The notes under the pieces are model-generated. The model was not told the origin of the DNA. It did no database searches and worked only from the letters and a program-made list of their open reading frames with translations. Source: Lysobacter sp. Root690 (GTDB lineage: Bacteria; Pseudomonadota; Gammaproteobacteria; Xanthomonadales; Xanthomonadaceae). Taken from it: a stretch of DNA of 60,485 bases. Both the position numbers and the translations under genes were made by a program. Shown in pieces: positions 1 to 60,485 of this stretch; position 1 is the first letter of the stretch, and each line of letters opens with the position of its first letter. The stretch covers positions 642,807 to 703,291 of the forward strand of contig NZ_LMHM01000013.1 in the NCBI RefSeq assembly GCF_001427785.1. The letters run 5' to 3'.

Positions 1-1
1 G

Positions 2-1225
2 GCCGCCGGCATCTACTCCTGGCTGCCGGCCGGCCTGCGCGTGCTGCGCAAGATCGAAGCGATCGTGCGCGACGAGATGAACCGCGCCGGGGCGCTCGAA
101 CTGCTGATGCCGACCCTGCAACTGGCCGACCTGTGGCGCGAAAGCGGCCGCTACGACGCCTACGGCCCGGAGATGCTGCGGATCAAGGACCGGCACGAGC
201 GCGAACTGCTGTACGGGCCGACCAACGAGGACATGATCACCGCGATCTTCCGCAACAACGTCAAGTCGTATCGCGCGCTGCCGATGAATCTCTACCACGT
301 GCAGTGGAAGTTCCGCGACGAGCAACGTCCGCGCTTCGGCGTGATGCGCGGACGCGAGTTCCTGATGAAGGACGCGTACTCCTTCGACCTGGACGAGGCC
401 GCCGCGCGCCGCTCCTATCAGCGCATGTTCGTCGCCTACCTGCGCACCTTCGCGCGCATGGGCATCCGTGCGATCCCGATGCGCGCCGAGACCGGCCCGA
501 TCGGTGGCGATCTGTCGCACGAGTTCCTGGTGCTGGCGCAGACCGGCGAATCGGCGGTGTACTGCGACCGCGCCGTGCTCGACCTGCCGATTCCCGCCGC
601 CGACACCGATTACGACGGCGACCTGAGCGGCATCGTCCAACAATGGACCACGCCGTACGCCGCCACCGAAGACGTCCACGACTTCGAGCGTTTCGAGCGC
701 GAAGTGCCGGCCGAGCAACGCGTGCAGACCCGCGGCATCGAAGTCGGCCAGGTGTTCTATTTCGGCACCAAGTACTCCGCGCCGATGAAGGCATTGGTGA
801 CCACGCCCGAAGGCGAGGAGCGCCCGATCCACGGCGGCTCCTACGGCATCGGCGTGTCGCGCTTGCTCGGCGCGATCATCGAGGCGAGCCATGACGAGGC
901 CGGCATCGTCTGGCCCGACGCGGTGGCGCCGTTCAATGTCGGTATCGTCAACCTCGATCCACTCGACGCCGAGATCGACAAGGTCTGCATCGACCTGCAA
1001 ACCGAATTGCAAGCCCGAGGCCTCGACGCACTGCACGACGACACCGACGAACGCGCCGGGGTCAAGTTCGCGCGCATGGACCTGATCGGCCTGCCGTGGC
1101 AGATCGTGGTCGGCAAGCGTGGACTGAGCCGTGGCGTGGTCGAACTCAAGCGCCGCGCCGGTGGCGAACGCCTGGAACTGTCGCCGGCCGAGGCGGTGGC
1201 TCGTGTCCTTGCGCCTGCGGCGTAA
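2..1225 (+). CDS. proS: Prolyl-tRNA synthetase, short (alpha-proteobacterial) type, 5'-truncated by the window edge
   Basis: Class II aminoacyl-tRNA synthetase that charges tRNA-Pro in the cytoplasm. The reading frame is open from base 2, with [17 protein letters not shown] preceding the first in-window start codon, so the true start lies upstream and about 407 residues are visible. Motif 2 ([17 protein letters not shown]) and motif 3 ([13 protein letters not shown]) are present, followed by the anticodon-binding domain. Between motifs 2 and 3 only a short linker is found ([20 protein letters not shown] and onward). The roughly 180-residue INS editing domain of the usual bacterial ProS is absent. 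This matches the alpha-proteobacterial form (about 440 residues). It sits directly upstream of argH-proB-proA. The identification is firm; whether it is the only ProS of the genome cannot be seen here. Confidence 0.95.
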
Positions 1226-1238
1226 GGAAAAACGAGTG

Positions 1239-1345
1239 CAGAGGAGTGAGGAGTGAGTACTAAGCCTATAAACGAGTGCAGAGAAGTGAGGAGTGAGTAA
1301 AGGCCAAACGGAAGCCACCGCTTTTACTCACTCCTCACTCCTCTG
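1239..1345. repeat. Direct and inverted copies of a 23-nt GAGTGAGGAGTGAG element between proS and argH
   Basis: Two direct copies of CAGAG(G/A)AGTGAGGAGTGAG lie at 1239-1260 and 1279-1301. A reverse-complement copy lies at 1323-1345. The second and third copies can form a stem of about 22 bp with one mismatch around a 21-nt loop, just before the argH start at 1377. It could act as a terminator or attenuator in the proS-argH gap, or be a mobile palindromic repeat. Function is inferred only from the dyad. Confidence 0.6.
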
Positions 1346-1376
1346 AACTATTTCCTTTTACTCCGAGCCCGCCCCC

Positions 1377-2666
1377 ATGTCCGATCTGCTTTGGCAAAAA
1401 CCCGGCGTCAAGGTCGACGCGCGCATCCAGAACTTCCTCGCCGGCGAGGATGTGATTCTCGACCGCGAGTTCTTCGTGTTCGACATCCAGGCCAGCCGCG
1501 CGCATGCGCAGGGCCTGCAGCAGATCGGCATTCTGACCAGCGAAGAGCTCGACGGCCTGTCGCGCGAACTGGACGTGCTGGCCGATGACTTCATCGCCGG
1601 CCGCTTCGTGCTCGATGAGCGCTTCGAAGACGGCCATTCGGCGATCGAAGGCCGCTTGATCGAACGCCTCGGCGATGCCGGCCGCAAGATCCACACCGGT
1701 CGCAGCCGTAACGATCAGATCCTGGTCGCCACGCGCCTGTGGCTGAAGGATCGTCTGGCGAAGCTGTACGCGCTGTGCCGTGAAACCGCTGAAGTTGCGC
1801 TCGCACGCGCCGATGCCGAACGCGCGCTGCCGCTGCCGGGTTACACCCATCTGCAGCGCGCGGTCGTGTCCAGCGCCGGCATGTGGTGGGCGGCCTGGGC
1901 CGAAGGCTTCATCGACAACGCCGTGCGCGCGCGCCAGACCTTGGAGTGGGTCGATGCCAATCCGCTCGGCAGCGCCGCCGGTTACGGCGTCAACCTGCCG
2001 TTGGCGCGCGATCACACCACCGCCGCGCTCGGTTTCGGCCGCATGCAAGTGTCGGCGGCGTACGCGCAGCTGTCGCGCGGCAAGTTCGAACTCGGCGCGA
2101 TCGACGCGCTGTCGACCGCGGTGCTCGACTTGCGCCGGCTGGCCTGGGACCTGAGCCTGTTCACCAGCGCCGAATTCGGCTTCGTCGCCTTGCCAGCCGA
2201 GTACACCACCGGCAGTTCGATCATGCCGAACAAGCGCAACCCCGACGTGATCGAACTGATGCGCGCCAGTTACGCCAGCATCGCCGCCGGCCGCAGCGAG
2301 ATCGAGCATCTGCTGTCGCTGCCGTCGGGTTATCACCGCGATCTGCAATTCTCCAAGGGCGCGATCTTCCACGCCTTCGGCCGCGGCCTCGGCGCGCTGG
2401 AGCTGCTGCCGGACCTGCTGCGCAATCTGGAATGGAAGCCGGAGAAGCTGCGCGCCGCGCTCGATCCGTCGATGTACTCGACCGATCTCGCCGTCGATCT
2501 CGCGCGCCAGGGCCTGCCGTTCCGCGACGCCTACAAGCAGGCCGCCGATCCGGCGCGCTGGGCGCAGGGCGATCCCGAAGCCAGCCTGGCCGCGCGCGTG
2601 TCGCCCGGAGCGGCCGCGGATCTGCGCCTGGACGAGCTGCAACGACGATTGCGGGACCTGACATGA
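1377..2666 (+). CDS. argH: Argininosuccinate lyase
   Basis: Cleaves argininosuccinate to arginine and fumarate, the last step of arginine biosynthesis, in the cytoplasm as a tetramer. The 429-residue protein has the fumarase/aspartase-superfamily signature [13 protein letters not shown], the THLQRA motif and the early HTGRSRNDQ segment that binds substrate. The length fits the short Xanthomonas-type ArgH. It starts at the ATG at 1377. Its TGA overlaps the proB ATG (ATGA at 2663-2666), indicating translational coupling with the proline genes. No other arg gene is within view upstream, where proS is found instead. Confidence 0.96.
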
Positions 2667-3919
2667 CATACGCTGATACGCATGGCGCGGCAGCGGATTT
2701 TCCGGCGCAACCTTTGCCCGCATGGCGCCGCGCCGTCCTCAAGGTCGGCAGCAGTCTTCTGGCTGGATTCGCCGATCAAAGCGGTGGTGGCCTGGACTCG
2801 CGTTATGCCGCCGGGCTGGCGCGCTTCATCGCCGATGCGCGCGCGCAGCAGCGCGAAGTGGTGCTGGTGTCGTCGGGCGCGGTCGCGGCCGGTCGCAGCC
2901 GCATCGAGGCCGGTGGCAACGGCATCGTGTTGCGGCAGGCGCTGGCCTCGCTCGGCCAGGCCTCGCTGATCGCGTTCTGGCAGGGCCTGTCGCCGGTGCC
3001 GGTCGCGCAGGTGCTGCTGACCCACGACGATCTGCGCAATCGCCGCCGTTATCTCAATGCGCGCGCCGCGCTGCGCGAATTGCTGCGGCTGGGCGCGCTG
3101 CCGGTCATCAACGAAAACGACACCGTCGCGGTCGATGAGCTCAAGCTCGGCGACAACGACAACCTCGCCGCCGCGGTGGCGTCGCTGGTCGATGCCGATC
3201 TTCTGCTGATCGCTACCGACATCGGCGGCCTCTACAGCGGTCACCCGCAGCGCGATCCGAACGCGCGGCCGATTTCGCAGGTGGCCGCAGTCACGCCCGA
3301 ATTGCTGCTCGCCGCCAGCGGAGGCGCCGGTACGCTCGGCACCGGCGGCATGCGCACCAAACTCGAAGCCGCGGCGAAAGCCGCGACCGCCGGCGTCGCC
3401 ACCGCATTGTTCTGCGGCCGCGATGCGCTGGTGGTGGCCGCGCTCAGCGAAGGCCGCTTGCACGGCACCTTGGTCGCCGCGCGCACCGATCGTCTGCGCG
3501 CGCGCAAGCAATGGCTGCGACATGCGCCGGCCAACGGCTGTCTGCGCATCGACGCGGGCGCGGTCGCGGCGCTGCACGAGCGCGGCGCCTCGCTGCTGCC
3601 CGGCGGCGTGGTCGCGGTCGAAGGCGAATTCCGCCGCGGCGACGTGGTCGAACTGCGCGCGGCGGGCGAGGGCAGCGCGGTGCTGGCGCGCGGTCTGGTG
3701 CAATACAACTCGGTCGAGGTTGGCCGGCTCAAGGGCCGGCACAGCCGCGATATCGAGGCGCTGATCGGATTCCGCTACGGCGAATCGCTGGTCCACCGCG
3801 ACGATCTGGTGCTGCTCGAGCGCGGCGACACGGCGGCGGCTTCGCCCGGACCGACTCAACCCTTCGACGACGACGCATCCGATGCGCGGATCGCACCGTC
3901 ACAGGAGTTATCGCAATGA
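2663..3919 (+). CDS. proB: Glutamate 5-kinase (with PUA domain)
   Basis: Phosphorylates L-glutamate to gamma-glutamyl phosphate, the committed and proline-inhibited step of proline biosynthesis. The 418-residue protein has an N-terminal amino-acid-kinase domain ([48 protein letters not shown]) and a C-terminal PUA domain of about 80 residues. The start was set at the ATG overlapping the argH stop rather than at earlier in-frame codons lying inside argH. The stop overlaps the proA ATG (ATGA at 3916-3919). The argH-proB-proA order and overlaps argue for one transcript. Confidence 0.95.
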
Positions 3920-5202
3920 GCGGCTACGTACGAGCGTTGGCGGAACGCGCGCGCGCCGCCTCGGCCGTGCTGGCGTCGGTGGACGGCGCGACGCGCCGCC
4001 ACCTGATCCAGTCGATGGCCGCGCAGCTCGACGCCTCAAGCGAACGCGTGCTAGCGGCCAATGCCGAGGACCTGCGCCGCGGCGTCGAGGCGAAGCTCAG
4101 CGATGCGATGCTGGATCGGCTGAAGCTCGATCCGGCGCGGCTGAGCGCGATCGCCAACGCCCTGCGCGAAGTCGCCTCGCAGCCCGATCCGCTCGGCGAA
4201 GTGACCCGTCGCGAGCAACGGCCGAACGGCCTGGTGATCGAACGCCAGCGCGTGCCGCTGGGCCTGATCGCGATGATTTACGAAGCCCGCCCCAACGTCA
4301 CCGCCGACGCCGCGGCGCTTTGCCTGAAGGCCGGCAACGCGGTGCTGCTGCGCGGCGGTTCCGAGGCGCGCGCCAGCAATGCAGCGATTGCCGCTTGCCT
4401 GCATGCGGCCCTGCGCGAACAAGGCCTGCCCGAAGCGGCGGTGTCGCTGATCGAAGACACCGCGCGCGAGCATGTGCTGGAACTGCTGCAGTTGTCCGAC
4501 CTGATCGACCTGGCGATCCCGCGCGGCGGCGAAAGCCTGATCCGCTTCGTCGCCGAGCATGCGCGGGTGCCGGTGATCAAGCATTACAAGGGCGTGTGCC
4601 ATCTGTATGTGGACCGCGCCGCCGATCCCGAACTGGCCTTGAACCTGCTGGTCGACGGCAAAGCCTCGCGTCCTGGCGTGTGCAACGCGCTGGAAACGCT
4701 GCTGGTGCATCGCGATATCGCCGAGACGTTCGTGCCGCGCGCATTGGCGGCGCTGGCCTCGCGCGGTGTCGAGGTACGCGGTTGCGAACGAACGCGCGCG
4801 CTCGCAGGCGCGGCGTCCGCCGCGATCGGCGCGGCCGACGAAGCCGATTACGCCGCCGAGTATCTGGACCTGATCATCGCCGTGCGCGTGGTTGACGATA
4901 TGGAGCAAGCGTTGGCGCATATCGCCCGTTTCGGTTCCGACCACACCGAAGTCATCGCCACCGCCGACTCCGCCACCGCCGAAACCTTCGTACGCCGCAC
5001 CCGCAGCTCCGCGGTAATGGTCAATGCCTCCTCGCGCTTCAACGACGGCGGCCAACTCGGCCTGGGCGCCGAGATCGGCATCTCGACCACGCGTCTGCAC
5101 GCCTACGGCCCGATGGGCGTGGAGTCGTTGACCATCGAGCGCTTCGTGGTGCGCGGGGAAGGGCAGGTGCGGCATGCGGAATCGCTGATGCATCGCGATT
5201 GA
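3916..5202 (+). CDS. proA: Glutamate-5-semialdehyde dehydrogenase (gamma-glutamyl phosphate reductase)
   Basis: NADPH-dependent reduction of gamma-glutamyl phosphate to glutamate semialdehyde, the second step of proline synthesis. The 428-residue aldehyde-dehydrogenase-superfamily protein includes [21 protein letters not shown], the [11 protein letters not shown] segment, the catalytic Cys in [13 protein letters not shown], and a [21 protein letters not shown]-terminal motif. An AGGAG ribosome-binding site at 3902-3906 precedes the ATG that overlaps the proB stop. It is the last gene of the argH-proB-proA unit. Confidence 0.96.
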
Positions 5203-5333
5203 ACAACGGCGGGGCGGTTTCCACCCGCGACTTTTTCCTCACTTTCGTTCTCGCGAACGCAGGTCGCTCTACTCCGGCGAAGCCGAACGTCCAGAGACTT
5301 CCGCTCTTCAATCCAGGTCGCCGCTCTCAAAGT

Positions 5334-5368
5334 CGTCATCCTCGCGAAGGCGGGGATCCAGAGACTTC
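5334..5368 (+). repeat. Dispersed palindromic repeat (TCATCCTCGCGAAGGCGGGGATCCAGAGACTTC type)
   Basis: Matches the widespread proteobacterial intergenic repeat with core CGCGAAGGCGGGGATCCAG. A degenerate partner lies just upstream, around 5272-5301. No transposase is nearby. Confidence 0.5.
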
Positions 5369-5472
5369 AGCGCGTTGCCACGGCAGTCCCGTCGATGCGG
5401 TTGAACCGACCCCCCCAATGAGCAGGCGCCGCCTGCAAACGCACCGCGCGCCTGATCGTGTCGCAATCAGCA

Positions 5473-5499
5473 AAGCCCCACCACTGGTGGGGCTTTTTT
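5473..5499 (+). terminator. Rho-independent terminator
   Basis: AAGCCCCACC / GGTGGGGCTT stem with a 3-nt loop followed by a run of six T. The oriented T tract serves the plus strand, ending the argH-proB-proA transcript about 270 bases after proA. The stem is near-symmetric, so it may work in both directions. Confidence 0.85.
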
Positions 5500-5733
5500 G
5501 TTTTCCGCAGTCGCACTACGGCAAAGGATTGGCAGGGGCCTCGAAAGCGATCGTGCGTTTGTTTCACCGTTCGTCGGCGAAAGCGATTTTTACCCCGGGT
5601 CCGTTGTCCGCATGGACATCATTCACGCGTTACGTCATCTAAGCAGCTGTCGGAGATCTGCTCGGTAGCGGCTATTTTTTACTGTCACGTTACAGACTCA
5701 TCGGAAGACTTCACAACTCGATAGGGAAGCGAC

Positions 5734-6669
5734 ATGCCCCCAGCATTTCAGTCTCACGGGCCCGGAAGGCCCGCTCCCGATGCACGTATCAGCCGCGTCG
5801 GCATGGCATGCCTCGCGTCGGCGCTGTTGGCGCTGGCCGGATGCGCCACGGCGCCAAAGGTCGATCAGATTCCGCAATTTCGCCAAGGCGTGGTGATCGC
5901 GGATCAACAAACCACGCAAGCCTTCGTGGAGATTAATTCGTTCCTGCGCGAACGGCAGATCGACCGGGTGGTGCTGCAGCCATCGATCAGCGAAACCCAG
6001 TTCATCACGGTGCTGGCGCCGGAAGACGTCGAGAAGTGGCATCGCGCCTTCGGACTCATGGACAAGTACGCGCAATCCTTGCAGGCGCTGCTGGACCCGA
6101 AGATCAGGGAGGGGGTGGAACACGAACTCGTCGGCCTGGGAGAAGCGATCGGCACGGTCGGCGACGATCAACTCCCCAGCGGCGTCGCGGCGGGCTTTTC
6201 GACGCTCGGGGGCCTGCTGATACAGATCAAGACGCAGCGTGATGCGATGGCGGCCATACGCAAGGCCGACCCCGGCGTCCAGGCCGTGTTCAAGACCATG
6301 ATGGCCGCGATCGGGGAGGATAAAGACGATGCCATTCGTGGCACGGTTCGAAGTTCCTGGCAGGTCGTCCTGGCTGGCAAGTCCGCACAGTTTCTGCGCG
6401 CCAAGAGCGAGGCCGACAAGCGGGAGATCAGCCTGAGTTTCATCTCCACGCTCGATCAGCGCGATGCGCGCGATCTGTCGCTGGTCTCGTTGCGTCGATC
6501 CCTCGGCCTGCTGGCCGATGCGCACGCGGAGCTGGCGGCCGGGCGCGCCAATGGGGCTCGCGATCTGCTCGCAATCTTGCAGGCGGAGCACGCACGATGG
6601 ACCGAGCGGCAAAAAGAAATCGATAAAGCGCGCATTGAAGAAGCGGCCAAGCACGAGGGAGAATCGTAA
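5734..6669 (+). CDS. Predicted lipoprotein of unknown function
   Basis: A 311-residue protein with an N-terminal export signal ending in a lipobox (LALAGC, then ATAPK), so probably a lipid-anchored envelope protein. The mature part looks mainly alpha-helical, with charged helices near the C-terminus (WTERQKEIDKARIEEAAKHE). AGGGAAG sits just upstream of the ATG at 5734. A second in-frame ATG at 5800 would give a shorter, more typical signal peptide. The stop overlaps the next gene (TAATG at 6667-6671), so the two are probably translated together. I do not recognise the family. Confidence 0.8.
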   Translation: MPPAFQSHGPGRPAPDARISRVGMACLASALLALAGCATAPKVDQIPQFRQGVVIADQQTTQAFVEINSFLRERQIDRVVLQPSISETQFITVLAPEDVEKWHRAFGLMDKYAQSLQALLDPKIREGVEHELVGLGEAIGTVGDDQLPSGVAAGFSTLGGLLIQIKTQRDAMAAIRKADPGVQAVFKTMMAAIGEDKDDAIRGTVRSSWQVVLAGKSAQFLRAKSEADKREISLSFISTLDQRDARDLSLVSLRRSLGLLADAHAELAAGRANGARDLLAILQAEHARWTERQKEIDKARIEEAAKHEGES

Positions 6670-7028
6670 TGAACAACCCCGCAACCAACGCGCCGAAGAT
6701 CAACACGGGCGTAAAGGGTTTGCATAAGGCGTTGGTCGCGCAGCAAGAGGCGTTGATGGATCGCCTGAGCCAGGCGCAATCCGCGGACGAGGCCGATACC
6801 CTGGTCCGCGAAATGCACGAGATCAACTTCCGGGTGATGATCTGCGGCAGCCTGCTGTTCAAGCAGACCAGCGCTCAGATCGACGCGGAGGTGGGAAGCG
6901 TGATCGCGGCGACCACCGATCTTGAGGCGGCCATCGCGACCGCGACCAAGATCAGCGCGTTGATCAAGGCGGTCAGCAAGTTCCTGGGCCTGGTCGATAA
7001 GGTGCTGGACAAGATCAAGCTGGTCTGA
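6669..7028 (+). CDS. Small helical protein, unknown function
   Basis: 119 residues, without a signal peptide. The first half looks like amphipathic helices. The C-terminal half is Ala/Ile/Lys-rich (AAIATATKISALIKAVSKFLGLVDKVLDKIKLV region), suggesting membrane or partner binding. The ATG overlaps the stop of the lipoprotein gene, implying a functional link. A hairpin resembling a terminator follows at 7105-7130. Not recognised by family. Confidence 0.7.
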   Translation: MNNPATNAPKINTGVKGLHKALVAQQEALMDRLSQAQSADEADTLVREMHEINFRVMICGSLLFKQTSAQIDAEVGSVIAATTDLEAAIATATKISALIKAVSKFLGLVDKVLDKIKLV

Positions 7029-7104
7029 AGTCGCAAAGGACGATGCGCTGTATGCAACGACGGCGCTCGGCCCGTGCCGGTGGTTCGCTTGTCGCATCGA
7101 GTCG

Positions 7105-7130
7105 CGCCCGCGCGTCTGGCGGGCGTTTTC
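7105..7130 (+). terminator. Probable rho-independent terminator
   Basis: CGCCCGC / GCGGGCG stem (7105-7111 and 7119-7125) with a 7-nt loop followed by TTTTC. It is placed downstream of the lipoprotein/helical protein pair. Confidence 0.6.
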
Positions 7131-7252
7131 TCATGGTCGTCTTCAGGCGCGAGGCGTCGTGGCGAGAAGCCGACATTCACCCATGCGCACCCAGCGGAAC
7201 ATGCGGGAATGATGACGTATATTCTTCTGGCCTAAGACGATGGGGTTCACTG

Positions 7253-7672
7253 ATGAGCGACACCTTGATCGACTCGCGTTTCGCTGGCGCCGACATCCAA
7301 GCCAAGACCAAAGAAGCCGCCGACGCGGCGGTGCAGGCGCTCGAATCCCTGCACGGGGTGTCTCCCGCAGCCGCGGGCCTGGTCGCGCATGCGGCGGCTG
7401 CTTACTTCGATGGCATCGGCAAGCTCGCCTTGATCAGTCAGGCGATCTTGCTGAAGAAAATGGCCGGCGACGCGCCGCCCGACACAAGCCGGCAGCAGGC
7501 CGTGGAAGACGCGCTGGGCGTGCTAGCCACAAACCACTTCATGGATACGGCTGCCGCCATCGCCGCGGCGATCGGCGCACTGGAAGCCGAATCGGCCCAT
7601 GGCGCCATCGATCAGATCGATCAGAGCATCGCCAAGTACGCCGAGTTGCTGCGCATGCGCGGGGCTGACTGA
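7253..7672 (+). CDS. Small Ala-rich helical protein, unknown function
   Basis: 139 residues, soluble and helix-rich (AADAAVQALESLHGV, TAAAIAAAIGALEAESA). The frame is open further upstream to 7043, but that part crosses the terminator hairpin and has low-quality Arg-rich translation, so the ATG at 7253 was chosen. It lies just before the low-GC island that starts near 7.7 kb. It may belong with the lipoprotein pair upstream, but no family is recognised. Confidence 0.6.
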   Translation: MSDTLIDSRFAGADIQAKTKEAADAAVQALESLHGVSPAAAGLVAHAAAAYFDGIGKLALISQAILLKKMAGDAPPDTSRQQAVEDALGVLATNHFMDTAAAIAAAIGALEAESAHGAIDQIDQSIAKYAELLRMRGAD

Positions 7673-7782
7673 CGCGCTGGGCTGAGTGATCAAAATCCCG
7701 CTGTGAGTTTTTTGCCGGAAGAGTCGGCACGGTGGGATGTCGATAACCGTCGTCACCGTCATTCTTCGCAGATAGCGGGTAA

Positions 7783-7806
7783 GTCCGCTTTCGGCCAGAA
7801 GCGGAC
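7783..7806. repeat. Inverted repeat GTCCGCTT...AAGCGGAC, left flank of the defence island
   Basis: Perfect 8-bp arms (7783-7790 and 7799-7806) around an 8-nt loop. The sequence resembles the common gammaproteobacterial 'TGTCCGCTTTCGG...AGCGGACA' intergenic repeat. A degenerate copy occurs on the other side of the island at 13369-13390. Confidence 0.55.
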
Positions 7807-7952
7807 CCAGTCATTGGTGGTTACGAATCGCCTTCGGACGGCCTGCTGGTGCCCCGAGGCCCGATTGAAAATCTAGGCGGCAAGTGGGCAAGTCGTTCGC
7901 TTCGGCGCAAAATATTGCTTATTCTGTTGGCAACGGGTCTGGGGGCGAGTGC

Positions 7953-10900
7953 ATGGCGACGCTGACGCTGAGGGAAAAGGTTGCCGGGGGCTTTCTTGAC
8001 CAATATCAGCTTGATCGAAAGCACCTGCAAAAGGCCGACAAGGCAAAAGGCATCCCCGGCCTCCGCACAGGAAAAGATCAGTATGGCCAGGCCGTCCTGG
8101 TCAAAGTCTGGCCAAAGGAGAATGCGACCTCAGACGCCGATCTACGTGAGATTTGGCGAAATGAAATGTTGCAGCTACATCGAATTGGTGGCTCTCCCGG
8201 CGCCGGGGACGTAATTGCCGAACTGTTGAATTCCGGCGAAGACACTCAAGGTTTCTACTTGGTGTTGACGACCGGCAGGCGGAGGCCGCTCGGCAGCCTG
8301 TCTAGCGGCGAGCGGCGCCCCGACTGGTTGGAAAATCCGGCCAACGCTTCAAACAAGAACCTACTCTGGCGAAACATCAAGAGACTCGTCCAAGGCCTAG
8401 GCGCCCTCCACGGCCAAGGCTTGCTGCACAGAAATGTTGACCGCTGGGCCGTGCTGACGGATGGAGGCTTCGACCCGGATTTTCAGTTGACGGGCTTCGA
8501 GTGGTCCATCCGCCTCACCGGGATCCAGGGAAACATCCGGCATCCCAAAGGGGCCGCAGTTCAACCCGGAACGGAATCCTTTCTGAAGGACTGGGAGCAG
8601 CTAGGCGAACTCGCTGTCGAGCTTTTTGGACTGAATCGAAAGACCATCGGCAACATCGCAATAGCGAATCACAGTGTCGCTACGGCGTTCGCAGCTGACG
8701 AGATCAAGTTGTTGCGCGAAATGCTTCGCGTGCTGCCAGTCGGTCGCGCCGACGCCGACTACGTCGTCGAGAGAATTGATCTCATCCTTGCAGGCCTCGG
8801 TGCCCGAGCCGCAGGAAAGGGGGGTAAGTACCACCTTGCATTGCTACTCGGCCCACAGAGCGCACTCTCGAGGGCGATTCGGAAGGCGTCTGGAGGCGAA
8901 GCGATCGAACTGGAGGATCTCGACGCACAAATCGCATTCGTTCGCGACGACTTGATTCAGGGCGCTCGCGCCTTTTCGCTGAAGCTCGCAGGGCAACCGG
9001 GCCGATTCAAGATGGTTCTTCAGGGGTCAAAGCTTACGTACCATCTCGAAGACGCCGTCGTTGGAGCAGAGCGAACACCAACCGGGTGGCGCGCGGCCAG
9101 TTGCGACATGGCCGAGACCGGTGGTCCGCAAGCGAATCACGTGATTAGGGACATACAGGTCAACGGGCTGGACATTGAGGTGTCGTCCGCGGTCGGCTTC
9201 GCCAAGAGGTACCGCAACAATTACGCGACTCTGAGCTCCTGGGAGGGGCTCCGCGAGCAGCTTAGTCAATCAGACGAACGCGATGACATCGAGTCTCTGG
9301 TCCGCGCCCTCTGGATGGCCCATTTAGTCGAGTGCCTCTTCGCGTCTTCGGATGCGTTTCCAGTAGAAGTAGTAGCTCAAGGTCAGTTGGCAGGTAAGGC
9401 AGGTGGGGACGCCACCCTCCTTATTAGAGCGCGATCGGACAAGGACCGGGAGACTCTGTCGTCGGCCCTGTTGCTGAATGACGCTCCCGGAAAGCGACTC
9501 TCAGCTGCGCTCACCGAGAACGACGGTACTGAAAGCGGCAACTGGCGCTTGACGGAACTAGGTCAGCTCGGCGATCGGTCACCGACGGATACTGAGTGGA
9601 GATTTATGGGCGAAGCGACCGCCAAGGACGGTAGTCCCGCGTTTGAGTTTGTCGGCGATCGGGCGGCGCCACCTCTCAAAAAGGCGTTCTTTGTTTCGAC
9701 GGAATCATTGGGCAGAGACTTTCAGCTCAAGAGGAGGCTCAAGTATATCTCGGCGCTCGAGACGCACTCTGAACTCGCGCGCATGATCTCGAATCCTCGC
9801 TCGCGCGTGTTCAAGAGCGACGAGTCGATAGCTGCAGACGACGCGTTCCTGAGTTTGGACGAGTCGAAGCAGGCGGCACTTCGGACAATAGTAGAGACAC
9901 TCCCAGTCTTTTTCGTGCAGGGCCCGCCCGGAGTGGGGAAAACAAGGCTGGTTCGAGATCTTGTTCGACGCCGCTTCAAGGACGACCCGTCGACTCGCAT
10001 GCTTCTGTCAGCACAAAGCAACTACGCTGTAGATCATCTTCTCCACGAACTGGAGAAAGTATTGAGCGTCGAAGCCAATATTCCGCCATTGACGATCAGA
10101 TGCAGGGCGAAGGACAAACGGGACGAGACTGGGAAATTCGACGTCGGGTTCCAGGCAAAGAAGATCGCGGAGGACTTTGCCAGGAGCAAGCTGGTTGAAT
10201 GCGTGGACGAGGAGTTGGGGCGTCGGGCTAGTCTCCTGGCAAAGTCATACCAAGTGTCAGCCGCGAACGACGACTCCCCTGACCGATTCAGTCAAAGAGC
10301 ATTCGAGGGTCTTGTTCTCCGATCGGCGAATGCAGTATTCGCTACCACCAACTCCGCCGACCTGGAGCGACTGGTGGAGGAGCGAGGTCAGTTCGATTGG
10401 ACGGTGGTAGAGGAGTCCGCAAAAGCTACCGGAGGCGAACTCCTTGCCCCGATGCTGCTATCCCATCGGCGATTGCTCATCGGTGACCACAAGCAACTCG
10501 CCGCATTCGGCACGGAGCCAATGCTGAGAGTTTTCCAATCGCCGAAGTCTCTGAGAAAAGCTTTGGCTGCTGGCGATTGTCTGATTGGTCGAGCGTTCAG
10601 GAGCCCCGCGATGGACGACCTCTTCGCCTGGATCGAGGAGGCCGACTTCGACGAACAAGAGTTCGCAGACCTGTGTATCGAAGCTAGCCGAGTTCTTTTT
10701 CTTTTTGAGAAGTTCATCGAGGCTGAGCTCGAGAGGCAAAACAAAGAAGCGGCAACGAGCAAGGCGCATCCTATCGCCGCGCGGCTCAACCGCCAGCACC
10801 GAATGCACCCCAGGATCGCGGAGCTTGTCTCAACGGTTTTCTACGAAGATTCGCTAGAGACCGACGAAATACGAAGGAAGCACTTCGAGACTGCTGTGTG

Positions 10901-11540
10901 TCCCATTAGTTCGCTTGACCCCAAACGCTTGCCCGACGCACCAATAGTTTGGATCGACATGCCGTGGGTCCAGGCAACGAAGAACAAGAAGGATGGCGAT
11001 ACCTCGCCAAGATGGAACAATTCCGACGAGCGACTGGCTGTGCTCCACGCGCTTGGATTGCTGTCTTCGACAGCCAACAAAGAGCGTCCTTCTGTAGCGG
11101 TTCTTTCACCGTATACGCAGCAGGTCAAACTGCTTGAAGAAGAGATTCAACGTGCAATTGGAAAGCAGCTTGGCAACCTGAAGGCCTTCGAGAAAGCGGC
11201 GGATGGGACCTGCTACTCGCATACGGTGGACTCCTTCCAAGGCAATGAAGCAGATGCGGTGGTCGTGTCTCTGGTTCGAAACAACTCGCACGGCTCAGTC
11301 AAGCGAGCACTGGGCTTCCTTTCGAATCCGAGACGAATGAATGTGCTTCTGAGCCGTGCTCGATGGCGTCTCATCATCGTGGGCAGTCTTGCCTTCATGC
11401 AATCCGCGGCCGCCATTGCTAAATCCCCTCAGGACGCAGAGGAGATCGCGTTTCTCAGGAAGCTCCTGGCAGTCGTAACGGCCGATGGGTCGACGGTCAG
11501 AGTTGTGCCGTTCGCGGCGCTGCGTGGGGGAAGCGTATGA
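7953..11540 (+). CDS. mkoA: Mokosh type I-like MkoA: kinase-like domain plus SF1 (COG1112/UPF1-like) helicase
   Basis: 1195 residues. The N-terminal ~290 residues have a protein-kinase-like layout: VLVKVW Lys near residue 51, WRNEM helix, LLHRNVDRW catalytic-loop equivalent at 157-165. However, HRD is HRN, and DFG appears as TGF. From about residue 620 there is a superfamily 1 helicase: Walker A GPPGVGKT at 657-664, motif II EESA at 820-823, NRQHRMHP near 948, VDSFQGNEAD from 1092, and motif VI LLSRAR near 1135. A helicase with a kinase domain followed by a PLD nuclease is the gene pair of Mokosh type I anti-phage defence. The ATG at 7953 was chosen over the GTG at 7884 because GGGGGCGAG precedes it. 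The stop overlaps the next ATG. GC content and codon use are clearly lower than the neighbours, suggesting horizontal acquisition. Confidence 0.8.
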   Translation: MATLTLREKVAGGFLDQYQLDRKHLQKADKAKGIPGLRTGKDQYGQAVLVKVWPKENATSDADLREIWRNEMLQLHRIGGSPGAGDVIAELLNSGEDTQGFYLVLTTGRRRPLGSLSSGERRPDWLENPANASNKNLLWRNIKRLVQGLGALHGQGLLHRNVDRWAVLTDGGFDPDFQLTGFEWSIRLTGIQGNIRHPKGAAVQPGTESFLKDWEQLGELAVELFGLNRKTIGNIAIANHSVATAFAADEIKLLREMLRVLPVGRADADYVVERIDLILAGLGARAAGKGGKYHLALLLGPQSALSRAIRKASGGEAIELEDLDAQIAFVRDDLIQGARAFSLKLAGQPGRFKMVLQGSKLTYHLEDAVVGAERTPTGWRAASCDMAETGGPQANHVIRDIQVNGLDIEVSSAVGFAKRYRNNYATLSSWEGLREQLSQSDERDDIESLVRALWMAHLVECLFASSDAFPVEVVAQGQLAGKAGGDATLLIRARSDKDRETLSSALLLNDAPGKRLSAALTENDGTESGNWRLTELGQLGDRSPTDTEWRFMGEATAKDGSPAFEFVGDRAAPPLKKAFFVSTESLGRDFQLKRRLKYISALETHSELARMISNPRSRVFKSDESIAADDAFLSLDESKQAALRTIVETLPVFFVQGPPGVGKTRLVRDLVRRRFKDDPSTRMLLSAQSNYAVDHLLHELEKVLSVEANIPPLTIRCRAKDKRDETGKFDVGFQAKKIAEDFARSKLVECVDEELGRRASLLAKSYQVSAANDDSPDRFSQRAFEGLVLRSANAVFATTNSADLERLVEERGQFDWTVVEESAKATGGELLAPMLLSHRRLLIGDHKQLAAFGTEPMLRVFQSPKSLRKALAAGDCLIGRAFRSPAMDDLFAWIEEADFDEQEFADLCIEASRVLFLFEKFIEAELERQNKEAATSKAHPIAARLNRQHRMHPRIAELVSTVFYEDSLETDEIRRKHFETAVCPISSLDPKRLPDAPIVWIDMPWVQATKNKKDGDTSPRWNNSDERLAVLHALGLLSSTANKERPSVAVLSPYTQQVKLLEEEIQRAIGKQLGNLKAFEKAADGTCYSHTVDSFQGNEADAVVVSLVRNNSHGSVKRALGFLSNPRRMNVLLSRARWRLIIVGSLAFMQSAAAIAKSPQDAEEIAFLRKLLAVVTADGSTVRVVPFAALRGGSV

Positions 11541-13306
11541 GCGTCGTTCTTGTGGCGGTTCCGGTTTTCAAGTATCGCCTCAAGCTCCACTTGGACAAAG
11601 GCCGTCCTTGGAGCGTCGTAGAGCACGTAATCCTCCAGGCACTTGGCGCTAGACCCTGGACTAGCGGCGAGCTCGAAGCAGAATCAAATCTGCCAAGAAG
11701 AGTCGTCATCGAGTCCGTGGTAAGACTCATGCGCGCCGGATGGGTTGAATTTTCGTCGTCGAAGGAGGCGATGAGATTTGCATCCACAGCCCTTGGATTG
11801 GCCGTCGCACATGAGGCGGAGCTTCCGCACGCTCCAAGGAGACTCGTCAGGCCAGTGTCATTCGCTGTGGACTGCGTATCTGGAACGGTCTTCTCAAATC
11901 GCGAGTTGCTTCTTCACGAGGACTACGTGGTTAAGGAGCGGGAGAAGTCCGAAAAGATAGTTCGATTGAATGTCGACCCTGAAAAGATTGGGTATGACGT
12001 TCAACAAGTTCATCGGGTATTGCTTGAGGACGACGAACGTTTTGTGGCCCTCGAATCCTTGGGCGGCCCGCCCTCTCAACGAATCGCGCTTGTCACGGTC
12101 CGAGATGGGCAAGTGGTCGACGGGCTGCCCAGTAGAGAGGTCGCAGCGCTTCGGTCGAAGGTGATCGAAGCCGCGGGGCTGGCCAGTGATCCCGCTGCTG
12201 ATTCAAAGACTGTTGAACAGAAGTCATCAGTGCGGTCGGAACAGGCCGCACCAATGCGCCGGGTTCGATTTGCCAAGACCGACCTAATCTTGGATGGCGA
12301 GCGTCACGAGGCGACAATCAAGCACATCTTGTCGAACGCGGCATCTCGCGTATTCATCCATTCGACCTTCATTCGCGCGGACGTAGTGGAAAAGTTTTTG
12401 CCGGAACTTTCGGAAGCAGTTCGACGAGGGGTACGAGTAGACATGCTCTGGGGGCAGAGTGAGGATCTTGAAGAAGTCGCGACAAGCAGGCGGGCAATCG
12501 AGGCGCTCCGTGCGAACCCTCAGATCGCTGACTTGGGCGATGCGCTGAAGATCCATCCATTCTCAACCGGATCCCATGCGAAAATTCTGATCGCCGACTC
12601 TCGAAAGGGTGGAGGATTTCTAGCAGTTGTTGGATCGTGCAACTGGCTTACCTCTCCATACAAGAGCTATGAGGCTTCGGTCGTCCTTCGGGACCCTCAG
12701 ATTGTGGCCGACGTTGTTGGGGTGCTCGCCAATATCACTCATAGGCACAGTGGAATTTGGTTGGATGTGACTAATGAGTTGATGCGCTTGGCTACCCAGA
12801 TCGCAAAGTTGCCGTCGCCGAAGGGTCCGAATGCGACTGCCTCAGTGGTGATCGGCGCGCATCACAATCGATTCGTGCTGGAAGCGCGAGATTCTGCGAG
12901 GAGTAGAATTTTCGTGACCAGTCATCGTCTTGGGCCGGTCTCGGAGAGCGCGATCATTGCACCTCTCGCAACTGCAGCGTCCGACGGTCAAGTAAAGGGG
13001 AGCGTATTCTTTGGTCGAAACACAGGGGCGGTAAAATACCAGACGCGTAAGCGAATCATTGCGGAGGCTGCGTCCGACGGCGTGATTGTCGAGGTTGTGG
13101 AGTCCCCTCGGCTGCATGCCAAGATTCTCGCTTGGGATTCGGACAGCATGGTCATCTCAAGTCTGAATTGGTTGTCAGCTGATCCAATGAGTTATGTAGA
13201 ACCAGCCGAAGTCGGCATATTTCTTTGCGGAACCGGGTTGGCTGACGCAGTAGTGGATAACTTCACTAGCGCCTGCGAAGCCGCCGAGGTGACTGAATCG
13301 CGGTAA
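11537..13306 (+). CDS. mkoB: Mokosh type I-like MkoB: winged-helix plus tandem PLD (HKD) nuclease
   Basis: 589 residues. A winged-helix-like segment lies near residues 25-75 (VVEHVILQALGARPWTSGEL, then a recognition-like helix and wing). Two phospholipase-D HKD motifs follow: HAKILIAD at 347 with GSCNW downstream, and HAKILAWD at 527 with SSLNW downstream. Paired HKD motifs form one phosphodiesterase active site, here probably a nuclease. The ATG overlaps the mkoA TGA (ATGA at 11537-11540), so the two products are made together. PLD proteins also occur in DISARM (DrmC), but DISARM methylase and helicase partners are absent. Low GC as for mkoA. Confidence 0.82.
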   Translation: MSVVLVAVPVFKYRLKLHLDKGRPWSVVEHVILQALGARPWTSGELEAESNLPRRVVIESVVRLMRAGWVEFSSSKEAMRFASTALGLAVAHEAELPHAPRRLVRPVSFAVDCVSGTVFSNRELLLHEDYVVKEREKSEKIVRLNVDPEKIGYDVQQVHRVLLEDDERFVALESLGGPPSQRIALVTVRDGQVVDGLPSREVAALRSKVIEAAGLASDPAADSKTVEQKSSVRSEQAAPMRRVRFAKTDLILDGERHEATIKHILSNAASRVFIHSTFIRADVVEKFLPELSEAVRRGVRVDMLWGQSEDLEEVATSRRAIEALRANPQIADLGDALKIHPFSTGSHAKILIADSRKGGGFLAVVGSCNWLTSPYKSYEASVVLRDPQIVADVVGVLANITHRHSGIWLDVTNELMRLATQIAKLPSPKGPNATASVVIGAHHNRFVLEARDSARSRIFVTSHRLGPVSESAIIAPLATAASDGQVKGSVFFGRNTGAVKYQTRKRIIAEAASDGVIVEVVESPRLHAKILAWDSDSMVISSLNWLSADPMSYVEPAEVGIFLCGTGLADAVVDNFTSACEAAEVTESR

Positions 13307-13368
13307 AGTGACCCGAAGCCGCCCACGCTAGCTGTTGAAAACAGGGGTCACGCTACTATTTCGCCCAA

Positions 13369-13396
13369 TGTCCGCTTAGGGTCGCAAGCGGCTGCC
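13369..13396. repeat. Degenerate copy of the TGTCCGCTT repeat, right flank of the defence island
   Basis: TGTCCGCTTAGGGTCGCAAGCGG is similar to the inverted repeat at 7783-7806. It is preceded by GGGGTCACGCTACTATTT, a string resembling sequences commonly found beside REP-associated transposases. No transposase gene is present. Confidence 0.4.
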
Positions 13397-13459
13397 CAGG
13401 GCGAAGTAGCGGTCTGGTACTCCCTGTGTAAACCTCTGACGCCCGCGGAAGGGCCTGTC

Positions 13460-14041
13460 CTAGGTAAGCCCTTTATCCGACAGCTGCGCCAAGATGTGCG
13501 CCCGGCAGACTTCCAGGATTTCGTCCGCGAGCGGCGCATCGTCGGGGCAGGACCTCGACAACACCACCGCGCCGATGGCCTGCGCCGTCAGGGCGATCCG
13601 GCGCGCGCGCGCCTTGTCGCTTGCCTTGTCGACCGGCCGCCCCTCGTGGTGGGCTGGACCCGCCAGCTGACGCTCGATCCCGGCGGCGAAGGCCGCCTTG
13701 ACCGATTCCGGCTGACGCGCGGCATCCGCGCATAGCGCAGCCATCGTGCAACCGTCGCCCGGCTTGTCCCGATGCTCTCGGGAGAGGTAGTGCTTCACGA
13801 AGTCCGCCAGATCGACGCCCGTCGCGGCGTCCGCGGACTGCGCCAGACCGCAGCTTGCCGCTTCCGCCATCAGGTCGGTCTTGGAGCCGAAATGTTTGTA
13901 GAAGCCGCCGTGGGTAAATCCGGCGGCCGCCATCAGGTCCGCGACGCCCACGCCGTCGTAACCGCGTTCCCTGAACAGGGTCGACGCGGTTTCGACGATG
14001 TGGGCCCGGTTTGTCTGCGCCTGTGCCTTGGTGACCTTCAT
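13460..14041 (-). CDS. TetR/AcrR-family transcriptional repressor
   Basis: 193 residues with an N-terminal TetR helix-turn-helix (IVETASTLFRERGYDGVGVADLMAAAGFTHGGFYKHFGSKTDL segment in pieces: the turn is GVGVADLMAAAGFTHGGFYKHF) and a helical ligand-binding C-terminus. It is divergent from the OYE-family reductase gene, with 186 bases between starts holding a 47-bp dyad. The arrangement resembles NemR/NemA-type control, where an electrophile-responsive TetR protein represses an ene-reductase. The ligand is inferred from this context only. Confidence 0.9.
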   Translation of the reverse strand: MKVTKAQAQTNRAHIVETASTLFRERGYDGVGVADLMAAAGFTHGGFYKHFGSKTDLMAEAASCGLAQSADAATGVDLADFVKHYLSREHRDKPGDGCTMAALCADAARQPESVKAAFAAGIERQLAGPAHHEGRPVDKASDKARARRIALTAQAIGAVVLSRSCPDDAPLADEILEVCRAHILAQLSDKGLT

Positions 14042-14097
14042 AGCCGATGTCTCTCGATGTCCGCCTGCCAGCGGAAGCCTGGGATTCTACTTCATAG

Positions 14098-14144
14098 ATG
14101 ATGTTCATAATCAAACCATTGACTTCAAAGATTATGATCGTCAT
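14098..14144. promoter_or_regulatory. Probable operator and promoter between tetR-like and OYE genes
   Basis: Imperfect inverted repeat ATGATGTTCATAATC (14098-14112) / GATTATGATCGTCAT (14130-14144), 12 of 15 positions matching. It surrounds a TTGACT -35-like hexamer at 14119-14124. A CATCAT at 14142-14147 could serve as a weak -10 for the OYE gene at 17-bp spacing. The placement suits autorepression and repression of the reductase by the TetR protein. Confidence 0.55.
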
Positions 14145-14227
14145 CATTATTGCCGTTACCAAAAAGACGGCGGCCGGGAACAAGCGCTATCCCTCGGCTC
14201 ATCGACGATCACCATCTCTGACACGAC

Positions 14228-15319
14228 ATGACCAACACGACGCTTTTCCAGCCCTACACACTCGGCCCGTTGACCCTCGCGAACCGCATCGTGATGGCGC
14301 CGCTGACGCGCAACCGCGCCGGCGCCGGCCTGGTGCCCAGCGCGCTGGCCGCTACCTATTACGCGCAGCGCGCCTCGGCCGGTCTGATCATCACCGAGGC
14401 GACGCAGGTCTCCGCCCAGGCCCAGGGCTACCAGGACACTCCCGGCCTGTACACGCAGGACCAGGTCGATGGCTGGCGCAAGGTCACCGACGCCGTCCAC
14501 GCCCGCGGCGGGCGCATCTTCGCGCAGTTGTGGCATGTCGGCCGCGTCTCGCATGTCGATCTGCACGGTGGGATCGCGCCGGTGGCCCCTTCGGCCATCC
14601 GCGCCCACACCAAGACCTTCGTCAACAACGGTTTCGCCGATGTCTCCGAGCCGCGAGCGTTGGAAATCCACGAACTGCCGGGCATCGTCGAGGACTTCCG
14701 CCGGGCGGCCGCCAACGCCATCGCGGCCGGTTTCGATGGAGTGGAAATTCATGGCGCCAACGGCTATCTGCTCGAACAGTTCATCAAGGACGGCGCCAAC
14801 CAGCGCACCGACGCCTACGGTGGCTCCATCGAGAACCGCGCGCGCCTGTTGCTGGAGGTCACCGCCGCGGTGGTCGAGCAGATCGGCGCCGACCGCACCG
14901 GTGTGCGTATCTCGCCGGTATCGCCGGCCGGGGCCATTTCCAGCAGCGACCCGCAGCCGCAGTACGACTACCTCGTCGAACAACTCGATGCGCTGGGTAT
15001 CGTCTACCTGCATGTGGTGGAAGGCGCCACAGGCGGCTCGCGCGACGTGGCGCCGTTCGACTTCGATGGCTTGCGCCGTCGCTTCACGCGCACCTACTTG
15101 GTCAACAACGGTTACGACCTGGAACTGGCTAGCGCCCGCCTGGCCGAGGGCAAGGCAGATCTGTTCGCGTTTGGCCGGGCATTCATCAGCAACCCCGATC
15201 TGGTCGAACGCTTGAAGACCGGCGCGCCGCTTGCGGCCTTGAATCCGGCGACGTTGTACGGAGGTGGCGCCGAGGGCTACATCGACTACCCGGCCTTGAC
15301 CGACGCCCGCGCACAGTAA
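14228..15319 (+). CDS. Old Yellow Enzyme family ene-reductase (NemA-like)
   Basis: 363-residue FMN/NAD(P)H oxidoreductase of the OYE family, likely reducing electron-poor alkenes, N-ethylmaleimide-type or nitro compounds. It has the N-terminal FQPYTLGPLTLANRIVMAPLTRNRA barrel start, the AQLWHVGR strand, the substrate-binding HGANGYLLEQF pair (His and Asn), and TDAYGGS. The C-terminal FMN-phosphate site reads FAFGRAFISNPDL. The gene is divergent from a TetR repressor and followed 109 bases later by another oxidoreductase on the same strand. Exact substrates cannot be told. Confidence 0.92.
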   Translation: MTNTTLFQPYTLGPLTLANRIVMAPLTRNRAGAGLVPSALAATYYAQRASAGLIITEATQVSAQAQGYQDTPGLYTQDQVDGWRKVTDAVHARGGRIFAQLWHVGRVSHVDLHGGIAPVAPSAIRAHTKTFVNNGFADVSEPRALEIHELPGIVEDFRRAAANAIAAGFDGVEIHGANGYLLEQFIKDGANQRTDAYGGSIENRARLLLEVTAAVVEQIGADRTGVRISPVSPAGAISSSDPQPQYDYLVEQLDALGIVYLHVVEGATGGSRDVAPFDFDGLRRRFTRTYLVNNGYDLELASARLAEGKADLFAFGRAFISNPDLVERLKTGAPLAALNPATLYGGGAEGYIDYPALTDARAQ

Positions 15320-15428
15320 GTCTGCTCGCGAGACCGCGATAAAGGCGCTGCGCTCAGCGCCTTCCCAGTTCGACGCCACGACACCGTACTTCGGCCAAGC
15401 CGGACAACCCACCCACAGGCGCATCCCC

Positions 15429-16430
15429 ATGAAAGCCTTCATCATCGATCGGTACGGCAAGAAGGAAACCGGCCGCATCGGCGACATGCCCGAGCCGGAT
15501 CTGCGGGACGATGATGTCCTGATCCAGATCCACGCCGCGGGCGTCAACCCGCTGGACTCCAAGATCAGCAGCGGCGAGTTCAAGCTGATCCTTCCCTATC
15601 GCTTGCCGCTGATTCTGGGCAACGAAGTCGCCGGCACGGTGGTGCGCGTTGGCGCGCGCGTGGATCGATTCAAGCCGGGCGACGAAGTCTATGCACGCCC
15701 CGACGATGATCGCATCGGCGGCTTCGCCGAGTTCATCGCCATCAAGGCATCGTCGCTGGCGCTCAAACCCACGAACCTCAGCATGGTCGAGGCCGCTTCG
15801 CTTCCCATGGCGGCCCTGACGTCCTGGCAGGTGCTGGTCGAAACCGCCAAGCTGAAAACAGGGCAGAAAGTGCTGATTCATGCCGGTTCCGGCGGCGTCG
15901 GCAGCATTGCCATCCAGCTTGCCAAGCACCTTGGCGCTTTTGTCGCCACGACCACGAGCACGGCCAACATCGCCTGGGTGAAGGCCTTGGGCGCGGACGT
16001 CGTAATAGATTACAAGCAGCAGGATTTCGCCACGGTGCTTCGTGACTATGATGTGGTGCTGAACAGTCTGGGCAACGACGAACTGAACAAATCCCTGCAG
16101 ATCCTCAAGCCCGGCGGCCATCTCATTTCCATCTCCGGGCCGCCCACCCCGGCGTTCGCCGCCGCTCGAGGACTGGCGTGGCCGCTCAAGCTGGTGTTGC
16201 GCCTGTTGAGCCGTGGCATCCGCACGAAGGCCAAGCAGAAGAATGTCGAGTACACCTTCGTCTTCATGCGCGCCGACGGCGCGCAGTTGGGTGAGATCAC
16301 TCGCCTCGTCGAATCAGGCGTGATCCACCCGGTCGTCGACAGAGTATTCCCGTTCAAGGATACCCACGAAGCTTTGGCCTACGCGGATGGCGGCCGCGCC
16401 AAAGGCAAGGTGCTGGTGCAAATCAGGTAG
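15429..16430 (+). CDS. MDR-superfamily NAD(P)H oxidoreductase (zeta-crystallin/quinone reductase-like)
   Basis: 333 residues. The N-terminal GroES-like domain includes AAGVNPLDSKI and LGNEVAGTVVRVG. The Rossmann domain has the glycine-rich HAGSGGVGSIAIQLAKHLGA, and DYKQQDF lies after the second strand. Typical zinc ligands are lacking, as in quinone reductases. It is co-directional with the OYE gene and probably under the same TetR-controlled stress response. Substrate unknown. Confidence 0.88.
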   Translation: MKAFIIDRYGKKETGRIGDMPEPDLRDDDVLIQIHAAGVNPLDSKISSGEFKLILPYRLPLILGNEVAGTVVRVGARVDRFKPGDEVYARPDDDRIGGFAEFIAIKASSLALKPTNLSMVEAASLPMAALTSWQVLVETAKLKTGQKVLIHAGSGGVGSIAIQLAKHLGAFVATTTSTANIAWVKALGADVVIDYKQQDFATVLRDYDVVLNSLGNDELNKSLQILKPGGHLISISGPPTPAFAAARGLAWPLKLVLRLLSRGIRTKAKQKNVEYTFVFMRADGAQLGEITRLVESGVIHPVVDRVFPFKDTHEALAYADGGRAKGKVLVQIR

Positions 16431-17065
16431 CTCGCACGCTACCGACGCGCAGATCTCGCAGGCGTTGGGATTGCCTGACCGTTCCAGTCGCCGGCAGAGC
16501 GACGTGAGTACATACAAAGGTGTCCACGTCGGCAAGCGTGCGCTGGCGACCGGCGCACCCAGCGGCATACGCTCGGCGGGTTTCCACTAGCCGCCTGGCC
16601 TCACTTCGCCTTTTCTTCATCATGTCATCGACCTCGGCGTTTTTGCGATCGGTCGCCCCCGTTCCGATTCACGTCGGCAAGGCTGCGGCGTTCAAGTAAA
16701 TAGCGGCCCGAACAACTCGGGCGGCCTGTCCAGGCCGAAGTCCAGCAAGTGACGGTACGGCGGTTCGCAAGCGGGGAAGACATCCCGCGACCGGCGGCGC
16801 TTGTTCGCGCCGCGCTTTATCGATCTGCAAACGTGCTCGGCGATCGCCGGGCATCTGGACATCAACTAGCCGCTGGCGCGCAAGCGCTTACAGGCGTTGC
16901 GCGCACGCCCGCTGACCGCGCTCGAGCACGACGCGATTCACGCGTCAGCCCTTCCTGCGTTGAATGAAAGGTGCGTGCGGCAGCAAGCGTCGACTATTGG
17001 ACTCACTATCCGCCTGTCTTCGCCGCGCACATCGTCGATAGCCATCCGGGTCGCAGGAGAGTGCC
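16431..17065. other. 635-base interval without a convincing gene
   Basis: Only short open frames interrupted by stops are seen, for example FIDLQTCSAIAGHLDIN then a stop near 16870. They might be decayed coding sequence but match no family I know. An AGGAGAG ribosome-binding site for the next gene is at 17055-17061. Confidence 0.4.
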
Positions 17066-17650
17066 ATGAACCGAGTCATCTCGCCGCAGGCGTGGAAGCT
17101 GATAGCGAAAACGCTTGGAGTGGATGAAGCCTGCCTGAGAGCCGTCGCGGTTGTCGAATCGTCCGGCAGCGGATTCATGCGCTCGCCTTCGCAACTTCCC
17201 AAGATCCTTTTCGAAGGCCACGTGTTCCATCGCCAGACCAAGGGACGCTTCGGCGCCAGCCATCCCGGGCTGAGCTACCCACGCTGGGACCGGACCAAGT
17301 ATTCCGGGTCGGTGGCGGGCGAATGGAAGCGGCTCGACGCCGCCATTGCGCTTGACAGCGTCGCCGCCCTGAAGTCCGCGAGCTGGGGCGCGTTCCAGAT
17401 CATGGGTTTCAACTACGCCATGTGCGGATTCGACGATGTCGATGGCTTTGTTGCCGCACACAAGGACAGCGCGGACGCCCAGTTGGCCGCGTTCGCCCGC
17501 TTTATCTCCCGCCCGAGATTCCTCAATGCATTGCGGAACCGGAATTGGGAAGGCTTCGCGGCGGCGTACAACGGGCCGGGTTTCGCGAAGAATCGCTATG
17601 ACACCAAGCTCGCGAATGCCTATGCGCGGTTCGCCAACCCGAACCACTGA
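17066..17650 (+). CDS. N-acetylmuramidase-family peptidoglycan hydrolase (DUF3380-like)
   Basis: 194 residues matching the N-acetylmuramidase domain found in phage endolysins and in bacterial lytic enzymes. The probable catalytic Glu is E31 in VVESSGSGF. Further family features are LPKILFEGHVFHRQTKG, SWGAFQIMGFNY and AAYNGPGF. It presumably cleaves the MurNAc-GlcNAc bond. No signal peptide or membrane anchor is seen, so it needs a separate export or release route. It is followed 65 bases later by an exported membrane protein. No other phage genes are adjacent, so a prophage is not supported. Confidence 0.85.
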   Translation: MNRVISPQAWKLIAKTLGVDEACLRAVAVVESSGSGFMRSPSQLPKILFEGHVFHRQTKGRFGASHPGLSYPRWDRTKYSGSVAGEWKRLDAAIALDSVAALKSASWGAFQIMGFNYAMCGFDDVDGFVAAHKDSADAQLAAFARFISRPRFLNALRNRNWEGFAAAYNGPGFAKNRYDTKLANAYARFANPNH

Positions 17651-17715
17651 CCGCATCGCCCTGGTTGCCGGGGTGTCAGGGAATTCTCCTTCAAGGATTC
17701 GCGCGGATAACGATC

Positions 17716-18996
17716 ATGTCGAACAGGATTTCACATCAGCTCGCTTTCGCGCCTGTACTGGCGCTGGTGTTCTTTTGCGCGACATTCCACCCGGCTTGCG
17801 CGCAGGTCTCCGATACGCGGGGCGTCGCGACATCCACCGGCGCGATTGCGGCCACCACGGAAAATGCAAACTCGGGCAATTCCGCGCCGGCGCCGATAGC
17901 GATCCCGAAAGTGACCGGCGTCGACGAAATCATCGAACTCAACGATATCGCCAGGGTCACGGTGGCGAACTTGAAAGAGTGGTCGGCCACCAACGACCCG
18001 GCCAAGCTCGTTCCTTTCATCGACGGAAGGGCGATTCGCGGCAACTACCCGGAGGAAGTCCACCCGCGTAACGGCCGTCTTTTTTTCCATCTGAAGATCA
18101 AGCCCGAGAACACCGAACTGTGGACGGATCTGCTCGGCGCGCCGGGGAGCATCCAACGGCCGGTCAGATTCAGCGTCGGACTGGAGGATCGTTCGCCGTT
18201 CGAAACCATCTACGACGAACGCAATCCGATCCAGATGGTCATCATCTCTCCCGTGTACGGCGTGATCGCGGCGATCGTTGCTTTGCTCACTCTGGTGCTG
18301 TTCGTCCGGCTGGCGCGCAAGACCAGCATCATTCGCGACCCGGGCTCCGATCCGGCCTGCGGACGGGCCAAGGCCTACAACCTGGGCCGCACCCAGATGG
18401 CGTTCTGGTTCTTTCTTATCTACGTCTCTTACCTGGTGATCTGGCTGGTCACCGACCGGCTCGACACGATCACCGCATCGCTGCTCGGACTGATGGGGAT
18501 CAGCGCCGGCACGGCGTTGAGCGAAGCGTTGATCGATTCCGGCAAGAGCACTGCTCGCCTGGAACAGCGACGCGGGCTGTGGGCGGAACGACAAGCGCTG
18601 GAGCAGACCGTCGCCGACTTGCAATCCAGGCGCGCCGCGCTGGACTTGGGAGCCCCGGGGTCGCCCGACGACCTGGCCCATCGCGACAACCTCGACAAGC
18701 AGATTCAACAGGCGCGAATGCGGATCGCCCAGACCGAGCAGCAGTTGTCATCGCTGGAGTCGACGAAATCGGCGCGGGCGACACGCGGATTTCTTCGCGA
18801 CGTGATGGCCGATCGCCATGGCTACTCCTTCCATCGCTTCCAGATTTTCGCCTGGACGATCGTGCTTGGAATCATGTTCATGTCGTCGGTCTACAACAAC
18901 CTGAGCATGCCGGAATTCAGCGCCACGCTGTTGGGACTGATGGGCTTGAGTTCCGGTACCTATATCGGATTCAAGTTTCCCGAGAAGCAGGAATAG
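17716..18996 (+). CDS. Exported polytopic membrane protein with internally duplicated TM module, unknown function
   Basis: 426 residues starting at the ATG at 17716. The signal peptide ends near HPACAQ (residue 30), and the next ~140 residues form a periplasmic domain. Membrane segments lie near 175-198, 228-247, 252-268, 375-393 and 400-418. A coiled-coil-like charged stretch (about 278-350) sits between two repeats of the same module. The motif LLGLMGISAGT (256-266) recurs as LLGLMGLSSGT (405-415), each after an R-x-Q-x3-W helix start. The gene lies between the muramidase and the helical protein, so a joint envelope role is possible, but the family is not recognised. Confidence 0.8.
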   Translation: MSNRISHQLAFAPVLALVFFCATFHPACAQVSDTRGVATSTGAIAATTENANSGNSAPAPIAIPKVTGVDEIIELNDIARVTVANLKEWSATNDPAKLVPFIDGRAIRGNYPEEVHPRNGRLFFHLKIKPENTELWTDLLGAPGSIQRPVRFSVGLEDRSPFETIYDERNPIQMVIISPVYGVIAAIVALLTLVLFVRLARKTSIIRDPGSDPACGRAKAYNLGRTQMAFWFFLIYVSYLVIWLVTDRLDTITASLLGLMGISAGTALSEALIDSGKSTARLEQRRGLWAERQALEQTVADLQSRRAALDLGAPGSPDDLAHRDNLDKQIQQARMRIAQTEQQLSSLESTKSARATRGFLRDVMADRHGYSFHRFQIFAWTIVLGIMFMSSVYNNLSMPEFSATLLGLMGLSSGTYIGFKFPEKQE

Positions 18997-19360
18997 CGAT
19001 CGGGCCATGGCGGGCGCGAGCCCTAGCCGAAGCAGGGGGTTGGATTCCAGCTGTCGGTCGAGTAACCGCCAGTTTCCCGATCTATTCGAGCGGCAACATC
19101 CGTTCCGATTTCACATCGGCGCGGTCGCGACGTTTAACAAAAGAGCGGCTCAAGCCAGGAGGGAGTGAGGCTGCCGCCACGTCGACGTGCGATTGATCGC
19201 ACGGATCCAAGCCTGACGAAGCGTCGCATCGGGGCCGCGGCGCGATCAGGCGCGCCAGGCATGTAGTGCCGGCATGACCGCGAACAGAACCGAACAGATC
19301 ACGCCGGTGCGCGGCGCCTCTTGTGCGCCGCGCGCTCATATACCACGAAGGAGACATGCA
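18997..19360. other. 364-base interval without a gene
   Basis: No protein-coding candidate was found. A strong ribosome-binding site (GAAGGAGA, 19347-19354) for the next gene lies at its end. Confidence 0.5.
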
Positions 19361-20020
19361 ATGGGATGGGAAAACGTTTATCCGAGCAACGCCAAGGGAA
19401 AGACTCCGTTGCGGAATTTCAGCATCAAGGCCCTGGTATACGACAACCTCAAGCGGGTCCAGGACATTCCCGCCGACCAGTGGACGGCGCAGATCAACAC
19501 GTCGGTTCAGCAGACCCTGCAACAGCCCTACATGAACAACATGCAGAAGTGCGCCAAGTGCGTCGCTCTGGTCTGGGGTGTGTACGGTCAGATGCATGCG
19601 CAAAGGGAGTCGATGGGGGAACTGGTCAAAGCGATGACCGCCTTCGTTCCGACTTCGGGCCCCGCCAGCGTCGGCGATTTGATCTCGATGGCGGCGGAAG
19701 TCGCCAAGGATTACATCGGAAGCTACCGCAATGCGGTCAACTCACAGATCCAGGCCCGCGCGTTGTCGCAGGAGCAGTTGGCCATTCTGGGAATGTTGAA
19801 TCCCGCGGCGTGGAAGCAAGACGAAACCCTCGCGCAGTGGGCGGAGCAGTTGCTGGATATCGGCGAGTACGGAATACGGTTCGTGCAGTCGGGTGATAAC
19901 GCAGGCAGCATCGATCAGGTCAATGTCGACGCGATGGAGGAATACATCCGCGTCGTGCGTCCGATGCTTTATCTGTATCGCCAGAAGTACGGCACGCTCA
20001 AGTTGACGTCCGTGGTGTAA
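19361..20020 (+). CDS. Helical protein of unknown function
   Basis: 219 residues, start at the ATG at 19361 after GAAGGAGA. Upstream in-frame codons to 19274 give Arg-rich sequence and lie before the ribosome-binding site. The protein looks soluble and alpha-helical, with a CAKC pair near residue 65 and a C-terminal helix EEYIRVVRPMLYLYRQKYG. It is downstream of the muramidase and membrane-protein genes on the same strand. A GC-rich hairpin (20132-20151, CCGGGCC/GGCCCGG) follows and may end the transcript. Function unknown. Confidence 0.72.
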   Translation: MGWENVYPSNAKGKTPLRNFSIKALVYDNLKRVQDIPADQWTAQINTSVQQTLQQPYMNNMQKCAKCVALVWGVYGQMHAQRESMGELVKAMTAFVPTSGPASVGDLISMAAEVAKDYIGSYRNAVNSQIQARALSQEQLAILGMLNPAAWKQDETLAQWAEQLLDIGEYGIRFVQSGDNAGSIDQVNVDAMEEYIRVVRPMLYLYRQKYGTLKLTSVV

Positions 20021-20569
20021 CGCGGGTCCAGGCACAAGCGTCATTCGAAGGCTCATCAGCTCAGTGAGAGTGCCGCCAAGCACGGCGTCTTCTCGAAAGA
20101 TCGGACGGGATTGACATAGTAGTAAGCAGCGCCGGGCCACGGAAGGCCCGGTCTGTTAACTGCGAGAGCTATCCCGCATCCAGCCGCGGCGATAGTTGCC
20201 GGCTTGCGGCGAGCGCCGACACTCGATCCGCTTGACTTCGGCCTGTTGCGTTCGGGATTACGTTCCAGCGCGGGCCGACCGTTTCCGGCCACCTGAGGGC
20301 CCGATACTCGCTTGAAATCGTGGAGCAGCGGTCACGTCCGCGCCGCACTCGATATGCCGGCCTCAGGACGAGTCCGTGCGTCCGCGAGTTGTCGCTTGCC
20401 CGATGTCGCACCGTTCGCGGGCGGTTTCGCTCCGGTTATCGCCGGCTCCGTCGCATCGGCCCCTCCCGAATACTCCGACCCGCAAGTTAGTATCGCGGCC
20501 ATGCGACCATTTGCCCCGTTCGCTCATCCATGGCAATACGGCCGCCCTTCGCGGCCCGGGGAGAAAGGG
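20021..20569. other. 549-base interval with one possible terminator hairpin
   Basis: The stem CCGGGCC/GGCCCGG at 20132-20151, followed by TCTGTT, could be a weak terminator for the preceding gene. The rest shows only frames without codon bias. GAGAAAGGG before 20570 is the likely ribosome-binding site of the next gene. Confidence 0.4.
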
Positions 20570-22852
20570 ATGCTTCGCGCTGTCGCGGTTTGTCTTGTAG
20601 TGCTGTCGTTGCTGTCCGGCCCGGCGTTCGCCGCCTCGGACTATCCGTTCCCCGCCACCGCGATCGACGACCGCGCCGAGCTGGATCGGGCCATGCCCAA
20701 GCTCGCCGGGCAGGTTCTGGCCGATTACACCGATGCCGATCGGGTTCGCTACCTGGGCAATGCCGCGCGCTTGCAGATCGTCGCCGGGCAGTACCCGCAG
20801 GCGCTGGCGTCGATCGAGGAACTGCGCCGGCTATCGCCGCTCGGCGGGCCGCCGCAGCAGCGCGCGACGATGGCGCAGTACGAGATCTACGCCGCCAGCA
20901 AGCAACTGCAGGCGCGCGAGCGGATCGATTTCGACCCGGCGTTCCGGCGTAGTTTCGAGGCGGCGTTCGGGTCGATGGACGATCGCGCCGCGGCCATCGC
21001 GATACGCGGGTTCGGCGGCGATCAGTTCGACCTGGCCTCGGAGCAGCAGGCGGTGGACGCCGCGCTGTCGGCGCAGAAGGACAAGCCGCGGATCGATCAG
21101 GCGGCCGCGCTGGCGCTGGTTCGCCTGTACTTGATCGCCACGGCCTATCGCGAGTTCAAGGCGCAGGCCGCCGACCTGCTGGCGGCCGACGATGCGCGGC
21201 GTTATCAGATCCAGCGCGATGTCGCGGTGCGCACGCCCGAGGGCGCGACCGTGTGCGCGCTGATCGTGCGCCAGCGTGCCGCGCCGGCCAAGCTGCCCAC
21301 GCTGCTCAACTTCACCATCTACGCCAATCCGGCGACGATGCTCAACGAAGCGCGGCGCAGCGCGTCGAACGGCTATGCGGGCGTGACCGGGCTCAGTCGC
21401 GGCAAGGGCTGCAGCCCCGATACGCCGGTGCCGTACGAGCACGACGGCACCGATGCGGCGGCGTTGATCGACTGGATCGCGGCGCAGGACTGGAGCGACG
21501 GGCGGGTCGGCATGTTCGGCGGCAGCTACGAGGGCTTTACCCAATGGGCCACGGCCAAGCACCGGCCGAAGGCGCTCAAGGCGATGATGCCGTCGGTGAC
21601 CGGCGCGCCGGGGATCGACGTGCCGATGGAAGGCGGCATCTTCTACGGCTTTCAGCATTACTGGCCGTTCTATGTCGCCAACAACAAGACCTTGGACAAC
21701 GCGCCGTATGAAGACAACTCGCGTTGGCGGCGGATGTTCCGGCAGTGGTATGTGGAAGGCGGCGCCTACCGCGAGCGCGACAAGATCGACGGAACCACCA
21801 ACGTGCTGTATCGGCGCTGGTTGGATCATCCCGACTACGACGCTTATTGGCAGAGCATGATCCCGTATGGCCAGGAGTACGGCGCGATCGATATTCCGGT
21901 GTTGACCACCACCGGGTATTTCGACGGCGCCCAGATCGGCGCGCTGCATCATCTGCGCGAGCATTACCGCTATCGACCCAAGGCCGAGCATTACCTGGTG
22001 GTCGGCCCCTACGATCATTTCAGCGGCCAGCGCGGCACCGTGGTGGCCGGCAACAGCGTGCGCGGTTATACCGTCGATCCGGTCGCGCACATCGACATCG
22101 GCCAGTTGCGCTACCAGTGGTTCGATTACGTGTTCAAGGGCGCGCCCAAGCCGGCGTTGCTGAAGGATCGGATCAACTACGAAGTGATGGGCGCCAATGT
22201 CTGGAAGCACGCGCCGTCGCTGGCGGCGATGGGGCCGCGCCGGTTGCGCCTGCATTTCGGCGCGGCGCGCGAGAACGGCACTTGGACGCTGAGCGAGAAG
22301 GCGGACAAGAACGTGGCGCCGATCGTGCAGACCTTGAATCTGGCCGAGCGTGGCGATGTCGATCGGATCAGTCCGGGCGGCAATGCGGTCGACACGGCCA
22401 TCGACACGGTCGGCAGCGTGGTGTTGGTCAGCGAGCCGTTCGCGCAGGCGGTCGAATACAGCGGTTTGTTCGGCGGGCATCTGGAGCTCAAGACCAACAA
22501 GCGCGATCTCGACCTGCATGTCGATCTGTACGAACTCACCGCGAAAGGCGAGTACGTCGAGTTGGCGCGCTATCAGTCGCGGCTGAGTTACCAAGGGCAT
22601 CGCGAGTATCGCCGCCTGCTCACGCCGGGCCGGCGCGAGCGTTTCGATTTCAGCGCTGGACGACTGGGCAGCCGTCAGTTCCAGCCCGGCAGCCGGGTGG
22701 TGGCGCTGCTGTGGCCGGGCAAGTCGCCGCAGGACCAGATCAATTACGGCAGCGGCAAGGATGTCAGCGATGAGACGCTGGCGGATGCGGGAGAGCCGTT
22801 GCGGATCGAGTGGTTGGGTGCGAGTTGGCTGGAGGTGCCGCTAGCGGAGTAG
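20570..22852 (+). CDS. Secreted CocE/NonD-family hydrolase (S15, X-Pro dipeptidyl-peptidase-like)
   Basis: 760 residues beginning MLRAVAVCLVVLSLLSGPAFA, a cleavable signal peptide, after GAGAAAGGG. An uncharacterised helical region (~30-220) precedes an alpha/beta-hydrolase domain. The nucleophile elbow is GGSYEGF (Ser near 319). Other matches are TTTGYFDGAQIGALHH and VVGPYDHFSGQRG, the latter carrying the probable catalytic His. A C-terminal jelly-roll domain of the CocE type ends the protein. Members hydrolyse esters or amides, including cocaine esterase, alpha-amino-acid ester hydrolase and glutaryl acylases; the substrate here is unknown. The N-terminal extension is longer than in CocE itself. 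Confidence 0.88.
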   Translation: MLRAVAVCLVVLSLLSGPAFAASDYPFPATAIDDRAELDRAMPKLAGQVLADYTDADRVRYLGNAARLQIVAGQYPQALASIEELRRLSPLGGPPQQRATMAQYEIYAASKQLQARERIDFDPAFRRSFEAAFGSMDDRAAAIAIRGFGGDQFDLASEQQAVDAALSAQKDKPRIDQAAALALVRLYLIATAYREFKAQAADLLAADDARRYQIQRDVAVRTPEGATVCALIVRQRAAPAKLPTLLNFTIYANPATMLNEARRSASNGYAGVTGLSRGKGCSPDTPVPYEHDGTDAAALIDWIAAQDWSDGRVGMFGGSYEGFTQWATAKHRPKALKAMMPSVTGAPGIDVPMEGGIFYGFQHYWPFYVANNKTLDNAPYEDNSRWRRMFRQWYVEGGAYRERDKIDGTTNVLYRRWLDHPDYDAYWQSMIPYGQEYGAIDIPVLTTTGYFDGAQIGALHHLREHYRYRPKAEHYLVVGPYDHFSGQRGTVVAGNSVRGYTVDPVAHIDIGQLRYQWFDYVFKGAPKPALLKDRINYEVMGANVWKHAPSLAAMGPRRLRLHFGAARENGTWTLSEKADKNVAPIVQTLNLAERGDVDRISPGGNAVDTAIDTVGSVVLVSEPFAQAVEYSGLFGGHLELKTNKRDLDLHVDLYELTAKGEYVELARYQSRLSYQGHREYRRLLTPGRRERFDFSAGRLGSRQFQPGSRVVALLWPGKSPQDQINYGSGKDVSDETLADAGEPLRIEWLGASWLEVPLAE

Positions 22853-22981
22853 AGGTTGGATCGCACGGTCGCGAGACCCCGCGGCTTGACATGGAACGTC
22901 TCATTCTCTGAGGCATGCAGGGCGCAAAGTCGTGCATGTCGATTCCGTCGACGGCAATGACGCCCAACAGGAGAGTGAGCA

Positions 22982-24193
22982 ATGACCACGAATCTATTCG
23001 CCGAGTCCGATTCCGCGGGCTCGGCGCAGCAAAGCCTGAGCCTGGACGGCGACGGCGTGTCCGTTTCCGTGCTGGATTTTATTCCCGTGGCGCTTCATGC
23101 CGGCATTCGCGCGGCCACCAATACGACCCCATTGCGGGACTACATCGAGGACGCCATCGCCTCGCGTGCCGGCGATGTGTCGATGGAACTGGTGTTCCCG
23201 CCGGGCAGCTACTACCTCGGCGCCAACCCGATCCGCGTCAACCGCAGCAATATCGGTATTGTCGGTCGTTCCGCCGGCCTATCTTCGGATTCGGCCACCG
23301 CGAACCACATCGAGATCGGCGACGGCGTCACTGCGCGGGCGAACATCAACGTGCGCGGACTGACGTTCGAGAAAACGGTGATCTCCACCGGCGGCTATGC
23401 GGTCAGCATGAATCTGGTGACCAACGCCAGGGTCGAGCGCTGCGTCTTCTACGGCAACAACAAGCTCTACGGCGGAGTGAAGTGCCACCGCACCATTCGC
23501 GTCAAGATCATCAACAACGACGGCGAAAATTTCGCGCCTAACGGCAAGGGCGTGCTCTGGACCGGTACCGCGGCCAGTCACAGCATCGATCTGCATGTCC
23601 GCGACAACGAGTTCTATACCATCCCGTCCGGCATCGGCCTGGATGTTCAGGACTATTGCGAAGGCTTGTATTGCCGCCAGAACACGTTCTTCGCTTGCGG
23701 CGCGGCCGGCGTTTCCATTGCCGGCGCGTCCGAGGCGTCGACGTTGCTGTCGTACAAGATCGATCTCAACGATCTGGATTCCTGCGGGTTCGGCATCTAC
23801 AGCAACTACGCCGACAATATGTCCATCGGCGTCAACTGGTTCTCGGCCAATACCTCGGCCAGCATCCGCCTCGACAGCGGGTGCGCCGGAGTGGTGGTGA
23901 CCGGCAATCAGATTTATGGCAACGGCCACGTCGGCATCCAATGCGAGGCGGACGACGTGAACATCGTCGGCAACCTGATCACCGCATGCACGGACGGCGT
24001 GGTACTGGGCGCGGCCTGTGTCGGGGCCACGCTCAGCGGCAACAGCATCAACGGCAACGTGGGGTATGGCGTGAATCTGTTGTCCAATCCGAACAGCGTC
24101 AGCGTGGTGGGCAATGCTGTGCGGTCGAATATCATCGCCAATATCAGTGGTGGGGGTAGTAACTTGAATGTGGTTAGCAATCTGACCGCTTGA
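22982..24193 (+). CDS. Right-handed parallel beta-helix repeat protein (pectate-lyase-like fold)
   Basis: 403 residues, start after AGGAGAG. From about residue 75 it is built of successive coils rich in Asn and Gly with the N-x-F/I-x-G/A pattern (RGLTFEKTVIS, RCVFYGNN, ENTFFACGAAGVSIAG, NQIYGNGHVGIQC, NSINGNVGYGVNL). These features fit a pectate-lyase-superfamily/tailspike-type beta-helix. There is no obvious signal peptide. It could be a polysaccharide-active enzyme or a surface-binding protein; no catalytic residues can be assigned. A clear terminator follows at 24202-24227. Confidence 0.8.
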   Translation: MTTNLFAESDSAGSAQQSLSLDGDGVSVSVLDFIPVALHAGIRAATNTTPLRDYIEDAIASRAGDVSMELVFPPGSYYLGANPIRVNRSNIGIVGRSAGLSSDSATANHIEIGDGVTARANINVRGLTFEKTVISTGGYAVSMNLVTNARVERCVFYGNNKLYGGVKCHRTIRVKIINNDGENFAPNGKGVLWTGTAASHSIDLHVRDNEFYTIPSGIGLDVQDYCEGLYCRQNTFFACGAAGVSIAGASEASTLLSYKIDLNDLDSCGFGIYSNYADNMSIGVNWFSANTSASIRLDSGCAGVVVTGNQIYGNGHVGIQCEADDVNIVGNLITACTDGVVLGAACVGATLSGNSINGNVGYGVNLLSNPNSVSVVGNAVRSNIIANISGGGSNLNVVSNLTA

Positions 24194-24201
24194 AATAAAA
24201 T

Positions 24202-24227
24202 GGGGCGAAATCATCGCCCCCTCTTTT
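24202..24227 (+). terminator. Rho-independent terminator
   Basis: GGGGCGA / TCGCCCC stem with a 5-nt loop followed by CCTCTTTT, eight bases after the beta-helix gene stop. It separates that gene from the convergent pga operon. Confidence 0.8.
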
Positions 24228-24293
24228 CGCGGCATTTGGTGAAGCCATGGCGGATTTCGGCTTCTTCGGGTGGTCTGGTGGTTGGATTTATGT

Positions 24294-25508
24294 TCAGTCC
24301 CGTGGCTTGAACTCCACCGGCACGATCACCACCGCCGCGATCGCCTTGCCGTTGCGCACCGCCGGCGCGAAACGCCAGGTGCGCACGGTGTTGATCGCGG
24401 CGCGGTCGAGATCGCGATGGCCGCTGCGCTTGAGCAGATCGACCTTGAGCGCGCGTCCGGCGGCTGATACCTGTACCTTCAATTTCACCAGGCCGCCTTC
24501 ACGATGACGCTGGGCTTCCAGCGGGTACGGCGGTTTCGGGCTGAATCCGGGCAGCGGGCGCGGTTTGGCGTTGGTGGCAAGGGGCTTGGCGTTCGCGCGG
24601 GTTTTCGTGCGTGAGCGCTCGGTCTCGGCGTTGATGCGCTCGGCTTCGGCTTTTTCCACCGCCGCGGCGATTGCCCTGGCGAGCTTGATCGGTTCGTCGG
24701 ACAGGCGCGCCACCATCGCTTGCGTCTGTTCGGCGAGTTGTTCGGCACTCAACGCGGGCCGATCCATGCCGGGCGTCCCTTCGACGCTGCGCATCGGCGC
24801 GCTGCTCTCGATCTGCCGGTACGCCTGCGACACCAGCAACAGCACGCCGACCACCAGCGCGATCGTGGCCAACGCCAGCACCACCATCCAGCCGTTGCCG
24901 GGAGCGGCCTGACGGGTGAAGCGCGGCATCGGCGCGGTCGGCGGAAACGGTTGCGCGGGCAGGGTCGGCGTCACCGCGGTGACCGACAGCGGCACCGCGT
25001 GGTTCGGGTCCATGTGCAGCACGCTGACGCGGCCGGCGTTGAGCGCCTGCGCGACCTGCGCATCGGCGCCGAGCCCGCGCGCGACTTCATCCAGGCCGAC
25101 TTCGCGTTGTTGCCCGCGCCGCTCACTGCTCTTGGCGGCGAAGCGCCAGCGGTTGTACTCGGCCCAGATCAGCAGCAGCGCGACCACCACGCCGGCGGTG
25201 GCGGGCAGGGCGAGCATCAGGAACGGATCGACCTCGTGCTTGCGCAGGTACAACTCGGAGGCGACGCTGCGGATGCCGAGCAACCACATCAGCAAGGTCA
25301 CCACCGGCGTCCACAGATACAGATACGCCAGCCAGAACGCGCCGGTGATCACGCCCCACATCGTGCGCGGCAACGCGCGCTGCGCGCCGGGTTTCTGGAT
25401 CAGGCGCGAGTCGTGCTTGTGCGCGTTCGGATTGATCTTGACCGGGCGGCCGGAGCCGGTGCCGCCTGCGGCATTGCGAATATCCGTATTCATCTGGTCG
25501 GTACTCAT
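24294..25508 (-). CDS. pgaD: PgaD-like protein fused to a TonB C-terminal domain
   Basis: 404 residues, last gene of the pga operon. Residues ~30-125 match PgaD: a basic cytoplasmic N-terminus, TM helices near 50-78 and 95-117, and a YNRWRF end. PgaD supports the PgaC synthase and takes part in c-di-GMP activation of PNAG synthesis. Usual PgaD proteins are about 140-170 residues. Here a Pro-rich cytoplasmic stretch, a third TM helix (206-228), a charged helical periplasmic spacer and a TonB-type C-terminal domain (~330-404) follow. That domain shows YPLEAQRHREGGLVKLKVQV, DLDRAAINTVRTWRFAPA and a VIVPVEF end. The ATG overlaps the pgaC stop (25505-25508). The frame is continuous, so the fusion looks genuine. 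Confidence 0.85.
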   Translation of the reverse strand: MSTDQMNTDIRNAAGGTGSGRPVKINPNAHKHDSRLIQKPGAQRALPRTMWGVITGAFWLAYLYLWTPVVTLLMWLLGIRSVASELYLRKHEVDPFLMLALPATAGVVVALLLIWAEYNRWRFAAKSSERRGQQREVGLDEVARGLGADAQVAQALNAGRVSVLHMDPNHAVPLSVTAVTPTLPAQPFPPTAPMPRFTRQAAPGNGWMVVLALATIALVVGVLLLVSQAYRQIESSAPMRSVEGTPGMDRPALSAEQLAEQTQAMVARLSDEPIKLARAIAAAVEKAEAERINAETERSRTKTRANAKPLATNAKPRPLPGFSPKPPYPLEAQRHREGGLVKLKVQVSAAGRALKVDLLKRSGHRDLDRAAINTVRTWRFAPAVRNGKAIAAVVIVPVEFKPRD

Positions 25509-26764
25509 CTGATGCCCCGATCCGGGCTGACCCAGGTCGCGCGGGTACCGCGGCGCTTGAGCAGCGCCTTGGGCACGGCGGTCACCGTGGTCGCGAAGCT
25601 CAACAACCAGTACGCCATCGGGTACCAGATCATCCAGTAGTAGTTGCGACCGACCCCGGTTTCGTAGCGGCGGTCGATGATGATGCTGGCGGCGAACTGC
25701 AGCAGGCAGATCAGCGCCAGGATCACGCCGTGCCACGACGGCAACAAGGTGGTCACGCGCAACTGCAGCGGCAGTTCGACGAACAGGCCGATCGCCCACA
25801 ACGCGATGATCAAGGCCATGGTGTAAGCCCAGATCACGCTAAACACATACTCGGCCAGCACCGCCCACATGCGGCGCTTGCGCCACGAGAACAGATCGCG
25901 GGTGTGGCGCATCAGCACTTCGACGCCGCCCTGAGCCCAGCGCAAACGCTGCTTCCACAGGCCCTTGAGGGTTTCGGGCATGAGGATGAAGCACATCGCG
26001 TTGGGTTCGTAGCGGATGTCCCAATGATCCATCTGCAGGCGCCAGCTGATGTCGATGTCCTCGGTGACCATGCTGTCGGACCAGTAACCGATCCGGTGCA
26101 GGGCGCTACGTCTGAAAGCGCAGATCACCCCGGACACGGTGAAGATGCGGCCGTACACGCGCTGTGCGCGCTTGATCATGCCGATGATCGAGGAGAACTC
26201 GCCGACCTGCAGACGCCCCAGCAAGGTCGAGCGATTGCGGATGCGCGGATTGCCGGTGACCGCGCCGACCCGCGCGCCCTGGCACAGGTGCCAGACCATC
26301 CAGTGGGTCGCGTACTCGTCGAGCAACGCGTCGCCGTCAATGCAGACCAAATACTCCGAACGCGCGGCGAGCGCGCCCATGCGCATCGCATTGGCCTTGC
26401 CGAGGTTGCGGTCCAGATGGACCACGCGCAGTTGCGGATGTTGGGCGGCGAGACGGTTGAGCTTGTCGCCGGTGTCGTCGCGGCTGCCGTCGTTGATCGC
26501 GATCACTTCGAATTGCGGATAGCGCTGGGCCAGCGCGGCGGCAATGGTTTCGTGGACGTGGTCGCCTTCGTTATGACACGGGATCAGGATCGACACGAAC
26601 GGTGCGTCGTCCATCGCCGGCGGCGTGGTCCGCGGCAGCGAACCGCGTTCGCGGCGGAAGTAGTAGTACAACCCTCCGGAAATCCAGAAGAACGACATCA
26701 CGATCGGATAGAAGAACGCGAACTGGAACAGCAAGGCGAGCAGCGGACTAGCGGCTTGATTCAT
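25505..26764 (-). CDS. pgaC: Poly-beta-1,6-N-acetylglucosamine synthase (GT2)
   Basis: 419-residue inner-membrane glycosyltransferase polymerising UDP-GlcNAc into PNAG, the biofilm matrix polymer. An N-terminal TM region is followed by a GT2 domain: SILIPCHNEG, NDGSRDDTG, the metal-binding CIDGDA, the acceptor-site TEDIDISW and the processive signature QRLRWAQGG. Several C-terminal TM helices follow. The length matches E. coli PgaC (about 440). It lies 48 bases after pgaB and overlaps pgaD. Confidence 0.95.
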   Translation of the reverse strand: MNQAASPLLALLFQFAFFYPIVMSFFWISGGLYYYFRRERGSLPRTTPPAMDDAPFVSILIPCHNEGDHVHETIAAALAQRYPQFEVIAINDGSRDDTGDKLNRLAAQHPQLRVVHLDRNLGKANAMRMGALAARSEYLVCIDGDALLDEYATHWMVWHLCQGARVGAVTGNPRIRNRSTLLGRLQVGEFSSIIGMIKRAQRVYGRIFTVSGVICAFRRSALHRIGYWSDSMVTEDIDISWRLQMDHWDIRYEPNAMCFILMPETLKGLWKQRLRWAQGGVEVLMRHTRDLFSWRKRRMWAVLAEYVFSVIWAYTMALIIALWAIGLFVELPLQLRVTTLLPSWHGVILALICLLQFAASIIIDRRYETGVGRNYYWMIWYPMAYWLLSFATTVTAVPKALLKRRGTRATWVSPDRGIR

Positions 26765-26812
26765 GACGGTCTCGGGACGATCGTTCCGATGCGCTGGGCG
26801 GCGGGTTGCCGC

Positions 26813-28777
26813 TCAGCGCTCGAGGTAAGGGAAGCCGCGCGCGGACATGATTTCGCGCGCGTCGCGGGTCGAGGGCTGATCGTCGATGAAGTTGTCCGGG
26901 TACCAGGCCAGGTGGCGCGCGCCGTCGGCCTGCAGGCGATGCGCCATGGCCTTCAGACGCGCGGCGGGAATAGGGCATGTCGAGCGGCTCTGCCGGTCAG
27001 GCTTGTCGCACTGACGCCAATCGACCGTCTGCAATTCGAAGATCGTGCGCGCCAGGCCGCGCGGCGACTTTTTGACCTGCGCGACCAGATGATCCATCCA
27101 CGCCTGCGGATCGCGACTGTTCTCCATCCACGGCATCGCCATCACCGCGGTGTAGTCGTAGGCGCGGTTGAACGCGGCCAGGTCCTGGGCGAACCAGGCC
27201 TCGCTCTTGGAATCGAGCACCGGCGCGGCGAACAGGTTGCGCACGGTGATCAGCTTCGGCCGCCACTTGCCGGCGGCGCGCGCGAGTTCCTGGGTGAAGT
27301 CGATCAGCGCGGCGGTGCGCGCGGCCGGATCGGCCGGCGCCTGTCCGCGCAGTTCGTCGTCGCGCAGCAAGGCGTCATCGTGGAACAGCAGGCCTTCGGT
27401 GTAGCCGCTGATCGCGAGGTCTTCGTAGATGTCGGCGACGATGCGGCGGGTGTCGGGCGCGAACGGATTGAGGCGGAAGGTTTCCTTCGGATTGCTGGCC
27501 TTGATCGCCAGACGCTCGCGCAGGGCCGCGTCGGGCAGTTCGTAGCCGAGCACTGGCAACCACGCGAACACCTTGACGTGGGCGCGGGTCTTGAGCTGCC
27601 AGGCGACGCGGTTGTACAGGTCGGCGCGCATCGGCATGTGCCGGTTCGGGAAGTACAGCGCGTCGGCCGAGCCGTTGCCGTCGGGATCGGCGAAGGCCTG
27701 CAGGAAGATGTGGCTCGGGCCGATCTGCTTGACCCGCTCGATCAGCTTGTCGAGATTGCGCGCCTGCTGGGCCGGATCGGCGTCGTAGACGTAGTCCAGA
27801 TCGATCTGCAGCGCGCGCACGCCGTCGAGTTCTTCATCGTGGCGCAGCTCATAGGCCAGATCGTTGACGGTCGGGTTGTCGAACATCAGCAGACGCGCCA
27901 ACCCGTGCAGGTCGGCGCCGATCTTCTGGTGGCGGCCTTCCAGATCGAAGGTCACGGTCATGCCGAGCTGATCGGCGATCGCGTTGGTCTGGCTGTTGTA
28001 GGCCGCGTACGGCCACACCACCGATTGCGGCGCGACGCCGAGTTCGCGCTTGATCTTGGCCGCGCTGTCGGTGAGGTCCTTGCGCACCCGCGCCAGGTAC
28101 TGCGCTTCGGTTTCGTAACGCTGCGATTGCGTGTTCCATTCGCGGGTGATCGCCGCGGGCATGGTGTTGCCCTGCGGGTTGGAGGTCACGCCGCGGTGCA
28201 GGTTGTCGCTGTGCGAGGCGATCTCGATCAGGCCCGAGGCCTGCATTTCGCGCAACTGATCCCAGGTGACGAAATCGTCGTGGGTGAACATGCGCGGGCC
28301 GTAGTCGACCTGCTGCTCGCGCGGCAGATCGACCCAGCCGGTCACCACCGCCATCAACGCCGGATAACGGTACGCGCGCAGCAGCGGGAACACGTGGGTG
28401 TAGATGCTGCGCAGGCCGTCGTCGAAGGTCAGCAGCACGGCTTTTGGCGGCAGCGGCTTGCCGCCGCGCGAGGCGGCGATGACCTCGCTGAGCGGCACCG
28501 GGCGATAACCGTGGCCGGACAGCCAGTCCAGGTGCGCGGCGAAGTTCTGGGTGCTGACCGCGTAGGCGTCGGGGTCGCCCTTGCGCGCGACGTCGTCGCG
28601 GATGTCGTGGTAGCTCAGCACGAGCAGTTCGCCGTTGCCTACCTCGACGCGGGTCATGTCCGGCGCTTGCGCGGCGGTGTTCGCATCCGCGGCCCAGGCC
28701 GAACCCACGCTCGCCATCGCCAGCATCAACACCACAATCATCCAGCGCCGCATCGCGCCGCCCATCGAACCGCTCAT
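26813..28777 (-). CDS. pgaB: Poly-beta-1,6-N-acetyl-D-glucosamine N-deacetylase
   Basis: 654 residues. The N-terminal CE4 deacetylase domain shows LSYHDIRDD, LLTFDDGL (metal-binding Asp) and ASHSDNLH (metal-binding His pair). The C-terminal half matches the PgaB glycoside-hydrolase-like domain (LDYVYDADPAQQARNLD, LFHDDALL). PgaB partially deacetylates PNAG in the periplasm so that it can be exported by PgaA. The N-terminus is an ordinary signal peptide ending in SAWA; a lipobox Cys as in E. coli PgaB is not seen. The ATG overlaps the pgaA stop (28774-28777). Confidence 0.95.
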   Translation of the reverse strand: MSGSMGGAMRRWMIVVLMLAMASVGSAWAADANTAAQAPDMTRVEVGNGELLVLSYHDIRDDVARKGDPDAYAVSTQNFAAHLDWLSGHGYRPVPLSEVIAASRGGKPLPPKAVLLTFDDGLRSIYTHVFPLLRAYRYPALMAVVTGWVDLPREQQVDYGPRMFTHDDFVTWDQLREMQASGLIEIASHSDNLHRGVTSNPQGNTMPAAITREWNTQSQRYETEAQYLARVRKDLTDSAAKIKRELGVAPQSVVWPYAAYNSQTNAIADQLGMTVTFDLEGRHQKIGADLHGLARLLMFDNPTVNDLAYELRHDEELDGVRALQIDLDYVYDADPAQQARNLDKLIERVKQIGPSHIFLQAFADPDGNGSADALYFPNRHMPMRADLYNRVAWQLKTRAHVKVFAWLPVLGYELPDAALRERLAIKASNPKETFRLNPFAPDTRRIVADIYEDLAISGYTEGLLFHDDALLRDDELRGQAPADPAARTAALIDFTQELARAAGKWRPKLITVRNLFAAPVLDSKSEAWFAQDLAAFNRAYDYTAVMAMPWMENSRDPQAWMDHLVAQVKKSPRGLARTIFELQTVDWRQCDKPDRQSRSTCPIPAARLKAMAHRLQADGARHLAWYPDNFIDDQPSTRDAREIMSARGFPYLER

Positions 28778-30864
28778 TGCTCACCCCAACGGAAAGTCAT
28801 ATCGAAGCCCAGCCGGTCCTCGCGCACGCCGTCGTAGACGGGGCGCGACCAGTTGATGCCGTAGTCGAGCGTGCGGCCGGTGGCGAAACGCCATTCGTGT
28901 TCGTAACGCAGCTGCGGCACCCAGTAGCTGCCGTAGCCTTGTTGCCGGTACGGGCCGGCCTGCACGGTCAGGCGCTGGCGGAAGTGGCGCTCGTAGCGGC
29001 GCCAGGCCAGGTGATCGATGCGCAGGCCCAGGTTCAAGGACGCGTCGCGGCTGGGATTGAAGTAGGGCACTTCGGCGTCGCGGCGGCTGGCGCGGCTGGT
29101 CGCCAGATCGGCCAGGCCGTCGATCAACAGATGCGGCTGGGTGTACAGACGCTGCGCGCCGCTCAAGCCGAATGCGGTGCGGGTGTTGTCGTCGCTGTAG
29201 CGCAGTTGCTGCGCGCTGGCGCTAAGCGAGGTGCGTTCGCTCGGCGTGTAGCGTAGGCCCAGGCTGAAGGCATCGGCGTCGATGCCGGCGCGGCGCGCCT
29301 GCAACGAAGCTTCGGGCGTGCCGCGATACCACGACGCAGTGCCGCGCCACAGATCGTTGAAACGCCAGCCGGCATCGAGGTAATAGCCCGTGCGGTCGCT
29401 GCTGTTGAGCCAGCGATCGTTGGCGCGATCGACGCCGAAACCGGCGGTCAGGCGATCGTAGGCATACAGGCCGCCGACGCCGCTGCGACGGTCGTGGACG
29501 CGATCGGTGCCGAGATCGCCGTCGGGGTAATCGGCCCAGGCGTCGCGCGCATGCGCGGTCAGGCGCCAGCGGTCGTGGATCAGCGGGCTCATGATTTCGA
29601 AACGGTGCTCGGCATCGCGCGAACCCAGCGGCGAGGCGGTCGCGCCGCTGCCGTGCGCGTCGCTGCGGCCGCCGGCGGTGCCGATCAGCCATTGCCAGCC
29701 CAGGCGCCGGTCCCAGGATTCGGCCATCTGTTTGACCTGCACGTCGCGCGCGCGATTGGCCAGCAACTCGTCGTGGATCGGACGCGCGAGATCGACCCGA
29801 TCGTGTTCCAGATACGCGCCGATCTGGCCGATGCGCGCGCCGACGTTGGTCGGCTCCAGGGTGTTGGCCATCTGGAAACGTTCCAGCGCGCGATCGATCC
29901 AGCCGCGCTTTTGATACGTCACGCCCAGATCGCTCTGCAGGCCGGCGTTGTTCGGTCCGATCGCGGCCATTTCCTCCAGGCGCCGCTGCGCGCCGACCGT
30001 GTCTTCGCCGTACAGGCGGATCATGGTCTGGTGGCTGTCGGCGTCGTAGTGCCGCCAGTTCTCGTGGCTTTCCTTGGCGCCCTTGACCCGCACGAACGCC
30101 GGCTCGGCGGCCTTGATCTTGTCCAGTTGCGCGTAAGCGTCGTCGAAGCGTTCGCTTTCGGAATAGGCGTAGGCCAGCTGCAGCTGCGAGTCGTTGTCCT
30201 CGGGCCACTCGCGCACGACGTGCTCGAGCACGCTCGCGGCTTCCTCGGGATGCTTGTCGGCGAGCAGCGATGCGCCGACCTTGGCCAATGCGTACATCGG
30301 CAGTTGCACGTTCTCGGCCTGCAGCGCGCGATAGCGCTGCACGACTTCGGCGTGGCGCTCGAGATGGTTGAGCATCACCAGTTCGTCGAACCGCGTGCGC
30401 AGTTCGGCCTGCTGCTGCGCCGGGGTCTGGTTGGCGCGGTGTTGTTCGAGGATGCCGCGGGCGTCGCGCATCTCGGTCAGGCGCTGCGCTTCGTTCTCCG
30501 GAAACAGGGTGCCCCACAGCACCCGGCGCGCCAGGCGGTCCGAGCTCAGGCGCTGGCGTTCGGCATCGCTGAACAGCGCCGGCCGCGCCTCGGCGAGGGC
30601 CCAGGCGCGCTCGGCGCCGCCCAGGTCGGCCAGGGTGAGCACTTGCAGCCGGTACAGTTGCTCGTCGTCCGGACGCTGTATTTGTGCACGTTCGATGCGC
30701 GCAAGCGCGGCCAGCCACTGCCGGTCGGAGCGCAGGCGCTCGATTTCGGGCAGGGGGTTGGAGGCGGTTTCGTGACGCGTAACGGCAAAAGCTGACGTAA
30801 CAGGACAAGTTGCGGCTGCGGTCGCCAAGGCGATAGAGAGGGCAAGACGATGCTGTATCGGCAT
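28774..30864 (-). CDS. pgaA: PNAG export porin PgaA (TPR plus beta-barrel)
   Basis: Outer-membrane export protein, 696 residues from the ATG at 30862-30864, which begins MPIQHRLALSIALATAAATC and a signal peptide ending at SAFA. An upstream in-frame ATG at 30939 would add 25 residues before the signal. Residues ~40-380 are TPR-like helical pairs that bind deacetylated polymer. The C-terminal ~300 residues show alternating strands with aromatic girdles, ending MTFRWGEQ as in outer-membrane barrels. First gene of pgaABCD; the shared upstream interval to the GH92 gene must hold its promoter. Confidence 0.92.
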   Translation of the reverse strand: MPIQHRLALSIALATAAATCPVTSAFAVTRHETASNPLPEIERLRSDRQWLAALARIERAQIQRPDDEQLYRLQVLTLADLGGAERAWALAEARPALFSDAERQRLSSDRLARRVLWGTLFPENEAQRLTEMRDARGILEQHRANQTPAQQQAELRTRFDELVMLNHLERHAEVVQRYRALQAENVQLPMYALAKVGASLLADKHPEEAASVLEHVVREWPEDNDSQLQLAYAYSESERFDDAYAQLDKIKAAEPAFVRVKGAKESHENWRHYDADSHQTMIRLYGEDTVGAQRRLEEMAAIGPNNAGLQSDLGVTYQKRGWIDRALERFQMANTLEPTNVGARIGQIGAYLEHDRVDLARPIHDELLANRARDVQVKQMAESWDRRLGWQWLIGTAGGRSDAHGSGATASPLGSRDAEHRFEIMSPLIHDRWRLTAHARDAWADYPDGDLGTDRVHDRRSGVGGLYAYDRLTAGFGVDRANDRWLNSSDRTGYYLDAGWRFNDLWRGTASWYRGTPEASLQARRAGIDADAFSLGLRYTPSERTSLSASAQQLRYSDDNTRTAFGLSGAQRLYTQPHLLIDGLADLATSRASRRDAEVPYFNPSRDASLNLGLRIDHLAWRRYERHFRQRLTVQAGPYRQQGYGSYWVPQLRYEHEWRFATGRTLDYGINWSRPVYDGVREDRLGFDMTFRWGEQ

Positions 30865-31175
30865 GGGCAACCGAGATCCGTGTGGCGGGGGAGGTTTCAG
30901 AGGGTGAAGCAGTTCCGAATGAAATGTGATTTGCATCACATTGCGAGGTATTGACGCAAAAGCTGTGCCAAAGCTCTGTGAATACGGCGCGGATCGCGTG
31001 TCACAAGTGCTTGTCTGAATTGGTTTTTTTGCAGAGTGAAGCGGTCATCAGATGCTGCGTCGCGGTTTGACAAGCTCGATTTAGATCGATTCAAATCGAG
31101 GTCAAGGGGCGGTGGTAACGTTTTCAGTGCCACGGCGAATCACGGGCGAGATCGCCCGCGTGAACGGGAGCGGGC
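30865..31175. promoter_or_regulatory. Divergent regulatory interval between pga operon and GH92 gene, with operator-like dyads
   Basis: It contains a perfect inverted repeat CTCGATTT (31075-31082) / AAATCGAG (31093-31100) and, nearer the GH92 gene, GGTAACGTTTTCA at 31112-31124. The latter resembles LacI-family operator cores centred on AACGTT. The AT content is visibly higher than in flanking genes. Which regulator binds is not known from the sequence. Confidence 0.45.
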
Positions 31176-34100
31176 ATGTCGGCAAACAGCAGCAATCGCC
31201 GGGGCGGCAAGGCGGGTAACGGCGCCTGGATTTCGGCTCTGGCCGGTTTGATCGGCGTGTGTATGGCCCAGGGCGCGGTCGCCAAGCCAGCGCGGACCTT
31301 CTGGACCTCGTTCGAAACGGCCGATCCGCCGCTCGCGCTGGGCCCGGCCGACAGCCCGCGCTTGAGCGCCGACGGCGGCCCGCCCGCGGCCGCGGCCTTG
31401 ACCGCCAAGCCCGAGGTCGGTTTCAGCGGGCTGCGTTCGCTGCGTTATGAAGGCATCGGCGGCGGCGAACAGCAGGCGCAGGTGTTCAATGTCGATATCG
31501 CGGTCGGCAAGGACAGTGAACTGTCTTACAAGGTGTTCCCGCTGTCGGCCGCCAATCAGCCGGTCGTGCCCGGACAGCCCGCGGTGTCGCCGCTCGACAA
31601 TCTGCGCAACGCCTCGACCTATGTCGCGATCGATCTGCTGTTCGACGACGGCAGCCGCCTGTCGCAGCGCGCGCCGCTGGATCGTCATGGCTTCGCCTTG
31701 ACCGCGCGCGGCCAGGGCCAGGCGCGGCTGCTGTATCCGGATCAATGGAACGCGGTTACCAGCCGCATCGGCGAGGTCGCGGCCGGGCGGCGCATCCGCC
31801 AGATCCTGGTCGTGCACGACGGCGATCGCGGCCTGGCCTATCGCGGTTATCTCGACGATCTGCGCATCGGCCCGGCGAGCATCGCGCCGGTGTCGGACGC
31901 GCAGGCCGCGCAGCATCCCAGCGACTACGTCGACACCCGTCGCGGCAGCAATTCCAACAGCCGTTATTCGCGCGGCAATACCTTTCCCGCGGTCGCGTTG
32001 CCGCACGGTTTCAATTTCTGGACGCCGACCACCAACGCCGGTTCCCACTGGATCTACCAGTACCAGGAGCGCAACGGCGACGACAACCGGCCGCGCATCG
32101 AAGCCTTCGCGCTGTCGCACGAACCCAGCCCGTGGATGGGCGACCGCCAAAGTTTCCACATCCTGCCGGCGCTCGGTGCCGGCGCGGTCGAACTCGATCG
32201 CGGCAAGCGCGCGCTGAGCTTCGGCCACGATCAGGAAACCGCGCGCCCGGATTACTACAAGGTGCGGTTCGACAACGGCCTGATCGCCGAACTGACCCCG
32301 ACCGACCACGCCGCGATCCTGCGTTTCACCTATCCCGATGCGCAGGCGCGATTGCTGTTCGACCAGCGCGACGAACACGGCGACATCGTCCCGCATGCGG
32401 ACGGTCGCGGCCTGAGCGGCTGGACCGAAAGCAAGAGCAAGCTGTCGACCGGCGCGAGCCGGCTGTATCTGTACGCGCGTTTCGATCAGCCCGCGCGCGA
32501 CGGCAAGCGCGAGGCGCCGAGCGCCGGCCGTGATCGCGTCTCGGCCTGGTTCGATTTCGATCTGGCGCAGGCGCGAGAGCGCCAAGTCAGCCTGCGCATC
32601 GCGACCTCGCTGATTTCGGTCGAGCAGGCGCAGCGCAATCTCGAACTGGAAATCGCCGCCGACGACAATTTCGACACGGTGCGCGAACGCGCGCGCGCGG
32701 CCTGGGACGCGAAGCTCGGCATCGTCCGCATCGACGGTGCGCCGGAACACGAGCGCGCGACCTTATATTCGAATCTGTATCGATTGTTCCTGTACCCCAA
32801 CAGCGGTTACGAGAACACCGGCAGCGCGCAAAGCCCGCGGTATCAGTACGCCAGCCCGTTCTCGCCCGCGGCCGGCGCGAGCAGCGGCGAACGCACCGGC
32901 GCGGCGATCGTCGACGGCAAGGTCTACGTCAACAACGGTTTCTGGGACACCTACCGCAGCGCGTGGCCGGCCTACGTGCTGCTCACGCCGAGCGCGGCCG
33001 GCGAGATGATCGACGGCTTCGTCCAGCAGTACCGCGACGGCGGCTGGATCGCGCGCTGGTCTTCGCCGGGCTATGCCGACCTGATGGTGGGCACCAGTTC
33101 CGACGTCGCCTTCGCCGATGCCTGGCTCAAGGGCGTGCGCAATTTCGATGTGCGTTCGTTCTATCAATCGGCGATCCGCAACGCGTCCAGCGTCAGCACG
33201 GTGCCGGGCGCGGGACGCAAGGGCATCGAACGCGCGATCTTCAGCGGTTATGCCGACAGCACGGTCGACGAAGGCCTGTCGTGGTCGATGGACGGCTACA
33301 TCAACGATTTCGCGATCGGCCGGCTGGCTTCGGCCTTGTCGCGCGAACCGGCCGGGGACGATCCGTACCGCGAGCATTACGCCGACGACGCGGTGTACTA
33401 CCGCAATCGCGCGCTGGGCTACGTCAATCTGTTCAATCCGGCCGTGGGCTTCTTCGTCGGTCGCCATCGCGATGGCCGCTGGCGCTACACCGCGAGCGAA
33501 TTCGACCCGACCCGCTGGGGCGGCGACTACACCGAGACCAATGCCTGGAACATGGCCTTCCACGCGCCGCAGGACGGCGCCGGTCTGGCCGCGCTGTACG
33601 GCGGCCGCACTGCGCTGGGCAACAAGCTCGATCAGTTCTTCGCCACGCCGGGCACGTTCGAGGTCGGCAGCTACGGCGGGGTGATCCACGAAATGATCGA
33701 GGCGCGCGACGTGCGGATGGGTCAGTACGGCCACAGCAATCAGCCCTCGCACCATATTCCGTATATGTACGCCGCGGCCGGGCAGCCGTGGCGGATCCAG
33801 GAAAAGGTGCGCGACATTCTCGATCGCCTGTACGTCGGCGGCGAGATCGGCCAAGGCTATCCGGGCGACGAGGACAACGGCGAAATGTCGGCGTGGTGGT
33901 TGTTCAGCGCGGCTGGGTTCTATCCCTTGCGCATGGGCTCGCCCGAGTACGTGATCGGCGCGCCGCGCTTCGAGCACATGAGCATCCGCCTGGAAAACGG
34001 CAAGGAACTGCGGATCAACGCGCCCAAGGTGAGCGAGCGCAATCGCTATGTGCAGTCGCTGAAGGTCAACGGCCAGCCCTGGGACCGGTTGAGTCTGCCG

Positions 34101-34634
34101 CACGAATTGTTGGCGCAGGGCGCGGTGCTGGATTTCCGCATGGGCCCATCGCCGTCGAACTGGGCCAGCACGCCGCAGGCGCTGCCCGAATCGCTGAGCG
34201 CCGACGGCGAAACGCCGGCGCCGCTACGCGATCTGAGCCGGCGCGACAATGCGACCGTGGCCGGGCTCAACGCCAAGCAGGCGGCGGGCCTGTTCGACAA
34301 CGACGCGACCACCGCGGTGCGGCTCAATGCGCCGATGCCGTTGTTGAGCTGGAATTTCAAGACCGCCGCCACGGTGCGCGTGTACACGTTGACCTCGTCG
34401 AACAAGCGTGGCGATCCGCAGGCCTGGGCCTTGCAAGGTTCCAATGACGGCGCGCAATGGGTGACGCTGGAGGAGCGCCGCGATGAGGCGTTTGCGTGGC
34501 GTCGACAGACCCGCGCGTTCGCGATACGCGAACCGGCGGCGTATGCGCGGTATCGATTGCGCCTGGTCAACGATGGCGAGGGACAGGGCGGAATCGAGTT
34601 GGCCGAGGTGGAGTTGTTGGGCGAAGCGAACTGA
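31176..34634 (+). CDS. Secreted GH92 family alpha-mannosidase with C-terminal discoidin-like domain
   Basis: 1152 residues; GGGAGCGGG precedes the ATG and a signal peptide ends near AVA at residue ~36. A lectin-like N-terminal region leads to the GH92 domain, which starts around DYVDTRRGSNSNSRYSRGNTFP and contains YTETNAWN (probable general acid Glu). YPGDEDNGEMSAWWLFSA carries the probable catalytic-base Asp residues, followed by GFYPL. GH92 enzymes are Ca-dependent exo-acting alpha-mannosidases acting on N-glycans and fungal mannoproteins. The final ~150 residues (TTAVRL, WALQGSNDG, YARYRLRL) resemble an F5/8 type C carbohydrate-binding domain. This suits a predatory or saprophytic lifestyle. 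Confidence 0.92.
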   Translation: MSANSSNRRGGKAGNGAWISALAGLIGVCMAQGAVAKPARTFWTSFETADPPLALGPADSPRLSADGGPPAAAALTAKPEVGFSGLRSLRYEGIGGGEQQAQVFNVDIAVGKDSELSYKVFPLSAANQPVVPGQPAVSPLDNLRNASTYVAIDLLFDDGSRLSQRAPLDRHGFALTARGQGQARLLYPDQWNAVTSRIGEVAAGRRIRQILVVHDGDRGLAYRGYLDDLRIGPASIAPVSDAQAAQHPSDYVDTRRGSNSNSRYSRGNTFPAVALPHGFNFWTPTTNAGSHWIYQYQERNGDDNRPRIEAFALSHEPSPWMGDRQSFHILPALGAGAVELDRGKRALSFGHDQETARPDYYKVRFDNGLIAELTPTDHAAILRFTYPDAQARLLFDQRDEHGDIVPHADGRGLSGWTESKSKLSTGASRLYLYARFDQPARDGKREAPSAGRDRVSAWFDFDLAQARERQVSLRIATSLISVEQAQRNLELEIAADDNFDTVRERARAAWDAKLGIVRIDGAPEHERATLYSNLYRLFLYPNSGYENTGSAQSPRYQYASPFSPAAGASSGERTGAAIVDGKVYVNNGFWDTYRSAWPAYVLLTPSAAGEMIDGFVQQYRDGGWIARWSSPGYADLMVGTSSDVAFADAWLKGVRNFDVRSFYQSAIRNASSVSTVPGAGRKGIERAIFSGYADSTVDEGLSWSMDGYINDFAIGRLASALSREPAGDDPYREHYADDAVYYRNRALGYVNLFNPAVGFFVGRHRDGRWRYTASEFDPTRWGGDYTETNAWNMAFHAPQDGAGLAALYGGRTALGNKLDQFFATPGTFEVGSYGGVIHEMIEARDVRMGQYGHSNQPSHHIPYMYAAAGQPWRIQEKVRDILDRLYVGGEIGQGYPGDEDNGEMSAWWLFSAAGFYPLRMGSPEYVIGAPRFEHMSIRLENGKELRINAPKVSERNRYVQSLKVNGQPWDRLSLPHELLAQGAVLDFRMGPSPSNWASTPQALPESLSADGETPAPLRDLSRRDNATVAGLNAKQAAGLFDNDATTAVRLNAPMPLLSWNFKTAATVRVYTLTSSNKRGDPQAWALQGSNDGAQWVTLEERRDEAFAWRRQTRAFAIREPAAYARYRLRLVNDGEGQGGIELAEVELLGEAN

Positions 34635-34675
34635 TTCGGGTTTCCACTTGAGCGCGTCGTAATCTCGGGCTGGCC

Positions 34676-34774
34676 CTGTAGGAGCGGCGCGAGCCGCGAC
34701 CGCGGCAATGCGACTACGGTGTGGGTTTCGTCGCAGACGTGATTTCGCGGTCGCGACTCGCGTCGCTCCTACAG
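34676..34774. repeat. Paired palindromic repeat of the CTGTAGGAGCGGCG family
   Basis: CTGTAGGAGCGGCGCGAGCCGCGACCGCG at the left and its near reverse complement, CGCGGTCGCGACTCGCGTCGCTCCTACAG, at the right, about 40 bases apart. The same family recurs at 57499-57617 and 57655-57690. It behaves like a REP/BIME-type intergenic element. Confidence 0.8.
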
Positions 34775-35085
34775 GACGCATCGTGTTTTGGGGCTCGCGT
34801 GATGCGTCGTCGTGAATCGACGGGCGACAACGCAGCGCCGTCGGTCGGAAAGCCGCGCAAGATGAACCGCGATCGGCATGCGCGCTCACTCCCGCTGTGA
34901 CGCGCCGAACGCTTTTACGAAAACCTCATGCCGATGTCGCAAATCGCTCCGGCCGCTCGCGCGAATCGTTCCCGTTGTGTCCCGGTATCGCCCCCGAATC
35001 GTCCTCGGAACCCGCTTCCGCGCGCGTTAGCTTCGGCGATGCAGTCGACCCATCCACGCAGAACGATTCTGCAAAGAGGCTCACC

Positions 35086-37416
35086 ATGGAACTGGAAAGC
35101 AAAGGATCTGGCGTTGCGGCATTGAGGCGCTGCGCCGCGGTGCTGGTATCGGGCTTGTTGCTCGCCGCGCCGATGGCGCAGGCGCAGAACTACGAGGGCT
35201 ACTACGGTAATACCGAGTGGCGCGATATCGGCGAAGACGTGAAGACGGTGAAGTATTGCCCACGCAACGGTTCGATCGCCGTGGGCACGCGTCGCAACGG
35301 CGATACCGATCAAGTGCTGGTGACGCGCGTTGCCGACAACGGTGAGACCGACATCCCGGGCATCGACACTTGGCAACGCGCTTACAACATCGGCGGCGGC
35401 AAGCACTCCGCCGGCTACGGCATCATCGAACTCACCGGCGGCGCGGGTTTCGCCGTCACCGGCAGCCTGCGCACCGATCAGGGCAGCTATGCCTTCGTGA
35501 TGCGCCTGGATTGCAAGGGCAATCCGGTGTGGACCACCTTGCTCGACAACCGCGAGCCGGCCAACCGCGCCACCGGTTACGACCTGATCCAGAGCGGATC
35601 GGTGATGCCCAGCCGGGCCGCGCCGGCCGGCGACATCGTCATGGTCGGCGAGGAAATCCAGAACGGCCGCACCGTCGGCCGCATCGCGCGCGTCGACCTG
35701 ACCGGCAACGTGGTCTGGGACCATCAATACGACGGCCACGAATGGCCGTCGCTGCAGTTCCGCGCGGTCACCGAAAACCTCGCCAATACCGGTGCCTGGA
35801 CCGATCTGGTGATCGCCGGCACCGCCACCTCGGCCAATGGCGTGCGCAACGCGCTGATGTTCCGCGCCACCGGCGCCGGCGCGCCGGTGTGCAGCACGAC
35901 CTTGGGCGATGAAAAGGATCATCGCGATTTCCACGGGCTGACTCCGCTGCTCGGGCGCAACTTCATGGGCGAGACCGTGCTGGTCGGCGCGGCGACGGGC
36001 TTCAGCGAAGGCGCGCCGTCGCAGCCGTACCTGGTGCGTTACTCGCGCGCGAGTTGCAGTCCGAAAGTGCAGGCGGTCTGGAACGATCGCGAGAAGCTCA
36101 GCTTCACCGCCTATGACGTGGTCGAGGCGGCGACATTGGACGGCCTCAACGGCGCGCTCGCGGTCGCCGGCACCATCGGCGCCAGCCAGGGCTTCGTGCT
36201 CGCCGCCGATCCGGCGACGCTGCGCGAATACGGCGCGCTGACCCAGCGCCGCTACGGCGACAACTTCCGCGAAAGCCTGTATGCGATCGACCGTAAGGCC
36301 GACCGCTTCATCATGGCCGGCACCACCGGCGCCGATTGGGCCGGCGAGGGCGATCCGCAGGATCTGTATCTGGTGCAGGTGGATTCGGCGCTGCATACGC
36401 AGTGCGCGGACCTGTGGCATCCGCAAGCGGTCAACGTCGAACTGCCGCCCAAGGACCTGTGGCCGGAGTACCAGCGGGTCGACAAGTTCTTCGCCACCCA
36501 GACGCCGCCCGTCGACGCCAGCAAGTGGGGCTATGCCTGCGAACTCGATCCGCCGGAAGGCTGTCCGGGCGTGATCGACAACGGCACGGTCATGCTCGGC
36601 GTGCATCCGACCGCGTACTTGAACATCGAATGCCCGGCGATTCCGATGTCCAGCGGCCTGTACGGCACCACCCTGGTCGGCCTGCGTTTCCTGCCCACCA
36701 ACGGCGAAGCCTCCGCGCCGGGCGCGCCCTGCGAGGGCTGGGGCGTTGCCAATGCCGACCCGGTCGCGCCGATCAGCGGGCATACCTCGCGCTGCAACGG
36801 CACGGTCAACATGGTGGTGAATTCGTTCACCACGCCGAGCTCGCCGCCGATCGACACGGCCAATTCGGTGGTCACCGTCGCCAACACCTTCCGGGTCACG
36901 CACCGGTTCACGCCCGCGCCGCAAACGCCGTATCTGTATCGCGTGGATGTGTCGATCCAGAACGTCAGCAGCAAGGCGATCAAGGATCTGCGCTATACCC
37001 GCGGCATCGACTACGACGTACCACCGAATACTTTCTCCGAGTACATCACCCTGGCCGGCAGCTCGCCCTTGCTGTTCGCATGGAACACCAACGGTTTCAC
37101 CTCGCTCGACCCGTTGGCGATCCATCCCAGCAGCGGCGCGGTCACCGACAGCGGCCCCAGCGACCGCGGCTCGCACATGGACTTCAAGCTGGGTTCGCTG
37201 GCGGTGGGGGCGACCCGTTCGTTCGTGACCTACTACGGCGCGGCGCCGACCGAGCGCGATGCGCTTAACGCATTGGGCCTGGTGAACGCGGGCTTGTATT
37301 CGCTCGGCGAGGCGAACTGGGACGGCATCAGTCCGTGGACCGCGCCATTGCCGGGCATCGACGGACGCGACAACGGCCGGCCGGGTACCTTCATGTACGG
37401 CTTGCAGACGCGTTAA
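35086..37416 (+). CDS. Large secreted protein of unknown function, beta-propeller-like N-terminal half
   Basis: 776 residues starting at the ATG at 35086 with AAAGAGG ahead. The frame is open upstream to 34897, but that portion lacks coding character and precedes the signal peptide. The signal peptide ends at MAQAQ. Residues ~30-460 contain repeating blade-like units (GYGIIELTGGAGFAVTGSL, DIVMVGEE, TDLVIAGTA, GALAVAGTIGASQG, RFIMAGTTG) alternating with YLVRY/LVQVD strands, suggestive of a beta-propeller. The rest carries several Cys and a beta-rich domain (VANTFRVTHRFTPAP, RGIDYDVPPNTF). No catalytic motif is evident. It follows the GH92 gene on the same strand and may be co-secreted. Confidence 0.8.
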   Translation: MELESKGSGVAALRRCAAVLVSGLLLAAPMAQAQNYEGYYGNTEWRDIGEDVKTVKYCPRNGSIAVGTRRNGDTDQVLVTRVADNGETDIPGIDTWQRAYNIGGGKHSAGYGIIELTGGAGFAVTGSLRTDQGSYAFVMRLDCKGNPVWTTLLDNREPANRATGYDLIQSGSVMPSRAAPAGDIVMVGEEIQNGRTVGRIARVDLTGNVVWDHQYDGHEWPSLQFRAVTENLANTGAWTDLVIAGTATSANGVRNALMFRATGAGAPVCSTTLGDEKDHRDFHGLTPLLGRNFMGETVLVGAATGFSEGAPSQPYLVRYSRASCSPKVQAVWNDREKLSFTAYDVVEAATLDGLNGALAVAGTIGASQGFVLAADPATLREYGALTQRRYGDNFRESLYAIDRKADRFIMAGTTGADWAGEGDPQDLYLVQVDSALHTQCADLWHPQAVNVELPPKDLWPEYQRVDKFFATQTPPVDASKWGYACELDPPEGCPGVIDNGTVMLGVHPTAYLNIECPAIPMSSGLYGTTLVGLRFLPTNGEASAPGAPCEGWGVANADPVAPISGHTSRCNGTVNMVVNSFTTPSSPPIDTANSVVTVANTFRVTHRFTPAPQTPYLYRVDVSIQNVSSKAIKDLRYTRGIDYDVPPNTFSEYITLAGSSPLLFAWNTNGFTSLDPLAIHPSSGAVTDSGPSDRGSHMDFKLGSLAVGATRSFVTYYGAAPTERDALNALGLVNAGLYSLGEANWDGISPWTAPLPGIDGRDNGRPGTFMYGLQTR

Positions 37417-38756
37417 TCGTCGATCGTCATCGATGAGGGCATAGGACCGCGCAGGCCATCGGCCTGCGCGGTTCGCGTATCGGTTCGATAGCGCCGCAAC
37501 CACAGGTGGATCGCGCCGATCAGCGCCGCGGCCACGATCAACACGGCCAGCCACTTCGCGGCATGCATCCGGCCTTCGCGTTCGATCAGCCAGCCGGCGA
37601 TCACCGTCGCCAGCGGCATCGCGCCCATCGTCGCCGCCGAAAACCAGGTCATCTCGCGGCCCATGCGGCTTGCGTCGGCGTTGCGTTGCAGCCACGACAG
37701 CGATTGGATGCCGTAGAAATTGGACGCGCCCGCGAGCAGGCAGAACGCGAGCAGAGTCGCCGCGAGGTTCGCGTTCCAGGCCAGCAGGCCGTAGGCGAGG
37801 GCGGCCAGGCTCCAGCAGGCGAGGATCTTGCGCAGCACGCTGTGCATCGCCGCGCCGACGCTCGAAGCCAGGCCAGCGGCGATCGCGATGCCGACGAACT
37901 GGCCGGCGTAGATCAGGAAATAGCGCGGGTCCTGGCGTTCGACCAGCAACACCGGCAACAGGATCTGCACCGGTCCGAATACCAGTACGGTGCTGATCAA
38001 CAGGTACAGGTAATAGCTGCGCGGAATCTGCGTGGCTTTGATGAAATCGCTGTCGCTTGCGACCTTTTCGACCGGCGCCTCGCGGCGACGCACAGGCCCG
38101 CGCCGCCGCACCGCAGCGATCAGCAGCAACGACACCGCGACGCTGGCGGTGTCGATCGCGAACGCGAGCGCCAGCCCATGGTCGCCGCTGGACGCGAGGA
38201 TCAGGCTGCCGGCGAGCATCGGCAAGGCCATCGTCGCCAGACTGGAGGCGACCGCGAACACCGCATTGCCCGCGGCCAACAGGCCCTTGCGGATGTAAAG
38301 ACCGAACGCCGCACGGCCGGCCGGATAGGCCACCGCCCATACCAGGCCGCCGATCAGCGCGAGCAGGTAGATCAGCTCGATGCTGATCCAGCCGAACCAG
38401 GTGGTGATCGCGAGCGCGGCATTGATCGCGACGTACAGCGCGCGACACCACCACAGCACCCGCGCCGGATCGACGCGGTCGAGCGCGCCGCGAAAGAAGA
38501 ACAGCAGCAACAGGCTCGGCAGCGCTTCGATCGCCGCGGTCAGACCGAGGTCGAGCGCGCTGCCGGTCAGGCGCATCACCAGGAACGGCAGTGCGATCAA
38601 GGTGAAGCTCGCACCAAAGGTGGTGATCAGATTGTCGAGCAGCAGCCACCCGAAGCGTCGATCGCGCAGGCCGATACGGCCGATCCGCAGCAGCGTGTGC
38701 AGTCTCGCGGACACAACCGTGCGCGAGGCGCTCAGCACGGTAACCGGCAGCGACAC
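37413..38756 (-). CDS. MFS transporter
   Basis: About 447 residues with twelve likely TM helices and a charged central loop (RRRGPVRRREAP) between helices 6 and 7, the usual major-facilitator layout. The GTG at 38754-38756 was chosen because upstream codons overlap the preceding methyltransferase gene; this start is uncertain. It is convergent with the secreted-protein gene and overlaps its stop by four bases (37413-37416). The FGASFTLIALPFLVMRLTGSA start resembles the MFS_3/enterobactin-exporter-like group, so efflux is a reasonable guess; the substrate is unknown. Confidence 0.82.
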   Translation of the reverse strand: MSLPVTVLSASRTVVSARLHTLLRIGRIGLRDRRFGWLLLDNLITTFGASFTLIALPFLVMRLTGSALDLGLTAAIEALPSLLLLFFFRGALDRVDPARVLWWCRALYVAINAALAITTWFGWISIELIYLLALIGGLVWAVAYPAGRAAFGLYIRKGLLAAGNAVFAVASSLATMALPMLAGSLILASSGDHGLALAFAIDTASVAVSLLLIAAVRRRGPVRRREAPVEKVASDSDFIKATQIPRSYYLYLLISTVLVFGPVQILLPVLLVERQDPRYFLIYAGQFVGIAIAAGLASSVGAAMHSVLRKILACWSLAALAYGLLAWNANLAATLLAFCLLAGASNFYGIQSLSWLQRNADASRMGREMTWFSAATMGAMPLATVIAGWLIEREGRMHAAKWLAVLIVAAALIGAIHLWLRRYRTDTRTAQADGLRGPMPSSMTIDD

Positions 38757-38784
38757 GCGTGACTCTTCGCAGCGCCCTGGAAAA

Positions 38785-39525
38785 TCAGGATCGCGCGGCC
38801 GCCGCGGCGCCCTGCGCGCGCCGCAGGAAGAACAATTCGTCCTGGCGTTCGACCGCCAGACCATAGGCGCTGGCGATCGCGCGCAGCTTGCCCGCGTCCA
38901 GACGCCACACCGGCTCGACGTCGTCCACGCCGATGTCGAGCGTCCATTGCATGCCCAGCCAGTGGGTCAGCACGAAGCCGTCGGGCTTGAGCAGCCGCAC
39001 CAGGGTTTCGAAATAACGCTCCACATGGCGCTGGCAGCAGCCGAAACTCGCCAGGTTGTTGTCGAGGATGACGTCGAAACTCGCCGTTTCGAATTGTTCG
39101 GCGAAGGTCTGGCTGTGTTTGTTCAATAGATGGACGCGGTAATCCTGAAGGTTCAAGGCGTTGCCGTGTTGCCATTCGTTGCGCGCCACGGTGACCGACT
39201 CGATCCGCCGCGCGCTGCCGGCGAGCAGGCGCGCGACCGAGGAATTGCCGGTGCCCACGTGCAGGATGTCGCGGCCGCTCAGATCGGTCGAGGCCAACCA
39301 CCGGTTGATCGCGGCCTGATCGTCGGTCGGCTCGCATTCGGAATAGTCCAGCACCGGCCAGGTCGCATGCCGGTCGGCGGCCTCGTGGGTGTCCACCCGC
39401 GGCTCGTGGCCGCAATCGATGCGCGCCGCGCCGATATCGAAGCGTGGCCGGAACGAGAGCGAGGCGGAATGGGCTGCGGCGCTGGCCGCGGTAGCGGTCG
39501 CGGAATCGTTCATGGGGGAGGGCAT
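38785..39525 (-). CDS. Class I SAM-dependent methyltransferase
   Basis: 246 residues. Motif I is ILHVGTGNSSVARLL, and motif IV is SFDVILDNNLASFG. The later FETLVRLLKPDGFVLTHWLG resembles the usual motif VI strand. It lies just upstream of the MFS gene on the same strand with a 28-base gap, so the two may be one unit, for example small-molecule modification and efflux. The first ATG (39525) and one four codons later (39513) are both possible; no strong ribosome-binding site separates them. Confidence 0.8.
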   Translation of the reverse strand: MPSPMNDSATATAASAAAHSASLSFRPRFDIGAARIDCGHEPRVDTHEAADRHATWPVLDYSECEPTDDQAAINRWLASTDLSGRDILHVGTGNSSVARLLAGSARRIESVTVARNEWQHGNALNLQDYRVHLLNKHSQTFAEQFETASFDVILDNNLASFGCCQRHVERYFETLVRLLKPDGFVLTHWLGMQWTLDIGVDDVEPVWRLDAGKLRAIASAYGLAVERQDELFFLRRAQGAAAAARS

Positions 39526-39912
39526 CCAGGGCGTGGCGCGGGAAAGAGTCGAACGCGATCGTGCGTGTTCGATTCTTCAACGATCGTCGAGCAAGTGTCG
39601 AGCGATGCGACGCATGACGATCGCGGAACTGCTTGGCGTCGTCACAGAATAAATCCGTCCCGGCTTTCATTCTTTCTTGCGAAAACGCGGCTATGCATCG
39701 TGTTTCGTCGTTCAACGGTTTCGCAAGCAACCTTATCCAAGCAAACGTTCCACCCGTTCTCTCCCCCAACGAAGCACCTGGCGTGCGGGCCCGCGTGATG
39801 CGCGGCGACCCGTATCGACGCGTCCGGTCTGCCAATCAGACCCAGCGATTCGCGGCAACGCATCGGCTTGCGCCGGGCGTGCGCGTGTCGCGCTGCCGGA
39901 TGCGCGTCCCTC
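39526..39912. other. 387-base divergent interval
   Basis: Lies between the methyltransferase (minus) and glycosyltransferase (plus) genes and must hold promoters for both. An AT-richer patch occurs at about 39640-39740. No clear dyad or gene is seen. Confidence 0.4.
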
Positions 39913-41103
39913 ATGCTGAGCCAGTTCGTCCTGACCCTGGTCGTCGGTTTTTCGACCCTCGTATTGCTGTGCTGCCTGCTGTTTCTCGCCGGCTGGGCCT
40001 TCTATCGCATGCTGCGGCGGCCTTCGTCGCCGACCCTCGCCGACTATCCTTTCGTCTCGATCCTGGTGCCGTTCTACAACGAGCCCGAAGCTTCGTTTCG
40101 TACCACGCTGGAGGCGATCGAAGGCAGCGACTATCCCGGCCGCATCGAAGTGCTGCTGGTCGACGACGGTTCGACCAACACCACCGCAGCGAGCGTGGTC
40201 GAATGGCTGGCGCAGCCGCGGCGTAAGCACTACCGCCTGCTGTCGATCGAGCGCAACGGCGGCGCCAAGGGTTTGGCGCTGGATGCGGCATTGCCGTGGC
40301 TGGCGGCCGATTCCGACGTGGTCACGGTGATCGACAGCGACACGGTGATCGCGCCGTGCGCGCTGCGGCGCGCGGTCGAGGCGCTGTATTCCTCGCCGCG
40401 CCACGCCGCCGCTTGCGGGCTGATCGTTCCGGCAGGTCGTCACGATTCGTGGCTGCATCGTCTGCAGTTCTACGAGCATGTCGGCGCGCTGGCGGCGATC
40501 CGCTACGTGCAGAGCAAGATCGGCGTGGTCAACGTGGTCGCCGGTGCGTTCTCCTTGCATCGCACGTCGGTGATCCGCGAACTCGGCGGCTGGGGCGAAT
40601 GGCTGGTCGAGGACATCGCCTGGACCTGGCGCGCGCTCGCCCACGGCTATTCGATCGCCTACGCGCCCGACGCGGTCGCCTACACGATCTGTCCGACCAC
40701 CTTGACCGGGCTGTTTCGGCAACGGCGCCGCTGGGCGCGCGGGCGACTGGAGTCGTTCCGCGTCGCCTGGCGCATCTCCTGGCCGCGCACGATGAAGATG
40801 CTGCCGTGGTGGCTGCTGTGGGCGCAGTCGGCCTTGGTGCCGACCTTGCTGCTACTGATCGCCGGCGCGTTGCTTTATCGCAGCCACGCCTTGCTCGGCG
40901 TGGCCGCGCTGAACTGGTTGCTGATGGCGACGCTCAACTTCATCGCCGTGCTGCATGCGCGGATCCGTCTGCAACTGGGGCCGCTGGATCTGGTGTTGGT
41001 ATCGATCTGCAACACCGTGATCGACGTGCTGCTGTTGCCGGCGAATGTGATCGGCCTGCTCGACGAATTGCGCGGACAGCGCAAGACCTGGATGACGCGC
41101 TGA
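39913..41103 (+). CDS. Membrane glycosyltransferase family 2 (processive type)
   Basis: 396 residues. One N-terminal TM helix precedes a GT2 domain: SILVPFYNEPEAS, VDDGSTNTTA, VIDSDTVI (DxD), VEDIAWTWRA and QRRRWARG (QxxRW). C-terminal TM helices follow. This is the architecture of NodC, PgaC and hyaluronan/cellulose-type synthases, pointing to a beta-linked polysaccharide or oligosaccharide. A NodB-type deacetylase gene follows eight bases later, so the product is probably a partly de-N-acetylated GlcNAc polymer. This would be a second such locus besides pgaABCD. The upstream in-frame start at 39868 has no ribosome-binding site and gives non-membrane sequence. Confidence 0.88.
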   Translation: MLSQFVLTLVVGFSTLVLLCCLLFLAGWAFYRMLRRPSSPTLADYPFVSILVPFYNEPEASFRTTLEAIEGSDYPGRIEVLLVDDGSTNTTAASVVEWLAQPRRKHYRLLSIERNGGAKGLALDAALPWLAADSDVVTVIDSDTVIAPCALRRAVEALYSSPRHAAACGLIVPAGRHDSWLHRLQFYEHVGALAAIRYVQSKIGVVNVVAGAFSLHRTSVIRELGGWGEWLVEDIAWTWRALAHGYSIAYAPDAVAYTICPTTLTGLFRQRRRWARGRLESFRVAWRISWPRTMKMLPWWLLWAQSALVPTLLLLIAGALLYRSHALLGVAALNWLLMATLNFIAVLHARIRLQLGPLDLVLVSICNTVIDVLLLPANVIGLLDELRGQRKTWMTR

Positions 41104-41111
41104 GGACGGGT

Positions 41112-41777
41112 ATGGACTGGCACCGATTCCTGCAAACCAAGTCGCAGGCATACCTAGGCCGCGGCGAAACCGGTCGGCGCGCGCTGGCGTTGACCTTCGA
41201 CGATGGTCCGGGTCAGGCGACGCCGGCGCTGCTCGAGTTGCTGCGCGAGTTGGAGGTCAGCGCCAGTTTCTTCTGCACCGGCGAAGCGGCGCGCGCGCAT
41301 CCGCGATTGATCGAACGCATGCAGCGCGAAGGCCATGAGATCGGCAATCACTCGCTCACCCATGCCGACGCTCGCGGATTCGCCGCGCAGGACTGGTTGG
41401 CGCGCGAAGTGCTTCCGGCGACGGTCGCCTTGCGCGAGGCGGGACTGGCGCAGGCGCCAAACCTGTTTCGTCCCGCCTATGGCGAGATCGACGAAGCCCA
41501 GTTTGAGGCGCTGGCGGACGAAGGCTACGCCGTGGTCGGTTGGTCGGTCGATCCGCGCGATTGGCTGGAGCCGCAGGCGCCCGGCTATGTGTCCTGCGTG
41601 GTCGAGTCGGTGCTGGCGCGCATCCACCCGGGCGCGATCGTGTTGCTGCACGACGGCGACGACGAACAGGGCCGGGCGCGCGACGGCATCGTCGAGATCG
41701 TGCGCCGTCTGGTGCCGGCGTTGCGCGGGCAGGGCTACGAGTTCGTCACCGCGGGGCGGTTTCTTCGCGCCGACTAA
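41112..41777 (+). CDS. NodB-type polysaccharide deacetylase (CE4)
   Basis: 221 residues with the full NodB homology domain: TFDDGPG (catalytic and metal Asp), HSLTH (metal His pair), RPAYGE, WSVDPRDW and the final IVLLHDG. GAGGACGGG lies before the ATG. There is no signal peptide or TM helix, so it probably acts at the cytoplasmic side on the product of the adjoining glycosyltransferase, as NodB does on chitooligosaccharides. The C-terminal helix continues to GRFLRAD. Confidence 0.9.
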   Translation: MDWHRFLQTKSQAYLGRGETGRRALALTFDDGPGQATPALLELLRELEVSASFFCTGEAARAHPRLIERMQREGHEIGNHSLTHADARGFAAQDWLAREVLPATVALREAGLAQAPNLFRPAYGEIDEAQFEALADEGYAVVGWSVDPRDWLEPQAPGYVSCVVESVLARIHPGAIVLLHDGDDEQGRARDGIVEIVRRLVPALRGQGYEFVTAGRFLRAD

Positions 41778-41802
41778 GGTTCAAGCCGCGGCGCAGTGTT
41801 GG

Positions 41803-42117
41803 TCACAATTGCTCGAAGTAGCGCTGATAGCAGATCCAGGCGGACGCGGCCGCCGCCACAAACGGCAGGCTCAGCGCCTTGAGTTCCCACGGCCGGCGCA
41901 ACGCGTGGTCGGTCCAGTACAAGAGCGCGCAGTGCAGACCGTACAGCACGACCACGACGACGCTTGCTGCGGGGAAGTAGTGGCCGACGATATGGGGCAT
42001 ATACAAATCGTAGGTCGACGACAGGAAGATGCTTTCCAGCGCGCAGAAACAGGCCATCGCCAGATTCAGCCGGAACATCAGCCGTGAGCTTGCCGGGTCG
42101 TGCCACATTGCGTTCAT
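41803..42117 (-). CDS. Small membrane protein, unknown function
   Basis: 104 residues from the ATG at 42115-42117, with AAGAAGG seven bases upstream. Three probable TM helices: LMFRLNLAMACFCALESIFL, VVVVVLYGLHCALLYW and LSLPFVAAAASAWICY. It is convergent with the deacetylase gene with a 25-base gap. Similar in plan to small inner-membrane proteins of unknown role. Confidence 0.65.
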   Translation of the reverse strand: MNAMWHDPASSRLMFRLNLAMACFCALESIFLSSTYDLYMPHIVGHYFPAASVVVVVLYGLHCALLYWTDHALRRPWELKALSLPFVAAAASAWICYQRYFEQL

Positions 42118-42161
42118 CGCGACCTTCTTGTTGTGACGATGCAGCGAACGGCTTTGCGGGA

Positions 42162-42371
42162 TCAATCCTTGCGCACGCAGGCCTTGCAGGCTTGCGCATA
42201 GACCCGGGTCAACCCGCGTTTGAGTTCCGCCTGCGCTTGCGCGACTTCGGCGGTCCGTAGCTGCTGCGCGCTCAAGGGCGCTTCCGGGGCTTCGTGTCGA
42301 GGCCGCCGCGGTCCGGTGTGGGACGGATCGTGCTTGGGCAATTCCTGGAAAGAGGCCGGTCGCCGTGTCAT
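42162..42371 (-). CDS. Small hypothetical protein
   Basis: About 69 residues from MTRRPASFQELPKHDPSH to a C-terminus with two Cys (ACKACVRKD). A start four codons earlier (42383) is possible. It shows acceptable codon bias and a helical middle (AEVAQAQAELKRGLTRVYAQ), and lies just upstream of the small membrane protein. It could be spurious. Confidence 0.4.
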   Translation of the reverse strand: MTRRPASFQELPKHDPSHTGPRRPRHEAPEAPLSAQQLRTAEVAQAQAELKRGLTRVYAQACKACVRKD

Positions 42372-42553
42372 GCGCCTGTCCATCTGGGAGCTAAGGCGAA
42401 TCTAGCACCGCGCGTGGATCGACCCAAAATGCATGGCTTGCGCTTGGCTGGCGGCAACTTTGCCCGAATCGGCGGGTTTGCCGATTCATCGCCGGAAGCG
42501 GCGAGTACCCGGCGGATGAGTCGCCTCGGTGCCGGGCGTGAGCCCGGGCAACA

Positions 42554-42580
42554 AAAAAGCCGGCGCGAGGCCGGCTTTTT
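42554..42580. terminator. Bidirectional rho-independent terminator
   Basis: AAAAAGCCGGC (42554-42564) / GCCGGCTTTTT (42570-42580) with a 5-nt loop. On the minus strand it immediately follows the tRNA-Pro gene, so it ends that transcript. Confidence 0.85.
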
Positions 42581-42594
42581 GCTTTCTCAACGAT

Positions 42595-42671
<77 letters not shown>

Positions 42672-42832
42672 ACTTCGTGAGCCGCAAATTCTAGCGGCGA
42701 CCCCCCGGCCGGCGCAAGGGGTCGATGCGAATAAAATCGAAGTCGATGGCCCGAGGGCCGTCGTGGCTGGGTTTGCGGGCCCTGAGCGGGACGCGATCCA
42801 AGCCAGGAGGCGGGGGCGGGCGCTAGACTATG

Positions 42833-42879
42833 ACCATCGGTAACGACCCGCGCGTTACCAGTCTTTACCATCGCTAACG
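42833..42879. promoter_or_regulatory. Repeated TAACG/CGTTA elements upstream of hisS
   Basis: Direct repeat ACCATCGGTAACG (42833-42845) and ACCATCGCTAACG (42867-42879), with the inverted repeat GGTAACG (42839-42845) / CGTTACC (42853-42859) between. TAACG/CGTTA half-sites also form the palindrome before the his regulator at 49316-49341. The block sits 41 bases before the hisS start, suitable for an operator. Confidence 0.4.
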
Positions 42880-42919
42880 CCGCCCCGGCCGCAATCGCCG
42901 TACGTAACTGGAGTTTTGC

Positions 42920-44320
42920 TTGATCAAGCCTCGCACCCCACCCGGGGTCATGGAGCTGCTGCCCCGTGACCAGATCGCGTTCCAGCGCATGCTCGATACG
43001 ATCCGCCGCAATTTCGAGCGTTTCGGCTTCCTGCCGGTGGAGACCCCGGTCATGGAGCTGACCGAGGTGCTGCTGACCAAGAGCGGCGGCGAGACCGAGC
43101 GCGAGGTGTATTTCGTCGAATCCACCGGTTCGCGTGCGAAGAGCAACAAGGCCGAGGAGCGCGCCACGCCCGAACTGGCGCTGCGTTTCGACCTGACCGT
43201 GCCGCTGGCGCGTTATGTGGCCGAGCACGAGCACGATCTGGCGTTTCCGTTCCGCCGTTACCAGATGCAGCGCGTGTATCGCGGCGAGCGCCAGCAGGCC
43301 GGCCGTTATCGCGAGTTCTACCAGTGCGATATCGACGTGGTCGGCAAGGATTCGCTCAGCGTGCGTTACGACGCCGAGCTGCCGGCGACGATCTACGCGG
43401 TGTTCTCCGAGCTCGATATCGGCGCGTTCACCATCCAGCTCAACAACCGCAAGCTGCTGCGCGGCTTCTTCCAGGCCCAGGGCGTGGCCGAGGGCGAGCT
43501 GCAGGCGCTGGTGCTGCGCGAAGTCGACAAGCTCGACAAGCGCGGCGCCGACTACGTGCGCGAGACGCTCACCGGGCCGGACTTCGGCCTCAGTGCCGAG
43601 GCGGTCACGACGATCCTGGAGTTCGTCGGCGTGCGTTCGACCTCGCACGCCGATGCGCTGGCGCGGCTGGATGCGCTGGGCGAGGGCAACGACACCTTGC
43701 GCGAAGGCGTGGCCGAGTTGCGCGAAGTGCTGGAACTGATCCGCGCGCTGGGCGTGCCGGAACAAAACTACGCGCTGAACTTCTCGATCGCGCGCGGCCT
43801 GGACTACTACACCGGCACCGTCTACGAGACCACGCTCAACGATTACCCTGGCCTGGGCTCGATCTGTTCGGGCGGCCGTTACGAGAATCTGGCCAGTAAC
43901 TACACCAAGTCCAGGCTTCCGGGCGTCGGTATTTCGATCGGCCTGACCCGCTTGTTCTATCAGCTGCAGAAGGCCGGCATCGTCAGCACCGCCGAAAGCA
44001 CGGTGCAGGTGCTGATCACCCAGATGGAAGACGCGCATCTGCCGCATTGCCTGGCGCTGGCCAACGAACTGCGTCACGGCGGCCTCAACACCGAAGTGGT
44101 GATGGAGGCGTCCAAGCTGAAGCAGCAGTTCAAGTACGCCGACCGCGCCGGTATCCGGTTCGTGGTGGTGCTCGGCGAGAACGAAATCGCCAAGGGCACG
44201 GCCACGGTCAAGGATCTGCGCCGCGAAGACCAGTTCGAAGTGCCGCGCGGCGAGTTGGCGCGGACGCTGCGGATCGAGCTGGAGCAGTCGCGGGTGATGC
44301 CGCGGGCCGCGGCGGAGTGA
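42920..44320 (+). CDS. hisS: Histidyl-tRNA synthetase
   Basis: 466-residue class II synthetase charging tRNA-His. Motifs include [16 protein letters not shown] and [20 protein letters not shown] (motif 2), the histidine-A motif [13 protein letters not shown], and motif 3 [13 protein letters not shown] with [11 protein letters not shown]. The anticodon-binding domain forms the last ~100 residues. The start is a TTG at 42920 with CTGGAG upstream; the resulting [10 protein letters not shown]-terminus matches the usual start in Xanthomonadaceae. It is the first of several histidine-related genes in this half of the window. Confidence 0.95.
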
Positions 44321-44624
44321 GTCTGCCGCGTGCGAACAGCATCGGCGGCGCGGATCGTTCGATCCCGCTGCCGGCCGTTCGCGCGCATGGATCGCGGAGC
44401 CGGGCGCGGGAGTCTGCGCCCGAAGTCCGCTACACGGTTCGCCACGCGCCGGAGCGGAATCCGGCGTCGTTGCGAACCGCTTTCACCCCGCGGCGCGCAT
44501 CCGCCGTCGCGGTTCTCAATGTGGCATTGACGCACCGACTCCCGAGTACGCTCGGCCGGGTTTGACCGTTCGCGGTGAAGCCCGCCGTTCAGATGATCGC
44601 CAGGGTGCGAGGCGAGGTTACAAC
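44321..44624. other. 304-base interval without a gene
   Basis: GC-rich and with no convincing coding frame or hairpin. AGGCGAGG at 44610-44617 is the likely ribosome-binding site of the following gene. Confidence 0.4.
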
Positions 44625-46523
44625 TTGAACAAGATCCAACTCGATGGCCGTTCGCTCACGCGGTCGCAGCTCGTTGCCGTGGCTTACGGCGCACAGGTCG
44701 AACTGGCCGCGGCGCAACTGCCGGCGGTGGCCCGCGCGGCCGATTTCCTGGCCGAACAGGTCCGCCGCGAAGAACCGATCTACGGCGTATCCACCGGTTT
44801 TGGCAGCAATGCCGACCGTCTGCTCGGTGCGCATCATCTGCGCGACCAGTTGCCCGGCGCGAAGCCGGCGACCGAAACCTTGCACGAGGAATTGCAGCGC
44901 AACCTGATCGTCACCCACGCGGTCTGCGTCGGCGATCCGTTCGCGCCGGAGATCGTGCGCGCGATGCTGTGCATCCGCATCAACACCCTGATGCGCGGGC
45001 ACTCGGGCATTCGCGTGCAGACCCTGCAGGCGCTGGCGCAGATGCTCAACGCCGGGATCGTGCCGGTGGTGCCGCAACTGGGTTCGGTGGGCGCCAGTGG
45101 TGACCTGGCGCCGTTGTCGCATCTGGCGATCGTGCTGCTCGGCGGCGGCGAAGCCTTCTTCGAAGGCGAGCGCATGCCGGGCGCGCAGGCGCTCGAACGC
45201 GCCGGTCTGCAACCGGTCAAGCTGTCGTACAAGGAAGGCCTGGCGCTCAACAACGGCACCGCGCAGATGCTGGCCTGCGGCGTGCTCGCGCTGGCCAAGC
45301 TCGAGGACCTGGCCGACACCGCCGATCTGGCCGCGGCGATGACCATCGACGCCTTCGCCGGCCGCCTGGGCGCGTTCGCGCAGGAAGTGCATGCGCTGCG
45401 TCCGCATCCGGGCCAAGTCGAAGTGGCGGCGAATCTGCGCCGCCTGCTCGACGGTTCGACCCTGGCCGATATTCCGTATCACCTCGTACCGCGGTTCCGT
45501 CCGTGGCTGCCGCAGAGTTGGGATACCGAGGCGGCGCAGCAGCTCAGCTTCGACATCGGCTGGGACTGGGTGCCGTTCACCCAGCGCCACGGTCGCGAGA
45601 AGTTCTACCAGCGCTTCCGTCCGTTCCGCGGCGGCAAGAAGCATCAGCCGCAGGACAGCTACTCGCTGCGCTGCATTCCGCAGGTGCACGGCGCGGTGCG
45701 CGATGCGATCGCGCAGGCCGCGCGGGTGTTCGAGGTGGAACTCAATTCGCTGACCGACAACCCGATCGTGTTCCCGGATGCGCAGGCCGAGCACGTCGAG
45801 CAGCAGGTGATTTCGGCCGGTCATTTCCACGGCATGCCGCTGGCGCTGGCGATGAGCTACGTCAAGGCGGCGATCCCGGTGCTCGCGAGCATTTCCGAGC
45901 GTCGCCTCAACAAGCTGGTCGATCCGGCCACCAACGACGGCCTGCCGGGGTTCCTGATCGGCAACGAGGACGCGACCGAGTCGGGTCACATGATCGTGCA
46001 GTACACCGCCGCGGCGATCGTCAACGATCTGGCCAGCCGCGCGCATCCGGCCTCGGTGTATTCGATCCCGACCAGCGCGAATGCCGAAGATCACGTGTCG
46101 ATGGGCGCCAACGAAGCGCGTCACGTGCTGGCGATGGCCGACGATCTGGGCAAGGTGCTGGCGCTGGAGCTGTACACCGCCGCCCAGGCGCTGGATCTGC
46201 GTCGCGACATGATCAACGCCGCGCGCGATCTGGCCGATCGCGCCGATGCGCAGGTGTTGGCCGGCAAGGTGTTCGGCGGCCCGGTCGCGGATGCGGCCGA
46301 CCATGCCGGTTTCATCGCCGAGGTCGAGGGCTTGCGCGCCGAGCTGTCGGCGGCGCAGGAGTTCCGCCCGGGCCGCGCGGTCGCGATCGCGCACGCCAAG
46401 CTGCGCGAGTCGATCCCGTTCCTGGATCGCGATCGCGCGCTCGACGGCGAAGTGGCGACGGCGGTGATGCTGGTGCGCGACGGCATCGTGCTGTCGGCCG
46501 TGCGTTCGGGCCTGCAGGACTGA
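44625..46523 (+). CDS. HAL/PAL-family ammonia-lyase, enlarged
   Basis: 632 residues from a TTG at 44625 preceded by AGGCGAGG. The MIO cofactor triad Ala-Ser-Gly is at 157-159 within GSVGASGDLAPLSH. The inner loop carries YGVSTGFGSN. The substrate-selectivity position reads RNLIVTH, closest to the Ser-His of histidine ammonia-lyases, and AEDHVSMG carries the Glu typical of HAL. HutH is about 510 residues. Here a ~60-residue insert (about 279-342, rich in Trp, Phe, Arg and Lys) and extra C-terminal sequence enlarge the protein. No hutU/I/G genes are adjacent. Histidine is the likeliest substrate, but an aromatic or modified amino acid is possible. Confidence 0.85.
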   Translation: MNKIQLDGRSLTRSQLVAVAYGAQVELAAAQLPAVARAADFLAEQVRREEPIYGVSTGFGSNADRLLGAHHLRDQLPGAKPATETLHEELQRNLIVTHAVCVGDPFAPEIVRAMLCIRINTLMRGHSGIRVQTLQALAQMLNAGIVPVVPQLGSVGASGDLAPLSHLAIVLLGGGEAFFEGERMPGAQALERAGLQPVKLSYKEGLALNNGTAQMLACGVLALAKLEDLADTADLAAAMTIDAFAGRLGAFAQEVHALRPHPGQVEVAANLRRLLDGSTLADIPYHLVPRFRPWLPQSWDTEAAQQLSFDIGWDWVPFTQRHGREKFYQRFRPFRGGKKHQPQDSYSLRCIPQVHGAVRDAIAQAARVFEVELNSLTDNPIVFPDAQAEHVEQQVISAGHFHGMPLALAMSYVKAAIPVLASISERRLNKLVDPATNDGLPGFLIGNEDATESGHMIVQYTAAAIVNDLASRAHPASVYSIPTSANAEDHVSMGANEARHVLAMADDLGKVLALELYTAAQALDLRRDMINAARDLADRADAQVLAGKVFGGPVADAADHAGFIAEVEGLRAELSAAQEFRPGRAVAIAHAKLRESIPFLDRDRALDGEVATAVMLVRDGIVLSAVRSGLQD

Positions 46524-46584
46524 CTGCAACACTGAGTGCGACATCTTTCTGCGCGCGCGGCCCAGCCCGCCGCGCAGACCAAAG

Positions 46585-46626
46585 CCCCTCTCCCGCAAGC
46601 GGGAGAGGGGTTGGGGTGAGGGCCGC
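46585..46626. repeat. CCCCTCTCCCGC palindromic repeat
   Basis: 12-bp stem CCCCTCTCCCGC / GCGGGAGAGGGG with a 2-nt loop, followed by TTGGGGTGAGGGC. This is a common proteobacterial dispersed element. A relative in the opposite orientation is at 60330-60375. It may also act to end the ammonia-lyase transcript. Confidence 0.75.
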
Positions 46627-46698
46627 CGCAGCGTTGCCCATGCCAATCGCGACGGTTTCCAATACGCTTGCGCGGTCCGCTCTCAGCCAACGACCGCC

Positions 46699-47247
46699 AT
46701 GAACCTGATTGCCCATTCCGATCGCGCGTTCACTGTGCAGGCCATGCTGTCGCCGGCCGAATGCGAGGCGTTGGTCGCGCTGGCCGAACACAACGGCTTC
46801 GAATCTGCGGGCGTGCGCACCGCCGCCGGCGCGCAGAAAGCCATGCCGCATGTGCGCAACAACGAGCGGGTGGTGTTCGAGTCGGTCGAGTGGGTCGATC
46901 GGCTGTGGCAATGCTTGGCCCAGGTCGATCTGCCCGAACTGGATGGCCACATCCCGGTCGGCCTGCCGCGCCTGCTGCGTTTCTACAAATACTGGCCGGG
47001 CCAGCGCTTTCGCATGCACAAGGACGGCCCCTGGCTCGAAGACGGGCTGAGCAGCAAGCTGACCTTGCTGGTCTATCTCAACGACGGCTTCGTCGGCGGC
47101 GATACCGATTTCCGCCAGTTCCGGGTCACCCCGAAGACCGGCGACGCCTTGCTGTTCGTGCACGACACCTGGCACGAGGGTGCGGCGGTGGAAGAGGGCG
47201 TCAAGTACGCGCTGCGCTCGGACGTGATGTACGCGCCGCGAGGCTGA
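46699..47247 (+). CDS. 2OG-Fe(II) oxygenase (prolyl 4-hydroxylase-like)
   Basis: 182 residues with the double-stranded beta-helix fold. The metal ligands are the HKD in RFRMHKDGPW and the distal His in DTWHEGAAV, with the 2-oxoglutarate-binding basic residue in KYALRSD. LTLLVYLNDGFVGGDTDF is the characteristic central strand. The family hydroxylates proteins or small molecules in the cytoplasm; the substrate is unknown. It stands alone between the ammonia-lyase and a convergent diguanylate cyclase gene. Confidence 0.9.
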   Translation: MNLIAHSDRAFTVQAMLSPAECEALVALAEHNGFESAGVRTAAGAQKAMPHVRNNERVVFESVEWVDRLWQCLAQVDLPELDGHIPVGLPRLLRFYKYWPGQRFRMHKDGPWLEDGLSSKLTLLVYLNDGFVGGDTDFRQFRVTPKTGDALLFVHDTWHEGAAVEEGVKYALRSDVMYAPRG

Positions 47248-47259
47248 TCGGCCGCGCGC

Positions 47260-49167
47260 CTAGGCGACCGCGCCGGTCGCCGCGGCCCCCCACACCCGCA
47301 CGCAATCGCGCCCCTCGGCCTTGGCCAGGTATAGCGCCTGATCGGCGAACTGCAACGCCGCTTCCACGCCCATGTCCGAGTCCGGGGTGATTTCGTGGAC
47401 GCCGATGCTGGCGGTGACCGGAATGTCGTGGCTGCGGCTGGGGCAGGGTTGCGAACTCAGGCGCGCGCGCAGTTCCTCGGCGACACGCGCGCCGCTGCTC
47501 AGATCATGGTCGGGCAGCACGGCGACGAATTCCTCGCCGCCGAAACGCGCCAGCAGCGCGTGGTGCGGGATCAAGCACTGGGCGATCAACCCCGCCGCCC
47601 AGCGCAGGCATTCGTCGCCGACCAGATGGCCGTGGTGATCGTTGATCTGCTTGAAATGATCCAGGTCGATCATCATCAGCACCAGCGGCCGGCTTTGCCG
47701 GCGCGAGCGATGCAACAAAGCCTCGAAGGCTTCGCGGAAATGGCTGCGGTTGTGCAGGCCGGTCAGGCCGTCTCGCTGCGCGGTCTCACGCAGGCGCGCG
47801 TGCACGTCCTCGAGCTGGGCCAGCGCGCTGCGCAGTTCGGTGGTGCGCTGTTCGACCTTGTGTTCGAGCTGATCCTTGGCCTCGCGCACCACCCGCTCGT
47901 TCTCGTTGCGCAGCGCCGCGTAGCGATAGCCCAGCGCGACCGAGAGCAGCAGCATTTCCAGGGCCGAGCCGATCTGCACGCCGTATTCGGTGATGAAGAT
48001 CTTCGGCAGCAGGTCGAACGCGATCGCCGCGAACATGCCGGTGCCCAACAGGAACGCCGACCACGCCAGCAGGAACAGCCGCGCCGGCTTGTAGCCGCGA
48101 CGCAGCACGACGATGGTTTCCACCGCGATCCAGGCGATGCTGACGAACACCGCCGCCGAGGCGATCGGGGTGGCGATGCGATACGGCGCCTGGGTCGCGA
48201 CGATGCCGAGCAATACGAAGAACCCGATCATCGCCAACCCGACCCGGTCGCCGAATCGCCAGCGCTGTTGCAGGCCCAGGAAATTGCGCGCGAACTGCTG
48301 CATGCCGACCTGGGCCAGACAAATCGACAGCGGCACCGAGTGGTCGGCCAGCCACGGCGAGCGCGGCCACAGGTATTCGAAGCCCAGGCCGTTGAGGGTC
48401 AGCAGCACCAGGCCGAACGCGCAGATATGGAACAGGTACCAGAAATAACTGGCGTCGCGCAGGGTCAGCCACAGCACCAGGTTGTAGAAGAACAGCGCGA
48501 GCAGGATGCCGTAGTACAGGCCGATGCCGAGTTGGGCATCGCGCGCCAACTCGGTGAACGCGGTCGGCGTGTACAGGGTCAGCGGCACCTGCATCGAGCT
48601 TTCGCTGCGCACGCGCACGTAGATGTCGACCGGCTCGCCCTGCGGCAGATCGATCCAGAAATTCGGGTGGCGGTAGCGGATCGCGCGCGCGCTGAACGGC
48701 TGGCTGTCGCCGCCGACCTGATGGGTCGGCGCGCCGCCGTTGCGCGGCTGGGTGTAGACATCGAGCCGGTCGCTGAGCGCGAAGCCCTGCACCAGCAGCC
48801 AGCGCGGCACCTCGGCGCTGTGGTTGACGGTGGTGATGTGGAACCAGAACGCGCCGGGCTGGAAGCCGAACGAGCTGTTGCCGTTGGGCACCGGGCGGAA
48901 CCCGCCCTGGGCCTGCAGCCGGCGGGCGGCGTCCAGGTCGAGCTTGCCGTCGCGGTCGTGGTAGTAAGCGGTGAACGGCGCCAGCGCGACCTCGCGGCTG
49001 GCGCCGTCCAGTTCCAGCGTGCTCTGCGCCGCGGCCGGCCAGGCGAGCGCGCCCAGCGCGACCCACATGAGCAGCAGCAGGCAGCGCCAGCGATCGCGCA
49101 GGGTGGGGCGTGGCCGCGGCGGGGCGGCGTCGGTCGGGCGCGGGGCGCGGCAGGGCTTCGTATTCAT
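47260..49167 (-). CDS. Diguanylate cyclase with 7TMR-DISM sensor region
   Basis: 635 residues from the ATG at 49165-49167; an earlier in-frame ATG (49251) adds 28 residues with Pro-rich sequence. A signal peptide ends near AAAQ. A periplasmic 7TMR-DISM extracellular domain (~55-190) is followed by seven TM helices (~200-410), a coiled coil (~415-465) and a GGDEF domain. The active-site loop is RFGGEEF and the metal-binding Asp lies in MMIDLDHFKQIND. The protein probably makes c-di-GMP in response to an envelope or sugar signal. Since Pga synthesis is a known c-di-GMP target, a link to pgaCD in this window is plausible but unproven. Confidence 0.93.
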   Translation of the reverse strand: MNTKPCRAPRPTDAAPPRPRPTLRDRWRCLLLLMWVALGALAWPAAAQSTLELDGASREVALAPFTAYYHDRDGKLDLDAARRLQAQGGFRPVPNGNSSFGFQPGAFWFHITTVNHSAEVPRWLLVQGFALSDRLDVYTQPRNGGAPTHQVGGDSQPFSARAIRYRHPNFWIDLPQGEPVDIYVRVRSESSMQVPLTLYTPTAFTELARDAQLGIGLYYGILLALFFYNLVLWLTLRDASYFWYLFHICAFGLVLLTLNGLGFEYLWPRSPWLADHSVPLSICLAQVGMQQFARNFLGLQQRWRFGDRVGLAMIGFFVLLGIVATQAPYRIATPIASAAVFVSIAWIAVETIVVLRRGYKPARLFLLAWSAFLLGTGMFAAIAFDLLPKIFITEYGVQIGSALEMLLLSVALGYRYAALRNENERVVREAKDQLEHKVEQRTTELRSALAQLEDVHARLRETAQRDGLTGLHNRSHFREAFEALLHRSRRQSRPLVLMMIDLDHFKQINDHHGHLVGDECLRWAAGLIAQCLIPHHALLARFGGEEFVAVLPDHDLSSGARVAEELRARLSSQPCPSRSHDIPVTASIGVHEITPDSDMGVEAALQFADQALYLAKAEGRDCVRVWGAAATGAVA

Positions 49168-49315
49168 CTTCCGTGGCGATAACGGACGCAGGCCATTGCG
49201 TCGCGGCAAGGAGGGGGAGGGCGATGGGGCGGGGCGTAGGGCGAGAGGCATGCCTGACTTCTTAACGCAAATTCGGTCCCGCTCAGGCCGGCTTGACGAC
49301 CGTTCGGCGGATCGC

Positions 49316-49350
49316 TAATGTATTAACGCGTTAGTACATTAACGCATTCA
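49316..49350. promoter_or_regulatory. 26-bp palindromic operator upstream of TrpR-like regulator and his operon
   Basis: The palindrome at 49316-49341 is TAATGTATTAACG / CGTTAGTACATTA, with 24 of 26 positions self-complementary around ACGCGT. A second partial copy, CATTAACGCATT, starts at 49337, 16 bases after TATTAACGCG. Tandem spacing of this kind suits TrpR-family repressors. It lies about 90 bases before the regulator gene and is the most AT-rich sequence nearby, so the promoter is probably here. Confidence 0.7.
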
Positions 49351-49433
49351 TTGAGCTTTCGCCCCGCCGCAGATGCTCGGCGGATGACCCGGGCGACGAT
49401 GATCACTACGTACAAAGGCACAGGTTTTCCACG

Positions 49434-49745
49434 ATGAAGCGCCGTTCCACCGACACCGACCACAGCGAAGACGCGCTCGCCGATCTGGCCACCGCGCTCG
49501 CCGGCCTGCGCACGGCCGAGCAGGTCCGCGCCTTCCTCGAAGACCTGTGCACGCCGGCCGAGCTGGAAGCCATGAGCGACCGCTGGCGGGTCGTGCCCTT
49601 GCTCAGCGAGGGCGTGCCGTACCGCGAAATCCACGACCGCACCCAGGTCAGCGTGACCACGATCGGGCGGGTCGCGCGGGTGTTCGAACGTGGCGCCGGT
49701 GGCTACGCGGCGGCGCTGCAGCGGCGCGCGGCGCGACATCGCTGA
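49434..49745 (+). CDS. TrpR/YerC-family transcriptional regulator, probable his-operon repressor
   Basis: 103 residues. The TrpR-type helix-turn-helix is GVPYREIHDRTQVSVTTIGRVARVFERGAGGY, in which the recognition helix is VSVTTIGRVARVF. The preceding helices (LCTPAELEAMSDRWRVVPLL) match the YerC/YecD branch. The gene is 126 bases ahead of hisG. As I recall, comparative-genomics work on Xanthomonadales names the corresponding regulator HisR, with histidine as probable co-repressor. The palindrome before the gene would then control both the regulator and the his operon. Confidence 0.88.
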   Translation: MKRRSTDTDHSEDALADLATALAGLRTAEQVRAFLEDLCTPAELEAMSDRWRVVPLLSEGVPYREIHDRTQVSVTTIGRVARVFERGAGGYAAALQRRAARHR

Positions 49746-49871
49746 TTCCGCTATCGCCTGTCCGGCCCCCGACACAGACCTCAACCCAGACTCAGATTCT
49801 CCTTGCGGACGCCGCGACCGGCCCACCGCACCGCCACCGCCCCGCACCGACTTCTTTTCGAGACCTTCTTC

Positions 49872-50786
49872 ATGAGCCCTCCCGCCAGCGCCGCCGCGCG
49901 TGACCGCTTGCGCATCGCGATCCAGAAATCCGGCCGTCTCGCCGAGCCGGCGCGCGCGCTGCTGGCCGCCTGCGGGCTGAGCTGGCGCGAAAGCCGCGAC
50001 CGCCTGTTCTGCTATGGCGAAACCCTGCCGGTCGATCTGCTGCTGGTGCGCGACGACGACATCCCCGGCCTGATCGCCGACGGCGTCTGCGACCTGGGCG
50101 TGGTCGGCCGCAACGTATTGCTGGAACAGGACGGCGATCGCCGCGGCCGCGGCCACGCGTCTGCGTTCCGCGAATGGCGCTCGCTCGGCTTCGGCGGGTG
50201 CCGGTTGGCGCTGGCGGTGCCCGACGCGTGGCAGTGGGACGGCCCGCAGCAACTGGCCGGCAAGCGCATCGCCACCAGCTACCCGGCGCTGCTGTCGCAA
50301 TGGCTGGCCGAGCAGGGCGTGGATGCGCAGGTGGTGTTGCTGTCGGGTTCGGTCGAGATCGCGCCGCGGCTGGGCCAGGCCGAGGCGATCTGCGATCTGG
50401 TGTCCAGCGGCGCGACCCTGGTCGCCAACCAGCTCAAGCCGGTGCAGACCCTGATCGAAAGCGAAGCGGTGCTGGCCGGGCCGGTCGACAAGTTCGACGA
50501 CGTGCGCGGCGAACTGGCCGATCTGCTGCTGCGCCGCCTCGACGGCGCGATGCGGGTGCGCAACAGCAAGCTGCTGATGTTCCAGGCCCCGCGCGCCTTG
50601 CTCGCCGAATTGCTGCCGATGCTGCCCGATGCCGAGGCGCCGACGGTGATGCGCCTGGACAACGGCGACGACATCGCCCTGCAGGCGCTGTGCCACGGCG
50701 CGGTGACCTGGCAGCGGCTGGAGGAACTCAAGCGCGCCGGCGCGCGCGGGCTGATGGTGCTGCCGGTGGAGGGCATGCTGGCATGA
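49872..50786 (+). CDS. hisG: ATP phosphoribosyltransferase (long, HisZ-independent form)
   Basis: First step of histidine synthesis: ATP plus PRPP to phosphoribosyl-ATP. The 304-residue protein is the long form, with a C-terminal regulatory domain (last ~75 residues) that binds histidine. Features are [29 protein letters not shown] and the PRPP-binding [22 protein letters not shown]. The ATG at 49872 was chosen over upstream codons. The stop overlaps the hisD ATG (50783-50786). Confidence 0.95.
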
Positions 50787-52132
50787 GCGCGTTGATGCAG
50801 CGCTACGACTGGAGTGCGCTGGACGAAAGCGAGCGCGAGCGCATCCTGCGCCGGCCCGCGCAGGAAACCCGCCAGTCCACCGCCGACGCGGTCGCCGAGA
50901 TCCTGGCCACGGTGCGTCGCGACGGCGATGCCGCGTTGCGTGTTTACGCCGAACGCTTCGATGGCCGCGTGCCCGAGGCGTTCGCGGTCGGCATCGAAGA
51001 ATTCGACGCCGCGCAGCGCGACCTCGCGCCCGCGTTGCGCGCGGCCATCGACGAGGCGGCCGAACGCATCGCCGCGTTCCACCGCGCCGGCATGAGCCCG
51101 GCGTATGCGCTCGACACCGCCGACGGCGTGCGCTGCGAACGGATCCTGCGGCCGATCAAGCGAGTCGGCCTGTACGTGCCGGCCGGCTCGGCGCCGCTGC
51201 CGTCGACCGCGTTGATGCTTGGCGTGCCGGCGCAACTCGCCGGTTGCCGCGAAATCATCCTGTGCACGCCGCCGCGCCGCGACGGCAGCGCCGATCCGGC
51301 GGTGCTGTACGCCGCGCGCCGCTGCGGCATCGAGCGGGTGTTCAAGCTCGGCGGCGCCCAGGCGATCGCGGCGATGGCGTTCGGCAGCGCCAGCATCGGC
51401 AAGTGCGACAAGTTGTTCGGGCCGGGCAACGCCTTCGTCACCGAGGCCAAGCGCCAGGTCGCATTGATCGAAGGCGGCGCGGCGATCGACATGCCGGCCG
51501 GGCCGTCGGAAGTGCTGGTGATCGCCGATCGCGGCGCGCGCGCCGATTTCGTCGCCGCCGATCTGCTGTCGCAGGCCGAACACGGCGCCGATTCGCAGGT
51601 GATCCTGCTCAGCGACGACAGCGCGCTGCTCGATGCGGTCGATCGCGAACTCGAACGCCAACTGGCGGATCTGTCGCGCGCGCCGACCGCGCGCGGCGCC
51701 CTGCAGTCGTCGCGTTCGATCCGGGTCGATTCAATCGACGAGGCCCTGCAAGTCAGCAATCGCTACGCGCCCGAGCACCTGATCCTGGCCTTGCGCGACG
51801 CGCGTGCAGCCTTGCCGGCGGTCGACGCGGCCGGTTCGGTGTTCCTCGGCGACTGGGCGCCCGAAGCGCTGGGCGACTATTGCAGCGGCACCAATCATGT
51901 TCTGCCCACCAGCGGCGCGGCGCGCTATGCCGGCGGGCTCAACGTGGCGAGTTTCCAGATCGCGATCACGGTGCAGGAAGTGACCCCGCAAGGCTTGCAG
52001 GCGATCGGCCCGTGCGCAGTCGAACTGGCCAGCGCCGAAGGGCTGGACGCGCATCGCCAGGCGGTGCAGATCCGCCAGCGCGCGCTGGCCTCGCACCCGC
52101 CCATTCAGAACGCGCCGTCGCAATCCGTGTGA
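50783..52132 (+). CDS. hisD: Histidinol dehydrogenase
   Basis: Zn- and NAD-dependent oxidation of histidinol to histidine, the last two steps. The 449-residue protein has [49 protein letters not shown] and LLSQAEHG (Zn-binding Gln/His). The C-terminal [19 protein letters not shown] is also present. The start overlaps the hisG stop. Confidence 0.96.
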
Positions 52133-52203
52133 TCGTCGCGTCCGACTATTCCCACCGCAGCCCGAGCATCGTGCAGCAACCCGCAGGCAGGACGAGCAAG
52201 ACC

Positions 52204-53304
52204 ATGATCGACGACAACCCCATGCAACTGCTGCGCGAGGATCTGCGCGATTTCGCCGGTTACAGTTCGGCGCGCAGCGAAAAACGCGCCGGGCGGGTCT
52301 GGCTCAACGCCAACGAAGCCGCCTGGCCCAGCGTCGCCGACGGCGAAGGCGCGGTGCGCCGCTATCCCGATCCGCAGCCGCAGCGCCTGCGCGAAGCGCT
52401 GGCGCAGCTGTACGGCTGCGCGCCCGAGCAGTTGCTGGCCGGACGCGGCAGTGACGAAGCGATCGATCTGCTGGTGCGCGCGTTCTGCCGCCCCGGCGGC
52501 GACGCGATCGTGATCACTCCGCCGACCTTCGGCATGTACGCGGTCAATGCGCGCCTGCACGGCACTCGCACGGTCGAGGTCGCCTTGCGCGACACCCCGG
52601 CCGGTTTCGTCTGCGATTTCGCCGCAGTCGCGCAGGCCGCAGAAAGCGAGCGCGCCAAGCTGGTGTTCCTGTGTTCGCCGGGCAATCCTTCCGGCACGCT
52701 GTTGCCCTTGTTCGAAATAGAAGCGCTGGCGGAACGCCTGCGCGGCCGCGCCCTGGTCGTGGTCGACGAGGCCTATATCGAGTACGCCGACGGCGAATCG
52801 GCGACGAGCCTGCTCGCGCGCCGGCGCAATATCGCGGTGCTGCGCACCTTGTCGAAAGCGCACGCATTGGCCGCGGCGCGGATCGGCAGCGTGATCGCCG
52901 ACGCCGGCCTGATCGCGGTGCTGCAACGCTGCCAGGCGCCGTATCCGCTGCCGACCCCGTGCGTGCAGCTGGCCTTGCGTGCCTTGGCCGACGTGCCGCG
53001 CAACACCACCAAGGCGCGGGTCACCACCGCGCGCAGCGAGCGCGAGAAATTGTTCGAAGCGCTGCGTGTGTTGCCGGGCCTGCGTCAGGTCTATCCCTCG
53101 CAGGCCAACTTCCTGCTCGCGCGTTTCGACGATGCGCAGGCCGCATTCGACGGTTTGCTGGACGCCGGCGTGGTGGTGCGCGATTTCCGCGCCGCGCCGC
53201 GGCTGGGCGACGCGTTCCGGATCAGCCTGGGCACGCCGGAACAGAACGCCGCGGTGATCGAGGTATTGACCCGCTTGGCGCGGGTGCGCGGAGTCGCGGC
53301 ATGA
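52204..53304 (+). CDS. hisC: Histidinol-phosphate aminotransferase
   Basis: PLP enzyme of fold type I, converting imidazole acetol-phosphate and glutamate to histidinol-phosphate. 366 residues: [52 protein letters not shown] and [14 protein letters not shown], in which Lys is the PLP anchor. The ATG at 52204 was taken; an earlier GTG overlapping the hisD stop is possible. The stop overlaps hisB. Confidence 0.95.
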
Positions 53305-54578
53305 GCGCGCTCACGCCGATTCTGTTCGTCGATCGCGACGGCACCTTGATCGAGGAGCCGGCCGATTTCCAGATCGACAGCTTCGCCAAGCTGCGCTTCG
53401 TCGCCGGTGTGATCCCGGCGATGCTGAAGCTGCGCGATGCCGGCTATCAGTTCGTGATGGTCACCAATCAGGACGGCCTGGGCACCGACGCCTATCCGCG
53501 CTGGAGTTTCGACGGCCCGCACCAGTTGATGATGCAGGTGTTCGAAAGCCAGGGCATTGTGTTCCGCGATGTGTTGATCGATACCAGTTTCCCGGCGGAA
53601 AACCTGCCTACGCGCAAGCCGGGCATCGGTCTGGCGTTGCCGTTGTTGAAGGATCGGAGCATCGATTGGGAACGCTCGGCGATGGTCGGCGATCGCGAGA
53701 CCGACAACGGCTTCGCCGCCAACCTCGGCATTCGCGCGTTCCAGTTGCGCACGCCGCAGTTCGGCGGCGAGTGGGATTGGGCCGGGATCGCGCATGCCTT
53801 GGCTGATCGGCCGCGCACCGCGCGCGTGCAGCGCACTACGCGCGAGACCCGGATCGAGGTCGTGGTCGATCTGGACCGCGCCGGCGAGCCGCAGGTCCAC
53901 ACCGGGCTGGGGTTCTTCGATCACATGCTCGAGCAGATCGGCAAGCACGGCGGTTTCGCCTTGCAACTGCGCTGCGAGGGCGATCTGCATATCGATGAGC
54001 ACCACACCATCGAGGACAGCGCGTTGGCGCTGGGGCAGGCGTTGCGTGAGGCGCTGGGCGACAAGCGCGGGATCGGGCGGTATGGGTTCGATCCGCGTGC
54101 TGGGTTGGGTGATGAAACGGTAGAAGCAGGAGCGAAAAGCGAATCCCCCCTGGCCCGCCTTTTGCAAAGGGGGGAACCCGATCGGGTGGATTCGTCTGCG
54201 CAGGATGCTTCCGCGGTGGATTCGATCGCGGCAAATTCGATCGCGACAGATGCGATCGAGGCGGCCGCTTCGGCGCACGAATTCGTGCTGCCTATGGACG
54301 AAACCCTCGCGCGCGCGGCGCTGGATTTCTCCGGGCGTCCGTACTTCGTGTTCAACGGCAGCTTCGCGCGCGAACGGGTCGGCGACTTCCCGACCGAGCT
54401 GGTGCCGCATTTCTTCCGCTCGCTGTGCGAAACCGCGGGCCTGAATCTGAACCTGAACGTGGAAGGTGATAACGATCACCACAAAATCGAGGCGTGTTTC
54501 AAATCGGTAGCGCGCGCACTGCGTCAGGCCATCGCCCGTCAAGGCCGGGAACTGCCGAGTACCAAAGGAGTTTTGTGA
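53301..54578 (+). CDS. hisB: Bifunctional histidinol-phosphatase / imidazoleglycerol-phosphate dehydratase with 64-residue insertion
   Basis: 425 residues. Residues 1-~165 are the HAD phosphatase ([41 protein letters not shown]). The rest is the dehydratase, whose metal-binding motifs are [21 protein letters not shown] and [13 protein letters not shown]. The usual bifunctional HisB is about 355-375 residues with GRYGF running directly into xLPMDETLA. Here YGF (261-263) is followed by residues 264-327, unrelated to the family, and then [20 protein letters not shown] resumes. The reading frame is intact and all visible catalytic motifs remain. The inserted DNA (54090-54281) contains a palindromic repeat. 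Confidence 0.95.
54090..54281 (+). mobile_element. In-frame 192-bp insertion within hisB containing a palindromic repeat
   Basis: The extra 192 bases (64 codons, no stop) are flanked on both sides by TTC (54087-54089 and 54282-54284). The core at 54141-54176, AATCCCCCCTGGCCCGCC then TTTTGCAAAGGGGGGAAC, is a hairpin-forming sequence of the CCCCCC...GGGGGG intergenic-repeat type. The 3' part has degenerate repeats of GATTCGATCGCG (54215-54260). It is probably a small non-autonomous element that inserted in frame, like the coding palindromic elements known in other bacteria. Confidence 0.65.
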
Positions 54579-55189
54579 TGACGGTTGTAGCTGTCATCGA
54601 TTCGGGTGGGGGGAACATCGGCTCGGTGCGTTATGCACTGGAGCGGCTGGGTGCGCGTTCGATCCTGAGCGTGGACCCCGCAACGATCGCCTCCGCCGAT
54701 CGCGTGATCCTGCCGGGCGTGGGCGCCGCCGCCCCCGCGATGGCGCGATTGCACGCGCTGGGACTGGTCGATCCGATCCGCCGCTTGCGGCAACCGTTGC
54801 TCGGGATCTGCCTGGGCATGCAGTTGCTGTACGAATCCTCGGAAGAAGGCGAGGTCGACTGCCTTGGACTTCTGCCGGGCCGGATCACCCGATTGCAACC
54901 AGCGCCAGGAGTACGTGTGCCTCATATGGGATGGAATCTCCTTCAGAAGCATGAATCGCAGGCCGGCAGCGAGCCGCTGCTGGCCGGCATCGGCGAACGC
55001 GATCACGCCTACTTCGTCCACAGCTACGCCGCGCCGCTGACCGAACACACCCTGGCCAGCGCCGTGCATGGCGCGCGCTTCACCGCCGTGGCCGGGCGCG
55101 GGCGCTGTTTCGGCGCCCAGTTCCATCCAGAGCGCTCGGCCGCCGTCGGCTCGCGCCTGCTCGCCAATTTCCTGGCGCTGGAGGCGTGA
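54578..55189 (+). CDS. hisH: Imidazole glycerol phosphate synthase glutaminase subunit
   Basis: 203-residue class I glutamine amidotransferase supplying ammonia to HisF. The oxyanion region is LPGVGAA, the catalytic Cys is in [10 protein letters not shown], and the catalytic His/Glu are in [10 protein letters not shown]. An AAAGGAG ribosome-binding site lies 7 bases before the ATG. The start overlaps the hisB TGA (TGATG at 54576-54580). Confidence 0.95.
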
Positions 55190-55191
55190 AC

Positions 55192-55941
55192 ATGGGCAAC
55201 AGCACGCTGTACCCCGCGATCGACGTTCGCGACGGCCGGGTCGTGCGCCTGCACCAGGGCGACTACACCCAGGAAACCCGCTACGAGACCGAGCCGCTGG
55301 CGCTGGCCACGCGTTACGCCGAGGCCGGGGCCAAGTGGCTGCACCTGATCGACCTGGACGCCGCGCGCTACGGCGGCTACACCCTGGCGCCGCTGCTGCG
55401 CGCAATCACCACCTCCAGCTGGATGCGCGTGCAGACCGGCGGCGGAGTGCGCAGCGAGGCCGATGTCGAGGCGATCCTCGATGCCGGCGCCGACCGGGTC
55501 GTGGTCGGTTCGCTCGCGGTCAGGGACCCGGATCTGGTGATCGGCTGGCTCAAGCGTTTCGGTTCCGAGCGCATCACCATCGCCCTGGACGTGCGTCAGA
55601 CCGCCGACGGCGCCTGGGAACTGCCGGTCGCCGGCTGGACCGAGGACAGCGGCGTGCGCCTGGAAACCCTGCTCGAACGCTACGCCCAGGCCGGCCTGCG
55701 CCATTTGCTGTGCACCGACGTATCGCGCGACGGCACCATGACCGGGCCGAACCTCGATCTATACCGGCATATCCATTCGATCGCACCGGACGTGCAGTTG
55801 CAGGCCTCCGGCGGTATCCGCGACATCGCCGACATCGTCGCCGCCGACGGCGTGGGCTGCAGCGGCGCGGTGCTCGGCAAGGCGCTGATCGAAGGCCGTT
55901 TCCAATTGACCGATGCACTCAAACAGGTACGTCGATGTTGA
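55192..55941 (+). CDS. hisA: Phosphoribosylformimino-5-aminoimidazole carboxamide ribotide isomerase
   Basis: 249-residue TIM barrel isomerising ProFAR to [18 protein letters not shown] holds the catalytic N-terminal Asp, [31 protein letters not shown] is a phosphate-binding segment, and [13 protein letters not shown] carries the second Asp. [12 protein letters not shown] is also present. The ATG at 55192 is preferred to a GTG at 55186 overlapping the hisH stop, because GGAGG at 55180-55184 is properly spaced for the former. Confidence 0.95.
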
Positions 55942-56750
55942 ATGCTGCAAACACTGACGCGGTCGGCAGCTCGCTGCTGAGCCGCCGGATCGTGCCCTGC
56001 CTGGACGTGCGCGACGGCCGGGTGGTGAAGGGCGTGCGTTTTCGCGATCACGTCGACATGGGCGACATCGTCGAACTGGCCTTGCGCTATCGCGACGACG
56101 GCGCCGACGAGCTTGTGTTCTACGACATCACCGCCAGCCCACAGGGCCGCAGTGTCGACCGCGGCTGGGTCGAACGGGTCTCGCGCGCGATCGACATTCC
56201 GTTCTGCGTGGCCGGCGGCATCCGCTCGGTCGACGACGCGCGCGGCGTGCTCAACGCCGGCGCCGACAAGATTTCGATCAATACCCCGGCGCTGGAACGG
56301 CCCGAGTTGATCGGCGAGATCGCCGCCGAGTTCGGCGTGCAATGCGTGGTGGTCGGCATCGACAGCCTGCGCGATCCCGACGGCGAATGGCGCGTGCGCC
56401 AGTACACCGGCGATCCCTCGCGCACCCAGGCCCTGGCCAAGCGCACCCTGGATTGGGTGGTCGAGGCGCAGCAACTCGGCGCCGGCGAAATCGTGCTCAA
56501 CTGCATGGGCAGCGACGGCGTGCGCAGCGGCTACGACATCGAACAATTGCGCGCGGTGCGGGCGATCTGCGAGGTGCCGCTGGTGGCGTCCGGCGGCGCC
56601 GGCGCGATCGAGCATTTCGGCGCGGTGTTCCGCGCCGCCGACGTCGACGCGGCGTTGGCGGCGAGCGTGTTCCACTCCGGCAGCATCCGCATTCCGGTCC
56701 TCAAGGCAGCCTTGCGAGAACACGGTGTCAGCGTCCGCGAACTCCACTGA
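55935..56750 (+). CDS. hisF: Imidazole glycerol phosphate synthase cyclase subunit
   Basis: 271-residue TIM barrel paralogous to HisA, forming IGP and AICAR with HisH ammonia. [18 protein letters not shown] carries the first catalytic Asp. [40 protein letters not shown] (second Asp) and [10 protein letters not shown] follow. It has about 14 more N-terminal residues than typical HisF if the ATG at 55935, overlapping hisA, is used. Confidence 0.95.
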
Positions 56751-57456
56751 TCAGACCGTTCCTACGACGATCCCAGCGAGCGCGTCGTTGACGCCGCAGC
56801 AGATCGACGCTCTGGACTGGGACAAGCAGGACGGGCTGATCCCAGCCGTGGTCCAGGACGCGGCCTCGTTGCGCGTGCTGATGCTCGGCTACATGGACCG
56901 CGCCGCGTTGCGGGCGACCCTGGACAGCGGCCACGTCACCTTCTACAGCCGCAGCAAGCAGCGGCTGTGGACCAAGGGCGAAACCTCGGGGAATTTCTTG
57001 GACCTGGTATCGATCGAAACCGACTGCGACCGCGACACCTTGCTGATCAGCGCGCAGCCGCACGGCCCGACCTGCCACCTGGGTCGCGACAGCTGTTTTC
57101 CGAGCGCGGCCGGCGTGTCCGATCTGTCTGACGCGCCCGGCGACACGCTGGCGTTCCTGGGCGAACTCGACGCGCTGATCGCGACGCGCGAACGCGAGCG
57201 GCCGCAGGGCAGCTACACCACCGCGTTGTTCGACAAGGGTGTGCGCTCGATCGCGCAGAAAGTCGGCGAAGAAGGCGTGGAAACCGCGCTGGCCGCGGTA
57301 GCTCAGGACGATGCGGCCCTGTGCGGCGAAGCCGCCGACCTGCTGTTCCATCTGCAAGTCCTGCTGCGCGCGCGCGGCCTGTCGCTGGGCGATGCGGTCG
57401 CGGTGTTGCGCGAACGCCATGGCAAGCCGCATCGCGGATTACAGCCGGCCGATTGA
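56725..57456 (+). CDS. hisI: Bifunctional phosphoribosyl-AMP cyclohydrolase / phosphoribosyl-ATP pyrophosphatase
   Basis: 243 residues, fused HisI-HisE. The cyclohydrolase domain has [30 protein letters not shown] and Zn-binding Cys residues in TDCDRD and [10 protein letters not shown]. The C-terminal MazG-like pyrophosphatase shows [13 protein letters not shown] and [14 protein letters not shown]. The GTG start at 56725 overlaps hisF by 26 bases; a later start would shorten only a non-conserved leader. Last gene of the operon. Confidence 0.93.
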
Positions 57457-57498
57457 TCGGTGCATCGGCGCCACGCCGCCGGTAGCCCCGTGGGCAAA

Positions 57499-57617
57499 CT
57501 GTAGGAGCGGCGTAGCCGCGACCGCGAAACCGCGGCTACGACGCAACTTCCATCCGGGCGGAACAAGGTTTCGCCGCAGTCGTCATGGCGCGGTCGCGAC
57601 TCGCGTCGCTCCTACAG
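57499..57617. repeat. Paired palindromic repeat of the CTGTAGGAGCGGCG family
   Basis: CTGTAGGAGCGGCGTAGCCGCGACCGCG at the left is mirrored by CGCGGTCGCGACTCGCGTCGCTCCTACAG at the right, with about 60 bases between. This is the same dimer layout as at 34676-34774. Confidence 0.8.
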
Positions 57618-57654
57618 TCTGAAACGCCAGATCGCGACGACAATGGGGCGCCCC

Positions 57655-57690
57655 CTGTAGGAGCGGCGCAAGCCGCGACCGCGAAACCGC
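57655..57690 (+). repeat. Single CTGTAGGAGCGGCG repeat unit
   Basis: CTGTAGGAGCGGCGCAAGCCGCGACCGCGAAACCGC, a third copy of the family, directly after the dimer and in the orientation of its left arm. Confidence 0.75.
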
Positions 57691-57793
57691 ATTCACGGCG
57701 CAACCCCATGCACAACAACGCGCGCCGCCCGCCCACCTGCGCACGCGAGACACACAGCCACCGCATAATGGCCCCCGACCCACGGAGCCCGCC

Positions 57794-59467
57794 ATGCGCC
57801 CATTCGCATCCGCCGCCTTGCTGCTGACCCTGATCGCCCCGGCCGTCGCGGCCCAGACCGCCGCGCCGTCCTGCGAGGGCAGGGTGTTCGAGGACCGCAA
57901 CGGCAACGGCCGCCACGATGCCGGCGAGCCGGGCCTGGCGAATCAACGCGTGTCCGACGGCGAACGCATCGTCGCGACCGATGCGCAGGGCCGCTATCGG
58001 CTGCCGGCTACCGACAAAACCAGCCAGTTCCTGATCAAGCCGGCCGGGTACACGACGCCGTCGCGGATCGACAGCGGTCTGCCGGATTACTGGCTCAATC
58101 TGCGCACCGCCGACGGCTTGGCGCGCGACACCACGAAATTGAAATACGGCGGCATGCCGGACGGTTCGACGACTTGTCGTGACTACCCGCTGACGATCGA
58201 CCGCAAACCGCGCGACACCGACCTAGATGTATTGGTGTTCGCCGATCCGCAGACCAAGAGCGCGGTGGATGTCGAGTACTACCGCCGCGACATCGTCGAG
58301 CCGCTGCGCGCCGCGCGCGCCGGCCTCACCAATGCTGGACGCGGAGCCGGACGCATCGCCGACCTGGGCCTGAGCCTGGGCGACATCACCCACGACGATC
58401 TGTCGCTGTACCCGAAGCTCAACCAGGTGACCGCGCGCCTGGGCGTGCCGTGGCTGCATGCGCCCGGCAATCACGATCTCGATTTTGATGCCACCAGCGA
58501 TCAGGACTCACTGCTGAGCTTCCGCCACGTCTACGGCCCCGACACCTTCGCTTGGGAAGAGCCGCAGGCGAATTTCGTGGTGCTCGACGATGTGGTCTAT
58601 CAGCCCGGCGGCAAGCCCGACTACATCGGCGGTCTGCGTCCCGATCAATTCGCGTTTCTCGAGCGCTATCTGGCCGACGCCGACAAGCGGCGCCTGCTGG
58701 TGCTGGCGATGCACATCCCGCTGTTCGACGCCGCGCCGGGGCGCGAAACCTTCCGCCACGCCGATCGCGATCGCCTGTTCGCGTTGCTGCGCGAGTTTCC
58801 GCATGTGCTGGTGCTCAGTGGACACAGCCACGCGCAGCGCCATGTCTATCACGATGCCGCCGACGGCTGGCGCGGTGCGGCGCCCTTGCACGAGTACAAC
58901 GTTGGCGCGGCTTGCGGCGCGTTCTGGTCCGGGGTCAAGGACGCGCAGGGGCTGCCCGACAGCACCATGAGCGACGGCACGCCGAACGGTTACGCGCGCC
59001 TGTTGGTGCGGGCGAACGCCGAGTACGCATTGAGTTGGTACCCGGCGCCGAGCGCGGGCAAAGCGCTGGAATCCAATGCGGTCTCCAATCAGTACCTGCG
59101 CGTGTACGCGCCGAAGACCTTGCGTCGTGGTTCGTATCCGATCCGCGGCATCTACGCCAACGTCTTCATGGGCGCCGACGACAGCCGGGTCGAGCACCGT
59201 TTGAACGACGGCGAATGGAAGCCGATGAAGCGGGTCGAACAGCCCGACCCGGCGCTGCTTGCCGAAAACGCGCGCGACGACGCCGCCGAAAGGCTGCGCG
59301 GCTACGATCGCGCCGCGATCGCTACGCCGACCCCGCATCTTTGGAACGCGCCGCTGCCGACCGATGCGGTCGTCGGCGAGCACGCGATCGAGGTGCGGGT
59401 GTTCGACCGTTGGCACGGCGAGCAGCGTTTGCGCACTTCGTATCGGCTGGTGGAGGCCGCGCCGTGA
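57794..59467 (+). CDS. Secreted calcineurin-like metallophosphoesterase with SdrD-B-like N-terminal domain
   Basis: 557 residues. The signal peptide (MRPFASAALLLTLIAPAVAAQ) is followed by a short Cna-B/SdrD-B-like domain (CEGRVFEDRNGNGRHDAGEPGL) that typically binds Ca. Then comes a metallophosphatase core: VFADPQTK (DxQ variant of DxH), GDITHDD, GNHDLDFD, MHIPLFD and GHSHAQ. A beta-rich C-terminal domain completes it. It probably acts in the periplasm or outside the cell on phosphate esters. The stop overlaps the next gene's GTG (59464-59467). Confidence 0.9.
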   Translation: MRPFASAALLLTLIAPAVAAQTAAPSCEGRVFEDRNGNGRHDAGEPGLANQRVSDGERIVATDAQGRYRLPATDKTSQFLIKPAGYTTPSRIDSGLPDYWLNLRTADGLARDTTKLKYGGMPDGSTTCRDYPLTIDRKPRDTDLDVLVFADPQTKSAVDVEYYRRDIVEPLRAARAGLTNAGRGAGRIADLGLSLGDITHDDLSLYPKLNQVTARLGVPWLHAPGNHDLDFDATSDQDSLLSFRHVYGPDTFAWEEPQANFVVLDDVVYQPGGKPDYIGGLRPDQFAFLERYLADADKRRLLVLAMHIPLFDAAPGRETFRHADRDRLFALLREFPHVLVLSGHSHAQRHVYHDAADGWRGAAPLHEYNVGAACGAFWSGVKDAQGLPDSTMSDGTPNGYARLLVRANAEYALSWYPAPSAGKALESNAVSNQYLRVYAPKTLRRGSYPIRGIYANVFMGADDSRVEHRLNDGEWKPMKRVEQPDPALLAENARDDAAERLRGYDRAAIATPTPHLWNAPLPTDAVVGEHAIEVRVFDRWHGEQRLRTSYRLVEAAP

Positions 59468-60249
59468 GCCCAAAGCCGAAGGGTGGAGTAAGTGGGACGT
59501 CCAACGGCGATGTGAGCGCGAAGGCCAAGAACGCTGTCACGCCATTGTCCAAGAGCGGTAACGGCGCGATGCCCAAAGACGGTGTTAGCGCGAAGTCGAA
59601 GAGCGGTGCCAGTGCGAAGCCCAAGGGCGGTACTACTGCGACACCCACGGGCGGTACTAATGCGGCGCCCAAGGGCGCCGCGGACGACCTGCCGGTGATC
59701 GTGTTCGAAGACGCCGCCGCGTTCGAACGCTGGATACTCGCTCACCCCGAGGCCAAGGGCGTGTGGGTCAAGATCGCCAAGAAGGGCCAGGCCGTTGCCA
59801 GCATGAGCAACGATCAGGCGATCGAGGTGGCCTTGTGCACGGGCTGGATCGACGGCCAGCGACGCGGTTTCGACGACTGCTATTTCCTGCAGCGCTACAC
59901 GCCGCGCCGGCCGAAGGGGCTGTGGTCCAAGATCAACATCGGCAAGGTCGAGCGGCTGACCGCCGAAGGCCGCATGCGCGAAGGCGGTCTGCGCGAAGTC
60001 GCCGCGGCGAAAGCCGACGGTCGCTGGGATGCTGCTTACGACCCGGCCTCGACCGCGGAAATTCCCGATGACCTGGCCGCGGCCCTGGCCGCGCAGCCCG
60101 AGGCGCGCGCGTTCTTCGAACAGATCGATCGCACCAACCGCTACGCCGTGCTGTGGCGGGTGCAGACCGCGAAAACGCCCAAGACCCGCGCGAGCCGGAT
60201 CGAGAAGCTGGTCGCGATGCTGGCGCGTGGGGAAAAGGTTCACGGTTGA
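59464..60249 (+). CDS. YdeI/OmdA-family protein with octapeptide-repeat N-terminal tail
   Basis: 261 residues from a GTG that overlaps the previous stop. Residues 4-75 are nine octapeptide repeats of the K-P-K-x-G-x-x-A type. From about residue 76 the conserved YdeI/OmpD-associated domain begins: VIVFEDAAAFERWILAHPEAKGVWVKIAKKG, ALCTGWIDGQRRGFDD, FLQRYTPRRPKGLWSKIN and the C-terminal YAVLWRVQTAKTPKTRASRIEKLV. Family members are about 190 residues and are linked to antimicrobial peptide or bacteriocin resistance in some bacteria; the function here is inferred. If translation started after the repeats, the tail would be non-coding, but the frame is open throughout. Confidence 0.82.
   Translation: MSPKPKGGVSGTSNGDVSAKAKNAVTPLSKSGNGAMPKDGVSAKSKSGASAKPKGGTTATPTGGTNAAPKGAADDLPVIVFEDAAAFERWILAHPEAKGVWVKIAKKGQAVASMSNDQAIEVALCTGWIDGQRRGFDDCYFLQRYTPRRPKGLWSKINIGKVERLTAEGRMREGGLREVAAAKADGRWDAAYDPASTAEIPDDLAAALAAQPEARAFFEQIDRTNRYAVLWRVQTAKTPKTRASRIEKLVAMLARGEKVHG
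59473..59688 (+). repeat. Nine 24-bp coding tandem repeats
   Basis: Units start at 59473, 59497, 59521, 59545, 59569, 59593, 59617, 59641 and 59665, each 24 bp. Representative peptides are KPKGGVSG, KSKSGASA, KPKGGTTA and TPTGGTNA. The units are diverged but keep period and frame. Confidence 0.8.
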
Positions 60250-60329
60250 TCGATGGGGCAGGGGCTGAACGTCCTTGCCAGCGACTGGCGCGGTTTCGGG
60301 CTTGTCGTGGATCCGTGGCGATCGGGCGG

Positions 60330-60375
60330 CCCTCACCCGCGCCTTCGGCGCGACCTCTCCCGCGAGCGGGAGAGG
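60330..60375. repeat. CCTCACCC...CCTCTCCCGC palindromic repeat
   Basis: Two hairpins (GCGCC TTC GGCGC at 60339-60351; CCTCTCCCGC / GCGGGAGAGG at 60354-60375). This is the same dispersed family as 46585-46626, in the opposite orientation. Confidence 0.75.
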
Positions 60376-60390
60376 TGTTCTGATTTTTCC

Positions 60391-60485
60391 GATCATCCGA
60401 TCATCCGATCATCCGATCATCCGAGCATCGGAGCATCGGAGCATCGGAGCATCGGAGCATCGGAGCATCGGAGCATCGGAGCATC
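60391..60485 (+). repeat. 8-bp tandem repeat array running off the window
   Basis: Four copies of GATCATCC (60391-60422) pass without a break of phase into about eight copies of GAGCATCG (60423-60485). The array reaches the window edge, so its length is unknown. Confidence 0.9.

Follow-up and report, generated by a model that had tools for sequence, protein, structure and literature searches.

The window analyzed here, a DNA stretch of 60,485 nt, carries a helicase gene followed by a phospholipase D (PLD) gene, and the question is whether this pair is a Mokosh type I-like anti-phage system, as a sequence-only reading had proposed, and what its kinase-like domain may do. Mokosh type I, the combination of MkoA and MkoB, was reportedly described by Millman and colleagues in 2022. 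In a profile search, the PADLOC MkoA model PDLC03920 matched the helicase with 858 bits (E 2.8e-258, residues 14-1174) and the MkoB model PDLC03922 matched the PLD protein with 358 bits (E 3.1e-107, residues 1-577). These were by far the best PADLOC matches and each spanned approximately the full length, in agreement with the proposed two-gene system. At the level of sequence, the membership of the pair in the Mokosh family is confirmed.

Both genes (Table 1) were read from ATG codons, at 7953 for mkoA and 11537 for mkoB, the mechanical ORF of mkoA beginning earlier with a GTG at 7884. The mkoA stop and the mkoB start overlap by 4 nt, an ATGA by the ORF coordinates, which supports the translational coupling suggested earlier. 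The two genes were adjacent on one strand in all 29 pairs collected, and their ORFs overlapped in 27 pairs, by exactly 4 nt in 19 when mechanical starts were used; these counts exclude four loci in which no MkoB-like ORF was found (L041, L042, L051 and L064). Since the pairs are always adjacent and mostly overlapping, MkoA and MkoB probably act together.

Table 1. Features of the mkoA/mkoB locus, in window coordinates.
Feature	Coordinates	Strand	Basis
Stretch without match in same-genus genome G003	7571..17050	.	genome comparison; outer bounds approximate
mkoA: predicted pseudokinase + UPF1-like SF1 helicase, 1195 aa	7953..11540	+	PADLOC PDLC03920, Pfam AAA_11/AAA_12, profile to SEN1/UPF1
Kinase-like N-terminal domain, ~residues 14-300	7992..8852	+	family profile + hhalign; bounds approximate
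Degenerate catalytic and DFG segments, residues 159-185 (HRN...A; GFE replacing DFG)	8427..8507	+	motif alignment
Walker A GPPGVGKT, residues 657-664	9921..9944	+	motif
Motif II VVEESAK, residues 818-824 (EE, not DE)	10404..10424	+	motif
Second helicase domain AAA_12, residues 940-1145	10770..11387	+	Pfam
mkoB: N-terminal winged-helix-like region + double-HKD PLD protein, 589 aa	11537..13306	+	PADLOC PDLC03922, PLDc_2, Foldseek
Probable winged helix, residues 27-83	11615..11785	+	weak: Pfam, profile, model
First HKD motif HAKILIAD, residues 347-354	12575..12598	+	strict HxKx4D
Second HKD motif HAKILAWD, residues 527-534	13115..13138	+	strict HxKx4D

According to the available part of PMC11672841, Mokosh type I encodes its helicase and its PLD nuclease in two different genes and includes an STK domain. 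The descriptions of the type, as far as available, do not give a competent kinase as a defining trait. The locus resembles Mokosh type I in its coupled genes, in its COG1112/UPF1-like SF1 helicase with an N-terminal kinase-family domain and in its separate, adjacent PLD-family gene, but the STK-family domain is recognized by homology, via family profiles only, and the locus differs in its missing kinase catalytic residues and in the EE of motif II. Mokosh type II was rejected. Although the helicase matched MkoC at E 2.2e-13 and the PLD protein at E 3.4e-21, that model was only partly matched, and MkoC is a single fused protein whereas the locus has two ORFs and a kinase-like domain. DISARM DrmC was likewise rejected as the home of the PLD protein, its best E-value of 5.1e-13 lying well behind that of MkoB and its NCBIfam score being 48.8 bits against a cut-off of 133; the best match is thus not to another helicase/PLD system. 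The long NERD-type MkoA (PDLC03921/PDLC03923) also combines a UPF1-like helicase with kinase-like stretches, and its MkoB neighbour has a related N-terminal region. However, this MkoA measures approximately 1655-1719 aa and contains NERD (2 of 2 scanned by Pfam), and its MkoB of approximately 470-507 aa lacked an HKD motif in all seven proteins examined. The helicase and nuclease families of Hachiman (HamAB) differ from those of MkoA and MkoB; what is alike, in the available descriptions, is the concept of a sensor helicase that restrains an effector nuclease.

The helicase part of MkoA matched AAA_11 (E 1.4e-25) and AAA_12 (E 1.2e-39), and the nearest solved structures by profile were SEN1 and UPF1, which bears out the earlier assignment to the COG1112/UPF1 group. 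The predicted structure of MkoA had a mean pLDDT of 34.1 and was unusable. The Walker A Lys and the motif VI Arg were present in all 23 MkoA of the window's lineage, and by sequence the helicase catalytic motifs are intact save for the EE of motif II. The profiles also matched SMUBP-2 (E 1.6e-37) and DNA2 (E 1.2e-30), showing that UPF1-like SF1 helicases include DNA enzymes. This would suit a Hachiman-like system in which damaged or processed DNA, rather than RNA, is sensed, and the accessible part of PMC10925250 offers a precedent, a helicase that restrains a nuclease until it encounters DNA damage. On the other hand, SEN1 and UPF1, which are RNA-linked, scored highest among the helicases, and such matches separate substrates weakly; we regard DNA sensing as possible but on the unlikely side.

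The N-terminal domain of MkoA had been read as kinase-like. Pfam Pkinase gave no match at E <= 1 on the single MkoA N-terminus, and the homology was detectable only with family profiles: the MkoA family profile A6 matched the PKR and GCN2 kinases (best E 7.6e-10), and hhalign related the domain to the canonical MkoA kinase domain at 98.7% (E 2.1e-16). Neither the HRD Asp nor the catalytic-loop Asn occurred in any of the 23 MkoA of the window's lineage, and the DFG position, its Asp missing, read G-F/Y-E in all of them. These motif counts include two loci added later (L106 and L119), which lie outside the overlap, PP2C and tree counts, and leave out L077, whose MkoA ORF is without the N-terminal part. 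Because the catalytic residues are absent, the word kinase is valid by homology only. Judged by its sequence, the domain is a pseudokinase, a point new beyond the earlier reading, and the loss is common to the sampled relatives of its lineage. Sequence-based pseudokinase calls are fallible, as some such proteins are catalytic via other routes.

Other positions of the domain are retained. The alpha-F Asp was found in 23 of 23 MkoA of the lineage, and the beta-3 Lys and the alpha-C Glu in 18 each, both being gone in five. In L034/L072, the one close pair with dS readable in all parts, dN/dS was approximately 0.04 for the kinase-like domain and 0.06 for the helicase. G-F/Y-E, H159 and D213, each invariant in 23 of 23, and the low dN/dS indicate that the domain itself is being kept despite its lost catalytic residues. 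In the five-member sub-group without Lys and Glu, identities of the kinase-like domain and the helicase were 72% vs 83%, 77% vs 82% and 84% vs 85%, the kinase-like domain changing faster in two of the three comparisons. The repeated loss of residues, going further in this sub-group, is what would be expected of an ordinary Mokosh type I whose kinase domain is a vestige decaying without consequence, but the three invariant features and the dN/dS of the readable pair argue against it, and we consider this improbable. The domain might instead carry out another reaction, such as AMPylation or polyglutamylation, on MkoB or on a target of phage or host origin. Pseudokinases have precedents for both activities in the part of PMC13174449 available to us, and the pocket Lys and Glu persist in 18 of 23 proteins with the usual catalytic residues gone and G-F/Y-E invariant; the loss of both pocket residues in the other proteins speaks against such an activity, which we hold to be unlikely.

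A tree separated the window's lineage with full support from a sister lineage with a canonical kinase, sampled in seven loci (L082-L087 and L100/L003). The HRD Asp, the catalytic Asn and D-F/Y-G were present in 7 of 7 sister MkoA, and helicase motif II was EE in 23/23 proteins of the window's lineage vs DE in 7/7 of the sister lineage. The sister MkoB proteins (458-512 aa) carried one strict HKD motif (four proteins) or none (three), and a PP2C gene lay nearby in three of the seven sister loci, compared with none of 22 loci in the window's lineage. The two are alike in gene order and MkoA length, and the same PADLOC model pair matched both (L082, L083 and L087 scanned for the sister lineage). 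Both kinds of MkoA were found within one genus (L003/L100). This last observation, together with the constraint on a domain without catalytic residues, would fit a domain that serves as decoy or sensor of a protein encoded by the phage, e.g. a phage kinase, and that frees the helicase and nuclease once bound or modified; the helicase is, however, equally plausible as the sensor, and we give the decoy little credence.

The contrast between the lineages leads us to propose, tentatively and at less than even odds, that Mokosh type I comprises at least two mechanistically different systems. In the sister lineage an active kinase would signal, in places with a PP2C phosphatase, and the PLD partner would be reduced or HKD-less; the window's lineage would have a fixed pseudokinase switch, the EE motif II and a PLD partner with two HKD motifs. 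The two-lineage picture partly reflects the choice of two queries, the window's MkoA (17 taken of 36 plasmid records that it covered by at least 80%) and L003 (6 taken of 18 records found). As a neutral check, genomes were searched with the PADLOC MkoA profile, which matched at least 2 of 385 and at least 12 of 381, all genome-search counts being lower bounds with 2-3 candidates scored per genome. Four matches belonged to the window's lineage, two of them (G662 and G484) being search centres known already, eight were of the long NERD type and two were of other kinds (L121 and L129). No canonical 1150-aa MkoA was found in these 385 and 381 genomes, so that the neutral sample did not yield the canonical type together with that of the window.

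Pfam PLDc_2 matched two stretches of MkoB (E 1.7e-15), and its model, with a weak mean pLDDT of 51.5, matched phospholipase D in Foldseek (E 9.2e-14). With strict HxKx4D motifs at residues 347 and 527, the description as a double-HKD protein holds, and by sequence the PLD catalytic motifs are intact. In the window's lineage, 19 of 24 MkoB had two strict motifs; the other five were without one of them, two because of an early ORF end. The winged helix that had been called visible, and taken to suggest nucleic-acid sensing, is hinted at by Pfam matches to MarR_2 (E 0.045) and TrmB (E 0.089), by profile matches to AspA and AdcR (E 0.003-0.006) and by three helices and a hairpin in the low-confidence model.

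The pair had also been called a transferred defence island with a sharp composition contrast to its GC-rich neighbours. The GC content of the pair was 0.567, as compared to a mean of 0.662 (sd 0.018, minimum 0.619) in 444 same-length segments, taken at a step of 100 from the remainder of the window. Being below that minimum, it lies well outside the remainder. The GC3 was likewise lower, 0.648 in mkoA and 0.586 in mkoB vs 0.756-0.875 in nine other genes measured. In G003, of the same genus, 171 bp stand in place of approximately 9.5 kb; besides the pair, this stretch holds a TetR regulator and two oxidoreductases, one flavin and one zinc-type. Composition and absence thus argue for transfer, but the label of a defence island is not supported, since a PADLOC scan of four neighbouring proteins gave no match and those genes to the right that have Pfam names encode oxidoreductases, a muramidase and a peptidase. 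No border repeats or inverted repeats of note were found, Rfam gave no matches in 5000-20000, and the sole tRNA, at 42595, is distant from the pair. The upstream genes at 5734-7672 were rejected as parts of the system: they belong to no PADLOC family, and the neighbours of plasmid pairs vary by record in a comparison that includes two records without annotation (L073 and L078).

Within the order, at least 2 of the 397 genomes searched carried the pair, a patchy distribution. A Walker A pattern search of genome contigs gave at least 24 loci, with partial and distant helicase matches among those listed, and a viral contig scan gave at least four loci, one of full length (L063) among the matches listed; neither scan listed further close relatives. 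A DNA search with one gammaproteobacterial relative, aimed at placing the experimentally tested E. coli system, gave no E. coli match. The literature found reports no activity for the window's lineage, which leaves room for a non-defence role in RNA processing or element upkeep. We consider such a role very unlikely given the patchy distribution, the plasmid homes and the annotated defence genes (CBASS-type and SIR2) that adjoin some of the pairs.

Published accounts, in their available parts, presume that Mokosh acts by degradation of RNA or RNA-DNA (PMC11291487, PMC10740426), and one table lists the mechanism as unknown (available portion of PMC12926258). Our main reading, with a probability of roughly 60%, is that the pair is a transferred two-gene defence of the PADLOC Mokosh type I, from a pseudokinase sub-lineage, in which the helicase is the sensor that licenses the PLD nuclease and the pseudokinase has a docking or allosteric role. 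MkoA would bind and translocate on unusual nucleic acid made during infection, i.e. RNA, an RNA-DNA hybrid or processed DNA. The pseudokinase domain, perhaps nucleotide-bound as the beta-3 Lys and the alpha-C Glu remain, may dock or hold MkoB. Upon recognition MkoB would cut nucleic acid, its two HKD motifs being able to make one complete active site per chain. Phosphorylation signalling would not be expected in the window's lineage, whereas it may occur in the sister lineage.

If a whole sub-lineage dispenses with kinase catalysis yet keeps the domain, experimental work on the Mokosh kinase will vary with the lineage. The role of each part could be tested directly through the natural contrasts in the kinase (active or dead), in the number of HKD motifs (two or fewer) and in PP2C (present or absent). 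A single PADLOC model pair would then merge unlike systems, and if the two-system proposal is true, a single defence family would have seen its effector shift between phosphorylation and nuclease.

The two open reading frames lie on the forward strand with 4 nt in common, as the sequence-only reading had placed them. The first encodes a UPF1-like helicase (Pfam AAA_11 and AAA_12) and the second a phospholipase D (PLD) family protein, matched by PLDc_2 in two stretches. The proposed assignment to Mokosh was confirmed by the PADLOC profiles: MkoA matched PDLC03920 with 858.4 bits (residues 14–1174, profile positions 7–1096 of 1112) and MkoB matched PDLC03922 with 358.3 bits (residues 1–577, profile positions 3–600 of 610), the families ranking after these models scoring far weaker. 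The matches in NCBIfam all fell below cut-off. Profile comparison with solved structures placed SEN1 (E 3.8e-42) and UPF1 (E 1.5e-40) nearest to the helicase, and a structure search with the MkoB model, although that prediction is weak (mean pLDDT 51.5), returned phospholipase D folds, the best at E 9.2e-14 and with a TM of 0.39 by query length. The contrast in base composition noted from the sequence was also recovered, with a GC content of 0.567 for the pair versus a mean of 0.662 in 444 other stretches of the same length in the window (sd 0.018, minimum 0.619), and GC3 values of 0.648 (mkoA) and 0.586 (mkoB) versus 0.756–0.875 in nine other genes. The pair is a new member of the known Mokosh family.

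Coordinates of the Mokosh pair, its surroundings and related loci
Feature	Location	Remark
mkoA	window 7953–11540	+ strand
mkoB	window 11537–13306	+ strand
Small genes and muramidase region	window 5734–7672 and 17066–18996	small genes at 5734, 6669 and ~7253; muramidase gene at 17066
TetR-oxidoreductase block	window 13460–16430; L097:4194–8233	
Intergenic element	window ~5245–5386	
Terminator-like hairpin	window 5472–5496	3' of proA
PP2C genes	L083:8370–9095, L084:8448–9257, L086:8388–9173	gene overlaps mkoB end; MkoB without HKD motif
Pair on viral-collection contig	L063:3404–8858	IMGVR_UViG_2848576382_000013
Pair on Acidiphilium plasmid	L077:3501–8387	
Split locus	L129:3388–10550	

Judged from sequence, the N-terminal domain of MkoA is a kinase by homology, because a profile built from 15 relatives hits the kinases PKR and GCN2, at E 7.6e-10 for the best match, and because hhalign pairs it with the kinase domain of canonical MkoA, the sister lineage with active-kinase motifs (98.7%, E 2.1e-16). 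Pfam Pkinase gave no match to the single MkoA of the window, and E 2.3e-31 for L082 of the sister lineage. The kinase-like N-terminus proposed earlier therefore stands as homology, but the catalytic HRD Asp, the Asn and the DFG motif are absent. Neither HRD Asp nor catalytic Asn was found in any of 23 MkoA sequences of the window's lineage, and the DFG position reads G-F/Y-E in all 23. The beta-3 Lys is present in 18 and replaced by Arg in five, with the alpha-C Glu in 18/23 and the alpha-F Asp in 23/23. The canonical proteins carry HRD Asp, Asn and D-F/Y-G in 7/7. Since the set of 23 holds near-copies (e.g. L034/L072/L073 and L038/L079/L080), independent events are fewer than 23, and a single change behind the motif loss is compatible with the tree. 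For L034/L072, the close pair with usable values (dS was saturated in the others), dN was 0.035 and dS 0.97 in the kinase-like domain, and 0.060 and 1.05 in the helicase; by these rates, the domain is not decaying in this pair. In the sub-group without Lys and Glu, two of three comparisons show a higher rate of change in the kinase-like domain than in the helicase.

The two lineages also differ in helicase motif II, which is EE in 23/23 sequences of the window's lineage versus DE in 7/7 canonical ones. Two strict HxKx4D motifs were found in 19 of 24 MkoB proteins of the window's lineage (17/22, plus 2/2 added later); the last Asp of the second motif is replaced in L076, L081 and L102, and the frame stops ahead of it in L077 and L078. 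Canonical MkoB has one strict motif (4/7) or none (3/7). The three without it are the same three loci with a gene 3' of mkoB that matches Pfam PP2C or PP2C_2 above cut-off, and they form one clade, so they represent one event rather than three. No PP2C gene was present at the four other canonical and 22/22 window-lineage loci, with 0.85–5.5 kb of downstream DNA covered. In the midpoint-rooted MkoA tree (n = 28), the lineages are split by a branch with 100/100 support; the nearest row to the window is L032 (41% identity), at a weakly placed join (88/86). We count the departures that define the sub-lineage (dead kinase, EE motif II and usually two HKD motifs) as a new variant.

A neutral screen of another order of Gammaproteobacteria with the PADLOC MkoA profile matched at least 12 of 381 genomes, eight of the 12 with a long MkoA of 1655–1719 aa (L120, L122–L128). 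Both long proteins scanned matched NERD and kinase in Pfam, in agreement with a table entry listing NERD for Mokosh type I (PMC10952713). At one such locus, PADLOC assigned MkoA to PDLC03921 and its neighbour to PDLC03923, and none of the MkoB proteins found for seven of the eight loci has an HKD motif. With this form beside the window's and canonical lineages, PADLOC 'Mokosh type I' spans at least three architectures. At another locus, L129, the kinase-like and helicase portions are divided among neighbouring frames of their own (683, 276 and 996 aa), followed by a 407-aa MkoB-like frame, possibly a split form of the same system.

Searching plasmids with MkoA (tblastn) gave 289 records, 36 of them at ≥80% coverage, all below 60% identity; 17 of the 36 were studied. 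MkoB had no phage match at E 1e-5. One viral-collection contig carries the full pseudokinase pair, which suggests either provirus carriage or a mis-binned host stretch. At E 1e-60, the lineage profile matched at least two genomes among 397 from the order and at least four among 398 from the phylum, with partial matches in two of these four; the MkoB model (E 1e-30) matched at least 1 of 369 in the class. The genes are side by side on the same strand in 29/29 pairs and overlap in 27, by exactly 4 nt in 19 (mechanical starts). Flanking genes differ among relatives, and annotated CBASS-type or SIR2 genes adjoin some pairs. On the Acidiphilium plasmid, an N-terminal MkoA match lies upstream of and outside the 806-aa frame; this pair is probably broken.

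Among 20 genomes from the genus, only G000 and G014 encode a full-length MkoA; that of G014 belongs to the other lineage and lies on a different contig (C13) from the proA match (C16). In G003, which lacks the pair, the left flank matches to window position 7176, with a short piece at 7463–7570, and the right flank from 17051. Only 171 bp separate these flanks, so about 9.5 kb of the window is absent, comprising the Mokosh pair, a TetR regulator, a flavin oxidoreductase and a zinc-type oxidoreductase. Genes adjoining in G003 are split by the insert: familyless small genes and a muramidase gene are neighbours there and parted in the window. In genome G004, the left flank matches to 7668, and a 91–92% copy of the TetR-oxidoreductase block lies elsewhere with no Mokosh gene adjoining. 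Taken with the absence from G003, this makes the insert a mosaic, in which the block either moved or was inserted together with the pair. Neither repeats at the borders nor a nearby tRNA accounts for the insertion. Further left, a short intergenic element has many partial copies across the genus (72–98% identity among the rows listed), and a strong terminator-like hairpin has 11 pairs and a T-rich tail.

From the observed parts and their constraint, we infer an order of events in which the MkoA helicase would sense a substrate and license the MkoB PLD nuclease, the pseudokinase would serve as a docking or allosteric module, and phage protection would result. Passages in two papers (PMC11291487, PMC10740426) and the UPF1 kinship point to RNA as the target, which may instead be DNA. 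Among open-access papers and a minority of preprints, with PMC11672841, PMC12926258, PMC10855318, PMC13174449 and PMC12839542 among those consulted, none was found to describe a Mokosh lineage whose kinase is dead. The pair thus represents a known system with a useful, testable lineage split.
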